From assembly GCA_903813345.2 (NCBI GenBank), contig CAIIXF020000002.1, positions 11,864,150 to 11,928,149 of the forward strand: a stretch of 64,000 bases of DNA, in the 5' to 3' direction. Below the pieces are notes generated by a model, which worked only from the letters and a program-made list of their open reading frames with translations, had not been told where the DNA came from and searched no databases. Position 1 is the first letter of the stretch; the number at the start of each line of letters is the position of its first letter. Source of the stretch: Owenia fusiformis. Taxonomy: Eukaryota; Annelida; Polychaeta; Sabellida; Oweniidae. Positions 1 to 64,000 of this stretch are shown piece after piece. The position numbers and the translations under genes are program-made.

Positions 1-3000
1 AAAGGAAAACCACAGAGAATCTGCAATTTGTGCTACCTATCTGCAGCATTTATATCTACATACCATCTTGTTAAAGGTACTGTAACACATAATCAGTTCT
101 ATCATTTGATGATTTTGCTCTCTGGTTCAGTACGGTTATTCCACAATGACACATTTTTCAATTGTTGGGATTCTAATCCCATTGTTGGCACATGTATGTT
201 TGGCAAACATTTTTTCTAAGAAATACACTAAAAGAGGACTGCCTTGATTTCACTTAATGTACAGATGTACCATGAAGCCATGTTTCATTATTTTCACATG
301 TGGTCTGTGTTCTTAAAGAATATACATATGCTCAACTATTCCATTCTTCCTACAGAGTTACATCTGCCCAAGCAGTTAGTTGACTTGATGATATAAATCT
401 TGAGCCAGGAGGGGTATAAGGCTATGACAGATTTACTAGAGTCAATGAAAGGAATGTCTTTGCATTCCCTCCTCCGCTTGTATTGGAAGTGACTCGACCA
501 AGTTGCATCCTTGTATTTTTCATTTTCTTATCTTGTATCTTTCAGGTACAACTATGAGAGAGATGCAGCAAACAAACACACCAAGTTAGGGCGATAGCTG
601 GATCAGTCTTTCGACAACTTTGAGCCATCAGGTCCGGTCCACGTAAACAGTAACATGGGCGAGAGGTGTTCGTGTTCCTGTCACCAAAGCACCAAAGTAA
701 GTACATTTTTTTTTCTATTCAATTATTACAACAGGTTAGTTCCTCTGTTTTCAGGTTCCCTTTCAGCTTGGAGATGAGGAGCCCGATGACCAACAACACA
801 ACCGAGACAACAGCTGCGTTCCTGCGTTCCTGCTACCTAAGTTAAGTATTCCTTCCTGGTTTTGCATAGGGATGGGGGGCGCCTCCCAGTTTGATATTTA
901 CTTGTGGACTTTTGTTGGCCGACCCATATTTTTGGTGGAGAAACTTGGACTCTAAGGTAAAGTGGGAGGGGGTGGTTGCGTTTCCGGGGGGATAGAGTTC
1001 ATGTTTCAAAATCAAAAATATGGAAGTCTACTGGTTTATATCAAATTGGGAGAAATAAATTTTATCTTTTGTAATATTCTGTAAATTTTTAGTAGTGTAG
1101 TGTAAAGTATAGTGCAAAGTTTTATTTTAAAGTTTTTATGTAAAGTTTTATGTAAAATAACAACTACTACAACATGTTTTATCTATTTGTAGCACAGATG
1201 GTGAAGTCCCTGCGAAAAGACTGTCCTGTTGGAATCACATTTTTTCCACGAGGGGACTAGGTCAAGTTTCCAGGACTTACAGTAGATGTCGCATTTTGAC
1301 CAGTTTTATCTCTTGCAATCAGTTGCATCCCATTAGAAGGGGGGGGGAACTCCCAGTACTATTCCAGTTTTCCTGCGGAATGACAGTCCTGTTGAAATCA
1401 CATTTGTCTCCATTAGGGGACTAGGTTGAGTTTCAAGGACCTACCGTACATGTCGCTCTGACCAGTTTTTATCTCTTGCAATCAATTGCATCCCATTAGC
1501 AGGGGGGGGGACTCCCAGTACTCTTCCAGTTTTCCTGCAGAAAGACAGTCCTGTTGAAATCACATTTGTCTCCATTAGGGGACTAGGTTGAGTTTCAAGG
1601 ACTTACCGTAGATGTCGCTTTTGACCAGTTTTCATCTCTTGCAATCAGTTGCATCCAATTAGCGGGGGGGGGAACTCCCAGTACTATTCCAGTTTTCGTG
1701 CGGAAGGACGGTCCTGTTGAAATCACATTTGTCTCCATTAGGGGACTAGGTTGAGTTTCAAGGACCTACCATACATGTCGCTCTGACCAGTTTTTATCTC
1801 TTGCAATCAATTGCATCCCATTAGCAGGGGGGGGGACTCCCAGTACTCTTCCAGTTTTCCTGCGGAAAGACGGTCCTGTTGAAATCACATTTGTCTCCAT
1901 TAGGGGACTAGGTTGAGTTTCAAGGACTTACCGTAGATGTCGCTTTTGACCAGTTTTCATCTCTTGCAATCAGTTGCATCCCATTAGCAGGGGGGGGGAA
2001 CTCCCAGTACTATTCCAGTTTTCGTGCGGAAGGACGGTCCTGTTGAAATCACATTTGTCTCCATTAGGGGACTAGGTTGAGTTTCAAGGACCTACCGTAC
2101 ATGTCGCTCTGACCAGTTTTTATCTCTTGCAATCAATTGCATCCCATTAGCAGGGGGGGGGGACTCCCAGTACTCTTCCAGTTTTCCTGCGGAAAGACAG
2201 TCCTGTTGAAATCACATTTGTCTCCATTAGGGGACTAGGTTGAGTTTCAAGGACTTACAGTAGATGTCGCATTTTGACCAGTATTATCTCTTGCAATCAG
2301 TTGCATCCCATTAGCAGGGGGGGGGAACTCCCAGTAGTTTTTCAGTTTTCCTGCAGAAAGACAGTCCTGTTGAAATCACATTTGTCTCCATTAGGAGACT
2401 AGGTTGAGTTTCAAGGACTTACTGTAGATGTCGCTTTTGACCATTTTTTTCTCTTGCAATCAGTTGCATCCCATTAGCAGGGGGCTGCTCCCAGTACTAT
2501 TCTAGTTTTTCTTGGGGGGAAGTCAAACAACCAGACAACCAACCAGACAACCAACCAACCAACTTACCGAACATCCAACCGACCAACCAATGACCCAATA
2601 GGCTTAATCTATTAACTAACTTACTTACTAACCAACCAACTAACCAACCAGACAACCACCAGACCACCCAATAGGTTAAAACTAACCAACCAACTAACTA
2701 ATTAATCAACAAACTAATCAACACTCCATCCAACGAACCAAACAACCAACGAACCTGACAAGCAACGAACCAGACAAGCAACGAACCAGATTACCAAGAT
2801 CATGGATCTAGTGCTTAGTATTGTATTGTATTGTATTGTATTGTATTGTATTGTATTGTATTGTATAGTTTTGTATTGTTTTGTATTGTATTGTATTTCG
2901 TTAACCAGTACTTACTCAGTAATGATTCAATTTTAAAGTTGACTTGAAGTACTACTCCAGATCTAAATTTTGAAGGTCTGAAGTCTTGTGTTCATTTTAG

Positions 3001-3090
3001 CTACAGTTGTAGATTGAAGGGTCTTTTCTTTTGGGTTTTCATGTTAAAATTGTGGGCTTAGTTTCGGGGTTTCTTTCTTTTTAATTGAAC
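1..3090 (+). repeat. Satellite unit 1 (left end cut by the window)
   Basis: Begins inside the second copy of the 85-bp segment (position 1 matches 3259 of the next unit), so about 170 bp are missing. Nested repeats number eight, the most in the window (about 1200-2510). The CAAC tract is at about 2520-2800 and the TATTG microsatellite at about 2817-2900. A 1-bp shift near 965 breaks the small open frame that other units carry from the GATATTTACTTGTGG site. Confidence 0.95.
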
Positions 3091-3804
3091 CATCGCTGAT
3101 CTTTTCCTTAAATGTACTTTCAGGTGCAGTTCTCTTGCCTTGGAGAGAACAGAAAGAACCACAAAGGGAAAACCACAGAGAATCTACAATTTGTGCTACC
3201 TACCTGCAGCATTTGTGATCTACATACCTCTTGCCTTGGAGAGAACAAAAAGAAACACAAAAGGAAAACCACAGAGAATCTGCAATTTGTGCTACCTATC
3301 TGCAGCATTTATATCTACATACCATCTTGTTAAAGGTACTGTAACACATAATCAGTTCTATCATTTGATGATTTTGCTCTCTGGTTCAGTACGGTTATTC
3401 CACAACGACACATTTTTCAATTGTTGGGATTCTAATCCCATCGTTGGCACATGTATGTTTGGCAAACATTTTTTCTAAGAAATACACTAAAAGAGGACTG
3501 CCTTGATTTCACTTAATGTAAAGATGTACCATGAAGCCATGTTTCATTATTTTCACATGTGGTCTGTGTTCTTAAAGAATATACATATGCTCAACTATTC
3601 CATTCTTCCTACAGAGTTACATCTGCCCAAGCAGTTAGTTGACTTGATGATATAAATCTTGAGCCAGGAGGGGTATAAGGCTATGACAGATTTACTAGAG
3701 TCAATAAAAGGAATGTCTTTGCATTCCCTCCTCCGCTTGTATTGGAAGTGACTCGACCAAGTTGCATCCTTGTATTTTTCATTTTCTTATCTTGTATCTT
3801 TCAG

Positions 3805-3955
3805 GTACAACTATGAGAGAGATGCAGCAAACAAACACACCAAGTTAGGGCGATAGCTGGATCAGTCTTTCGACAACTTTGAGCCATCAGGTCCGGTCCA
3901 CGTAAACAGTATCATGGGCGAGAGGTGTTCGTGTTCCTGTCACCAAAGAACCAAA
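3805..3955 (+). pseudogene. Exon-like segment inside the satellite unit (shown for unit 2)
   Basis: A pyrimidine-rich tract ending TTTCAG precedes it and GTAAGTAC follows it. In unit 2 the frame starting one base in reads YNYERDAANKH..., meets one TAG (GGGCGATAGCTGG), then stays open as LDQSFDNFEPSG... to the donor-like site. Units 3, 4 and 8 have CAG instead of TAG but a 4-bp deletion (AAACACACC) upstream; units 5-7 have both lesions. The pattern looks like an old coding exon carried in the repeat and broken in two independent ways. I do not recognise the protein. It may also be chance. Confidence 0.4.
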
Positions 3956-4013
3956 GTAAGTACATTTTTTTTTCTATTCAATTATTACAACAGGTTAGTT
4001 CCTCTGTTTTCAG

Positions 4014-4099
4014 GTTCCCTTTCAGCTTGGAGATGAGGAGCCCGATGACCAACGACACAACCGAGACAACAGCTGCGTTCCTGCGTTCCTGCTACCTAA
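4014..4099 (+). pseudogene. Second exon-like segment in the satellite unit (unit 2)
   Basis: Preceded by TCTGTTTTCAG and followed by GTTAAGT. Joined in phase 0 to the segment ending at 3955 it continues as VPFQLGDEEPDDQ..., an acidic, polar stretch. The intervening 58 bp would be a very short intron. The same signals recur in every unit, with a 9-bp in-frame deletion in units 4 and 8. No homology recognised. Confidence 0.35.
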
Positions 4100-5998
4100 G
4101 TTAAGTATTCCTTCCTGGTTTTGCATAGGGATGGGGGGCGCCTCCCAGTTTGATATTTACTTGTGGACTTTTGTTGGCCGACCCATATTTTTGGTGGAGA
4201 AACTTGGACTCTAAGGTAAAGTGGGAGGGGGGTGGTTGGGTTTCCGGGGGGAAAGAGTTCATGTTTCAAAATCAAAAATATGGAAGTCTACTGGTTTATA
4301 TCAAATTGGGAGAAATAAATTTTATCTTTTGTAATATTCTGTAAATTTTTAGTAGTGTAGTGTAAAGTATAGTGCAAAGTTTTATTTAAAGTTTTTATGT
4401 AAAGTTTTATGTAAAATAACAACTACTACAACATGTTTTATCTATTTGTAGCACAGATGGTGAAGTCCCTGCGAAAAGACGGTCCTGTTGGAATCACATT
4501 TTTTCCACGAGGGGACTAGGTCAAGTTTCCAGGACTTACAGTAGATGTCGCATTTTGAGCAGTTTTATCTCTTGCAATCAGTTGCATCCCATTAGAAGGG
4601 GGGGGAACTCCCAGTACTATTCCAGTTTTCCTGCGGAATGACAGTCCTGTTGAAATCACATTTGTCTCCATTAGGGGACTAGGTTGAGTTTCAAGGACCT
4701 ACCGTACATGTCGCTCTGACCAGTTTTTATCTCTTGCAATCAATTGCATCCCATTAGCAGGGGGGGGGGACTCCCAGTACTCTTCCAGTTTTCCTGCGGA
4801 AAGACAGTCCTGTTGAAATCACATTTGTCTCCATTAGGGGACTAGGTTGAGTTTCAAGGACTTACCGTAGATGTCGCTTTTGACCAGTTTTCATCTCTTG
4901 CAATCAGTTGCATCCAATTAGCGGGGGGGGGAACTCCCAGTACTATTCCAGTTTTCGTGCGGAAGGACGGTCCTGTTGAAATCACATTTGTCTCCATTAG
5001 GGGACTAGGTTGAGTTTCAAGGACCTACCGTACATGTCGCTCTGACCAGTTTTTATCTCTTGCAATCAATTGCATCCCATTAGCAGGGGGGGACTCCCAG
5101 TACTCTTCCAGTTTTCCTGCGGAAAGACAGTCCTGTTGAAATCACATTTGTCTCCATTAGGGGACTAGGTTGAGTTTCAAGGACTTACAGTAGATGTCGC
5201 ATTTTGACCAGTATTATCTCTTGCAATCAGTTGCATCCCATTAGCAGGGGGGGAACTCCCAGTAGTTTTTCAGTTTTCCTGCAGAAAGACAGTCCTGTTG
5301 AAATAACATTTGTCTCCATTAGGAGACTAGGTTGAGTTTCAAGGACTTACTGTAGATGTCGCTTTTGACCATTTTTTTCTCTTGCAATCAGTTGCATCCC
5401 ATTAGCAGGGGGCTGCTCCCAGTACTATTCTAGTTTTTCTTGGGGGGAAGTCAAACAACCAGACAACCAACCAGACAACCAACCAACCAACTTACCGAAC
5501 ATCCAACCGACCAACCAATGACCCAATAGGCTTAATCTATTAACTAACTTACTTACTAACCAACCAACTAACCAACCAGACAACCACCAGACCACCCAAT
5601 AGGTTAAAACTAACCAACCAACTAACTAATTAATCAACAAACTAATCAACACTCCATCCAACGAACCAAACAACCAACGAACCTGACAAGCAACGAACCA
5701 GACAAGCAACGAACCAGATGACCAAGATCATGGATCTAGTGCTTAGTATTGTATTGTATTGTATTGTATTGTATAGTTTTGTATTGTTTTGTATTGTATT
5801 GTATTTCGTTGACCAGTACTTACTCAGTAATGATTCAATTTTAAAGTTGACTTCAAGTACTACTCCAGATCTAAATTTTGAAGGTCTGAAGTCTTGTGTT
5901 CATTTTAGCTACAGTTGTAGATTGAAGGGTCTTTTCTTTTGGGTTTTCATGTTAAAATTGTGGGCTTAGTTTCGGGGTTTCTTTCTTTTTAATTGAAC

Positions 5999-8740
5999 CA
6001 TCGCTGATCTTTTCCTTAAATGTACTTTCAGGTGCAGTCCTCTTGCCTTGGAGAGAACAGAAAGAACCACAAAGGGAAAACCACAGAGAATCTACAATTT
6101 GTGCTAGCTTCCTGCAGCATTTGTGATCTACATACCTCTTGCCTTGGAGAGAACAAAAAGAAACACAAAAGGAAAACCACAGAGAATCTGCAATTTGTGC
6201 TACCTATCTGCAGCATTTATATCTACATACCATCTTGTTAAAGGTACTGTAACACATAATCAGTTGTATCATTTGATGATTTTGCTCTCTGGTTCAGTAC
6301 GGTTATTCCACAACGACACATTTTTCAATTGTTGGGATTCTAATCCCATTGTTGGCACATGTATGTTTGGCAAACATTTTTTCTAAGAAATACACTAAAA
6401 GAGGACTGCCTTGATTTCACTTTATGTACAGATGTACCATGAAGCCATGTTTCATTATTTTCACATGTGGTCTGTGTTCTTAAAGAATATACATATGCTC
6501 AACTATTCCATTCTTCCTACAGAGTTACATCTGCCCAAGCAGTTAGTTGACTTGATGATATAAATCTTGATCCAGGAGGGGTATAAGGCTATGACAGATT
6601 TACTAGAGTCAATGAAAGGAATGTCTTTGCATTCCCTCCTCCGCTTGTATTGGAAGTGACTCGACCAAGTTGCATCCTTGTATTTTTCATTTTCTTATCT
6701 TGTATCTTTCAGGTACAACTATGAGAGAGATGCAGCAAACACACCAAGTTAGGGCGACAGCTGGATCAGTCTTTCGACAACTTTGAGCCATCAGGTCCGG
6801 TCCACGTAAACAGTATCATGGGCGAGAGGTGTTCGTGTTCCTGTCACCAAAGCACCAAAGTAAGTACATTTTTTTTCTATTCAATTATTACAACAGGTTA
6901 GTTCCTCTGTTTTCAGGTTCCCTTTCAGCTTGGAGATGAGGAGCCCGATGACCAACGACACAACCGAGACAACAGTTGCGTTCCTGCGTTCCTGCTACCT
7001 AAGTTAAGTATTCCTTCCTGGTTTTGCATAGGGATGGGGGGCGCCTCCCAGTTTGATATTTACTTGTGGACTTTTGTTGGCCGACCCATATTTTTGGTGG
7101 AGAAACTTGGACTCTAAGGTAAAGTGGGAGGGGGGTGGTTGGGTTTCCGGGGTGATAGAGTTCATGTTTCAAAATCAAAAATATGGAAGTCTACTGGTTT
7201 ATATCAAATTGGGAGAAATAAATTTTATCTTTTGTAATATTCTGTAAATTTTTAGTAGTGTAGTGTAAAGTATAGTGTAAAGTTTTATTTAGAGTTTTTA
7301 TGTAAAGTTTTATGTAAAATAACAACTACTACAACATGTTTTATCTATTTGTAGCACAGATGGTGAAGTCCCTGCGAAAAGACGGTCCTGTTGGAATCAC
7401 ATTTTTTCCACGAGGGGACTAGGTCAAGTTTCCAGGACTTACAGTAGATGTCGCATTTTGACCAGTTTTATCTCTTGCAATCAGTTGCATCCCATTAGAA
7501 GGGGGGGGGACTCCCAGTACTATTCCAGTTTTCCTGCGGAATGACAGTCCTGTTGAAATCACATTTGTCTCCATTAGGGGACTAGGTTGAGTTTCAAGGA
7601 CCTACCGTACATGTCGCTCTGACCAGTTTTTATCCCTTGCAATCAATTGCATCCCATTAGCAGGGAGGGACTCCCAGTACTCTTCCAGTTTTCCTGCGGA
7701 AAGACAGTCCTGTTGAAATCACATTTGTCTCCATTAGGGGACTAGGTTGAGTTTCAAGGACCTACCGTACATGTCGCTCTGACCAGTTTTTATCTCTTGC
7801 AATCAATTGCATCCCATTAGCAGGGGGGACTCCCAGTACTCTTCCAGTTTTCCTGCGGAAAGACAGTCCTGTTGAAATCACATTTGTCTCCATTAGGGGA
7901 CTAGGTTGAGTTTCAAGGACTTACAGTAGATGTCGCATTTTGACCAGTATTATCTCTTGCAATCCGTTGCATCCCATTAGCAGGGGGGGGGAACTCCCAG
8001 TAGTTTTTCAGTTTTCCTGCAGAAAGACAGTCCTGTTGAAATCACATTTGTCTCCATTAGGGGACTAGGTTGAGTTTCAAGGACTTACTGTAGATGTCGC
8101 TTTTGACCAGTTTTTATCTCTTGCAATCAGTTGCATCCGATTAGCAGGGGGCTGCTCCCAGTACTATTCTAGTTTTTCTTGGGGGGAAGTCAAACAACCA
8201 GACAACCAACCAGACAACCAACCAGACAACCAACCAACCAACTTACCGAACATCCAACCGACCAACCAATGACCCAATAGGCTTAATCTATTAACTAACT
8301 TACTTACTAACCAACCAACTAACCAACCACCAGACCACCCAATAGGTTAAAACTAACCAACCAACTAACTAATTAATCAACAAACTAATCAACACTCCAT
8401 CCAACGAACCAAACAACCAACGAACCAGACAAGCAACGAACCAGATGACCAAGATCATGGATCTAGTGCTTAGTATTGTATTGTATTGTATTGTATTGTA
8501 TTGTATTGTATAGTTTTGTATTGTTTTGTTTTGTATTGTATTGTATTTCGTTGACCAGTACTTACTCAGTAATGATTCAATTTTAAAGTTGACTTCAAGT
8601 TCTACTCCAGATCTTAATTTTGAAGGTCTGAAGTCTTGTGTTCATTTTAGCTACAGTTGTAGATTGAAGGGTCTTTTCTTTTGGGTTTTCATGTTAAAAT
8701 TATGGGCTTATTTTCGGGGTTTCTTTCTTTTTAATTGAAC
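5999..8740 (+). repeat. Satellite unit 3
   Basis: 2,742 bp with five nested repeats (about 7360-8160). From about 8030 onward its variants (GCATCCGATTAGC, an extra CAACCAGA in the CAAC tract, CTTATTTTCGGGG) match unit 7 instead of its neighbours, marking the start of a block repeated 11,299 bp away. Confidence 0.95.
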
Positions 8741-11703
8741 CATCGCTGATCTTTTCCTTAAATGTACTTTCAGGTGTAGTCCTCTTGCCTTGGAGAGAAC
8801 AGAAAGAACCACAAAGGGAAAACCACAGAGAATCTACAATTTGTGCTACCTACCTGCTGCATTTGTGATCTACATACCTCTTGCCTTGGAGAGAACAAAA
8901 AGAAACACAAAAGGAAAACCACAGAGAATCTGTAATTTGTGCTACCTATCTGCAGCATTTATATCTACATACCATCTTCTTAAAGGTACATGTACTGTAA
9001 CACATAATCAGTTCTATCATTTGATGATTTTGCTCTCTGGTTCAGTACGGTTATTCCACAACGACACATTTTTCAATTGTTGGGATTCTAATCCCATTGT
9101 TGGCACATGTATGTTTGGCAAACATTTTTTCTAAGAATTACACTAAAAGAGGACTGCCTTGATTTCACTTAATGTACAGATGTACCATGAATCCATGTTT
9201 CATTATTTTCACATGTGGTCTGTGTTCTTAGAGAATATACATATGCTCAACTATTCCATTCTTCCTACAGAGTTACATCTGCCCAAGCAGTTAGTTGACT
9301 TGATGATATAAATCTTGAGCCAGGAGGGGTATAAGGCTATGACAGATTTACTAGAGTCAATGAAAGGAATGTCTTTGCATTCCCTCCTCCGCTTGTATTG
9401 GAAGTGACTCGACCAAGTTGCATCCTTGTATTTTTCATTTTCTTATCTTGTATTTTTCAGGTACAACTATGAGAGAGATGCAGCAAACACACCAAGTTAG
9501 GGCGACAGCTGGATCAGTCTTTCGACAACTTTGAGCCATCAGGTCCGGTCCACGTAAACAGTATCATGGGCGAGAGGTGTTCGTGTTCCTGTCACCAAAG
9601 CACCAAAGTAAGTACATTTTTTTTTCTATTCAATTATTACAACAGGTTAGTTCCTCTGTTTTCAGGTTCCCTTTCAGCTTGGAGATGAGGAGCCCGATGA
9701 CCAACGACACAACCGAGACAACAGCTGCGTTCCTGCTACCTAAGTTAAGTATTCCTTCCTGGTTTTGCATAGGGATGGGGGGCGCCTCCCAGTTTGATAT
9801 TTACTTGTGGACTTTTGTTGGCCGACCCATATTTTTGGTGGAGAAACTTGGACTCTAAGGTAAAGTGGGAGGGGGGTGGTTGGGTTTCCAGAGGGATAGA
9901 GTTCATGTTTCAAAATCAAAAATATGGAAGTCTACTGGTTTATATCAAATTGGGAGAAATAAATTTTATCTTTTGTAATATTCTGTAAATTTTTAGTAGT
10001 GTAGTGTAAAGTATAGTGTAAAGTTTTATTTAAAGTTTTTATGTAAAGTTTTATGTAAAATAACAACTACTACAACATGTTTTATCTATTTGTAGCACAG
10101 ATGGTGAAGTCCCTGCGAAAAGACGGTCCTGTTGGAATCACATTTTTTCCACGAGGGGACTAGGTCAAGTTTCCAGGACTTACAGTAGATGTCGCATTTT
10201 GACCAGTTTTATCTCTTGCAATCAGTTGCATCCCATTAGAAGGGGGGGGGGAACTCCCAGTACTATTCCAGTTTTCCTGCGGAATAACAGTCCTGTTGAA
10301 ATCACATTTGTCTCCATTAGGGGACTAGGTTGAGTTTCAAGGACCTACCGTACATGTCGCTCTGACCAGTTTTTATCTCTTGCAATCAATTGCATCCCAT
10401 TAGCAGGGGGGGGGGGGACTCCCAGTACTCTTCCAGTTTTCCTGCGGAAAGACAGTCCTGTTGAAATCACATTTGTCTCCATTAGGGGACTAGGTTGAGT
10501 TTCAAGGACTTACCGTAGATGTCGCTTTTGACCAGTTTTCATCTCTTGCAATCAGTTGCATCCCATTAGCAGGGGGGGAACTCCCAGTACTATTCCAGTT
10601 TTCGTGCGGAAGGACGGTCCTGTTGAAATCACATTTGTCTCCATTAGGGGACTAGGTTGAGTTTCAAGGACCTACCGTACATGTCGCTCTGACCAGTTTT
10701 TATTTCTTGCAATCAATTGCATCCCATTAGCAGGGGGGGGACTCCCAGTACTCTTCCAGTTTTCCTGCGGAAAGACAGTCCTGTTGAAATCACATTTGTC
10801 TCCATTAGGGGACTAGGTTGAGTTTCAAGGACTTACCATAGATGTCGCTTTTGACCAGTTTTCATCTCTTGCAATCAGTTGCATCCCATTAGCAGGGGGG
10901 GGGGGACTCCCAGTACTATTCCAGTTTTCGTGCGGAAGGACGGTCCTGTTGAAATCACATTTGTCTCCATTAGGAGACTAGGTTGAGTTTCAAGGACTTA
11001 CTGTAGATGTCGCTTTTGACCAGTTTTTATCTCTTGCAATCAGTTGCATCCCATTAGCAGGGGGCTGCTCCCAGTACTATTCTAGTTTTTCTTGGGGGGA
11101 AGTCAAACAACCAGACAACCAACCAGACAACCAACCAACCAACTTACCGAACATCCAACCGACCAACCAATGACCCAATAGGCTTAATCTATTAACTAAC
11201 TTACTTACTAACCAACCAACTAACCAACCAACTAACCAACCAGACAACCACCAGACCACCCAATAGGTTAAAACTAACCAACCAACTAACTAATTAATCA
11301 ACAAACTAATCAATACTCCATCCAACGAACCAAACAACCAACGAACCAGACAAGCAACGAACCAGACAAGCAACGAACCAGACAAGCAACGAACCAGATG
11401 ACCAAGATCATGGATCTAGTGCTTAGTATTGTATTGTATTGTATTGTATTGTATTGTATTGTATTGTATTGTATTGTATAGTTTTGTATTGTTTTGTATT
11501 GTATTGTATTTCGTTGACCAGTACTTACTCAGTAATGATTCAATTTTAAAGTTGACTTCAAGTACTACTCCAGATCTAAATTTTGAAGGTCTGAAGTCTT
11601 GTGTTCATTTTAGCTACAGTTGTAGATTGAAGGGTCTTTTCTTTTGGGTTTTCATGTTAAAATTGTGGGCTTAGTTTCGGGGTTTCTTTCTTTTTAATTG
11701 AAC
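8741..11703 (+). repeat. Satellite unit 4
   Basis: 2,963 bp with six nested repeats (about 10100-11080). Its first 1.5 kb is a near-exact copy of unit 8. Both have an ACATGT insertion near 8987, a 9-bp deletion near 9730 and the TTTCCAGAGGG variant. One difference was noticed in this stretch, C at 8979 against G at the equivalent base of unit 8. Confidence 0.95.
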
Positions 11704-14641
11704 CATCGCTGATCTTTTCCTTAAATGTACTTTCAGGTGCAGTCCTCTTGCCTTGGAGAGAACAGAAAGAACCACAAAGGGAAAACCACAGAGAATCTAC
11801 AATTTGTGCTACCTACCTGCAGCATTTGTGATCTACATACCTCTTGCCTTGGAGAGAACAAAAAGAAACACAAAAGGAAAACCACAGAGAATGTGCAATT
11901 TGTGCTACCTATCTGCAGCATTTATATCTACATACCATCTTGTTAAAGGTACTGTAACACATAATCAGTTCTATCATTTGATGATTTTGCTCTCTGGTTC
12001 AGTACAGTTATTCCACAACGACACATTTTTCAATTGTTGGGATTCTAATCCCATTGTTGGCACATGTATGTTTGGCAAACATTTTTTCTTAGAAATACAC
12101 TAAAAGAGGACTGCCTTGATTTCACTTAATGTACAGATGTACCATGAAGCCATGTTTCATTATTTTCACATGTGGTCTGTGTTCTTAAAGAATATACATA
12201 TGCTCAACTATTCCATTCTTCCTACAGAGTTACATCTGCCCAAGCAGTTAGTTGACTTGATGATATAAATCTTGAGCCAGGAGGGGTATAAGGCTATGAC
12301 AGATTTACTAGAGTCAATGAAAGGAATGTCTTTGCATTCCCTCCTCCGCTTGCATTGGAAGTGACTCGACCAAGTTGCATCCTTGTATTTTTCATTTTCT
12401 TATCTTGTATCTTTCAGGTACAACTATGAGAGAGATGCAGCAAACACACCAAGTTAGGGCGATAGCTGGATCAGTCTTTCGACAACTTTGAGCCATCAGG
12501 TCCGGTCCACGTAAACAGTATCATGGGCGAGAGGTGTTCGTGTTCCTGTCACCAAAGCACCAAAGTAAGTACATTTTTTTTTCTATTCAATTATTACAAC
12601 AGGTTAGTTCCTCTGTTTTCAGGTTCCCTTTCAGCTTGGAGATGAGGAGCCCGATGACCAACGACACAACCGAGACAACAGCTGCGTTCCTGCGTTCCTG
12701 CTACCTAAGTTAAGTATTCCTTCCTGGTTTTGCATAGGGATGGGGGGCGCCTCCCAGTTTGATATTTACTTGTGGACTTTTGTTGGCCGACCCATATTTT
12801 TGGTGGAGAAACTTGGACTCTAAGGTAAAGTGGGAGGGGGGTGGTTGGGTTTCCGGGGGGATAGAGTTCATGTTTCAAAATCAAAAATATGGAAGTCTAC
12901 TGGTTTATATCAAATTGGGAGAAATAAATTTTATCTTTTGTAATATTCTGTAAATTTTTAGTAGTGTAGTGTAAAGTATAGTGTAAAGTTTTATTTAAAG
13001 TTTTTATGTAAAGTTTTATGTAAAATAACAACTACTACAACATGTTTTATCTATTTGTAGCACAGATGGTGAAGTCCCTGCGAAAAGACGGTCCTGTTGG
13101 AATCACATTTTTTCCACGAGGGGACTAGGTCAAGTTTCCAGGACTTACAGTAGATGTCGCATTTTGACCAGTTTTATCTCTTGCAATCAGTTGCATCCCA
13201 TTAGAAGGGGGGGGGAACTCCCAGTACTATTCCAGTTTTCCTGCGGAATAACAGTCCTGTTGAAATCACATTTGTCTCCATTAGGGGACTAGGTTGAGTT
13301 TCAAGGACCTACCGTACATGTCGCTCTGACCAGTTTTTATCTCTTGCAATCAATTGCATCCCATTAGCAGGGGGGGGGGACTCCCAGTACTCTTCCAGTT
13401 TTCCTGCGGAAAGACAGTCCTGTTGAAATCACATTTGTCTCCATTAGGGGACTAGGTTGAGTTTCAAGGACTTACCGTAGATGTCGCTTTTGACCAGTTT
13501 TCATCTCTTGCAATCAGTTGCATCCCATTAGCAGGGGGGGAACTCCCAGTACTATTCCAGTTTTCGTGCGGAAGGACGGTCCTGTTGAAATCACATTTGT
13601 CTCCATTAGGGGACTAGGTTGAGTTTCAAGGACCTACCGTACATGTCGCTCTGACCAGTTTTTATCTCTTGCAATCAATTGCATCCCATTAGCAGGGGGG
13701 GACTCCCAGTACTCTTCCAGTTTTCCTGCGGAAAGACAGTCCTGTTGAAATCACATTTGTCTCCATTAGGGGACTAGGTTGAGTTTCAAGGACTTACCAT
13801 AGATGTCGCTTTTGACCAGTTTTCATCTCTTGCAATCAGTTGCATCCCATTAGCAGGGGGGGGGGACTCCCAGTACTATTCCAGTTTTCGTGCGGAAGGA
13901 CGGTCCTGTTGAAATCACATTTGTCTCCATTAGGAGACTAGGTTGAGTTTCAAGGACTTACTGTAGATGTCGCTTTTGACCAGTTTTTATCTCTTGCAAT
14001 CAGTTGCATCCCATTAGCAGGGGGCTGCTCCCAGTACTATTCTAGTTTTTCTTGGGGGGAAGTCAAACAACCAGACAACCAACCAGACAACCAACCAACC
14101 AACTTACCGAACATCCAACCGACCAACCAATGACCCAATAGGCTTAATCTATTAACTAACTTACTTACTAACCAACCAACTAACCAACCAGACAACCACC
14201 AGACCACCCAATAGGTTAAAACTAACCAACCAACTAACTAATTAATCAACAAACTAATCAATACTCCATCCAACGAACCAAACAACCAACGAACCAGACA
14301 AGCAACGAACCAGACAAGCAACGAACCAGACAAGCAACGAACCAGATGACCAAGATCATGGATCTAGTGCTTAGTATTGTATTGTATTGTATTGTATTGT
14401 ATTGTATTGTATAGTTTTGTATTGTTTTGTTTTGTATTGTATTGTATTTCGTTGACCAGTACTTACTCAGTAATGATTCAATTTTAAAGTTGACTTCAAG
14501 TACTACTCCAGATCTAAATTTTGAAGGTCTGAAGTCTTGTGTTCATTTTAGCTACAGTTGTAGATTGAAGGGTCTTTTCTTTTGGGTTTTCATGTTAAAA
14601 TTGTGGGCTTAGTTTCGGGGTTTCTTTCTTTTTAATTGAAC
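11704..14641 (+). repeat. Satellite unit 5
   Basis: 2,938 bp with six nested repeats (about 13061-14040). Units 5, 6 and the first part of 7 form a nearly identical trio (shared GAATGTGCAATTTG, TTTTTTCTTAGAAA, CGCTTGCATTGG), pointing to a recent local amplification. Confidence 0.95.
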
Positions 14642-17614
14642 AATCGCTGATCTTTTCCTTAAATGTACTTTCAGGTGCAGTCCTCTTGCCTTGGAGAGAA
14701 CAGAAAGAACCACAAAGGGAAAACCACAGAGAATCTACAATTTGTGCTACCTACCTGCAGCATTTGTGATCTACATACCTCTTGCCTTGGAGAGAACAAA
14801 AAGAAACACAAAAGGAAAACCACAGAGAATGTGCAATTTGTGCTACCTATCTGCAGCATTTATATCTACATACCATCTTGTTAAAGGTACTGTAACACAT
14901 AATCAGTTCTATCATTTGATGATTTTGCTCTCTGGTTCAGTACAGTTATTCCACAACGACACATTTTTCAATTGTTGGGATTCTAATCCCATTGTTGGCA
15001 CATGTATGTTTGGCAAACATTTTTTCTTAGAAATACACTAAAAGAGGACTGCCTTGATTTCACTTAATGTACAGATGTACCATGAAGCCATGTTTCATTA
15101 TTTTCACATGTGGTCTGTGTTCTTAAAGAATATACATATGCTCAACTATTCCATTCTTCCTACAGAGTTACATCTGCCCAAGCAGTTAGTTGACTTGATG
15201 ATATAAATCTTGAGCCAGGAGGGGTATAAGGCTATGACAGATTTACTAGAGTCAATGAAAGGAATGTCTTTGCATTCCCTCCTCCGCTTGCATTGGAAGT
15301 GACTCGACCAAGTTGCATCCTTGTATTTTTCATTTTCTTATCTTGTATTTTTCAGGTACAACTATGAGAGAGATGCAGCAAACACACCAAGTTAGGGCGA
15401 TAGCTGGATCAGTCTTTCGACAACTTTGAGCCATCAGGTCCGGTCCACGTAAACAGTATCATGGGCGAGAGGTGTTCGTGTTCCTGTCACCAAAGCACCA
15501 AAGTAAGTACATTTTTTTTTCTATTCAATTATTACAACAGGTTAGTTCCTCTGTTTTCAGGTTCCCTTTCAGCTTGGAGATGAGGAGCCCGATGACCAAC
15601 GACACAACCGAGACAACAGCTGCGTTCCTGCGTTCCTGCTACCTAAGTTAAGTATTCCTTCCTGGTTTTGCATAGGGATGGGGGGCGCCTCCCAGTTTGA
15701 TATTTACTTGTGGACTTTTGTTGGCCGACCCATATTTTTGGTGGAGAAACTTGGACTCTAAGGTAAAGTGGGAGGGGGGTGGTTGGGTTTCCGGGGGGAT
15801 AGAGTTCATGTTTCAAAATCAAAAATATGGAAGTCTACTGGTTTATATCAAATTGGGAGAAATAAATTTTATCTTTTGTAATATTCTGTAAATTTTTAGT
15901 AGTGTAGTGTAAAGTATAGTGTAAAGTTTTATTTAAAGTTTTTATGTAAAGTTTTATGTAAAATAACAACTACTACAACATGTTTTATCTATTTGTAGCA
16001 CAGATGGTGAAGTCCCTGCGAAAAGACGGTCCTGTTGGAATCACATTTTTTCCACGAGGGGACTAGGTCAAGTTTCCAGGACTTACAGTAGATGTCGCAT
16101 TTTGACCAGTTTTATCTCTTGCAATCAGTTGCATCCCATTAGAAGGGGGGGGGGGGGAACTCCCAGTACTATTCCAGTTTTCCTGCGGAATAACAGTCCT
16201 GTTGAAATCACATTTGTCTCCATTAGGGGACTAGGTTGAGTTTCAAGGACCTACCGTACATGTCGCTCTGACCAGTTTTTATCTCTTGCAATCAATTGCA
16301 TCCCATTAGCAGGGGGGGGGACTCCCAGTACTCTTCCAGTTTTCCTGCGGAAAGACAGTCCTGTTGAAATCACATTTGTCTCCATTAGGGGACTAGGTTG
16401 AGTTTCAAGGACTTACCGTAGATGTCGCTTTTGACCAGTTTTCATCTCTTGCAATCAGTTGCATCCCATTAGCAGGGGGGGAACTCCCAGTACTATTCCA
16501 GTTTTCGTGCGGAAGGACGGTCCTGTTGAAATCACATTTGTCTCCATTAGGGGACTAGGTTGAGTTTCAAGGACCTACCGTACATGTCGCTCTGACCAGT
16601 TTTTATCTCTTGCAATCAATTGCATCCCATTAGCAGGGGGGGGACTCCCAGTACTCTTCCAGTTTTCCTGCGGAAAGACAGTCCTGTTGAAATCACATTT
16701 GTCTCCATTAGGGGACTAGGTTGAGTTTCAAGGACTTACCATAGATGTCGCTTTTGACCAGTTTTCATCTCTTGCAATCAGTTGCATCCCATTAGCAAGG
16801 GGGGGGACTCCCAGTACTATTCCAGTTTTCGTGCGGAAGGACGGTCCTGTTGAAATCACATTTGTCTCCATTAGGAGACTAGGTTGAGTTTCAAGGACTT
16901 ACTGTAGATGTCGCTTTTGACCAGTTTTTATCTCTTGCAATCAGTTGCATCCCATTAGCAGGGGGCTGCTCCCAGTACTATTCTAGTTTTTCTTGGGGGG
17001 AAGTCAAACAACCAGACAACCAACCAGACAACCAACCAACCAACTTACCGAACATCCAACCGACCAACCAATGACCCAATAGGCTTAATCTATTAACTAA
17101 CTTACTTACTAACCAACCAACTAACCAACCAACTAACCAACCAGACAACCACCAGACCACCCAATAGGTTAAAACTAACCAACCAACTAACTAATTAATC
17201 AACAAACTAATCAATACTCCATCCAACGAACCAAACAACCAACGAACCAGACAAGCAACGAACCAGACAAGCAATGAACCAGACAAGCAACGAACCAGAT
17301 GACCAAGATCATGGATCTAGTGCTTAGTATTGTATTGTATTGTATTGTATTGTATTGTATTGTATTGTATTGTATTGTATTGTATAGTTTTGTATTGTTT
17401 TGTTTTGTATTGTATTGTATTTCGTTGACCAGTACTTACTCAGTAATGATTCAATTTTAAAGTTGACTTCAAGTACTACTCCAGATCTAAATTTTGAAGG
17501 TCTGAAGTCTTGTGTTCATTTTAGCTACAGTTGTAGATTGAAGGGTCTTTTCTTTTGGGTTTTCATGTTAAAATTGTGGGCTTAGTTTCGGGGTTTCTTT
17601 CTTTTTAATTGAAC
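14642..17614 (+). repeat. Satellite unit 6
   Basis: 2,973 bp, nearly identical to unit 5. Differences are mainly homopolymer G-run lengths (near 16145 and 16797), an extra ACCAACTA repeat in the CAAC tract and a longer TATTG tract (about 17327-17385). Confidence 0.95.
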
Positions 17615-20039
17615 CATCGCTGATCTTTTCCTTAAATGTACTTTCAGGTGCAGTCCTCTTGCCTTGGAGAGAACAGAAAGAACCACAAAGGGAAAACCAC
17701 AGAGAATCTACAATTTGTGCTACCTACCTGCAGCATTTGTGATCTACATACCTCTTGCCTTGGAGAGAACAAAAAGAAACACAAAAGGAAAACCACAGAG
17801 AATGTGCAATTTGTGCTACCTATCTGCAGCATTTATATCTACATACCATCTTGTTAAAGGTACTGTAACACATAATCAGTTCTATCATTTGATGATTTTG
17901 CTCTCTGGTTCAGTACAGTTATTCCACAACGACACATTTTTCAATTGTTGGGATTCTAATCCCATTGTTGGCACATGTATGTTTGGCAAACATTTTTTCT
18001 TAGAAATACACTAAAAGAGGACTGCCTTGATTTCACTTAATGTACAGATGTACCATGAAGCCATGTTTCATTATTTTCACATGTGGTCTGTGTTCTTAAA
18101 GAATATACATATGCTCAACTATTCCATTCTTCCTACAGAGTTACATCTGCCCAAGCAGTTAGTTGACTTGATGATATAAATCTTGAGCCAGGAGGGGTAT
18201 AAGGCTATGACAGATTTACTAGAGTCAATGAAAGGAATGTCTTTGCATTCCCTCCTCCGCTTGCATTGGAAGTGACTCGACCAAGTTGCATCCTTGTATT
18301 TTTCATTTTCTTATCTTGTATTTTTCAGGTACAACTATGAGAGAGATGCAGCAAACACACCAAGTTAGGGCGATAGCTGGATCAGTCTTTCGACAACTTT
18401 GAGCCATCAGGTCCGGTCCACGTAAACAGTATCATGGGCGAGAGGTGTTCGTGTTCCTGTCACCAAAGCACCAAAGTAAGTACATTTTTTTTTCTATTCA
18501 ATTATTACAACAGGTTAGTTCCTCTGTTTTCAGGTTCCCTTTCAGCTTGGAGATGAGGAGCCCGATGACCAACGACACAACCGAGACAACAGCTGCGTTC
18601 CTGCGTTCCTGCTACCTAAGTTAAGTATTCCTTCCTGGTTTTGCATAGGGATGGGGGGCGCCTCCCAGTTTGATATTTAATTGTGGACTTTTGTTGGCCG
18701 ACCCATATTTTTGGTGGAGAAACTTGGACTCTAAGGTAAAGTGGGAGGGGGGTGGTTGGGTTTCCGGTGGGATAGAGTTCATGTTTCAAAATCAAAAATA
18801 TGGAAGTCTACTGGTTTATATCAAATTGGGAGAAATAAATTTTATCTTTTGTAATATTCTGTAAATTTTTAGTAGTGTAGTGTAAAGTATAGTGTAAAGT
18901 TTTATTTAAAGTTTTTATGTAAAGTTTTATGTAAAATAACAACTACTACAACATGTTTTATCTATTTGTAGCACAGATGGTGAAGTCCCTGCGAAAAGAC
19001 GGTCCTGTTGGAATCACATTTTTTCCACGAGGGGACTAGGTCAAGTTTCCAGGACTTACAGTAGATGTCGCATTTTGACCAGTTTTATCTCTTGCAATCA
19101 GTTGCATCCCATTAGAAGGGGGGGGGGGAACTCCCAGTACTATTCCAGTTTTCCTGCGGAATAACAGTCCTGTTGAAATCACATTTGTCTCCATTAGGGG
19201 ACTAGGTTGAGTTTCAAGGACCTACCGTACATGTCGCTCTGACCAGTTTTTATCTCTTGCAATCAATTGCATCCCATTAGCAGGGGGGGGGACTCCCAGT
19301 ACTCTTCCAGTTTTCCTGCGGAAAGACAGTCCTGTTGAAATCACATTTGTCTCCATTAGGGGACTAGGTTGAGTTTCAAGGACTTACTGTAGATGTCGCT
19401 TTTGACCAGTTTTTATCTCTTGCAATCAGTTGCATCCGATTAGCAGGGGGCTGCTCCCAGTACTATTCTAGTTTTTCTTGGGGGGAAGTCAAACAACCAG
19501 ACAACCAACCAGACAACCAACCAGACAACCAACCAACCAACTTACCGAACATCCAACCGACCAACCAATGACCCAATAGGCTTAATCTATTAACTAACTT
19601 ACTTACTAACCAACCAACTAACCAACCACCAGACCACCCAATAGGTTAAAACTAACCAACCAACTAACTAATTAATCAACAAACTAATCAACACTCCATC
19701 CAACGAACCAAACAACCAACGAACCAGACAAGCAACGAACCAGATGACCAAGATCATGGATCTAGTGCTTAGTATTGTATTGTATTGTATTGTATTGTAT
19801 TGTATTGTATAGTTTTGTATTGTTTTGTTTTGTATTGTATTGTATTTCGTTGACCAGTACTTACTCAGTAATGATTCAATTTTAAAGTTGACTTCAAGTT
19901 CTACTCCAGATCTTAATTTTGAAGGTCTGAAGTCTTGTGTTCATTTTAGCTACAGTTGTAGATTGAAGGGTCTTTTCTTTTGGGTTTTCATGTTAAAATT
20001 ATGGGCTTATTTTCGGGGTTTCTTTCTTTTTAATTGAAC
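17615..20039 (+). repeat. Satellite unit 7 (short, 3 nested repeats)
   Basis: 2,425 bp. The first part matches units 5/6, while from about 19330 the variants switch to those of unit 3. The switch lies inside the nested 162-bp array, where only three repeats remain. This is what unequal crossing-over within the inner array would leave. Confidence 0.95.
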
Positions 20040-22463
20040 CATCGCTGATCTTTTCCTTAAATGTACTTTCAGGTGTAGTCCTCTTGCCTTGGAGAGAACA
20101 GAAAGAACCACAAAGGGAAAACCACAGAGAATCTACAATTTGTGCTACCTACCTGCTGCATTTGTGATCTACATACCTCTTGCCTTGGAGAGAACAAAAA
20201 GAAACACAAAAGGAAAACCACAGAGAATCTGTAATTTGTGCTACCTATCTGCAGCATTTATATCTACATACCATCTTGTTAAAGGTACATGTACTGTAAC
20301 ACATAATCAGTTCTATCATTTGATGATTTTGCTCTCTGGTTCAGTACGGTTATTCCACAACGACACATTTTTCAATTGTTGGGATTCTAATCCCATTGTT
20401 GGCACATGTATGTTTGGCAAACATTTTTTCTAAGAATTACACTAAAAGAGGACTGCCTTGATTTCACTTAATGTACAGATGTACCATGAATCCATGTTTC
20501 ATTATTTTCACATGTGGTCTGTGTTCTTAGAGAATATACATATGCTCAACTATTCCATTCTTCCTACAGAGTTACATCTGCCCAAGCAGTTAGTTGACTT
20601 GATGATATAAATCTTGAGCCAGGAGGGGTATAAGGCTATGACAGATTTACTAGAGTCAATGAAAGGAATGTCTTTGCATTCCCTCCTCCGCTTGTATTGG
20701 AAGTGACTCGACCAAGTTGCATCCTTGTATTTTTCATTTTCTTATCTTGTATTTTTCAGGTACAACTATGAGAGAGATGCAGCAAACACACCAAGTTAGG
20801 GCGACAGCTGGATCAGTCTTTCGACAACTTTGAGCCATCAGGTCCGGTCCACGTAAACAGTATCATGGGCGAGAGGTGTTCGTGTTCCTGTCACCAAAGC
20901 ACCAAAGTAAGTACATTTTTTTTTCTATTCAATTATTACAACAGGTTAGTTCCTCTGTTTTCAGGTTCCCTTTCAGCTTGGAGATGAGGAGCCCGATGAC
21001 CAACGACACAACCGAGACAACAGCTGCGTTCCTGCTACCTAAGTTAAGTATTCCTTCCTGGTTTTGCATAGGGATGGGGGGCGCCTCCCAGTTTGATATT
21101 TACTTGTGGACTTTTGTTGGCCGACCCATATTTTTGGTGGAGAAACTTGGACTCTAAGGTAAAGTGGGAGGGGGGTGGTTGGGTTTCCAGAGGGATAGAG
21201 TTCATGTTTCAAAATCAAAAATATGGAAGTCTACTGGTTTATATCAAATTGGGAGAAATAAATTTTATCTTTTGTAATATTCTGTAAATTTTTAGTAGTG
21301 TAGTGTAAAGTATAGTGTAAAGTTTTATTTAAAGTTTTTATGTAAAGTTTTATGTAAAATAACAACTACTACAACATGTTTTATCTATTTGTAGCACAGA
21401 TGGTGAAGTCCCTGCGAAAAGACGGTCCTGTTGGAATCACATTTTTTCCACGAGGGGACTAGGTCAAGTTTCCAGGACTTACAGTAGATGTCGCATTTTG
21501 ACCAGTTTTATCTCTTGCAATCAGTTGCATCCCATTAGAAGGGGGGGGGAACTCCCAGTACTATTCCAGTTTTCCTGCGGAATGACAGTCCTGTTGAAAT
21601 CACATTTATCTCCATTAGGGGACTAGGTTGAGTTTCAAGGATTTACAGTAGATGTCGCATTTTGACCAGTTTTATCTCTTGCAATCAGTTGCATCCCATT
21701 AGCAGGGGGGGGAACTCCCAGTAGTTTTTCAGTTTTCCTGCAGAAAGACAGTCCTGTTGAAATCACATTTGCCTCCATTAGGGGACTACATGTAGGTTGA
21801 GTTTCAAGGACTTACTGTAGATGTCGCTTTTGACCAGTTTTTATCCCTTGTAATCAGTTGCATCCCATTAGCAGGGGGCTGCTCCCAGTACTATTCCAGT
21901 TTTTCTTGGGGGGGAAGTCAAACAACCAGACAACCAGACAACCAACCAACTTACCGAACATCCAACCGACCAACCAATGACCCAATAGGCTTAATCTATT
22001 AACTAACTTACTTACTAACCAACCAACTAACCAACCAGACAACCACCAGACCACCCAATAGGTTAAAACTAACCAACCAACTAACTAATTAATCAACAAA
22101 CTAATCAACACTCCTTCCAACGAACCAAACAACCAACGAACCAGACAAGCAACGAACCAGACAAGCAACGAACCAGATGACCAAGATCATGGATCTAGTG
22201 CTTAGTATTGTATTGTATTGTATTGTATTGTATTGTATAGTTTTGTATTGTTTTGTATTGTATTGTATTTCGTTGACCAGTACTTACTCAGAAATGATTC
22301 AATTTTAAAGTTGACTTCAAATACTACTCCAGATCTAAATTTTGAAGGTCTGAAGTCTTGTGTTCATTTTAGCTACAGTTGTAGATTGAAGGGTCTTTTC
22401 TTTTGGGTTTTCATGTTAAAATTATGGGCTTAGTTTCGGGGTTTTCTTTCTTTTTAATTGAAC
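20040..22463 (+). repeat. Satellite unit 8 (short, 3 nested repeats)
   Basis: 2,424 bp. The first 1.5 kb copies unit 4. From about 21540 it carries private variants (CATTTATCTCC, an inserted CATGTA near 21789, TTATCCCTTGTAATC), as expected for a unit near the array edge that escapes homogenisation. Confidence 0.95.
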
Positions 22464-22705
22464 CATCGCTGATCTTTTCCTTAAATGTACTTTCAGGTGC
22501 AGTCCTCTTGCCTTGGAGAGAACAAAAGAACCACAAAGGGAAAACCACAGAAAATCTACAATTTGTGCTACCTATCTGCAGCATTTGTATCTACATACCT
22601 CTTGCCAAGGCTGAGAAACATTTACTAGAGTCAATGAAAGGAATGACTCGGTATGTTTTATCATTTGATGATTTTGCTGGTTCAGTATAATTATTCAAAA
22701 ATGAC
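22464..22705 (+). repeat. Truncated ninth satellite unit, right edge of the array
   Basis: The first half of the 85-bp segment is present, then the sequence jumps (CTTGCCAAGGCTGAGAAACA) to later unit positions and stops resembling the unit after about 22705. It is diverged and internally deleted. Confidence 0.85.
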
Positions 22706-22860
22706 ACATTTGGCAGTAGGAAGTTTTTCAGTACTGAGCCTAGCAAATCAAACTTTAAGTTTAAACCTGTCATAAAATAGTACTCACCAAAAAGTTCAAA
22801 TACAATGTAGGCCGGCCTACATCAAGCTTAAACTTTAATATCCTGTTTAAGAACCCCTAT

Positions 22861-23058
22861 TCTAATTATTGAAAATGGATTCTAGTAATACTCTCCTACG
22901 TAAATATACTCGTTGAGACCATTGAACATGCATCACCATTTTAAGTCAATGGTCCCCTTATTGAAATCTTTATTTTCTCAGAAGATCTTAAGTTGATCGA
23001 GACTCAAAATGTAGATTAATTTGGGAGATAATTGTAAGAATCCATTTTCAATAGTAAT
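22861..23058. mobile_element. Small MITE-like inverted-repeat element
   Basis: The left end reads TAATTATTGAAAATGGATTC and the right end, reverse-complemented, reads TAATTACTATTGAAAATGGA, followed by similar ACTCTCC / ATCTCCC blocks. About 195 bp with no coding capacity, so a non-autonomous DNA-transposon derivative. Confidence 0.7.
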
Positions 23059-23228
23059 TATTTTCACATTTGCTCCGATCCATCGGCGGGCACCAGCCTG
23101 ATTGAGTGTTTTGTTCAATATTGTATTGTATACTTATAACATCAAAAACAGTTTAGCTAGTATTTATAAAAGAGCATTCAGAGCATTCAAAAATTAAATC
23201 ATTTTTGATCTTTTTTTTTATTATTTTC

Positions 23229-23310
23229 AAGCTAACTCCTCTTACCTTGAAGAGAACATTTGTGCTACATGTCTGCAGCATCTACATTTATATACTATCT
23301 TGCCATGAAC
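23229..23310 (+). repeat. Decayed fragment of the satellite 85-bp segment
   Basis: CTCCTCTTACCTTGAAGAGAAC, then TTTGTGCTACATGTCTGCAGCAT and a TATACTATCTTGCC stretch, align with the segment CTCTTGCCTTGGAGAGAAC ... TTTGTGCTACCTATCTGCAGCA of the array units, with many substitutions and an internal deletion. An outlying old copy beyond the array edge. Confidence 0.7.
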
Positions 23311-26300
23311 TGCTTCAATTGACAAATTGATGACTTTGCACATGCAGACTATCTACGAGTCTATAGAATTGTATCAATATTCGACATGCTAAATTTGTTC
23401 AATATATCTTACACATTGACCTCTGTAGCAGACGGCATAAATCATCCATGGGACTTGATACATAGTTCTAAACTAGTTGGTAGATTTTGTTGAGTAAATA
23501 ACTCATATCCATGCTATTTTTGGAATGAAAATGTATTATTATGTGTATTACTATGTTCGATAATAAAATGTATTCAAATGTAGAACCATATTTATGTGTA
23601 TTACTATGTTAAAAATTTCTATTTAATGCTATAGCCTTCTTGTGTGCTGTTATTCCTTAATGTTTCGCTGTGAATATCAAATGCAAAAATTTATGAATAT
23701 GTGCAAAATCTATATTGATTATTGAATCAAAATGGACACTACATGTATATAAATGTATTTCTTAACCATGAATGAATAAAATGAGTTATTTTGAATACAG
23801 CGCGTTTATTTAAAATCAATTAAATGAAAAAATCAAAGGCCAAACTCATAGCACGGTGGGCCAAAAAATGTAGCTCACCCAAATGTAAAACTATTTGTTC
23901 AATGTTCTTTCATTCTACTTAGTATCATTGATCTGCTAATAGCCACGATTTCATGGCCTTTCACAAAACATGCTCAGAATGCTGAAATGTGCCTCACTGA
24001 CTGGACATAAATCCCACCAGAATTTTATCTGTAGGCCTATTTTTACACTAACAACTCTTGAAACATTAAATCAAGAGATAAGAAGGAAGATGAGAGCCAT
24101 AACGCAAGATGTTTATGCTCGTGCTGTGAACATTAACTAAGCCCTATACGTTCAAGTTCGGGTCAAGACACGACGCCCAATTTTTATGGCATGTTTTGTA
24201 AAATGGCCATAAGGAGATACACCACTGAAACTTGTCGAATTGCAAAACCTTGGACAAGGCCTAATATGGCGCTAACACCCATGCAAAATATGACATGAAT
24301 GTTGCATTTCACTTAAGATTATATTATTTGGTACTCTAGAAATTGTTATCTTTTCTTCAAAAATATGCAAAATTGAACCGATGATGGAACAGAATGAAGT
24401 AATAAGTCATACCATCGAATGGTATTATGTCAATATGTTGTGTTTTGACACCTGGTTAACCTTTAAAGGAATAAGAAATGAAGAAACTGAAAAAAACATT
24501 TCTAATGTTATTTTCCCATCGGGAAAACTCGTGCGATCCATTCCTTTAAGCTAATTTTGGTCAACCAAAATGGATATCTTTAAAACCTCTACAGGAATTA
24601 CTTGTTCCTTTAAATGGGTTAATTGTGTGCCGAAACTCAACATATTGATGCAACATAAATTGAAAAAGCAGGGGTGGAAGGGGTTGAAAATCAGGACAAT
24701 ATTTCAGAAAAACACGTGAGTGGGCTGTTTGCCTCTTTCCTCAAAGTCTCAAAGTCGAAATTATTTTACTATCTATTCTATTTTACCATCTATTCCTGGA
24801 ATTAATACATTGGACTAACATGTGTACCCGTTTAAATCCTCAGAAAATAGCCCAAATCAAACATATGACCGTCTTAAATCTGTTGCGATACTTACCCTCC
24901 CCATTTTATAAACCGATACTCGGACAAATAACACACAGGAAGTTAATTACAAAAAATGTCCTTCCTTTTTTGATGGAACAGATCGTAAATTCTTTTTGCC
25001 GGATCAGAAACCTTTGAAACATTTTTTACCGCCTGTGAGAAAAATGTACCCACACCTCTGATTTTTAGAGCAATCAATTAAAAAAAATATTATAATTAAA
25101 TAATCCTCCATTTGGTAAATCTTATATCTGCCTGAAGAAAAATATAGTTTTAACCCTTTGATGTCCAAATATGTACATTCTTTGCGTTGTATGTTAATTA
25201 CACTTTATAGTATATCTTCTCTTCCAAGAAGAGTCCAGAACTAAAAAATTAAGGTAAATGTTGATTCATGCCTCAATACATGTAAACATTTATTTGGTTC
25301 ATATAGAAATCATTGATTAAGTCGATTAAAACATGAAAACGAATTGAATATGTATTCTTATAACAAACGAAGAGGGCAAGTAAGCGACGTAATTATGTCT
25401 GTCATCTCTAAAGCTCTCTAGATCTCTAAAAATGTAAAAACCTTCTGAGTATCAATGCGCCTGTCTAGGAGCGCGCCATATAATTTGTGTTATCGAAATT
25501 CCAACAAGACGGCTTTCGTTTTCTTGTCAACGACATATTTCAAGATATCATTAGGTTTCAGGCATGCTGGGTTAATAACTTGGCTGTTTGAATTCATCCA
25601 TAAAGAGTGCGATATTTATCACTGTCTTGTAATGTTGCTTTGCTTTAGTTTGGAGCTGGACAGACATTTTCCTCGAGTACTGTGCATAGTTCAATTACAT
25701 ACTAGAAGGTCCGAATCTCCGGTCAGTATCGTTATAGGTGTCGAGTGCATAGTTCGGGGTCAAATGGCAGTAGTCAGCGGGTTGTCCACACGACCCTTGT
25801 ATTCGGGCTATTGTTCGGATTCCCCGTGTCCAGCCGGAAGTCTGCATTTTCAAATGTCTCAAGGTTGGCATCCAGGAATTGTGAATCGGCACTCCACGTT
25901 GGTTGCACTAAAAATCACTGGGGGGTATCGTGATGCAACAACACCGTGTTGTTGCATCAAGATGGCCAGACTTCCGGTGATAGATTTTCGTACGATGTTT
26001 TGTTTTCCCAATTTACACCCATTTCTAGGACGAGTTGCTCAATAATCATACACATGCAGTTAGCACATGATCTATATTTTAAAAAACTGTCATTGGTATA
26101 CATGTAGCATCATCAAGAAGCGATAAATTCGTGGTTTTAATTCCTCACTATTGATGCAACAACACCACTCTGTTTCTTATCGATGATGCAACAACACCAA
26201 TGTGCTGATGCAAAAACGCCAATATAATGTATCATTGAACAACAAGAGAAACTGTTTTATGTTCTGTTTACAGGTGTAGGTCGGGACATGAATAAAACGC

Positions 26301-26528
26301 GTGAGTCAGTGGTCCATGGACGAAACGTATTTTGTTTGGTTTCTTTGTCTATATCAAAGTTAAAAGGATATACAAGGCAAACTAAATAAAGTACAGAATC
26401 CTCGGGAGGCAATCTCATTGATATTGTATCTGAAAAATAAAGATTATACATTTTCTAAATTAAATGCCCTTGATTTACCGTATGGAAATTGCTTACAAAT
26501 AACTAATATAATTTTGGAAAGACAACAG

Positions 26529-26690
26529 ATATCAGTCATTTTGTGTTGTTAGTACCTCAATTGAAATACTCAATTCTGATTGGTTGATGAGCGGGCAACA
26601 AAATGTATTGTTAGTACCTCAACTGAAATACTCGATTCTGATTGGGTGATTAGCGGTCAAAATTATGTATTATTATATACCTCAAATGTA
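26529..26690 (+). repeat. Tandem duplication of about 75 bp
   Basis: TTAGTACCTCAATTGAAATA ... TTCTGATTGG occurs at about 26549 and again at about 26610 (TTAGTACCTCAACTGAAATA), with a weaker third copy (ATATACCTCAAATG...GCTCATTGGCTTA) after about 26675. Lies inside the 3.7-kb foldback element. Confidence 0.7.
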
Positions 26691-26991
26691 TTCTAGATGC
26701 TCATTGGCTTATTCATGGTCACATGACATGGAATAGATGAACAAATTCCCTGGAAAGTCCTAAATCCCTGCTTTCAGGGAAGATGAATTGTACTAATCAC
26801 CAGTTAGGTCATGTGACCAGTCAATAGTACATTTTATCTTCCCCCAAATCTGAGATTATAGGAGTTGAAAGGTAAAATGCCTTTAAATGCCAATAAGAAC
26901 CTGTGAACATTTGATATTGAAATGAAAAGACTTCTCAATTTTGTTTTTGTTTACAGAGTACTTATCACTTTATCAGGTATATAATAAAACA

Positions 26992-27160
26992 AATAGTGAC
27001 TGCCACATTTTCGGGAAATAGTGTAAAAATTTTCCTCTCGGGAATATCCTGTCCACTGACTTGTTCCCTCGGCCTGCAGCCTCGGGAACATGTCAGTGGA
27101 CAGGATATTCCCTTGAGGAAAATATTTTGCACTATTTCCCTCAATGGCAGTCACTATTTG
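26992..27160. repeat. Strong 80-bp-arm hairpin
   Basis: TAGTGACTGCCA... and ...TGGCAGTCACTA enclose matching blocks including ATATCCTGTCCACTGAC / GTCAGTGGACAGGATAT and TGTTCCCTCGG / CCTCGGGAACA, centred on CCTGCAG near 27076. A foldback repeat; no gene. Confidence 0.85.
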
Positions 27161-27439
27161 TACACTGTTGACCGCTACTAGGTACTGTTGACCGCTACTT
27201 CTGAAAAAAGTTTCATGACGTCACAAAAAATCATGGAAGACGGACATTTTGTAAGTGTTGATGAAAATGACTTTACTAGGCGACAAGTATAGCAAAAATA
27301 CAAATAGAAACTTAAAATTAACATTAATTCACTAACGAGTACGCCGTGATGTGCCAAATACAGAGTTAAGCTTCTTGCACTGTCTCCATATTTTCTAAAA
27401 AAATATTGCTAACGTGGTTCGGAGAAAAGGTTGTGAAAT

Positions 27440-28010
27440 GAAGCCATGCCGATTGATGATCGTCGTCTATATGTGTATTATTAGTTTACTCGGACTAACA
27501 AAACAATAGTAGACCTCTCCATTCGATCAACCGTCAAAATCATATACCTCGACTGTAAACCTTGAAACTACTGTTGACCTCGACCTTCGGTCTCTGTCAA
27601 CAGTATTTTTTCGGTTTACAGTCTCGGTATACAATTTTGCCGGTTGGCCTCTGGGGAGGTCAACAATTGTAAACTGTTGACCATTACTAGGTACTGTTGA
27701 CCCCTATTTTTGAAAAATTGTTTTTTTAATGTTGAAATTTTTTTAATTTTGAAAAAAATTTTTTGCTAAAATATGATACCTTTACTTATCAAATATGTTC
27801 ACGTGATATTCGATTATATATTCGTCCAATTATTATATTATTTGGACTAACAGAACAATTGTTAACCTCTCTTTTCGGTCAACTGGCAAAAGTGTCCTCG
27901 ACATCTGGTCTCAGTGATCAACAGTACTTTCAACGTTTACAGTATCGGTATACAATTTTGCCAGTTGACCTCAAGAGGGGTCTACAATTGTATATTGTAT
28001 ATCCTTTGTT
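27440..28010 (+). repeat. Two diverged tandem copies of an interspersed repeat
   Basis: Blocks GGACTAACA(A/G)AACAAT, then TCAACAGTA, TTTACAGT(C/A)TCGGTATACAA and TTTTGCC(G/A)GTTG(G/A)CCTC occur in the same order at about 27490-27670 and 27843-27985. A related TGTTGACC..CTA..AGGTACTGTTGACC motif occurs at 27164-27200 and 27677-27702. Non-coding mobile-element debris. Confidence 0.7.
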
Positions 28011-28019
28011 ATCCCACCC

Positions 28020-28162
28020 AAAGTATGATGTCATATATCAAGTTGAAGAGTTGTATACGCTGCTCAGGAGTTTACGCTATCCAGGAGTTGTACATCGTTC
28101 TCAAGAGTTGTATAGGATGAGTGTTGGTTTAATGATATTGCAGTTATACAATGCTATTATAT
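28020..28162 (+). repeat. Interspersed repeat, copy A (partner at 61,410)
   Basis: Shares with 61410-61555 the ordered blocks GTTGTATA..CTGC, TCAGGAGTT, CTATCCAGGAGTTGTA, ATCGTTCTCAAGAGTTGTAT and a TGCTATTATA end. Same orientation, 33 kb apart. Confidence 0.75.
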
Positions 28163-28570
28163 AAAAGTTATTTACTGAGAGGGACTCAATATTGGTTTTA
28201 TTTCGAGAGACAATATGATATTTCCCGAGGGCCCGGGATATCTGGGATAACTGTACCCCTATCAATTTACCTTTTTGGGCCCTAAATCTTATCACTTTTG
28301 TTTACCTTTTTACTCAGTCGGAGAGAAGGAATCCAAAGAGAGCAATAATTCTACATGTGCGTCGTGCAAGATTTCCATTAAACGTGTAACTAAACGGCCT
28401 CTTTAATAAAGTCAATTAGACGTTTTACACGTTGGCTCTCCAAATTGTAGGAAATAAAGAATCATGTCATATTATATCATAGATGAAGCAATCATCCCAT
28501 CAACATCAGCTCACGAATGTCACAGTTAAACTGTTTTAGTTATAATTTGATAAACAGTGGTAACGTACAT

Positions 28571-28913
28571 CACTGGCGGATTAGGGGGGGGGGGGCTGGG
28601 GGCCCGCCCCCCCCCCCCTTTGGTGGGCCCAGAAAAAAAATTGGGCCCTAAAAAGATTTTGGGCCAAAACAGGCCTTCAGGCCCCAAAAAGTGGGCCTTT
28701 TTGATCATTAATGGGCCTTTTAAGGCCTTATTTTTTAATTTCAGGCCAAATTTTGAAGAAAATGGGCCTCTAAATTTCAAAATTTGGGCCCACTTTTGGG
28801 TTTTAGGGGCCCAAAATTTTTTTCCCAGCAAGCGCGGACGTGTTTTTCTCTGACCTGAAATTTGGCCCCCCCCCCCCCCCCCCCCCCCTTGTTGGTTCCC
28901 AGATCCGCCCCTG
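28571..28913. mobile_element. GGGCC-rich MITE with target duplication, nested in the foldback element
   Basis: Ends CACTGGCGGATTAGGGG... and ...AGATCCGCCCCTG are imperfect inverted repeats, flanked by TACAT on both sides (28566-28570 and 28914-28918). The interior alternates GGGCC/GGCC with A/T runs, bounded by long G and C homopolymers. Open frames on both strands here are composition artefacts. Confidence 0.8.
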
Positions 28914-29982
28914 TACATCTACTAGTTTATCACTGTTCCACAGATGGATGACAGATAATATCATGATAATATCCAATAGCTCATCATGTTTACCGAGAAC
29001 GAAAGATGTTTGTCCACCATTTTGAATGATACTAACTGGAGTCAGGGCCATCAAGCTATGGAACAGTGGTTTATGAAAATAGATTGGGTTACTAAAGCTT
29101 GCCATGTTAAAGGCGATTGAACTATGTTATAGAATAACGTCCAGTACATTATAATATGTAAAAGTATAAATTTTTGAAAATACATATAAAGGATCTTCGC
29201 CCACAGGACGTGTATTTTGAATGCCTTGAGAAGAACGCAAATATGGGTAGGCTAATTGGTAACGGTATTGCAATAGTAGCATTTAAAAATCTGTTCCTCT
29301 CGAGATTTATGGTCTTCTGAAATTATACTATTAATTGGTGTTGCTGCATCATTGCTCAAATCTAGAGGAGTGTTGTTGCATCTTCGGTTTGGTGTTGTTG
29401 CATCAATAGTGAGGAACTAAAACCGTGAACTTATTGCCTCTTGGTGATGGTACATGTATACTAATGACAGTTTCTTTAAATATAGATCGTTCGCTAACTG
29501 CACGTGTATGGTTATTGAGCAACTCGTCCTAGAAATGGGTTTAATTGGGGAAACAAAATATCGTACGAAAATCTATCACCGGAAGTCTGGCCATCTTGAT
29601 GCAACAACACGGTGTTGTTGCATCACGATACTCCCCAGTGAAAAATGCTGATGTGTTTCAAATACGCACTTTTTCTTGTCGCAAAGTAAAGATATGAAGA
29701 AGCATCTTTGAACATAAGCTGAAATATGACAATATCGCTATGAGGGGGATTAACACCAGAGTTAAAAGATGACATACGCTTATAATGAAAACCTGTATTG
29801 AGATGACATACACCTCTGATTGGTCCAAATCGATAAACAAAAATGGCGGATTCAAAATTTTCTAATAACGCTTCGAATAATATTATGTTGATTCCTGGCG
29901 TATTAATCAATATCATGGCTTTGTTTTTCACATCAAGATAAAGAGGAATATCTTTACAGAATTTAAGAATTTTAAGAATTTC

Positions 29983-30052
29983 TGGCCAGGGGGGAGCTTC
30001 CGCTCCCTAAGCTCCCGCTCCCCAAGCTTCCCCTCTGGCTACGGGCCTGGTT
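29983..30052. mobile_element. Fragment of a GC-rich repeat end
   Basis: CCAGGGGGGAGCTTCCGCTC ... CTGGCTACGGGCCTGG has the CAGGCCCGTAGCCAG-type end seen in small non-autonomous repeats. Only one end is recognisable, so it is partial. Confidence 0.45.
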
Positions 30053-32063
30053 ATCTAGTTTAATCCTTTCATAATACTTTGTTAACATTTTACTAAGTTG
30101 AATTGTGTACCTTTTGTTTGTAAATAGTGCATAGCAAGCTTGTCTACCATTTTTAGGTCAATTTCTGAACCAGTGAATATACCGTATATCTTACCTTTCT
30201 AAAATGGCATCCTATGACTCTGAACACAACAGAACAACAGAGAATTCTCATGTAAACTGGACACTTTTCAATATTCAAAAAGTGCTACATAGTTATATTT
30301 CTCATTTATGATTAATCTGGTACACTTGAGTTAGCGGAGAGATTGGCAGAATTGACCTTGCTCTGTAGCTTTAATTTATACATTTTTGGTTTTAAATATT
30401 TCTCACTTTGTTCTTTATATTATAAAATTATATTCGTCACCTAATTTATTATCATCGTGGTTACATGTTCGTGAATGTCTTGGTATATTATTATGCCATC
30501 CAATTTGTATTGGTAAATTAAGATTTGACATTCTAAAGGATCTAGTGAGCCCTCCATTATGATCTCCCCATGAACAAAAGTAAATTCATCTGATTTTTCA
30601 AAATGAATATACTGCTTTTATTATTACATTTATATGTACACTAGTATCTTGTTGACCTATACTCAGCACTGTATTGACGAATGGGCCACTTATTAGGGCC
30701 AATATTCAATCATAAAGTGTACAGAGGGGTAGAGATCCCAAACCAGGGAGTCTCTTTGTGTCTGTCAACATCCATTGCATCCTACACATCCCTACATCTT
30801 ATCCAAATATGTTATTAATTAATGAAACATAACAGTATAATTTTGGGATTTACAAAGTTGTATGGGATTTCATAAGTGTAAAAGTTGCTTTTGAATAATT
30901 TTTCTATAGCCATTTTGTAGGAAAAAAGTGATGAAAAAATGTATAATCTTTCAATTTGAAGAATGACCTGAATCGATTGCAAACTTTATATTTGCACATC
31001 TGATGTTATAAGTCAGGTCATCACTCGGGTCAGGTCAGGTCAGGTCAGGTAAGGTAGTCAGTTAGTCTAAAAAGAATCTGTAATCTGGAGTCTGAAATTG
31101 AACTTCCCCAGTCTAGTTATTCATGATTTCAAATCCAATTATGTATGAAATTGTTTATTGTTAGAAATTGAATATATTGGCAGTGTCATCTATATATATT
31201 ACCTTATGCAGGATGTCCCAGAACTCATCAGAATATTTTGAGAGATATAAGGCTTGAGTGTTTTTAATTTAAAGGATATGTATCGATATGGTGAACTGAA
31301 TTCAACAATGTTTTTCTCTTAAAGCAATTATTGAAAACATTCTGTAAAAAACACGTATATCAATTTTGAATATGTTCTGGTTTATAATTATACAAGATAT
31401 TCATTACACGTTAATATACACTTTGAAAATCGTACACGTTTTTTTATAAATGCCTGTGCTCACATTCACCAGGAATACTTCCAGAAAAATAAATTCCTAT
31501 TTCATATACATCGTCTTAAGCGTCGTATTCGATTCATAAAAATTACGTTATCAACAACGAGTCTTTCTAAAATCGTATACGATTTTGCGATTTAGACTCG
31601 AAAATCGTATCGAAAAGGTTTTGAGACATAAATGATGCCATGCATGTGTTCACATTTACCACGAATACTTCCTGAAAAATAAATTCTTATTTCACACACA
31701 TCGTCTTTAAGCGTCGTTTACGATTTATAAAAGTCACGTTATCAACAACGTGTAAAGTTTTTCTAAAATCGTATACGATATATCGTTCATACGATTTTAC
31801 GGTTAAGACTCGAAAATCGTATCGAAAGGTTTTGAGACATAGATGCTACGGCGAGCGTAGAAATGTTACTGACCGCAGAAATGATAGACCGCAAGGCGAC
31901 CGTATCAAATGTGACTGGGGTGTAAACGACCAATATACTATATATATGTTAGGCACGTTGGTGTACATACTCGCCCTAGTTCTTTTGCTATCTGGAATAA
32001 CAATGTGGCATTATCTCTTTAAGCATTTGACATTACGACAATAACGTACTTAATAATACGTAC
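30053..32063. other. Gene-free stretch with minor repeats
   Basis: No exon recognised. A short (GGTCA)n run lies at about 31024-31055 and a two-copy tandem repeat at 31440-31850. If the MATE paralogue at 32,064-33,315 continues, its next exon should lie here or further left, but none was seen. Confidence 0.55.
31440..31850 (+). repeat. Two-copy tandem repeat of about 190-210 bp
   Basis: Copy 1 from about 31450 and copy 2 from about 31636 share CACATT(C/T)ACCA, GAATACTTCC, AAAAATAAATTC, CATCGTCTT, GCGTCGT, TTATCAACAACG and TAAGACTCGAAAATCGTATC-type blocks. Both end TTTTGAGACATA(A/G)ATG. An ATCGTATACGAT palindrome is present in each. Confidence 0.8.
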
Positions 32064-32112
32064 TTCTTTGCAAGTAAATTCCAACCATTTTCTTATTTTT
32101 CCCTCCATATGC
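32064..32112 (-). CDS. MATE paralogue exon 4
   Basis: 49 nt, phase 0 to 1, acceptor CTACAG and donor GTACGT. It encodes AYGGKNKKMVGIYLQR, matching AYGGNNKKMVGVYLQR of the complete gene. Last exon of this copy that I could find. Confidence 0.85.
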
Positions 32113-33315
32113 CTGTAGGAAGAAATACAAAATACATACTCAATTTCATATTTTTTCAATGTAAAACACATTGTGCAACTAAATACAAAGTGACAACGAA
32201 GTCTCGAAGTGGACGCAGTTTAAGATAATTCAACCTTTGCATCATAAGGTACGGATACAACTGTGTAGACTTTTGATGCGTTAACCATAGATTTTGGTCC
32301 GATGTAAAGGCGACAGCAGCGGTAAAATCTATTAACATTTTTCTGGCCTACCATCTTCATTTGAAAACCACTTATATTGGCCTTCAGCCTGATATGAGCG
32401 TTTTGCAAAATGAACGATCTAGAGTCGAATGCCCGGTCGAATGATGAACCAACTGTCTATAAACATGTATTTTTATTGAAAGTGTACCGATTATGTCGCC
32501 ACAAGAGTAATACACTAACTACATGTATAATGTGGACTATTGATCACCTGTGAAAATAGGGTGTCGCAAGCAGTGGCCAAACCGGTTCCTATTGACAAAC
32601 CAAACACATTGATCATCTGAAAATATCAGAAACCAACAAAGTAGGCCTAAGCTTTATTCATTACAATACTAATCGTAGGCGTAACCATGGGGGTGCGATG
32701 GGTGCGATCAACTTTTGTAAAACTCAGCATAAATATTGTTTTCTGGCTTGTTTATGTCACAATCGCACCCCCTGACTGGAAACCGATTTGGGGGGGGGGG
32801 GGTCGCACCCCCCCCCCCCCACCTGAATGAAAGCTGACTACGCCCCTGCTAACTATCATCAAACGTCAAATAACATTGAGCTTGAACATACAGTAAATTT
32901 CTAGCGTTCTTATCAATTAAAAAATAAAATAAATGAATAAATAAGTAGTGTTTTGTCAGATGAAAAATAACTTACAGTATTAGCCAGAGCTACAGCATCA
33001 AGCTCTATCTTGCCTAAGTGACCACAGAATATCAGACTTATTGGAGCAATCAACATTTGCCACAACTGGGTTATAACCTAAATTGGACGCAAAATGCTAT
33101 AAATTAGTGCTTGTAGGAGTATTATGAAAATATGATAGGATCTGAAAGTCAACATATCATTCGGGAGAAAAATTTGTTTAATGACTAGCCTAGTTCCGGT
33201 TGATATCTTAAGATGAAATACTTACCACAGGCCAGGCTAGTTTCAGAACTTCCTTAAATTCCCCCCGGTAGCTATGTTTAAAAATCTTCTTACAGCATCC
33301 CCGAATCATCTTCAT
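32064..33315 (-). CDS. Second MATE-family transporter, 5' portion only (4 exons)
   Basis: Four exons on the minus strand match exons 1-4 of the complete MATE gene at 36-61 kb in length, phase and sequence (90, 102, 69 and 49 nt), with good acceptors and donors and no stops. They encode the N-terminus, TM1, TM2 and the following loop of an SLC47-type multidrug and toxin extruder. Exons 5-17 were not found between 22.7 and 32.0 kb. Either the gene is a 5'-truncated tandem duplicate, or an intron of more than 9 kb carries on into or beyond the satellite. It lies 3 kb downstream of the complete gene in the same orientation, so it cannot be an alternative start for that gene. Confidence 0.8.
32548..32616 (-). 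CDS. MATE paralogue exon 3
   Basis: 69 nt, phase 0 to 0, acceptor TTTCAG and donor GTGATC. It encodes MINVFGLSIGTGLATACDTL plus FSQ, the TM2 signature of MATE proteins. It is identical to exon 3 of the complete gene except for one residue (L for I). Confidence 0.9.
32676..32848. mobile_element. Short MITE-like element with GGGGCGTA ends in the paralogue intron
   Basis: Ends GTAGGCGTAACCATGGGGG and, reverse-complemented, GCAGGGGCGTAGTCAGC. It contains GTGCGAT repeats and facing G and C homopolymers (32,791-32,820). Non-coding. Confidence 0.6.
32976..33077 (-). CDS. MATE paralogue exon 2
   Basis: 102 nt, phase 0 to 0, acceptor ATTTAG and donor GTAAGT. It encodes VITQLWQMLIAPISL... with the family signature FCGHLGKIELDAVALA. 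Same length as its counterpart at 60792 and only a few residue changes. Confidence 0.9.
33226..33315 (-). CDS. MATE paralogue exon 1
   Basis: Starts at an ATG at 33315 with an in-frame TGA directly before it, which fixes the start (MKMIRGCCKKIF...). It ends ...EFKEVLKLAWPV before a GTAAGT donor. The complete gene has the same exon end and the same EFKEVLKLAWPV. Confidence 0.8.
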
Positions 33316-33665
33316 TCATTTAGTTGTAACTGTTTGTTCCCCAGTTGCCCGTGGGGATAAAACTGCTTCTGTAAGTGCCCAGAATCATAGATCTCTCTAA
33401 TCTACTGTATTGTGATTATGTATCATAAATGAATATACGTCCTTAATTTTATGTTCTTAATTTTATATTCTTGTCTCATATAGTACAAAACGTAGATAAC
33501 AAAAACAAGGTGATAAATGCTCGTATTCAGGTTAAGTGGACAGAGGTGCCCTAACATCACTTACACAAGACGTGTAAGTTCGAACTTCATCCTTTCAAGT
33601 CACAAATTAATTCAGTTACAAAATGTTAAGTCAAACTGAGAATAAACACAAGTTTCAAATAGACT

Positions 33666-33932
33666 AGATGCGAGTAGAAATAATTTTGATTTACGTCATT
33701 AGATATTCAAAATTCAGTCAAAGTGATGTCATATTTGAAATCTACATGTAAAAGTACATCTATAGAAATATGGTTTCGAGAATTGTTTATCAAATTTGAA
33801 AATTGTTTTTTGGAAAATGTGACTTTTTGCTCGGGTTGATTCCCCGTATACCCCCTTTCTACTATACCGGCCATGCTATATGACCCGAACGAGTCACCTG
33901 GTGGTGAAACTGGTAATAACTTACTCGCATCT
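33666..33932. mobile_element. MITE with AGATGCGAGTA ends (copy 1)
   Basis: AGATGCGAGTAG at the left and TTACTCGCATCT at the right form a terminal inverted repeat. The interior matches, in inverted orientation, the element at 50,970-51,410 (TTACGTCAT.., ATTCAAAATTCAGTCAAAGT, ATTTGAAATCTACATGTAAA, CACCACCAGGTG). An 83-codon open frame on the minus strand falls inside it and is not a gene. Confidence 0.85.
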
Positions 33933-34156
33933 GTGTTATTAGCGGATGACATCGTCATCTATTAAAAGAAAGACACATTTCCAGAACTTCTATGCAAAGC
34001 AACATGAGTAATACTATAAACGGTAATATTTTTAGCGGATATTAAAGGTAATATTCTAACAAGTAAAAAGGTAAGATGAATACAATATTTTTAGCAACTT
34101 TTATTCATTGGTAGGATTCAGGCAGTATAAAATTGTGTTTCTATCTTCCAATATCT

Positions 34157-35620
34157 CGCCTAACCACCGTTACCGTACAGCGTCAAAAAATAGCGGAGTA
34201 CGGTTTTCCGTACGGTGACGCAAATTATGACAAGGGTTTTAAAATTAATTTGATGAAAACAAATACAATTTCATGTGAAGTAAAAACAGAATTCTCTTAG
34301 AAATGGTTTTAACTTTCTAATTATGATGAACGTTTTACGAGCACTGTTCGGAATTTTTCTGAGTGAATCGGCCCACATATAATCGACTGAAGTGAAAAAT
34401 GTTTTTTTTTCATATTTCGTTTGGTTATTATTTTCCCTGCCATCTGAGAGTCTGGATTATTTTTATGAGAACATGTATTTGTGAACTACACATTTTAGAA
34501 CGGGCGAAGATTCAGCAAATAACCATTCATTGTGTATATTTGAAAAAGATCAGATTTGTACGGTGACGCACCAGCTGTGCGGTGACGATTCATTATAATT
34601 TGTGAGATGTAATATAAAAAACTCTTTATTTACTTCGAATCGCATAAGTTTTGGTGTGAACGTTCAAATGTTGATCCAACCAAAATCCCTCGTATAAATG
34701 TTGTCAAACTGATCAGTATCAAGCGAAAGTTACTGCAGTCACCTTTGCATTTAAGATGGGGACAGGAAGTGTCGATTTCGATATTTTTAGTTTTCATCGA
34801 ATTAAACTTCTTTATAGTTGGCCTAATGCTTTGATGAACTAAATCAGACTAAGCTTATATGAAATGGAAACTCTGGAGTATGATCATTTTACGTTCATAT
34901 ATAGTGCATGGGCGATATTTTCCACCGCTTAATGGAAGCTTGGTGGAAATGTACGATACGGTAAGGATCATGAAACCAAAAAAGCTATTTGTTAATGTTT
35001 TATTTTAAACAAGTGATGTTACAAGTTAATATCATCTTGCACGTGTGACTTTTTAGGATGAAAGATGCAATATCTTGCATGGGGTAAAGATGGCTCTATT
35101 GGCTATATTTGTTAGGCATATGAGAAAAGCCTGGTTTAGTTCAAATATCAAAGCATTATGTCAAAAAACGTTCAAATAGTTAATTCAATGAAAACTAAAA
35201 ATATAGTAATTAATACTGTCCGCGAAGGTGATGGCCGTAACCTTCACGTGATACTTACCAGTGATAATGTGCATGTAGATGTGACACTTCTTTACCTCTT
35301 GTTTGAACAGTAAGGCTTATTTAATCCTTGTTACCAGAAATGAATGGAAACAAATACATATTCTCATAAAAATAATCAATACCCCCAGAGGGCAGGGAAA
35401 ATAATAACCGAACGAAAAGTAAAAAAAATTCTCGGGTCGATTATGTGGGCCGATTCACTCTGAAAAAATCCGAGCAGTGGTCGAAAAACCTTTATCATAA
35501 TTAGAAAGCTAAAACCACTTTTAAGAGAATGCTGTTTTTATTACACCCGAAATCGTTTTTTCATCTAATCAATTTTTAAAACCCTCGTACGGTGACGCCT
35601 GCTTAAGCGATGGTTAGGCG
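34157..35620. mobile_element. 1.46-kb foldback element with CGCCTAACCA ends
   Basis: The left half and the right half are reverse complements for hundreds of bases, centred near 34,888. Outer ends are CGCCTAACCACCG and TGGTTAGGCG reversed. Shared inner blocks include GGGTTTTAAAA, the GTGGGCCGATTCA region and GGTTATTATTTTCCCTGCC. TACGGTGACGC recurs near 34213, 34560 and 35587. No coding content. It lies between the complete MATE gene and its downstream partial paralogue. Confidence 0.85.
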
Positions 35621-36001
35621 TGAATATGCCAAAAATCAAATTAAATTACGTATTGTTAATGTTTTTACAAAATCAAAAAGTCCAGCTGGACGTTTGCGTA
35701 TTTGAATTTTGTGTTCAATGGACTACTAGTATGGCATATTGGCGGCTCTTTGATGGCTGTCGACGTTTTGATACTCTTGCTTTATTAACTGTGTATTCAA
35801 TCCGTTTCACATCTTTTGGGAATGAAACGACCATACTGTATGAGTAGTAGTGTTTACAAGTATTTTCAATAGTAAGGATATTAGAAGGCATTCTTAGTTT
35901 ATTTTTCTAATTCTACATATACATGTATTGTAATAACTTCTTCATCAAAGTCTGGGTATTGGGGGTTGTTTCTTCATGTTAGTACTATTCTTAGATGTTT
36001 C

Positions 36002-36007
36002 TTTATT
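36002..36007 (-). terminator. Candidate polyadenylation signal of the MATE gene
   Basis: AATAAA on the minus strand, about 350 bp beyond the stop codon at 36358. Another lies at about 35899. The choice between them is a guess. Confidence 0.35.
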
Positions 36008-36357
36008 CAACATCAAATAGATTAAACTAAAGAAATGTCAAACTTTAATACCAATATCTTATAAGGTATATACATGTTCCGGAAAATCAAATACATAAAA
36101 CTGAATAATGTTTTTGATAATATTCTGACTGCTTGCAACACAACATTATATGCAGGCTCAACTGGATAGTTTCAAACAATTCCATTTCATCGTGTACAAC
36201 GGTTTGTTATATTTCAAAATAAAAACATTTTAAGTAATATGTCTAATCACAAAAAACAGTCAAGTTTTCCCCAATGTTAACACCTTTACTGCAAGACGCC
36301 ACTCACTCCAATCATGTTATTTGTATAATTTCATTGTTGATAAATGGGGACAAATCC

Positions 36358-36728
36358 TTAAGTCACCATTTTTGTCATATTTGGAAATATAGTGGTCGTC
36401 TCCATGGTAACATTACATATTGGCATTGTCGTGTTAGGTAAAGGTCCTTTGCCATCCCATGGTACACATAACATAGTCAATTCCTCCGGGTATTTGACAA
36501 CAAGTCTAATGAGCACTCCTATACCGACTATAAACAGACATATAAGCACTGTTATCCCTCTTCGACACAACAATGCAGCGTTCGTGAGTTCACCAGTATG
36601 TTCAAGTTTTTCTAAATCAATTGGTGCATTCTCTACAGTGTATGAAGTTGAGAATTGTCTATTGAGTCTGTTTGACCTGATGGAGTTGCCACTCTGCTCA
36701 AAGCTTCTTTCTTTGTTACTTAGTAGTG
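36358..36728 (-). CDS. SLC47A-like: MATE exon 17 (last; TM13 and tail)
   Basis: 371 nt, enters in phase 1 after TTTCAG and ends at the stop. It encodes residues 482-604: a polar cytosolic stretch, CRRG and a hydrophobic helix (about 540-558, ITVLICLFIVGIGVLIRL), then a tail of about 45 residues with three N-glycosylation sequons (N580, N587, N598) and two cysteines. The predicted outside location of the C-terminus after TM13 agrees with the vertebrate MATE topology; the long glycosylated tail is unlike the very short human one. Confidence 0.92.
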
Positions 36729-39700
36729 CTGAAATAGCATATGTCATATATAGTTATGTATCAATATCAATTTGAAATGATATCAAGTTATAAGTTTACT
36801 TTTCATTCTTTTTAATTTATTGTATTGTACCTGTAGTTTCAGATGATTTATCGGTGTCCAGTATTGTTGTTTGGTTGTACATTGTGTCATCGTCTGTCAT
36901 CACACCTCCTCTCTCCTGCGCCTTAAAAACATGGTAATAGTTGAAGGATGAACGATTTTGCATTTCAAAATGGATTTTTATCTGCCCTGCCTTTTTGTTG
37001 TTTCGGTTGCTACAGCAACCATAACTCTGGCCAATCAAATGGGTAAAAGCTCGAAATCTATAGAATAAAGGTAAAAAGGTTTGAGTTATAAGCTCCCCAA
37101 ATTTCATCAAGATTGGTGCAACATTAAGAAAGTTATATTTCACCTTATTTATTGGACACCATTGTTACTCAAAGCAATTATCATATATTTGTGTTGTAAA
37201 AGTAGTGTACCTAATTAGTATGCAGTTTCAACATACATTGAATTGTGTCATTTTGAAACGAAAACTTAATAAATGTATCTATAAAATGTAACGAATCTTA
37301 TGTCAAATGATATGTAATAGTCCTTAAGTTTGCTGGATTGGTACAAGTCCATCAGTACATGGGTACCATTACATACACTACCATAGTATATCGGGAAAAA
37401 TGTGTATCCTCCTTGGTTCCTGCGGTCCCCCGGAAGATAACACATTTCCCTCGAGATAAACACTGTATCTAAAACCTCCCAGTACATAACCCTTATATGC
37501 TGCCATCAAAATAGCGCTCATTAAATGTCGTCGATATCAACACACATTTGGCACACTTTACAATTACAGGTTTGAAATATCAATTATCGTATATAGGCCA
37601 ATCGATAGCCTTCGTGGTTTTGTGGAAATTACACAAATCCTTCTAATTCTTTAGTATCAGTTGGAAGTATTTTACTCAAATAACATGTACATAACATGTA
37701 TGGGATAATAATGAAATATATTACCTGTTTTGCGGCATTGTCCCAGTTAGTGAAGCATACTATCAAGACTAGAGTACTGGATACAAGAATAAGACCTAGC
37801 GTCAACCCCCACCACAGACCTTAAACACAACAAAGCGACACATATATTACGGTAGTTATACATCAACATAGACTAGGCTATTCAATGCTTTCAGATTTAC
37901 CTCACATATTTCATTAAAAAGAACAAAACCACATTTATCTTTATTATTGAATGAAAGGATATATCCCTTGGACGATGGGCTTTCAAATCTTATTGAAAGC
38001 TCATGCTTGGACAGACTTTAATTTTTCAAATGTTTCACATATTGATATCATGCCATTGCCATTTGCACATATTGATCATGATAGACATACTCGTACCTGC
38101 CGCCCTTAAATTAGTAAGGAACATGAGTGGTATTCCTATAGGTAGAGCTATGATATAGTAGCCTATAAACATTGCTATTGCCCCTGGTAGCTGCCTTCCT
38201 GATCCTCGTATAGCTCCTTGAGCAACAGCCTAAAAATTGCCAAAAGTTAATCCAGCGATTGAGGTCAACCAATTGTAGGATCAGAGGTGGAACAGGTGAT
38301 CCCAGTTCAGTCATATCTATTTTTATCCAATGGATACTAATATTTATGGGGATAACGACACAAGATAATTTTGGTATGCGCCACTAAAATCGTATCCGAC
38401 TCATATGACGTCTTAAATACATGTATAGTATCCGCCAGATACGGTTTTTTCATTAGTTTTAAATTTGGCGCCCAATAACCGCTTGTCTGTTTGATCTGCA
38501 ACAATATAGTTCCAAGATTATGTGCTCTGTAAAAATGAGTTAATTTTTTTCATGTAATCAATACTAATCATTTTTTTAAAATATGTCCACAGAAAATAAG
38601 ATGTTAAAATAGAAAAGAACTAGAAAACAACAACTTTTAAGTCAAATTATCTACACAAAATAGCGATCATAGAATAAATATGATATCCTATGCTTTTCTC
38701 GGGCTATCATTTTTCTCCACTCTTGGATATCGCCGATCTCAACTCCTGGATAAAAATGGTATCCCTCAAAAATCATAGGATATCTTCTGTTTATGATGTT
38801 AACAAATTCGGGATATTTGATTGAAAGGTGAACAACTCACAGACAAAAGGTTGTGGTGCTTGTACAACTATACAAGTGCGCACATAGAATAACACTCGAC
38901 GGGGAGATCCGTTGGTCTATTTGGATGGTTACATGCGTAAATTACCACCGGCAATTACGGGATATATACTCATCTCCATTGGTAGAAAAATACAATGCAA
39001 TACAATACAATATAATATAACAGGGATTAAGTGTGCGGTATGTTTTTTCTACCCTCCTACTTTATGGGGCGGAAATATGTAAGATCATTTATTTGCTTTT
39101 ATAAATACAAACAGTTATGATATTTGTTTGATCATCCATTTAAATTTGATTTGACCAAGGCCGTCTTTTTATTTTTTTAGTTTAAAACATATCTGGCATT
39201 CAGATTACGTTTCTTGATGTTGAAAGCATTATGTTTGCCATTCTGGATGACGCTAATTCTAGTTTTTTTTCATCCTCACACCGGAATACCCCGACAACGG
39301 TAAAGTCAGACACATCCACCATAGTCCGTTGTCAAATCTTACCATATGCCGTTGTCTTTATAAATTATTTCAAATTCAGATTCCGTTGTCATTGACGATA
39401 TCGAAGACATTATATTGTAGCAATTCACGAACCCATTTGATAAAAATTGGGATTTCATATGATACATCATTACAAGAGATTAATACATGCACAGAAATAG
39501 CGACGATAAAGTTCCATGAAACGAGGACCAAGTGATTTAAGAGTTGAAGCGACGGTTATGTCCGCCATTTGTGACAACGGTATCTGACTTTACCGTTGTC
39601 AGGGTATTCCGGTGTGATCCTGCTGTGGACTAATGATTATTCAATATATCATCTATTATTAACATATACACTTAGAAATGAAGTTAATAAATTTAATAAC

Positions 39701-42700
39701 TTACACAGTTGCCGTCGAAAAACTGATAAAGGGCAATAATTGGCAGCAAGTTAGCAGATATCTCTATGACGTCACTGAAAGAAACATTAAGACAGAATGA
39801 AGTATTTTTCGTTAAAGATTCAAAAAAGCATTTAAGGACAATAAGCTCTAGGAGTCGTGAAAATGCAATTTAGCCATTTGATTGTTTGGTATCGTGCTGT
39901 TTTGGCCATAAAGTTATTCATAAAATATCGTCTTACTTATCATCCGTGAAAGCCCTTGGAATGTAGAAGCGTAGCGACACAAATATGAGACCGACTGTTA
40001 TGGAACAAACCCCTGCAAACAATAAATGTAATTGGAAGAAAAGAAAAGTGTTTTTAAATAATAATTAAATAAAAATTCACACTTGAAATGGACCTTATTC
40101 CAAGTCGACCTGCAATTTATGTCAACATTTATTTGAATTGACAAGATCATTGAAGGAAATCCTCTCAGAATGGCATTACATTGTGTGTACAATAACGTTA
40201 TTAATCACGACTTAATTATCTAGAAAAGATATACTTACAAACCATGGTAGTGCAAACCCTGAAGCTTTGTACAGCGTAAGACGGGAGATCAGACCCTAAG
40301 TATTGTCCCACCCGTATACTGCATGCTATGCCTAAGCCGAGGGGAATCTACAATGATATACAATTAGATATGTACATCATTACTTATAATTTATATACAA
40401 TTGGATAAATTAATTTGGATAGGTTAATAGGTAGAAAATAAAACAGTAAGACATCCACATACAAAATGGCTATCAAAATAATCACAATAATTTGTGTTTC
40501 TTTTATAAGTATAAAAACAACTAAATATTTCTTCTTTGACCAATAAAAACCTTTAAGGATATTCTATATTTATTATTTAGATTTTATAATGAAATAGTTT
40601 TATTCAAGTTCTTATGTTTACTTTTAACATTTAATGAAACTAAGGAAAAGGCCTTACGATATGTCGTATAGAAAGCCGTGCATTATGATAAATAAACTGG
40701 GAAAAGCTACATGTATGCAGCACACAAGGTTATAAAGAAAAGCTTGGAAGGAAGAAGCATGAATTGTTATATAGAAAGAAAGCAAAATGCATACAGTACA
40801 TTTCGAGAAATAATCATTTTGAACTATAGCTATTCAATGGATCAGAGACATATATGTCTCTGAATGGACTAAATATGAGCTCTGATCTGCGATATCACTA
40901 AGCAGAATAAAATATAAATAGAGACTTGAAAACATATGATATTAATAACAACATAGACTATGTTAATGAACATTATATAATTTTGCATGAATAGTCTTGC
41001 CTCGGGACTGTGTAGCCCCCCCCCCTTACACAGTCTCATGTTGGGTTGGGAAGGTGAAGTACAAAAGAGATGCACAGGCATGAAGCAAGACACTACATAC
41101 AAATTATTTGCAGATTACAACGTGCGTTAGACAGAGCTGCCCTTGTATTGTGAGTTACATGTTATATCACATTTATATTTCTGTACACCTAAAATATAAG
41201 CTATTGGTTTTGATTATCATAACAATCAAAATAAAAAATAGAACTGATAATGACAAAATCTGAAGCATTACAATTTGCTACAACAAAATAATCGAATCCC
41301 AAATATTTGACTTTAAGCACCAAAATCTTACATTATATGCAAAACCGTCCAATTCGACTGCAATCCCATTAGTGCTTTGGTTGTTCAAATCGATCATCCC
41401 TAAAGTATTTCATTAATTAAAAGCCTATATATGTGTAACTCAAATATTTTAATAATTAAGCAAATATAGACGTTGTTTCATACAGTGTCACGTATTAGCA
41501 GGAGTTATCATATGCATTTAAATTACTCAACATTGATGGAATATAATGTATATAAACAATGAATGCTTATATTTCCTTCATTTTGTACAAATTGGAATTA
41601 TCTAAAACCATCAAGTATTATTGAAACATTTGAAAGGATGATCCATGCTTTGTCCAAGAAAATGAAATACTAAATAATAATTATGCAATAATTGGATTTA
41701 TGAAATTATGAACAGTTTGTTGAGGGGAGTAGTACATATGAAAGTATGAAGTAAGAATGATCCATCCCCTGGACAAATATTACGAGCTAACTGGGACTTC
41801 ATTTTTCCACTAGACTTCAAAGTATGACTGCTGAAAACAACCCACAACCCACCCTTGAACCAAGAAATAACAATTAATAATAAATTAATTGGTTTTATGT
41901 GTTTTTTATGGGAGTTAGTCAATTATAACATTTCAATTCTGAAGATTGCATGTAAACAAAACTGGTTGCCAGGAAATACAGTTCAATGTAGGTCAGCGCG
42001 CATGCGCAGAAAATCATCAATTTCCTTCCATTTTTTATTGAGGCTGGAGGTAGCTCTTGATATCTGAGCGAATCTTGTAAGTATTTACCCGCCAACCCTC
42101 CCCCAAAAAGACCACCCATGAATTATCCCCCAACTAAGGTGAGATCAAGAAAATGGTAAAAGAGATATGGTTAGTAATAAATGAAGGTAAGCAACTAAAA
42201 TAATCACTATTATATTGCTCAAATGTATATCCACATAGACCAAAAATACAAATAAATAGAGAAATAGAGGGTAACGTATATATATGTAGATAACAATCGA
42301 TAAGGTAAGCCGAACAATAAAATATCTAAAGGGCGTATATCCCATCTTAATGTAATAAGAATCAATAGATAATTAGACTAATTAAGCTGTAAGTAATGAA
42401 ACGTATTCCTTTAATTAGGCTAATTAAATTATCATTTAATTGTACTAATTAGGCTCCCTGACGGTAAACTGTTAATAAAAACAAAAATTACAAAACTAGA
42501 AAAAGACAAAACAACTCAGAGCTACGTTTTCATTCAAACGACAGATGTTGTTATTCATATATCATTTTCAAGGCAATAAATAATCACATCGACTAAAAGA
42601 ATTTATGTTCAATTTATAGACTTAATATGGTAATGGAATTGGAGACTGTTTTTTCATCAATTTTCGACTTATTGCAATTGAGGAAAAAAATTAGAAAATT

Positions 42701-45700
42701 TGAAGTAGAAAATGTAACAAGTAACATATCGTTATGTTTTTTCTTTGCAGGTTATGAAAAAGGTTGCCAAACTTATGGAGAGGAGTGTATGTGAGTGTCC
42801 TATTTTCGGTTCACCAAGTATTATATCCAATTAGTTCAGACATTCGTTCATTTCAACAGTGTGTGTCTTACTATTGAGGAATTTTTCAAAGAGAATATTA
42901 AAACGGTTTCATCATATCAATCACTTCTTATCGCAAGAAAGTGTTTTCCGCTCAAGAACCAACACCGGCACAACATTTCCATTTTGATTTATCGGCGTCT
43001 ATCTTTTATCCAAGGAATAGTAGAGTCTGTGGATCGCACAATGCAACATTTCCATTACATTTTAAGTCTGGATTGAAATACTTTATTTACTCGTCACCTA
43101 GATCATTTCATATTTTGAAATAATCACGTCCTCAAACGTTGAAGTCAATTAATGCGTCTTACTTTCATGGTAGATGCTTTTAGGGACTTAAAAGGTTGTG
43201 TTTTATGTGTAATACTTTGCCATCGGATGCCCATGACAGTGTTATTATATGCCCCATTAAAACTGTACTTGGCATTAAGACGGACATAGGAACATTGTTT
43301 ATTATAAAACCATCCACCGGAGTTACGTTCTAGTGCACAGTTGCCATTGGACCATAAATCATTATCTCTGTCATTTGTAGTAAAATTTTGCCCATTTAAG
43401 CCCATACTTTTTTTAATGTTGTTTATGCTATCATTAGCCGTGCCTGAGATGTAGGGTCCAATGGACAATCGGTAATTTTCATTTTCCGAATGAATATAGA
43501 AGGGTTCATAGTACGCATCATACCATGATCCATGATGATCCTGGAGGTCAAACTTGATTCCATATGACCCACTAGCTGTTAAAGAATGGATGTTATCGTT
43601 ACCAAGCCAATGCTCACCATTCAAGTTTCCAAATCCACTCTTATATGCTTTCCATAGTTTATCATAAAATGACACGCTTCCATCAAATCGTTTCTGCAGC
43701 ACGGTCCAGCCACCATCTGTCATATCGCAGAAAACCTCGAAGGCAGGTTTTCGAGGATTCGGCTGAATTGTATATACTCCATTAGATACGTTACAGCTAC
43801 TGGACAGATGGTCTGAACAGTCACGCTTCATTTTGTCTTGTTTCTTGGGGTAGCATTCACTATACAACCATCCATCAACCGAGATTATTAAACCATTTGA
43901 GTTCTGTCTATGGATTAACTCACACGTTTTACTAAGTGGAGAGTAATTGACCGCCTCACAGTCAGCAGATATTTGACACTTTAGTATACAAAATTGTTTC
44001 GTTTCTATGTCACTTAACTGTTTCATGGCATCAACATTTAATTTTTTACCATTGATGATTTTGTAATATTTTGAGATGACGCATCCTTGTATGTTATGAT
44101 GTATTAAAAAGAACATCGCGGTTGTCATAAGTACAACTATTAAACTACAGCACATCATTAACACTTTAAATGTACCGATTTCTCGCTAAATGTGTGTGAG
44201 TTTAAATTATCAGACAAATAATCGTTGCTTGTGTATTTTATACGTTCGCGTATACATTCGGTATATCTGATTTAATCTAGATATTAACTGAAAATTGCAA
44301 ATTGGGATATGACAATCCTTCTACCTGCTTTATAAACATTTGCTAAATAGTAAATAAGCAATCGGTGTAAGGGCAGGTTGGAAACAAACGTTTCGCCATT
44401 TGAGGCAATCAATAATGAATTTCACATTCTCCAATTACGAAGGTATACCGAATAAGTATAATACAAAAATTGCAATTGCAGAGTTGATAATACATTAGTG
44501 CCACACGAACTCTTATATTTTATTTATCATTCATTCTCTTATCAACCTTTGTTGTTAATCTGTTAAAATGAGATGTAAAGTAACGAAACGTTTAACACAC
44601 TTGGCGTGAATATATGAACTATAGATTATAATGAATTACTGGTCTTTAGAGTGTATTTATCAAGCTGATGTGCCTCTCCCTCCTATCTTTGATCAAATGA
44701 ATGCTATTAAATCCCTCGGTTACTTCATTTATAATTAATGATTTTGGCGATATACACTAAGTTGTTAATAATGATTATCAGTAGGCAATAATGAGGATAT
44801 CATTCATTATTACATCACTGTCAAGACAGCAGTTGTATGATTGGTCAAAATCGTGTCACATATCATGGAATATCAAGCGATATTCACTGGTCGTGTCTAT
44901 CAACACTAAATACCCCCGGGTAAGTACCACCCATTGGATTCATTAGAGCTAAATTAATCAAACAATTTAGGCTATCACAACTTTGATTTTAGCAATAAGC
45001 ACCACCCATTGGAGCCATTAGAGCTTAATTAACCAAACAAAGGCTATCACAATTTGATTAATACTAAATACCCCCGGGTAAGTACCACCCATAGGATTCA
45101 TTAGAGCTTAATTAAAGGCTATCACAACTATCTTTAAATGAAATAATTCATGCTATTCGTGAACAATACTAACTCACATTGTATACAAGACCATCAATCT
45201 GCATTACAATACTCTGAGTTCCCTGCTGAGTTAAACCTAAAATACCTGTAAAACACAACTGTTGCTAATGAATAGTTTGTATTAGTCCACATCTCACTGA
45301 TAATATGACTTCGCATTCTCATTTACTACAAAGAAGAATATGTTAGGTGAATTCATTATATCATAGGTTGTATATAGGGAGTAATGTTTCTAGCATAAAT
45401 AGGATAAACTTATTGCTTATTTTGAAAAATACATTGTTTGTAAACATTTCTGCCAACACCTCATGACATCATGAATTTTGGCAAAATATTTTAGCTTATT
45501 TTGGGAAGCAAAGAGTGGCAATGTTTACTGGAATGGTATAATGAGATAAGATGATCAGTTATAAAAATAAGTTCCATTTTTAGCGATCATTGATAATTAA
45601 CTTTGATGAAAATTGCTAGATGTTTCTCAAAGTTAAATAATTGTTAAAACACGTCACGCATCAAATGAACACTATTTTATAAGGTAAAGAAATTAATGAA

Positions 45701-48700
45701 AGAGAGTTTAAATGTGTAAAATGCAGACTTTTAATTAATTAGTAAATAGATTTTTTTCCTGGTTCAATCAGAATTCCAGGGATAGAAACTATGAAACACA
45801 AAATGTATCTAATGTTGATACCGTAGAGTCCATGTGACCATTTTCATCTGGCTGATTCCAAATACCATAAACCTAGAATACTTTTGCAGATGAAGGGACA
45901 TACTTTGGTATCTTATTTGATGCACTATTCGGGCATTGGCGATGCTCTCCCTTTGGACATGCTTTTGGTTGAGGGATATGGGCATGCTCTGCTTTATTTA
46001 AGGCATTAGGCGTTCACTGTTCAGTCTAACATGAATATTTAACATGCTCTGTTTTGCTTTGGCATCAGCCATATATTGCTTTGGTTTTCGGCGAGCCCAA
46101 TCATCTCTTTGAAATGAGAAAGTTACTATTTTGGCTTTAATGGCCAACTTTAATAATGTTGCGGGGGCATACCACCCCCCCCCCCCCCTAGGATGGACCG
46201 AAAAAATGTTTGGGCCTAAAATTAGTGGCCCTTTTGGGACCCTTATTTAGTCGTATCATGTTGTCAGATTTTAAATGACATCAGGACATACTCTTAATGA
46301 GAGGCTATCTATCTGATCGAGGATTCCCTGTGCTCCCAATGTAGCTGCACCGAACACTCCTATAAAAGGAAAACAAAACGGAACTCTAGGAGAGCTTATA
46401 AATAAGGCAGTGGTAGTGATTGATGTCTCTGACACTGCCGCCTCTGTTGGTCTATAGAGACCAATTGAATCATGAGCTCTCAAGAGAATGGGTACTGCTG
46501 TGTGGTTACTATCGTGAACAAAAAAGTCAGTTGTATTCTACGCATGCCTTGGTAATCCAAGATAGAGGGGAGAATAAAGAAGGTAGAAAATATTGTATTT
46601 CATACCTACTGAGGTTCTAGGTACATAACGAGAGGGAACATATTAGTGTATCGGAGCTATCGACAAGAGGTCCGGGACGGGATGGATACAGGCTGTATCC
46701 ATCCTGTCCCACTTTTGAAAAGCAAACTCAGTTTTCGTTTACTTCATTAACGAGATGAAAATTATATTTTAAACTTGTGCTGTTAGTTTTACATTTTGAT
46801 ATCAATTCATTGATCGTTTTTGAAAACCTCAATAGGTATGGAATACATCTGCGTACTGTCGATTTTGGATTAGGGTTTATCGTTCGGTCCACCCTTTTTT
46901 TCTTGGGATAAACCCTGTATCCAAAACCTCCCAGTACATAACCCTCATGTATGATCGGATGGTTTTTAAGTAAATTCTTTAAAAATAGTCATTATTTTCC
47001 AAAAACATATTAGAAAATCAAACTGAATCACTTTTGCTTATCACATGTCGTCTTGCAAAGTTGACAATGATTATTTTCTTGTCCTGCTAGTTAGCCTGAG
47101 GGATCATCCTCAAAGGTACACTTTGTGAACACTAAACCCCCATGTTAGGAATTCTCCATCGTGCATAGCACAATCTTTAAATTGAAGAAAATATGAAAGA
47201 AATGCAGGAGCAGAAACCTGTAAAGCTACATGGTATATGTGCACCCTTATACATCACTAGTGCGTATACTCGACATCCAATCCCTGTTTAAATGGAGGCG
47301 CATGTTTTCGGATTCTCAATTTATAGCGAACTTACATTATTTACGAAAGCACTATTCTGCATTGCAATACTCTGGGTCGCAAGTAGAGAAATATCTAAAA
47401 TACCTGCAGAACAAAAATGACAATATGATACTCTAAGACAGTTAAAAAATAAACACATGATACAACAAGTAGTGACTACTAAGTACTATCTAGTAAATGC
47501 ATTGCGCGTGCTTGCCTATATGTAAATGTCTTACAAACACTAGTTACTACTGAAAACTGTCTAGGGAATACATGTGCGTGCTTGCCTATATGTAATTAAT
47601 GTGGAACAAACTTGGGAATGGATGTGTTTCAGTGTGTGGTCAAAGTTTTAAATCATACATTTTGTTTCCTTACATGATTTAAAGTACGAAACGTTCGATC
47701 AATCAGCGATGATGTAATTTCATCCTTGGATACATACAGTATTGCAGTACGTCAAGACCCTTTTGTGTGCAACAGTTTTTGATAAGGATATGTGTGGATG
47801 AAGCTCTGGTTTGGTGTCTATACAGGGTGGGCTAGAATAATGACCAGTGAATGGAATTTGAGCTTGGCCCACACAACATCTTTGGAATCCAAGCCATGCA
47901 AACATCGAATATAATGTACTTTACATTCCAGGCAATCATGCCAGATTGCATCAAGATCCCCTGGGCAGCGAGGACTGAATTTCCCAACAAACCTAAAGGA
48001 ATATTGCAATGATACAATATAGATATGTCTAGTTGTAGTCTCAGTTGTAATCTACTAAGAGAGGATATTCCTAACTTGGTCTGCAAAACTATCGCAACAA
48101 TGGAACTTAAATAAGTTATTGTAGCAATAGGCCTAACTATCTATATCAAAATTCCCCTGCCGCAACTGTGCTTGCTTCATCGTTAATGGTGCAGCGTACT
48201 GTTTTGAATAATCAACTAACATTATGATGTGCACTTTGGAAAAGGAACTACGGTAACTAATGAAGTGAAGCAAGCCAGATTAAGTGCATTCTAATCTTCA
48301 AGACCGGGCTTCACTGCTAAATTAGCAGCACTGCACTACCCCTGGACCAAGGATGGATTAAGCGACAAATTAAAGTGTGCTAAATGAAATCCTAAGCAAT
48401 TATATCAATACAGTTTGAACCTGATATGCAAATGCATCCGCCTGTATTTGGATTCCTTGGGCCGCCAAAGTCTGTGTACCTAGTAATCCTACATGGAATG
48501 AAAATAAAATGGATGTTCAACGTTTCAATCAGTAGCGGCCCATCTTGATTCACAACTTCAGTCAAATCATTGCGGTAGCTATAAACGTATCCATGGACAT
48601 TCATGGTGTATCTTTAGCTATCTTCTTGTTTATATGTATTGACCTGATGAAAACAATATCCTTTAATAGTGGGTGCTCAATCGGTACCCTTTGGAACCAC

Positions 48701-51700
48701 ACAAGGTTGATGCCATAAGCATTCTTGAATGACCTGTCGAGCCAAAATATCAGCAGAAAGAGAAACCGACGTGAGAGCAGAGACTTCTGGGGTAAAGAGG
48801 AATATAAGAGGACCAATATGAAAACGAACAATGCATGCAATACTGCAGGTAAAGACTAGATGTGTCTTCTCGTATAAGTATAACTGGTGCAGGGATTAAC
48901 AAAATACATTAGAATTAGATGTAGTATACAGGCAATCATAACAGTGCTCTTTGGAATTTTTATAATTTGGAAATAAATATTAGGGTTGCGAAATTAGAGG
49001 ATTATATCAAATACTTCTTCTAAGAAACTGGCTTCTCCCAAGACAAACATACAAATGTTTTTCGTTGGGATGGTAACTAGAAAGAAGATTGCAGGTTGTA
49101 GTGTAATGGCCGGGGGTGGAGGTGGTTTGGATGGAAAATAAATAGTATAACTATATGCAAGCCAGATATCCTTAATGTAAGTGTGTCAAATCTGATAGAA
49201 TGTTTGTGCATTGAACCTGGAATAACTATATTTCATGAAATCCGTTTACCATATACCCCATGTAGTCTATTTGGAAGCATATGGACTGCGCACCAAGATC
49301 ACTCCCTCCTAATAAACCTGGCAATATATTTATTCAAATCAGAGATAAGAGATGACATAATTATGCTCGACATAGCTTCCAAAGATAAGTTGGAGTAGAT
49401 TTGTTGCAGTAGCAACTTCTCGTTGTTCAGGATCGTTACACTATCCCCTTCTGAAAGGACTAAGCCCTCGAAGTCAACCCTGCTATTCACTAGTAGATAT
49501 TTTCACAGGATGCAACTACTGCTACTACAGTATAGGTATGAACGAGATGTGCATAAGTAAAGTATAAGTAAACTATATATACAGGGTGTTCACTAAGTAA
49601 TGATACTAGGTCTCCCATTTGTACAGTTTTTAACCAATTTTCCTAGATTTTGCACATATTATCCGGCATGTAATTGTTAGTGCACGTACCAAAGTTCATT
49701 TCCCAAGAATAAAAATAGTTAATTTTATCATATACATTTCGATTTTGTAACATTGTCCTTGACACAACACGTATTACGTCACATTAAACAACAATTAAGG
49801 AACATTTAATTTTGAACATACCACTTCTGCGAATGATACAATACATTATTTTTATTCCATAATATTACTGTTTTCCCAGGGGAATATGAAGGAATAAAAA
49901 TCGTATTGAATCGTATTACATGAAAAAATCGTATTGTCCCCGGGAAAAATCGTATTGGAGCGTATTTACACGTCGCACGAAACTGGGGACAATTAGCGTA
50001 ACATTATGGCGTCAAAAACCAAGACAAAACAATGAGCAGAATAGGGCGCAAACAGCCTTACAACGTCAAAAACGACAAGCGTCACATTTTTGTCAAGTTT
50101 AGTCAACCTAAAAATAAAATACTTTATCCTTATCTAATCATGACAAAATTCACAGGGTAGCAAGATCTCGAGGACAATATTTCTAAAATGTTTTTGAATT
50201 TTGAAAAACGGCCAAGAAATCCACTTGGGGCGTTGGTAAAAATTGATATGTATGGAATTTGTGGTAAAAAATCGATGCGTCACATTTTTTTCAAGTCTCG
50301 AAAACCAGCTCTTATTTTAATATTATTTGCAAAATAAACAAACTGGTTATTGTTTTGTAAATTTCGCCATGACAATATTGTTCAGTTAATTTTTCTTTCA
50401 AATCAGACTTGAATTAGAAGGTTAAATGAAGGTAAACTTATTGCTCGTCCCATTCGCTTACAAAACCTTACACAATTTTGAAAATTTTAAAAGCGTTCAT
50501 ATGAGACAATTTGAGCTGTAGCCGTTAAGCAATTGTGACGTCATAAATGAACATGTTCCATTGAATAAATTGTGAAATTTTAGTGGGATTTTGATCATTA
50601 TTTCAAAAGTTATCCCAATTTCAACGAGCCCTGTAAGTGTAAAGTGTTACGTCTTACAGCGTATTTGACGATGTCGGGATATGTTTAACTTTAAAAATAT
50701 GTTGGATCCCATCAACATTTTAAAGAAAAAATAATTTCACTGAAATGCGAATAAAAAATACTTCAAAATGATATATAAAACACATAGCTAGCTTTTTAAA
50801 TAAGGCAGAGATTAACGCTCAAAGCTGAAATCAGTCCGTATTTCCCGAATTGTCCCCAGGTCCGTGCACATCATAATTACATGAAAAAATCGTATTGTCC
50901 CCGGGAAAAAATCGCATTGGAACGTATTAACCTATTTTTGGTTTCCCGGTTATTTTTAACCTTGGCCAATTACCCAAATGCGAGTAGGTAGTTACCAGTT
51001 TCACCACCAGGTGGCTGATTCGGGTCAATTAACATGGCAGGTATATAAGAACGTTCACTTAAACTTGAATATTATCAATTTAAGTGGCTCAATTTACATG
51101 TAACCCTTATGTGTCTGATACTTATACTAATGAAAATATATCCAGTAAAGCAAAATATTATCTGTCCACTAAAAGAAAAGATATTTCATTTTTTGTGATT
51201 TTATAGCATGGGGTCTATGGGGAATCTCCCCGAGCTAGAAGTCACATTTTCAAAGAAAATTAATTTTTCAAAGTTAATAAACACTTTTTAAAACCACATT
51301 TCTAGATGTAATTTTACATGTAGATTTCAAATATGATATTACTTTGACTGAATTTTGAATTTTTAATGACGTAAATCAAGATTATTTCTACTCGCATCTG
51401 GGTTATTGATAAAAACATTATCCAAATGTAACATTTTAGAGGAATGTATTATGGAATAAATAGGTTATTTATGGTCGGGATTGAATATGGGTTTTATTCC
51501 TCGGAAAATATGATATTGACCTTGGGAAATATCATATTGACACTCGGTCGCTGCGCTCCCTCGGTCAATATCATATTACCCTTCGGTCAATATACCATGT
51601 TGCTTGTTGCAGCGAGTTTCCCATTTCCACAAAACCTGTTTTCCGATGACGTTTGACTTTTGACTTACCCTTTGCATTCGTTTGACTTTACTTCTTAAAA

Positions 51701-54700
51701 GAGAGCTTCGTCTTCAGTTCAACTTGACTCTGCACGCAGGGTACTTTTGACTTTGACTTTCCGATGGCTTTGGACCCATGTTGCAAATTGTTGCAGCGAG
51801 TTTCCCATTTCCACAAAACCTGCTTTCCGATGACTTTTGACTTTGACTTTCCGATGACTTTGGCAAACCTTCCAACTAAGACTCGTGGAGATCCCAGACA
51901 TCGCAAAGATCTTCTTAACTAGGACTATTATGATGTCATACTATGAATGAACCATACTGTGAATGTATCCACTAAACAGGACATATTTTGAATAACCATC
52001 AGACATAAATTTAATGGAGAATGCATTGCTCAAAGTTATTTAAATCCCCATCATACAATACACAGTTTCATCAAAATTGAGTATATTTGATGTCTGTGTC
52101 ATTTCATTGTTTGGAGGTCATGATTTTTAAAACTTTTCAAATAAACTCACAATTACATTTTATAAGATATGCTGAAAAAGCAAGATTCCTCAAAAGTTGA
52201 CGAAATGTGAGACTTAGTGTCATTAGTTAGTGAACACCCTGTAGTACGGAACCTGCTACAACTACTACTACCACACAAGGCATTGATCTAAGGGCGCCTC
52301 TTGGAAATGACTTTGCTATGCAAAGTGTAACAAGCCAGGTACAGACATGGAAGAAAATGTGCCACATTCAACTCCTTGTCTGGAAATCGAGCCAAAGAAC
52401 AGGATAGAATCCAAGGCCCGATGCACTACTGATCGAGTTACCACAGTTTCAGATATGGTAGCCGTGTAGTATTATCAATTTGCTTTCCAGGATCTTCACG
52501 ATAACATAGGTTCAATTAAATTACCTAATCGAAACTGGGACCTTAAAATACTCTGACTGCTGCTTAACCATGGAGTTATAAAATCTATATTTGCTATTTC
52601 CCTCCACCACAACTCCCTCCCCCCTAAAAAGGATTTGGAGTTAGTTTTAGATTAAAATAGTACTATTTGTTTACCATATAACCTAATGACTCAATTTGGA
52701 AGCATATAGACTGGGCACCAAGATCACTCGCTCCTAATATACCTGCCAATATAGAAATACTTTTTGCCTATTTGGTATTGAGGTATGTTCAGAAATGTTT
52801 TAATTAAGCTGATCATTTCGTTTATCTTTGACAAAATTATTCATTCTAGAATTTAATGATGATTATAAACTTATTTTGAAGTAAGAGCAGAAATGCTCGC
52901 CAAAAAATTAAACAAGACATTTAGAAGATACAACAAATATATGTTCACTTACCGGTGAGGAATGTACCAATCTCAAAGCTCCACCATTCAATACAGATCA
53001 TCAACATGCCAGGTATAGCAAGCTTCATGTATGTCCCCCAATGTTGAAAAGCATCGAGTGTCCATCCTGTAAAAAAAGAAAGGTCGAACATTTTCAAATC
53101 AGATAGCATGTTTTAGCGATTATGGTGATGGCTTTGCCTTTGGATATTGACCCTTTGACACTCTCATTACAGTTTATATTGCCGGTCCCATAATTGAATG
53201 TATTAATTCTTGTAAAAACAATGCTAATGCTAATGCCCCCTCTCCCACTACTCAGGAATCATTTTCACAATACAAGATCAACGGGACCAGTGGACTGAAG
53301 ACCATAACAACACAAGTTCAAGGATATATTAAAATACCAATATTATAACTTTAGCTTGGGATCAAAAATATTTGTAGATACTAGATATAATAGCAAATCT
53401 ATACAATATAGCATTCAGTGATATGAGAAGTAAAATTCTTTAAACGGGCGAGACGTGATTTAGAAAAGAATTTTTTTGCAAAAATAAGAAAGGGAACGTC
53501 CCATTTTCAATTCTAAAGAATTAATCCAAACAGTTTGCATCTTAAATCTTTAATAACTTGATATCTAAATTCTTTTTAGGACTACTATTTTTTCATATTT
53601 ATTGCAATATTTTATAACTTCTTTAAGTGTGATAATTAGTGCTCAGCAATATATTGTGTTCAATTAATTATTCAAAGTATAGATGACAAACCTCCCCATG
53701 TCTCCACATAGATTTTGCTGACAAGTATATAGATGATGTGAAGTAGCAGCATCGTTCCATATGAGATCACTTGCACCACGGCTGAACCCCTAAAAACAAA
53801 TTCTCGTATGATCAGCTGATGATAGTCTAATTATGTTTTGATAGTGAATTATTCTTTGTAAATAAACACTTGAGACGTTGACAAGGACTCATGTTCACAT
53901 AATATGACACTACAAATTAATAAAAAACACGTCCAAATAGTTTTATGTTCTCTAAAAAGTTAATGTTTGGGTAATTGAATAACCTAAAGCAGTGAAACAT
54001 TAATTCTAACTTTAATTATGTTAGATTTGAATCAACAAGAGAATCACCATATCCTTGAAGAGTCTGAGCAGGTGTTATGGTGCTGGAGTTTTGGGTAGAA
54101 TTATGGTGCCCATCAAACAGTGTGCAAAGTGCACTATGTTCTAAAGAATCAAGAGTCGCAAGAGGTCTCTCCTGTTATTGTATTCATAAAACACAGGGTC
54201 ACACTTTTATTCACGAATCATATACAGGAATCCTTTATTATACAGGGTGTCAAATAAATATGTTCTTCCCTCCTTAGCTTAAACATCCACATAATGTTGC
54301 ATAACTTTTTTCTCTACATGATATCTGAATTGTTCTTTAGCACATCAAAACTAGGCTTCACAGAGCAACTCCACGAGAAATTTCAGATGACTAGCTCAAG
54401 TAGATGCACTTTTATGCAAAAATTTCATTCTCTTGAAATTAAGGGGGAGAACATATTTTTGACACCCTGTACTATCCACTAAATGCAATCTATAATGGAG
54501 GAACAGGCAAAAATGTCCCTTACTGTATGCCAAAATTCCACACATAAATGACAACATAGTGCAGTACGGCATTGACGACATTAGCGATCGCTCCAATAAA
54601 TAGTGATGGAAATACAATGTTCTGATTCTGAAGGTATTTTGTTATGACTTGGTAGAGAAAGTTTATCTGAAAATGAAACATAAAATATTTTAATGGAGAA

Positions 54701-57700
54701 AGTACTCTTAATGATGTCTTACTTCATTCCTAGATCCATTACATTTATGACAACATAGTGCAGTACGGCATTGACAACATTACCGATCGCTCCAATAAAG
54801 AGTGATGGAAATAAAATGTTCTGATTCTGAAGGTATTTGACAAGCACTTTATACATAAAGGTAAGCTGAAAATACAATTAAAAGTGTCCACATAAAAAAG
54901 TATAGCCCATGTTCAGAGTTCATAATTATGCACTTAAAACAAGGTAATAGTTGAGAGTTCACGATCAAGCATCTAAAACAAGGCAACAGTTGAGAGTTCA
55001 CGATTAAGCATTAAAAACAAGGCAACAGTTGACAGTTCAATTCAGCATCTAAAACAAGACAACAGTTGAGAGTTCACGATTAAGCATTGAAAACAAGGGA
55101 ACAGTTGAGAGTTCACGATCAAGCATTAAAAACAAGGCAACATTGAGAGTTCATGATTAAGCATTAAAAACAAGGGAACAGTTGAGAGTTGACAATTAAG
55201 TATTTAAAACAAGGCAACATCGAGAGTTCAAGATTAAGCATTAAAAACAAGGCAGAAGTTGAGAGTTCACAGGCAACTGTACAGAGTTAACAATTAAGCA
55301 TTTAAACAAGGCAACATTGAGAGTTTACAATTAAGCATTAAAAACAAGGCAACAGTTGAGAGTTCACTATTTAGCATTAGCATTCAAAACAAGCCAGCAT
55401 TTAGAGTTAAAGATTAAGCATTTAAACAGGGCAGCTGTTCAGTGTTCACAATCAAGCATTCTAAAACAAGGAACTTCACTGAACTTGCAAGCTCACATTC
55501 AAGCATTTAAAACCATACTTACAAAAAGTCCGGGTATAAAGATTAATAGGTACTCTCCTGCACCCCTATAAAACGAGAGAATAACATGCATTAATGTGTC
55601 ATGGTATTAACAGTTTGAGACAATGTACAGTATACGTATTAAAATGATTTCGATAACTTACGCACCATATGTTATGACATAATAAATCATTAGTCATCAA
55701 TATTTGTTTACATACTTAGCAACTTGGTGATCCTGCCCAATAGCACGTAATAAGCCCTCGGCGTTAAGATGAAGCGGGACCAAGACCACTGCACCGAGAA
55801 ATATCATCAACAAGCCTAAATGAAACAGAAAATTAACAAAACTCAACAAACCTTAAAACAGAATAACACACATGTATCAAAAAAGGCTATTGATTATGAT
55901 AAATAACTAGTCTTTGAAAATTCACTAACTATAAAAGTATGAAAAGTAAGTTATACATACTTCTTTGTAAGTAAACCCCAACCATTTTCTTATTATTTCC
56001 TCCATAGGCCTGTAAATAATGAATATAGTGTTTAGTAAAGTGCGCTATATTTCATTTTAACCAGAGGCATATAAAACTGTTTTAACATATTATATGTATG
56101 ATGCATGTTTTCGTTGTTAGATAATAAAGCAATAGTGCTGATTGGGAGACAACATAGACCATTGATATTTTTAGGCAAAATTAGCATTTCTCCAAAAGAT
56201 GCACATACATGGAATATCGATATCTAGGACTAACGTTAAATGAACATCTTGATATGCGACAAACTGTTAAAATACTTGCAAAATCAGCAAATCGTGCATT
56301 AGGAATGCTAATTGCCAAATCAAATGTAAAGGGTGGATTACCAAATGCAGTATTTACAAAACTATTTGACGCTCTTGTTTCCCCTATTATGTTATATATG
56401 GTGCCGGCATTTGGGGTATTCGACAATATTCAGAAATGAATACAGTTCAAAACAAAGCAGCGAGGTATTTTCTGGGTGTTGGACGTAGAACACCAAATGG
56501 ATCAACCAAAGGAGATATTTGTTGGACTTCGGTATTTACCAAACAGCGTGTCGAGGTGACTAGACTTTGGTGCCGTTTAAAAAACATGGCTACAGATAGG
56601 ACACCGAAACATATATCAAAATGGTACTTTCGACATCATAAATCTTGGGAAAATCTCTCCCGGAAAATGTTACAAGATCTGGACTTTACTCAGCTTATCA
56701 ACAATGATACTTTATCTCGAGTTAAATGCCATCTTAACGAGGTCAAAGAAGCGTGTATCAGAGCAGATCACGTCGAATGACACAACAGTTTTTGGGACGA
56801 TAGTCGTAACCCAAATGGCAACAAATTACGGACATATACAGTAGACTGTTTAAAACACATTCCATGCAGCCCGCCCATTATACTTGTATCAACATGTCAA
56901 GGAGTGTACGCAGAGCTATTGCCCAACTCAGAAGTGGAACACTCCCATTGAAGATCGAAACTGGACGATATAACAATACCCCACTCCAGGATCGCCGATG
57001 TCACTGTGATAGTTTAACTGTTGAGGACGAGTTTCATTTTCTTTTACAGTGCAATAGTTACATTATGAAGAATTGAGAACTCCATTGTTTTTAGATTGTG
57101 TTTAAGAAATTCCTGACTTTCACCAGTTTTGCCATATTCAACAATTTTGCAATATTATGTCAACACAAAGCTTACAAAGGACACTATCCAAAACACTTAT
57201 AAAAATGATTTTAAAAAGACGTACTCTACTGTGATAATTTAACCTTTTATATAGTCATTATGTCGACACCGGCCAGGCCAGACGATTTTAATATTATTGT
57301 TTTATAATTGTATGTATTTTAAATGTTGTGAGACATAAATAAAATATAACATAACATAACATATTATGTGAGAATTGACTAATTAAAAAATTCATGTCAA
57401 AAATAATATCAGAGCTGCACAATGAGACTTTCTTAGCGTTTGTTCCCGCCATCATTGATTCTTGCTTAAAGAAATAAATAATGAAAACTTGCATTGTTTG
57501 ATTTGAAATTCTACATACATTCAGACGTTATATACTCCCTAATGTTCATGAATTTGATTCACATCTGCTAATTTGAATAGAGTTTATGGGGGGGGGGGTG
57601 TATAGAGATATTGTATATCGTATAAGAGGGTGTAAATATATTGTATATTGTATAAGAGGGGGAAAAATTTATCGTATATGGTATAAGAGGTGTAAAAAAT

Positions 57701-60700
57701 ATGGTATATTGTATAATAGAAAATATATGGTATATGGTATCTAGAATTAAAGAAGGCTAATTATGAAGAAATTGTACCCCTAAGTTCCCCATTGTGTCAA
57801 CTCTCTTACTGTAACCGTGTTGGAAAAACATGGAAAAGTAGTCTCTCTAATTCGTTCCACATTCCAGGTCAATCAATACTGTAAGTTCAGAGAAAATCAC
57901 TCTCAAACTAAGAGTTTTGTGCCCTTTTCATTCAAATTTTTACAGGAGGTGTTAAATACAATCTCTAATAAGAATCACGCCCGGTGACCAGAAGAAATGA
58001 CCGGAGGGGGAGTAGCTGATTTTCGGTAGAAAATTCAACAAATCTAGATTTATTTTTTCAAGAGAAAGTTTACAATTGAATGGCTAAATGAATAGGCGCA
58101 GTGGACGGGGAAATATGTTAGGTCTTCTTGGATTTTTTTTGAGCTGTGGAGTTCTAAGATAAAAGATCTATTAAAAAAGTGCAAACTGTCAAATGCTGGA
58201 TTTCGGCTATTTATTGGGGATTTGATCAAATGTTCATGGACAGGTGCATATATTAGGCCAATGCATTATCTCCAGATCAAGCACTCATAGAGGTAATAAA
58301 ACAATTTAGACTTTGAGACAGGGAAGGTTTTTCTGAAATGTTGTCTTGATTTTCAGCCCTTTCCACATATGTTTTTTCAGTGTTTGATGCCCCAATATCT
58401 TGCACTTTGAGACACAGTTTTGAGACACTGTTAACCTTTAAAATATGATTCATTTGGGATAAAGTGGAAAACAAAATTTCCAGTGTTATTTTCCCATAGG
58501 AAAAACTCATGTTATCCATTGTTTTCAGCTAAATTTTGGTCATCCAATGACTGCTTGTCTTGGAGTTAATGCATTAGCCTTACATATGACTGAAATCTGT
58601 TGCGATACCATGGTCCTTTAAAAGAAAGTTATTTCTAGTTACATAGAGTAGTTTTCATTCTCATCAATACATCTTTGCCTTGAAATAATTCGTGAAACAT
58701 GTGGTTTGACCTATATGGAAAGGAGTGGTATCGATATGGAGAACTTTTTGAACACACGTTTCCCTTAAACCAGTCATAAAAAACCTAAAAATTTAACACA
58801 TCGTCAATTTAATGGTCATCTTTTGATTTTGAATGGTAACAATATAATTTGAAAAATATAAATATACTTTCATCTATATTGTTTTAGAAAACACATCAAA
58901 CACTTGTTTTGTTCTTGGTATCATGTTTCCAGAGTGAAATGCGACATCTTTCCGAACATCATTGGAATAAAACGACATAAACACAACATGTTTATATATA
59001 GGTCTCTCAATATTGTAATTGTCCAAAGGAAATTTTAGTTGATTTTAAAAAAGTATTTTGTCAGTTTGTTCATGAAATAAACGGTTTATTTTTATCTTTT
59101 TGTGGGGGATTTTGTTTTAATTTTTTGAATACTTTTTTAAAATCAACCAAAGATTCCTTTGTATAACCTACTGGTATAACTATAATATTGAGAGGTCTAA
59201 AAACATGTTGTATATGCTATTTTGTTCCAACAAGGTTAGGAAAGAAATTTTATTTCATTCTCAAGAATTTGTACAAAGGAGCAAAACCAATTGCACTAAA
59301 AAACAAAAAATTTTAACAAAAACAGTTCTATAAAATATTTCGCATTAAATTGTTGTCAATCAGTCAACATTACATAAAATACCGTGTTTTTAAACAGAAT
59401 GTTTTCAATTATTGGTTTAAGAGAAAAACATTGTTGAATTCAGTTTTCCATATCAATACTACTCCTTTGCTTAATTTTGACACACCTTTGTTTAACTTAT
59501 ACTGTCTTTCAGGCTGCCTTATCTGAAACCCCGAAGTGTCTCTGTTTCAAATGTTTAAACAATCAAGTCTCATCTTGCCTTTATTTCAAACTCTAGTTGC
59601 CAGACTCGAGTCCAATCAAAAATGAATTATCTACATGGAAGTTTGTGAAGTCCTTTATTTCTGAAACTGTTTTCAATACTTAATATTTTCCAGGTAACTG
59701 CTTTACAAAATTATTGTGCATTATGAATCTTCATTATCTATCTGATACAATCCTCAGCAAACTTTATTTTCATAGAACACATGTTGAATCTTTTATTCCA
59801 CATTCATGTGGAATGTTTCAAGGAAACACATGTTTCAAGGAATTTTTCCCCGGCTCACTATGAAGGATTCCATTGGCATTAAAATAAGTCATGGGGAAGT
59901 AAGTCATAAGAAAGAGGAACACAGAGTTCCACCCACTACAATGATGCAGGTTTTGTGCTTATTTTGAATATCTTTATGGAACTTTTACAGGCAATGGCTT
60001 TAGCAAATTGCAGAAATGTTAAGTTAGTGTTTTGGTTAAAGCAGGTTGTGAATGTGAAATCACTAAAGAGAAGTCATGAATCTTATACCATAAATGTGTT
60101 TTAAATCAACTTGTTTACCTGAAAATAAAATGTGGTCACAGCTTTTCTGAACATGTGGAAGTACCCGAATGGCGTCTTATTCATAATGTAATAAATGAGA
60201 TCATTGTGGTATGAAGTGGAGTCTATTTGCCTCATAATAATATATTTACTTTAGTACATGGATTCTCTCCTTATATTATTTCCTTATAAATATCCAAACT
60301 TCAATCAACAGCAGTTTCAAAATTATCGTATATTGTATTTCACTAAAATATCGTATATGGTATAAGAGCTGTGAAAAATATTGTATATTGTATAAAAGGG
60401 TAGAAAAAATATTGTATATGGTATAAGAGAGCTGAAAAATATTGTATATGCATTTCCAAGACCCCCTATACACCCCCCCTTTTTGTGAGTGTCCCGTTTT
60501 TATTTGCCCTCCCTGTATATGTCCATAGACCCATAAATCAATTCAGTAATTATTACCTGTGAAAAGAGAGTGTCACATGCAGTGGCCAGACCTGTTCCTA
60601 TTGATATACCAAACACATTGATCATCTGGAAGTGTCAGGTTACAAGAATTATTGTTTAATTAAATAAAGTATTATAAATGTAAAACAATACCGCAGTTCT

Positions 60701-61160
60701 CAAAACTTATATATTAAGAATACTGTAAATTGGAATTTTTATGCAAACAAAGAATCTTATCCATTTTGTGCAGCTTATTCAAGAAACTTACGGTATTAGC
60801 CAGAGCTACTGCATCAAGTTCTATCTTGCCTAAGTGTCCACAGAATACAAGGCTGATGGGGGCAATCAACATTTGCCATAGCTGAGTAATTATCTATATG
60901 GGCAGAAACAAAAACATATATTCCATTTATCAATTGATCAACAAAGAAACAAATATTTTCCTGGTTATCATTATTCTATACAATCTAGAGTAGTAGGTAT
61001 GGTGACGACTTATTTCATAAATCAATTCATATTTGTTCATTTTATGGGAAATGACAAATAATGAACAAATACTTACTACAGGCCAGGCTAGCTTAAGGAC
61101 CTCTTTGAACTCATCCCAGTAGCCATGTTTAAACACCTTCCCACAGCATCCCTGAACCAT
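36358..61160 (-). CDS. SLC47A-like: MATE / SLC47 multidrug and toxin extrusion transporter with mutually exclusive exons (whole gene)
   Basis: Seventeen exon positions on the minus strand join to exactly 1,815 nt: 604 residues plus stop, from ATG at 61160 to the stop at 36358. It is a 13-helix SLC47-type carrier; known members export organic cations in exchange for protons at the plasma membrane. Visible signatures are FCGHLGKIELDAVALA (TM1-2), GTGLATACDTLFSQ (TM2), CIEWWSFEIGTFLTG (TM7, acidic residues E256 and E261 in the positions of the vertebrate MATE1 TM7 glutamates), RGSG (TM10-11), LWWG (TM12) and a 13th helix at about 540-558 before an outside tail. Position 7 has two alternative exons and position 10 has eight, all frame-compatible only when one is used. 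The reading frame is open 62 nt upstream of the ATG to an AG acceptor-like site, so an earlier exon may exist. Closely related to the partial copy at 32-33 kb. Confidence 0.93.
36831..36921 (-). CDS. SLC47A-like: MATE exon 16 (cytosolic linker)
   Basis: 91 nt, phase 0 to 1, acceptor TTTAAG and donor GTACAA. It encodes AQERGGVMTDDDTMYNQTTI and a polar end, DTDKSSETT. This is the variable cytoplasmic loop before TM13, low-complexity and acidic as in other SLC47 proteins. Confidence 0.85.
37725..37819 (-). CDS. SLC47A-like: MATE exon 15 (TM12)
   Basis: 95 nt, phase 1 to 0, acceptor TTTAAG and donor GTAATA. It encodes LWWGLTLGLILVSSTLVLIV and CFTNWDNAAKQ, matching the MATE TM12 segment (LWSG...N-W-K) and the start of the cytosolic loop. 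Confidence 0.93.
38097..38229 (-). CDS. SLC47A-like: MATE exon 14 (TM10 end to TM11)
   Basis: 133 nt, phase 0 to 1, acceptor TTTTAG and donor GTACGA. It encodes AVAQGAIRGSGRQLPGAIAM..., then GYYIIALPIGIPLMF, the highly conserved RGSG loop and the GYY...LPIG helix of MATE carriers. Confidence 0.95.
39275..39618. mobile_element. MITE with TCACACCGGAATACCC ends
   Basis: Left TCACACCGGAATACCCCGAC and right GTCAGGGTATTCCGGTGTGA form a terminal inverted repeat that continues with ACAACGGTAAAGTCAGA. About 344 bp, non-coding, in the intron between exons 13 and 14. A 68-codon open frame inside is an artefact. Confidence 0.85.
39705..39774 (-). CDS. SLC47A-like: MATE exon 13 (TM10)
   Basis: 70 nt, phase 2 to 0, acceptor TTTCAG and donor GTAAGT. 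It encodes DVIEISANLLPIIALYQFFD plus GNC. D372 occupies the place of the TM10 glutamate (FEALACTSGG in vertebrate MATE1), so the acidic function is kept as aspartate. Confidence 0.93.
39937..40012 (-). CDS. SLC47A-like: MATE exon 12 (TM9)
   Basis: 76 nt, phase 1 to 2, acceptor TTGCAG and donor GTAAGA. It encodes VCSITVGLIFVSLRFYIPRA and FTDD, a single hydrophobic helix followed by the FT-D loop typical before TM10. Confidence 0.92.
40239..40347 (-). CDS. SLC47A-like: MATE exon 11 (TM8 end, loop, TM9 start)
   Basis: 109 nt, phase 0 to 1, acceptor TTGTAG and donor GTAAGT. It encodes IPLGLGIACSIRVGQYLGSD, then LPSYAVQSFRVCTTMV, the counterpart of VPAGFSVAASVRVGNALGAG. It is the common downstream partner of all eight exon-10 cassettes and begins exactly where their 22-residue segment ends. 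Confidence 0.95.
41332..41399 (-). CDS. SLC47A-like: MATE exon 10, cassette 8 (mutually exclusive)
   Basis: 68 nt, phase 1 to 0, acceptor CTTTAG and donor GTAAGA, no stop. The 22 residues begin MIDLNNQSTNGIA and end DGFAYN. It is the most diverged cassette. It alone has Glu at cassette position 15, aligning with the TM8 glutamate of vertebrate MATE1, where the other seven have Gln. It lies nearest the common exon 11. Confidence 0.88.
43082..43087 (-). terminator. Polyadenylation signal of the nested fibrinogen-type gene
   Basis: AATAAA on the minus strand, about 58 bp beyond the stop at 43145. The spacing suits a short 3' UTR of an intronless transcript. Confidence 0.6.
43145..44158 (-). CDS. 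Fibrinogen-related protein with PAN/apple-like domain, intronless
   Basis: 337 residues from ATG at 44158; the frame extends two codons further up only to a GTG, so I take the ATG. A hydrophobic N-terminus (1-24) is a signal peptide or anchor. Residues 26-102 carry a PAN/apple-like cysteine pattern (C26, C57, C61, C67, C79, C102, with the closing DGWLYSEC). Residues 111-335 form a fibrinogen C-terminal domain: EVFCDMTDGGWTVLQKRFDG, a calcium-site motif DRDND (263-267) and the C274...GGWFY...C289 pair. Such secreted lectin-like proteins bind acetylated sugars or microbes in invertebrate immunity or adhesion; the ligand here is unknown. It is intact, has its own TATA box and poly(A) signal, and sits wholly within the MATE intron between cassettes 7 and 8 on the same strand. 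Lack of introns suggests a retrocopy or a single-exon family member. Confidence 0.92.
   Translation of the reverse strand: MMCCSLIVVLMTTAMFFLIHHNIQGCVISKYYKIINGKKLNVDAMKQLSDIETKQFCILKCQISADCEAVNYSPLSKTCELIHRQNSNGLIISVDGWLYSECYPKKQDKMKRDCSDHLSSSCNVSNGVYTIQPNPRKPAFEVFCDMTDGGWTVLQKRFDGSVSFYDKLWKAYKSGFGNLNGEHWLGNDNIHSLTASGSYGIKFDLQDHHGSWYDAYYEPFYIHSENENYRLSIGPYISGTANDSINNIKKSMGLNGQNFTTNDRDNDLWSNGNCALERNSGGWFYNKQCSYVRLNAKYSFNGAYNNTVMGIRWQSITHKTQPFKSLKASTMKVRRIN
44234..44243 (-). promoter_or_regulatory. TATA box of the nested fibrinogen-type gene
   Basis: GTATAAAATA on the minus strand, about 75 bp upstream of the ATG, a normal distance for a TATA box plus short leader. It supports independent transcription from within the MATE intron. 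Confidence 0.55.
44908..45130 (+). repeat. Three-copy tandem repeat beside cassette 7
   Basis: TACCCCCGGGTAAGTACCAC, CCATTGGATTCATTAGAGCT and AATTAA blocks occur at about 44911, in part at about 44996 (AAGCACCACCCATTGGAGCC) and again at about 45068, each followed by GGCTATCACAA. It is intronic and about 50 bp downstream (in transcript sense) of cassette 7. Confidence 0.85.
45178..45245 (-). CDS. SLC47A-like: MATE exon 10, cassette 7 (mutually exclusive)
   Basis: 68 nt, phase 1 to 0, acceptor TTACAG and donor GTGAGT, open. It begins ILGLTQQGTQSIV and ends DGLVYN, close to the family consensus ILG...AQSI. Gln at position 15 and Asp at 17. Confidence 0.92.
46162..46250. mobile_element. Fragment of the GGGCC-type repeat
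   Basis: A long C run, then TGTTTGGGCCTAAAATTAGTGG and GGCCCTTTTGGG-type alternation resemble the element at 28571. Only one end is present. Confidence 0.55.
46292..46359 (-). CDS. SLC47A-like: MATE exon 10, cassette 6 (mutually exclusive)
   Basis: 68 nt, phase 1 to 0, acceptor TTATAG and donor GTATGT, open. It begins VFGAATLGAQGIL and ends SLSLR. It lacks the usual aromatic residue near the end and closes with Arg, making it the most polar cassette end. Confidence 0.88.
46674..46710. repeat. Short perfect-type hairpin
   Basis: GGGACGGGATGGATACA and TGTATCCATCCTGTCCC are reverse complements with one mismatch around a 3-base loop. It lies in the intron between cassettes 5 and 6. A nearby block (CCAAAACCTCCCAGTACATA at about 46920) recurs at about 37470, so this is probably part of an interspersed repeat. 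Confidence 0.7.
47336..47403 (-). CDS. SLC47A-like: MATE exon 10, cassette 5 (mutually exclusive)
   Basis: 68 nt, phase 1 to 0, acceptor CTGCAG and donor GTAAGT, open. It begins ILDISLLATQSIA and ends SAFVNN. It has Gln at 15 but Ser at 17, one of two cassettes without an acidic residue at 17. Confidence 0.9.
47925..47992 (-). CDS. SLC47A-like: MATE exon 10, cassette 4 (mutually exclusive)
   Basis: 68 nt, phase 1 to 0, acceptor CTTTAG and donor GTAAAG, open. It begins LLGNSVLAAQGIL and ends GMIAWN. Gly at 17 and no acidic residue anywhere, so it is the most apolar version of TM8. Confidence 0.9.
48421..48488 (-). CDS. SLC47A-like: MATE exon 10, cassette 3 (mutually exclusive)
   Basis: 68 nt, phase 1 to 0, acceptor TGTAG and an unusual weak donor GTTCAA, open. 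It begins LLGTQTLAAQGIQ and ends DAFAYQ. The poor donor suggests low or regulated use. Confidence 0.85.
49250..49317 (-). CDS. SLC47A-like: MATE exon 10, cassette 2 (mutually exclusive)
   Basis: 68 nt, phase 1 to 0, acceptor GCCAG and donor GTAAAC, open. It begins LLGGSDLGAQSIC and ends DYMGYM. It is closest to cassette 1, sharing SDLGAQSICFQI, so these two are the youngest duplicate pair. Confidence 0.93.
50968..51409. mobile_element. MITE with AATGCGAGTA ends (copy 2, inverted to copy 1)
   Basis: Ends CAATTACCCAAATGCGAGTA and CTACTCGCATCTGGGTTATTG are inverted repeats. The interior matches the element at 33666 in opposite orientation, with about 180 extra bases in the middle. Confidence 0.8.
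51590..51870 (+). repeat. Two-copy tandem repeat with GACTTT motif
   Basis: TTGTTGCAGCGAGTTTCCCA, then TTCCACAAAACCTG(T/C)TTTCCGATGAC and TTTGACTT repeats occur at about 51605 and 51790. Before it (51480-51600) lie alternating GATATTGACC / GGTCAATATC inverted motifs. Non-coding. Confidence 0.75.
52675..52742 (-). CDS. SLC47A-like: MATE exon 10, cassette 1 (mutually exclusive)
   Basis: 68 nt, phase 1 to 0, acceptor GGCAG and donor GTAAAC, open. It begins ILGASDLGAQSIC and ends ESLGYM. It is nearest to the vertebrate MATE1 TM8 sequence (ILG..ELGAQSI...YM) and lies closest to the shared exon 9. Confidence 0.94.
52953..53066 (-). CDS. SLC47A-like: MATE exon 9 (TM7)
   Basis: 114 nt, phase 1 to 1, acceptor TTACAG and donor GTAAGT. 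It encodes WTLDAFQHWGTYMKLAIPGM, then LMICIEWWSFEIGTFLT. The EWW..E motif holds two glutamates implicated in substrate/proton coupling in vertebrate MATE1. It is the common upstream partner of the exon-10 cassettes. Confidence 0.95.
53692..53789 (-). CDS. SLC47A-like: MATE exon 8 (TM6)
   Basis: 98 nt, phase 2 to 1, acceptor TTTTAG and donor GTTTGT. It encodes GSAVVQVISYGTMLLLHIIY, then ILVSKIYVETWG, matching GSALANLISQYTLALLLFLYI of MATE proteins. Confidence 0.94.
54243..54469. mobile_element. Tc1/mariner-type MITE, 227 bp
   Basis: CAGGGTGTCAAATAAATATG at the left and CATATTTTTGACACCCTG at the right are inverted repeats flanked by TA. It sits 54 bp beyond the donor of exon 7b. No coding content. 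Confidence 0.85.
54524..54666 (-). CDS. SLC47A-like: MATE exon 7b (mutually exclusive with 7a)
   Basis: 143 nt, phase 0 to 2, acceptor TTTCAG and donor GTAAGG. It begins INFLYQVITKYLQNQNI and ends VVIYVWNFGI; covers the end of TM4 and TM5. Same length and phases as 7a, from which it is separated by 56 bp. The central 92 nt differ from 7a at about four bases, while both ends differ heavily. Confidence 0.93.
54723..54865 (-). CDS. SLC47A-like: MATE exon 7a (mutually exclusive with 7b)
   Basis: 143 nt, phase 0 to 2, acceptor TTTCAG and donor GTAAGA. It begins LTFMYKVLVKYLQNQNI and ends VVINVMDLGM. The core KYLQNQNI..PSLFIGAI.NVVNA is shared with 7b and matches the vertebrate KYLLNQ...NLVNA region. 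Using both copies (286 nt) or neither would shift the frame. Confidence 0.93.
54930..55515 (+). repeat. Intronic minisatellite, about 38-45-bp unit
   Basis: About 14 degenerate copies of AAAACAAGGCAACAGTTGAG + AGTTCACGATTAAGCATT. It fills nearly the whole intron between exon 6 and exon 7a. A 71-codon open frame inside it is an artefact. Confidence 0.92.
55523..55565 (-). CDS. SLC47A-like: MATE exon 6 (TM4)
   Basis: 43 nt, phase 2 to 0, acceptor TTATAG and donor GTAAGT. It encodes GAGEYLLIFIPGLF, the counterpart of the YVTIFIPAL segment; upstream common partner of exons 7a/7b. Confidence 0.92.
55716..55815 (-). CDS. SLC47A-like: MATE exon 5 (TM3)
   Basis: 100 nt, phase 1 to 2, acceptor TTTAG and donor GTATGT. 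It encodes LLMIFLGAVVLVPLHLNAEG, then LLRAIGQDHQVA, a hydrophobic helix followed by the LL...GQD loop of MATE carriers. Confidence 0.94.
55961..56009 (-). CDS. SLC47A-like: MATE exon 4 (TM2-TM3 loop)
   Basis: 49 nt, phase 0 to 1, acceptor TTACAG and donor GTATGT. It encodes AYGGNNKKMVGVYLQR, the conserved (T/A)YG...VGV.LQR loop. Confidence 0.94.
56130..57362 (+). mobile_element. 5'-truncated non-LTR (LINE) retrotransposon fragment
   Basis: Broken reading frames (56,158-56,439, 56,436-56,780 and 56,864-57,076) resemble the region after the reverse-transcriptase core of LINEs: YLGLTLNEHLD, then QNKAARYFLGVG, and a Cys/His-rich end with CHCDSLTVEDEFHFLLQC. A frameshift lies at 56,436 and stops at 56,780 and 57,076. 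The 3' end is an (AACAT)n-type tail near 57,340-57,362. It sits in MATE intron 3 opposite to the gene's strand. Not functional as seen. Confidence 0.8.
58200..58640 (+). repeat. Interspersed repeat related to 24,440-24,900
   Basis: Shared blocks are GTTAACCTTTAAA, GTTATTTTCCCAT..GGAAAA, TTTTGGTCA.CCAA and AATCTGTTGCGATAC, in the same order. An adjoining block (TGAAAATCA.GACAA.ATTTCAG) is inverted. Non-coding. Confidence 0.6.
58983..59211. mobile_element. Foldback MITE with ACAACATGTTT ends
   Basis: ACAACATGTTTATATATAGG at the left and the reverse complement of AGGTCTAAAAACATGTTGT at the right, with inner blocks CTCAATATT and TTGATTTTAAAAAAGTA also inverted. About 229 bp. Confidence 0.8.
60557..60625 (-). 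CDS. SLC47A-like: MATE exon 3 (TM2)
   Basis: 69 nt, phase 0 to 0, acceptor TTCCAG and donor GTAATA. It encodes MINVFGISIGTGLATACDTL plus FSQ, the strongest MATE signature in the gene (GVSVG.GL..ACDTL.SQ in vertebrates). Confidence 0.96.
60792..60893 (-). CDS. SLC47A-like: MATE exon 2 (TM1)
   Basis: 102 nt, phase 0 to 0, acceptor ATATAG and donor GTAAGT. It encodes IITQLWQMLIAPISLVFCGH, then LGKIELDAVALANT. Confidence 0.96.
61077..61160 (-). CDS. SLC47A-like: MATE exon 1 (N-terminus)
   Basis: 84 coding nt from an ATG in a good context (AACCAAGATGG), ending LKLAWPV before a GTAAGT donor. It encodes MVQGCCGKVFKHGYWDEFKE, then VLKLAWPV, the amphipathic entry to TM1. Upstream the frame is open for 62 nt to TTGCAG at 61223, so this could be exon 2 of a longer form. 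The paralogue, which has a stop just before its ATG, favours the start chosen here. Confidence 0.85.
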
Positions 61161-61409
61161 CTTGGTTCGTGGAAGTTCAAAATGATCACTAGCTGTTCCT
61201 CCTGTGCTGAATGTACCACTACCTGCAATATATTAACAATTTGCTGTAAATTATGAGGTTATTGAGTGGTTGATTCTGTATATCGTGTTTATACTCAAGT
61301 GAATATATGATCATATACTCACGAGAGTAAGTGATTATCCAAACCTAAGTAATAATAACATATACGCCATCTTTCAATCAATAAAAAGTTAATCTAAATT
61401 GACCAGTTG

Positions 61410-61555
61410 TATATCAGGTCGAATAGTTGCATATGCTGCCCAGGAGTTAGTAGTCCGGTTAGTAGCTATCCAGGAGTTGTATATCGTTCTCAAGAGTTGT
61501 ATATACACGTGCGTGTCGGTTTTTGCTATTATACAATCATATTATAAAGCACTTA
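61410..61555 (+). repeat. Interspersed repeat, copy B (partner at 28,020)
   Basis: Same ordered blocks as at 28020: CTATCCAGGAGTTGTA, ATCGTTCTCAAGAGTTGTAT and TGCTATTATACAAT. It lies in the upstream flank of the MATE gene. Confidence 0.75.
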
Positions 61556-64000
61556 GGGTGGGATGAGGCTAAATAGATGACAGCACATGTGTTGGGAGGG
61601 CTGGATACCAGCATTTGCTCGTACTGTACAATGGGAAAATTGGACTGAAGTCACTTAATTTCTTGATGTATTGAATATTTCAAAATGGATAAATGTAATG
61701 CTCCAATGACTAACAACTATATGATCTTGTTGACATTTGATTTGTGGTTTAATCTCAACATAAATAAATCAACTTTCAAGAATAGATCACATTTTAACAT
61801 TGTGTTAATGGGGATTTAGCTAGCCAAACCTTTTTTCAGAAAATTAAAAAATCCTTGAAAATTGAATAACTATGTAAAACAAAGTTCTTTCAATATAATA
61901 TGATCCACAGAATTCAAATATGTCATGACAAAATCATGACCTGACCATTGTATTTACAAATGGTAATCGAATGAACATGTTTATCTTCAAACAACAGGGA
62001 ATCTAAAATAAAGACAACACCACAAAGCACTGTCTACTCCAATCAAACATCTAGTCAAGGGGCAGATATACTAGATAAGTATAAGGCAGCTATTGTGGAA
62101 TATTTGAAGTTAACATTTCTCGAAATGCATATCATATCATTTTAGATCACATTTTCAAAATGGCTAACTGTTACATATCCGGTTTATATCTTAAATAAAA
62201 TGTTAAGATTTTATCCCGTGAAAGAGAATCACTTCCTTCTAAAGTTATGAAGAAGACAAAAAACAAAGTACATGAAGCTACCATATTTTTGATATAAATG
62301 AGTTTTGACTTCAATAAATGCCAAAATACATTGCAGTTAAAGAATTGGGTTAAGAAATACTCAAAAGCTTTAAATATCGCAAGTAAATAGGGACAAATAT
62401 TATTTGAACGTAATGATTGATCGATGGAGGAACTTACAAACTTGGAGTGGTTTCTCTGTATATCTTTGTTTAATCAAGGGATTGTTTTTGACATTGGAAA
62501 TATGACAAAACTTGGCTTTAAATTAATTTACAATCACTTCGGAACTATAGTCTAAAAGCCAAACATACATGTACTCAGCTATAAAACTTGTAAATGACAC
62601 AGCCATCCTTCATTCAAAAGGCTTCATTTATTGCATAGTGGAAGGAAGTGAAATACACTAGGACAAAATGTTATCAGATAGGTAAAATGCTTACGTATAC
62701 GAATCTTAGATTTATTATATAGTATGAAGTGGAGGCCATTGTAAATGTTATGAGATAATACTAACATCGTATGCCCTTTAGTCTGCTACTATTATAAAAT
62801 AGTCACCTGAATCGAATGTCAGGTAGTGTTCACCCTATAAATATTTATATCAACTATTCACGTTTAGCTTGAATCAAGTTGAAAATTCAATTTCCATTTC
62901 CAGTCAATTTCCTTGTCTTTCATTGCAAGCAATGATCGCTCTACTACTCAGATTTATAATCATGGGCTTTCAATAGAATTTTAAACTCTATACAGATTTA
63001 ATTCCCAACGAATCAAAAATATTTCAAACAGATAGTCTGAAGTTCTTTAATTTCAAACCATGGTGACATAATTCATTTTTAATTGCAAGATAATCAAATC
63101 GATAAAATATAATTATTCATTTATAAGTATTTATGAACTACATTTCGAACAGTATTGTGGCATTGATTTAACTAGAGATACAGTTGACATGTTAAAAACA
63201 TGGTTAACGTTCATATAGAATACTCTCCTTTTGTAAAGATATCCAAAATAATGTGGTCTGGTAGTGTTGCTTCCCACTCCTCCTTCCCGTAAAGTACATC
63301 ATTTAAATTAGCATTTAATATGGCTCCCTTGCATTTTATGAGACTAAAAATGTGGGAGAAAAATGTGACCTACTTTTAGATATGCCGATCACGTAGAACG
63401 TACGGACTAATTTATTCTTATATCCTTGTATTATGTTGTTATTTCCCAAACATCATTAACATTATTGATGTTTTGTATCCTAAATGAATAAACATGAAAA
63501 TCCATACACCTAATATACCTACATGTATACTTCATAGGCCCTGGGAACAAAAAAATCGAGTCCAGTTCTGTATGAGGAGGTTACTTTGTTGTGATCATAA
63601 GTTAACTACTCTCTACATCTCCAAGTACTAACACTACTTCTGGTTTGATAACTGGCAATCTATTTGTGCCAAGAATGGAGTGCAAAGCAGGATACACGAC
63701 ACGTTTGAGATTACGAGGACATGGTGCAATACTTAAGGTTAAAGGTGCACTGTATCATACAGAGATTCTATGATGTGCAAATGTATGATATCTATATTAA
63801 GTATTAATATTCAGATATCATAACATTATTTTGAAGTTTTACTAACAGCCCTGGTCAATATCTTAAATAATGATGTATTTACTTGGATCGAATTTCCAGA
63901 AATTGGTATATTATTAGTGATTCTAAAATCGGAACAGTCTAGAAGAAAATCTTCACTTTAGGTAACTGATTCTTACTTAAATTATTAAAAACTACATGTA
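61556..64000. other. Upstream flank of the MATE gene, nothing recognised
   Basis: AT-rich sequence on both strands. Donor-like sites on the minus strand (for example GTAAGT near 62437) have no convincing coding exon before them. The promoter and any earlier MATE exon were not located. Confidence 0.5.

Follow-up and report, generated by a model that had tools for sequence, protein, structure and literature searches.

How many versions of a transporter can a single gene encode? A 64,000-nt stretch of genomic DNA from the annelid Owenia fusiformis (the window) raises this question, as an initial annotation had described within it eight mutually exclusive exons of a MATE transporter gene. We conclude, with a probability of roughly 0.8, that this gene carries two clusters of mutually exclusive exons that arose by tandem duplication, with exon 7 in two versions and exon 10 in eight, the latter swapping one wall of the drug pocket. 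The initial annotation was right about the exon 10 array; it did not include the exon 7 pair, a single-copy tandem paralog, or the pocket residues that lie in the cassette.

Gene structure

The minus strand of the locus holds an entire MATE gene of the SLC47 type, an identity already proposed in the initial annotation and supported by domain match and alignment. The predicted protein matches PF01554 (MatE) in two stretches with a score of 200.5 bits (cut-off 24.9), and eight further open frames in the window gave no Pfam match. The first coding exon has its match outside the window (65152-65012), so that exon 1 of our model (61077..61222) is the second coding exon. It is followed by exons 2 (60792..60893), 3 (60557..60625), 4 (55961..56009), 5 (55716..55815) and 6 (43 nt; 55523..55565), the exon 7 pair, exons 8 (53692..53789) and 9 (52953..53066), the exon 10 array, and exons 11 (40239..40347), 12 (39937..40012), 13 (39705..39774), 14 (38097..38229), 15 (37725..37819), 16 (36831..36921) and 17 (36358..36728), the last of which is the final coding exon and includes the stop; all of these, and all exons given below, are on the minus strand. 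The region around the gene also contains a tandem paralog and long repeats.

Eight cassettes for exon 10

The exon 10 array comprises cassettes c1 (52675..52742), c2 (49250..49317), c3 (48421..48488), c4 (47925..47992), c5 (47336..47403), c6 (46292..46359), c7 (45178..45245) and c8 (41332..41399). As first described, each is 68 nt long, is flanked by AG upstream and GT downstream, and encodes 22 residues when read from its third base (phase 1 to phase 0), which fits an exon 9 ending in phase 1 and an exon 11 starting in phase 0. The further claim that no other frame of the cassettes is open is true of six of the eight, c3 and c4 each being open in one additional frame. The residue pattern offered for them is loose, since the I at position 12 is the sole residue identical in all eight, and c8 departs from it with N for Q at position 10 and E for Q at position 15.

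We ranked all open AG-68-GT segments on both strands of 174 kb (919 segments, a number swollen by tandem repeats in the region) with a profile derived from 105 MATE segments of other proteins, this gene being excluded. The eight cassettes and the single exon 10 of the tandem paralog occupied ranks 1-9, with scores from 45.1 to 2.9; rank 10 scored -4.8, and the remaining segments had a mean of -29.7 (s.d. 7.5). The weakest of the eight, c5 (4.9) and c8 (2.9, the lowest), fit the family profile poorly.

The exon 7 pair and the reading frame

A second cluster is formed by exon 7, which is present as exon 7a (54723..54865), the first of the pair, and exon 7b (54524..54666), each 143 nt long and running from phase 0 to phase 2, with a 56-nt intron between them. 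Divergence between the two is lower at nonsynonymous than at synonymous sites (pN 0.14 vs pS 0.36), and the exon encodes the second half of TM5, the following loop and TM6. Exons 7a and 7b are likely a mutually exclusive pair. Steric exclusion has been described where the donor lies less than 50 bp from the branch point (PMC5740500), and with a whole intron of 56 nt the exon 7 pair would come under this limit for any branch point situated over 6 nt from the acceptor. The exon 10 cassettes, separated by introns of 428-3778 nt, fall outside it.

Both clusters consist of neighbouring homologous exons of equal length and phases (8 x 68 nt and 2 x 143 nt), with lengths not divisible by 3. In all of the 2 x 8 = 16 possible combinations, a single open frame of 624 codons runs from exon 1. 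The expectation that zero or two cassettes break the frame was borne out: skipping of exon 10 and all 28 double inclusions (taken in genomic order, with exon 7b) lead to an early stop, which lies 515-636 nt upstream of the last junction, and skipping or doubling of exon 7 leads to an early stop as well. The anatomy of the locus thus gives strong backing to the description of the cassettes as mutually exclusive, and at the transcript level single use is predicted from the sequence.

Position of the cassettes in the fold

The AlphaFold2 model of the protein (pTM 0.78) has 12 long helices and one further helix at 598-625, which corresponds to the 12-TM core and C-terminal helix of the MATE/SLC47 fold, and its top fold match in the PDB is human MATE1 with metformin (9r1f; TM-score 0.95 by target). 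Human MATE1 (SLC47A1; 9r10, 9r1f, 9r1g) thus shares both family and fold with the Owenia protein, and the cassette segment aligns to its residues 286-307 without gaps, in agreement with the earlier statement that the human segment is equally 22 residues long. We know of no exon array in human MATE1. The assignment of the cassette to helix 8 was nearly right; according to the model, it would span the final two residues of TM7, the turn that follows them and the outer half of TM8.

The acidic pair of the human pocket (E273 and E389) is conserved and sits in constant exons: exon 9 encodes the equivalents of E273 and W274, together with F for human Y277, and exon 13 encodes D at the equivalent of E389, a substitution paralleled by Asp383 of AtDTX14 (PMC5696359). 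The cassette, by alignment and model, contributes to the wall of the same pocket, as its human equivalents Y299, I303 and Y306 contact ligands in cryo-EM structures (PMC12559748). In the same study, Y299A and Y306A were reported to be two of the mutations that shift the metformin IC50 most, and MPP uptake was little altered (about +10% and about -20%, respectively). From c1 to c8, the Owenia cassettes carry F, F, I, M, M, D, M and V at the Y299 position, S, Y, A, M, A, S, G and G at the I303 position, and Y, Y, Y, W, N, L, Y and Y at the Y306 position; human E300 is replaced by Q in c1-c7 and retained as E in c8. We also considered whether variation is concentrated in the pocket and rejected this as unproven (permutation p 0.11 at the three pocket positions).

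RNA pairing and splicing control

We searched the locus, in this single species, for RNA pairing of the kind found in Dscam and MRP genes and detected no clear signal. In a docking-selector search, 24-nt windows of introns 0 and 8 were compared with the upstream or downstream flanks of the cassettes, using 12 shuffles per setting, and three of the four settings fell inside the range of their shuffles. The fourth, an intron 8 dock with downstream selectors, went past all 12 (-23.0, vs a shuffle mean of -21.6 and a best of -22.4); because this dock overlaps a run of G, we do not count it as evidence. Pairing between the upstream and downstream flanks of each cassette was not detected (60 shuffles each, mean z -0.11), and no shared 9-mers were detected.

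These results bear on an alternative in which the cassettes are real and used, their exclusion is unregulated, splicing choice is free with nonsense-mediated decay clearing RNAs with zero or two cassettes, and the pocket changes reflect neutral drift. The frame logic would be sufficient by itself for such a scheme, and both the unclear outcome of the docking and flank-pairing tests and the pocket positions, whose variability does not significantly exceed that of the rest, agree with it. We nonetheless consider it unlikely, because free choice among eight cassettes would mostly be wasteful, and because human MATE1 mutants at the same positions alter drug handling.

Cassette divergence and deposited sequences

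Synonymous divergence between the cassettes is high, with dS above 1 in 26 of the 28 cassette pairs and saturation in 15. In the close pairs pN is below pS (0.10 vs 0.41 for c1-c2; 0.27 vs 0.43 for c5-c7). Mean pairwise identity among the cassettes is 0.36 (28 pairs), vs 0.47 (5460 pairs) among the 105 MATE segments of other proteins, a vertebrate-rich set running from flatworm to mammal and drawn mostly from the best 120 of 305 matches.

A deposited Owenia protein (P0001) is identical to our model with exon 7b and c7 at 624 of 624 residues and has 47 further N-terminal residues; four member sequences are listed in its 90% cluster. Among the deposited sequences read, exon 7b and c7 are the only versions seen, one of the two exon 7 copies and one of the eight cassettes. 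Isoform-alignment searches matched 3 of 26 candidates among short proteins (all eight cassettes) and 26 of 1558 among medium proteins (cassettes 1, 3, 4, 5, 6 and 8), giving 28 different matches, of which the sequences of 12 were read; none was an Owenia-labelled protein with an exon 10 cassette, the two Owenia-labelled matches being P0004 and P0124.

It could therefore be proposed that one or few cassettes are used and that the others are old duplicates decaying into pseudo-exons, with little added protein diversity, as the presence of c7 and 7b alone in the deposited protein, the bottom profile scores of c5 and c8, and their odd residues (such as D at position 3, and N at position 10 of c8) would suggest. 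We regard this as quite improbable: exact length, frame and AG/GT borders are intact in all eight cassettes despite their synonymous divergence, and even the score of c8 exceeds the mean of the background open AG-68-GT segments by ~4.4 s.d.

Related Owenia genes

The tandem paralog, gene B, has one copy each of exon 7 and of the 68-nt exon 10 and serves as a single-copy control; within the window we placed part of its exon 1 (33226..33312), exon 2 (32976..33077), exon 3 (32548..32616) and exon 4 (32065..32112, whole codons), and the gene runs past the window start. The annotated paralog model P0004 joins exon 9 to exon 12; we do not read this as exon loss, because exons 10 and 11 are both present there in the genome. 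A third close paralog is represented by the partial model P0124, the locus of which is absent from 110 kb to the left and 60 kb to the right of the window, and the locus of P0053 was not found. In another Owenia MATE gene, exon 11 is doubled. The census of MATE genes is partial, since the family search matched four places and missed the array gene's own exons.

The tandem paralog and long repeats of the region are compatible with an assembly or gene-cluster artefact in which fragments of several MATE genes were misjoined, an explanation we find very hard to sustain given that multiplication is limited to exons 7 and 10 inside one otherwise complete gene, that nucleotide identity between cassettes (38-83%) is too low for assembly doubles, and that a deposited protein contains identical exons.

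Discussion

Under the favoured reading of two mutually exclusive clusters, one version each of exon 7 and exon 10 would enter an mRNA under regulated choice, and the 56-nt intron may help to keep exons 7a and 7b apart. Skipping or doubling shifts the frame and introduces an early stop, and such transcripts should therefore be removed by nonsense-mediated decay. The C-lobe substrate pocket would receive a different wall from each exon 10 cassette, with the acidic residues, thought to couple protons, constant across isoforms. As the pocket wall varies and these residues do not, the isoforms should differ in the organic cations that they bind and export. The small effect of Y299A and Y306A on MPP uptake speaks against this reading, as does the absence of a significant concentration of variation at the pocket positions.

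Several known genes provide points of comparison. Multidrug-Resistance like Protein 1 (MRP) is an ABC transporter, unrelated to MATE in fold and energy source, and Dscam1 is an adhesion receptor. NKCC2 (SLC12A1), with exon 4 versions A, B and F, is likewise a solute carrier with mutually exclusive exons, which specify a membrane helix and adjust the affinity for ions; it differs in having three cassettes and in being a chloride cotransporter. The mention of a third mutually exclusive SLC12A1 exon appears in PMC9741552. The closest known case is Drosophila MRP, a multidrug exporter with the 2 x 8 design in common, in which mutually exclusive clusters of 2 and 8 exons make 16 isoforms possible (PMC4588896). 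MRP genes of several phyla are described as having exon arrays of independent origin (PMC6071210, PMC7434440), and RNA pairing is reported for MRP (PMC6071210), whereas none was clearly found in the Owenia gene. The exon 4, 6 and 9 clusters of Dscam1 resemble the Owenia array in being tandem homologous exons used one per mRNA (PMC4588896), as single use would also be in Owenia; they differ in number (12, 48 and 33 exons, for 38,016 isoforms; PMC4588896) and in their reported docking-selector control (PMC6071210). The earlier comparison to Dscam-like diversity was therefore too strong, and 16 forms correspond to the scale of Drosophila MRP. In coq-2, the mutually exclusive exons 6a and 6e switch the substrate choice of a membrane enzyme in nematodes, flatworms, molluscs and annelids (PMC7434440); this system differs in having two exons only and in encoding an enzyme rather than a transporter. 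Consistent with the view that no such array had been reported, none of the open-licence papers listed in our searches deals, to judge by title and opening abstract lines, with mutually exclusive exons in MATE/SLC47 genes, and none of those listed for annelids and transporters deals with MATE.

MATE transporters help to set which cationic drugs and toxins exit the cell, and the eight apparent alternatives for one pocket wall are natural candidate specificity variants on a constant scaffold. We tentatively suggest, at somewhat less than even odds, that one exporter gene provides a repertoire of 16 pumps with the pocket rebuilt by cassette, that Owenia MATE genes have been repeatedly diversified by exon (7 and 10 here; 11 in another gene), and that this gene is a chemical-defence counterpart of MRP, with an unrelated fold, convergent on the 2 x 8 layout. 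If true, the 2 x 8 exon design would be present in a second, independent family of multidrug transporters, and convergence would become open to testing.

An eight-member exon 10 array in an Owenia MATE gene

Using local tblastn together with splice sites, we assembled a minus-strand gene whose exons 1-17 lie inside the window, from 61222 down to a stop codon at 36358. An AG acceptor precedes 25 of 25 exons and cassettes, and a GT donor follows all except the last exon. The gene encodes a MATE protein (PF01554, 200.5 bits), whose best match in a search among ~5.8 billion proteins was a 671-residue Owenia fusiformis protein, P0001, which is letter-for-letter equal over 624 residues to the model carrying exon 7b and exon 10 cassette c7; the 47 extra N-terminal residues of P0001 have matching DNA at 65152-65012, just outside the window. 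P0001 presumably derives from the Owenia annotation, described in an excerpt of its report as built on RNA-seq, with 99.29% of 31,903 transcripts reported as supported (PMC9977687). The 90% clusters list four member sequences for P0001 and two for the paralogous protein P0005, sizes that fit several isoforms of each.

The initial annotation had proposed eight mutually exclusive 68-nt exons encoding helix 8 of the transporter (c1-c8, at 52675, 49250, 48421, 47925, 47336, 46292, 45178 and 41332). All eight segments were recovered there in minus orientation; every one has 68 nt flanked by AG and GT and is open when entered in phase 1 and left in phase 0, giving 22 residues; the further claim that each is open in this frame alone held for six, while c3 and c4 are each open in one other frame. 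The segment aligns to human MATE1 without gaps (residues 286-307, counted on the alignment). We then scored candidates with a position profile of 105 distinct segments from other MATE proteins, which excluded the array gene's own protein and included two more distant Owenia MATE proteins (118 of 122 other proteins span the segment gap-free). The 174 kb scanned contained 919 open AG-68-GT segments, of which the nine best-scoring were c1-c8 and the adjacent paralog's only exon 10; the tenth scored -4.8, the remaining segments averaged -29.7 (s.d. 7.5), and no additional segment scored above 0. The eight-cassette array is not a chance occurrence. The intron between c7 and c8 also holds a 346-codon open frame on the same strand (43148-44185, minus), encoding PAN and fibrinogen C-terminal domains (FReP-like).

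Reading frame and possible exclusion

Exon 7 is present in two 143-nt versions, both minus strand and phase 0 to 2: 7a (54865-54723) and 7b (54666-54524), 72% identical over 47 residues and separated by a 56-nt intron. Two versions of exon 7 and eight of exon 10 give 16 possible products, and a 624-codon frame from exon 1 is common to all 16. Skipping exon 10 introduces a stop 515 nt upstream of the last exon junction, and including two cassettes introduces one 591-636 nt before it in 28 of 28 pairs, taken in genomic order and with exon 7b; omitting or doubling exon 7 likewise gives an early stop, 677 or 993 nt ahead of that junction, respectively. RNAs with a skipped or doubled exon 7 or 10 would probably decay, and such a frame check with decay would be available to both clusters. 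The 56-nt spacing is also close enough for steric exclusion between 7a and 7b; since the inter-cassette introns of the exon 10 array span 428-3778 nt, distance cannot exclude its cassettes from one another. Docking-selector pairing was not convincingly found in what is a weak, single-species test: three of four settings fell within their own shuffles, and the fourth, beyond 12 of 12 shuffles, has a dock overlapping a run of G. In the same species, pairing between the flanks of individual cassettes did not exceed that of shuffled sequences (mean z -0.11).

Cassettes and the drug pocket

In an AlphaFold2 model of P0001 (pTM 0.78; pLDDT 89-95 for ten-residue blocks 331 to 360), for which human MATE1 is the closest PDB structure, TM7 covers residues 306-337 and TM8 339-375, with the cassette at 336-357; exon 7b (217-263) forms the second half of TM5, a loop and TM6. 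The 2025 human MATE1 structures, as excerpted, place E273, W274, Y277, Y299, Y306 and E389 in a C-lobe ligand pocket and show I303 in contact with cimetidine and MPP (PMC12559748). Counted along the alignment, cassette position 14 corresponds to Y299, 18 to I303 and 21 to Y306; E300, described as essential in part of another report (PMC4556958), is position 15; and AtDTX14 Asn281 and Ser290, of a predicted extracellular gate, and Gln296, of a hydrogen-bond network (PMC5696359, in excerpt), are positions 4, 11 and 17. The E273 and E389 equivalents are encoded by constant exons 9 and 13. Cassettes vary at positions 14, 18 and 21: c6 has Asp at 14, and Tyr at 21 is replaced by Trp in c4, Asn in c5 and Leu in c6.

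Because these pocket positions vary and human mutants there alter drug handling, the cassettes may tune the transporter's substrate choice. In the excerpted human data, MPP uptake was 1.7-fold higher with Y299F, and the metformin IC50 shifts of Y299A and Y306A were among the strongest (PMC12559748). MPP uptake nevertheless changed by only about +10% in Y299A and -20% in Y306A (PMC12559748), and positions 14, 18 and 21 showed no significant excess variability relative to random position triples (p 0.11), both of which count against over-reading such tuning.

Age of the cassettes and other Owenia MATE genes

Synonymous sites are saturated in 15 of 28 cassette pairs, and dS exceeds 1 in 26 of 28. 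By sequence divergence, c1-c2 (pS 0.41, pN 0.10), c5-c7 (0.43, 0.27) and 7a-7b (0.36, 0.14) are younger pairs. A few distant pairs have pN close to pS (c5-c6, 0.61 vs 0.59; c4-c8, 0.59 vs 0.61), so no constraint is visible from such pairs alone; that all eight cassettes have kept their length, reading frame and borders despite such divergence argues for selection.

Among the Owenia MATE loci located so far, the eightfold array was seen in one of four with a readable exon 10, and the others serve as natural controls; a fifth locus (contig C2, 26.29 Mb) contained earlier exons alone in the 10 kb examined. Tandem paralog B, with first exons at 33312-32065 and the remainder up to 24.3 kb past the window start, has a single exon 7 and a single 68-nt exon 10, the latter 91% identical to c1 as protein. 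Its deposited model, P0004, omits exons 10 and 11 jointly, though the genome contains both, reflecting either an annotation slip or a genuine short form. The tandem genes differ at synonymous sites by 0.86-1.33 at exons 2, 5, 8, 9 and 11, 0.23 at exon 14 (38229-38098 in the array gene) and 0.10 at exon 17 (36726-36361), a 3' pattern that looks like gene conversion. Paralog B's large intron 4 contains seven to eight long repeat units ~2.4-3.3 kb apart (1-22700, plus strand), each with tandem repeats of ~163 and ~96 bp.

The P0005 gene (C2, 8.80-8.81 Mb) has a single exon 10 and two copies of exon 11 (G000:C2:8804000-8813999, local 7859-7751 and 6738-6630, minus strand), both 109 nt, open and bordered by AG/GT; the two share 22 of 36 residues (pS 0.86, pN 0.26) and are likely a further mutually exclusive pair. 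With exons 7 and 10 copied in the array gene and exon 11 doubled here, at least two MATE genes of Owenia have had different exons multiplied. On contig C3, a MATE gene carries a single, fused exon 9-10. The partial model of a third close paralog, P0124 (C2), departs from the family sequence close to where exon 9 ends; the gene caller might have been confused there by an array or an unusual exon 10.

Relation to known exon arrays

Among the open-licence papers that our search listed, none describes a MATE gene with an array of this kind. The nearest likeness is Drosophila MRP, which in an excerpted account also combines clusters of two and eight mutually exclusive exons into 16 possible isoforms, nine of them observed by nanopore (PMC4588896); in a D. 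melanogaster list, as excerpted, MRP's cluster of eight is exceeded in size only by those of Dscam (PMC6071210). Ion transporters are recurrent hosts in the excerpt of a human survey of tandem duplicated exons (PMC9741552). The Owenia MATE array joins this known class of exon arrays, and its link to a drug pocket is unusually direct.
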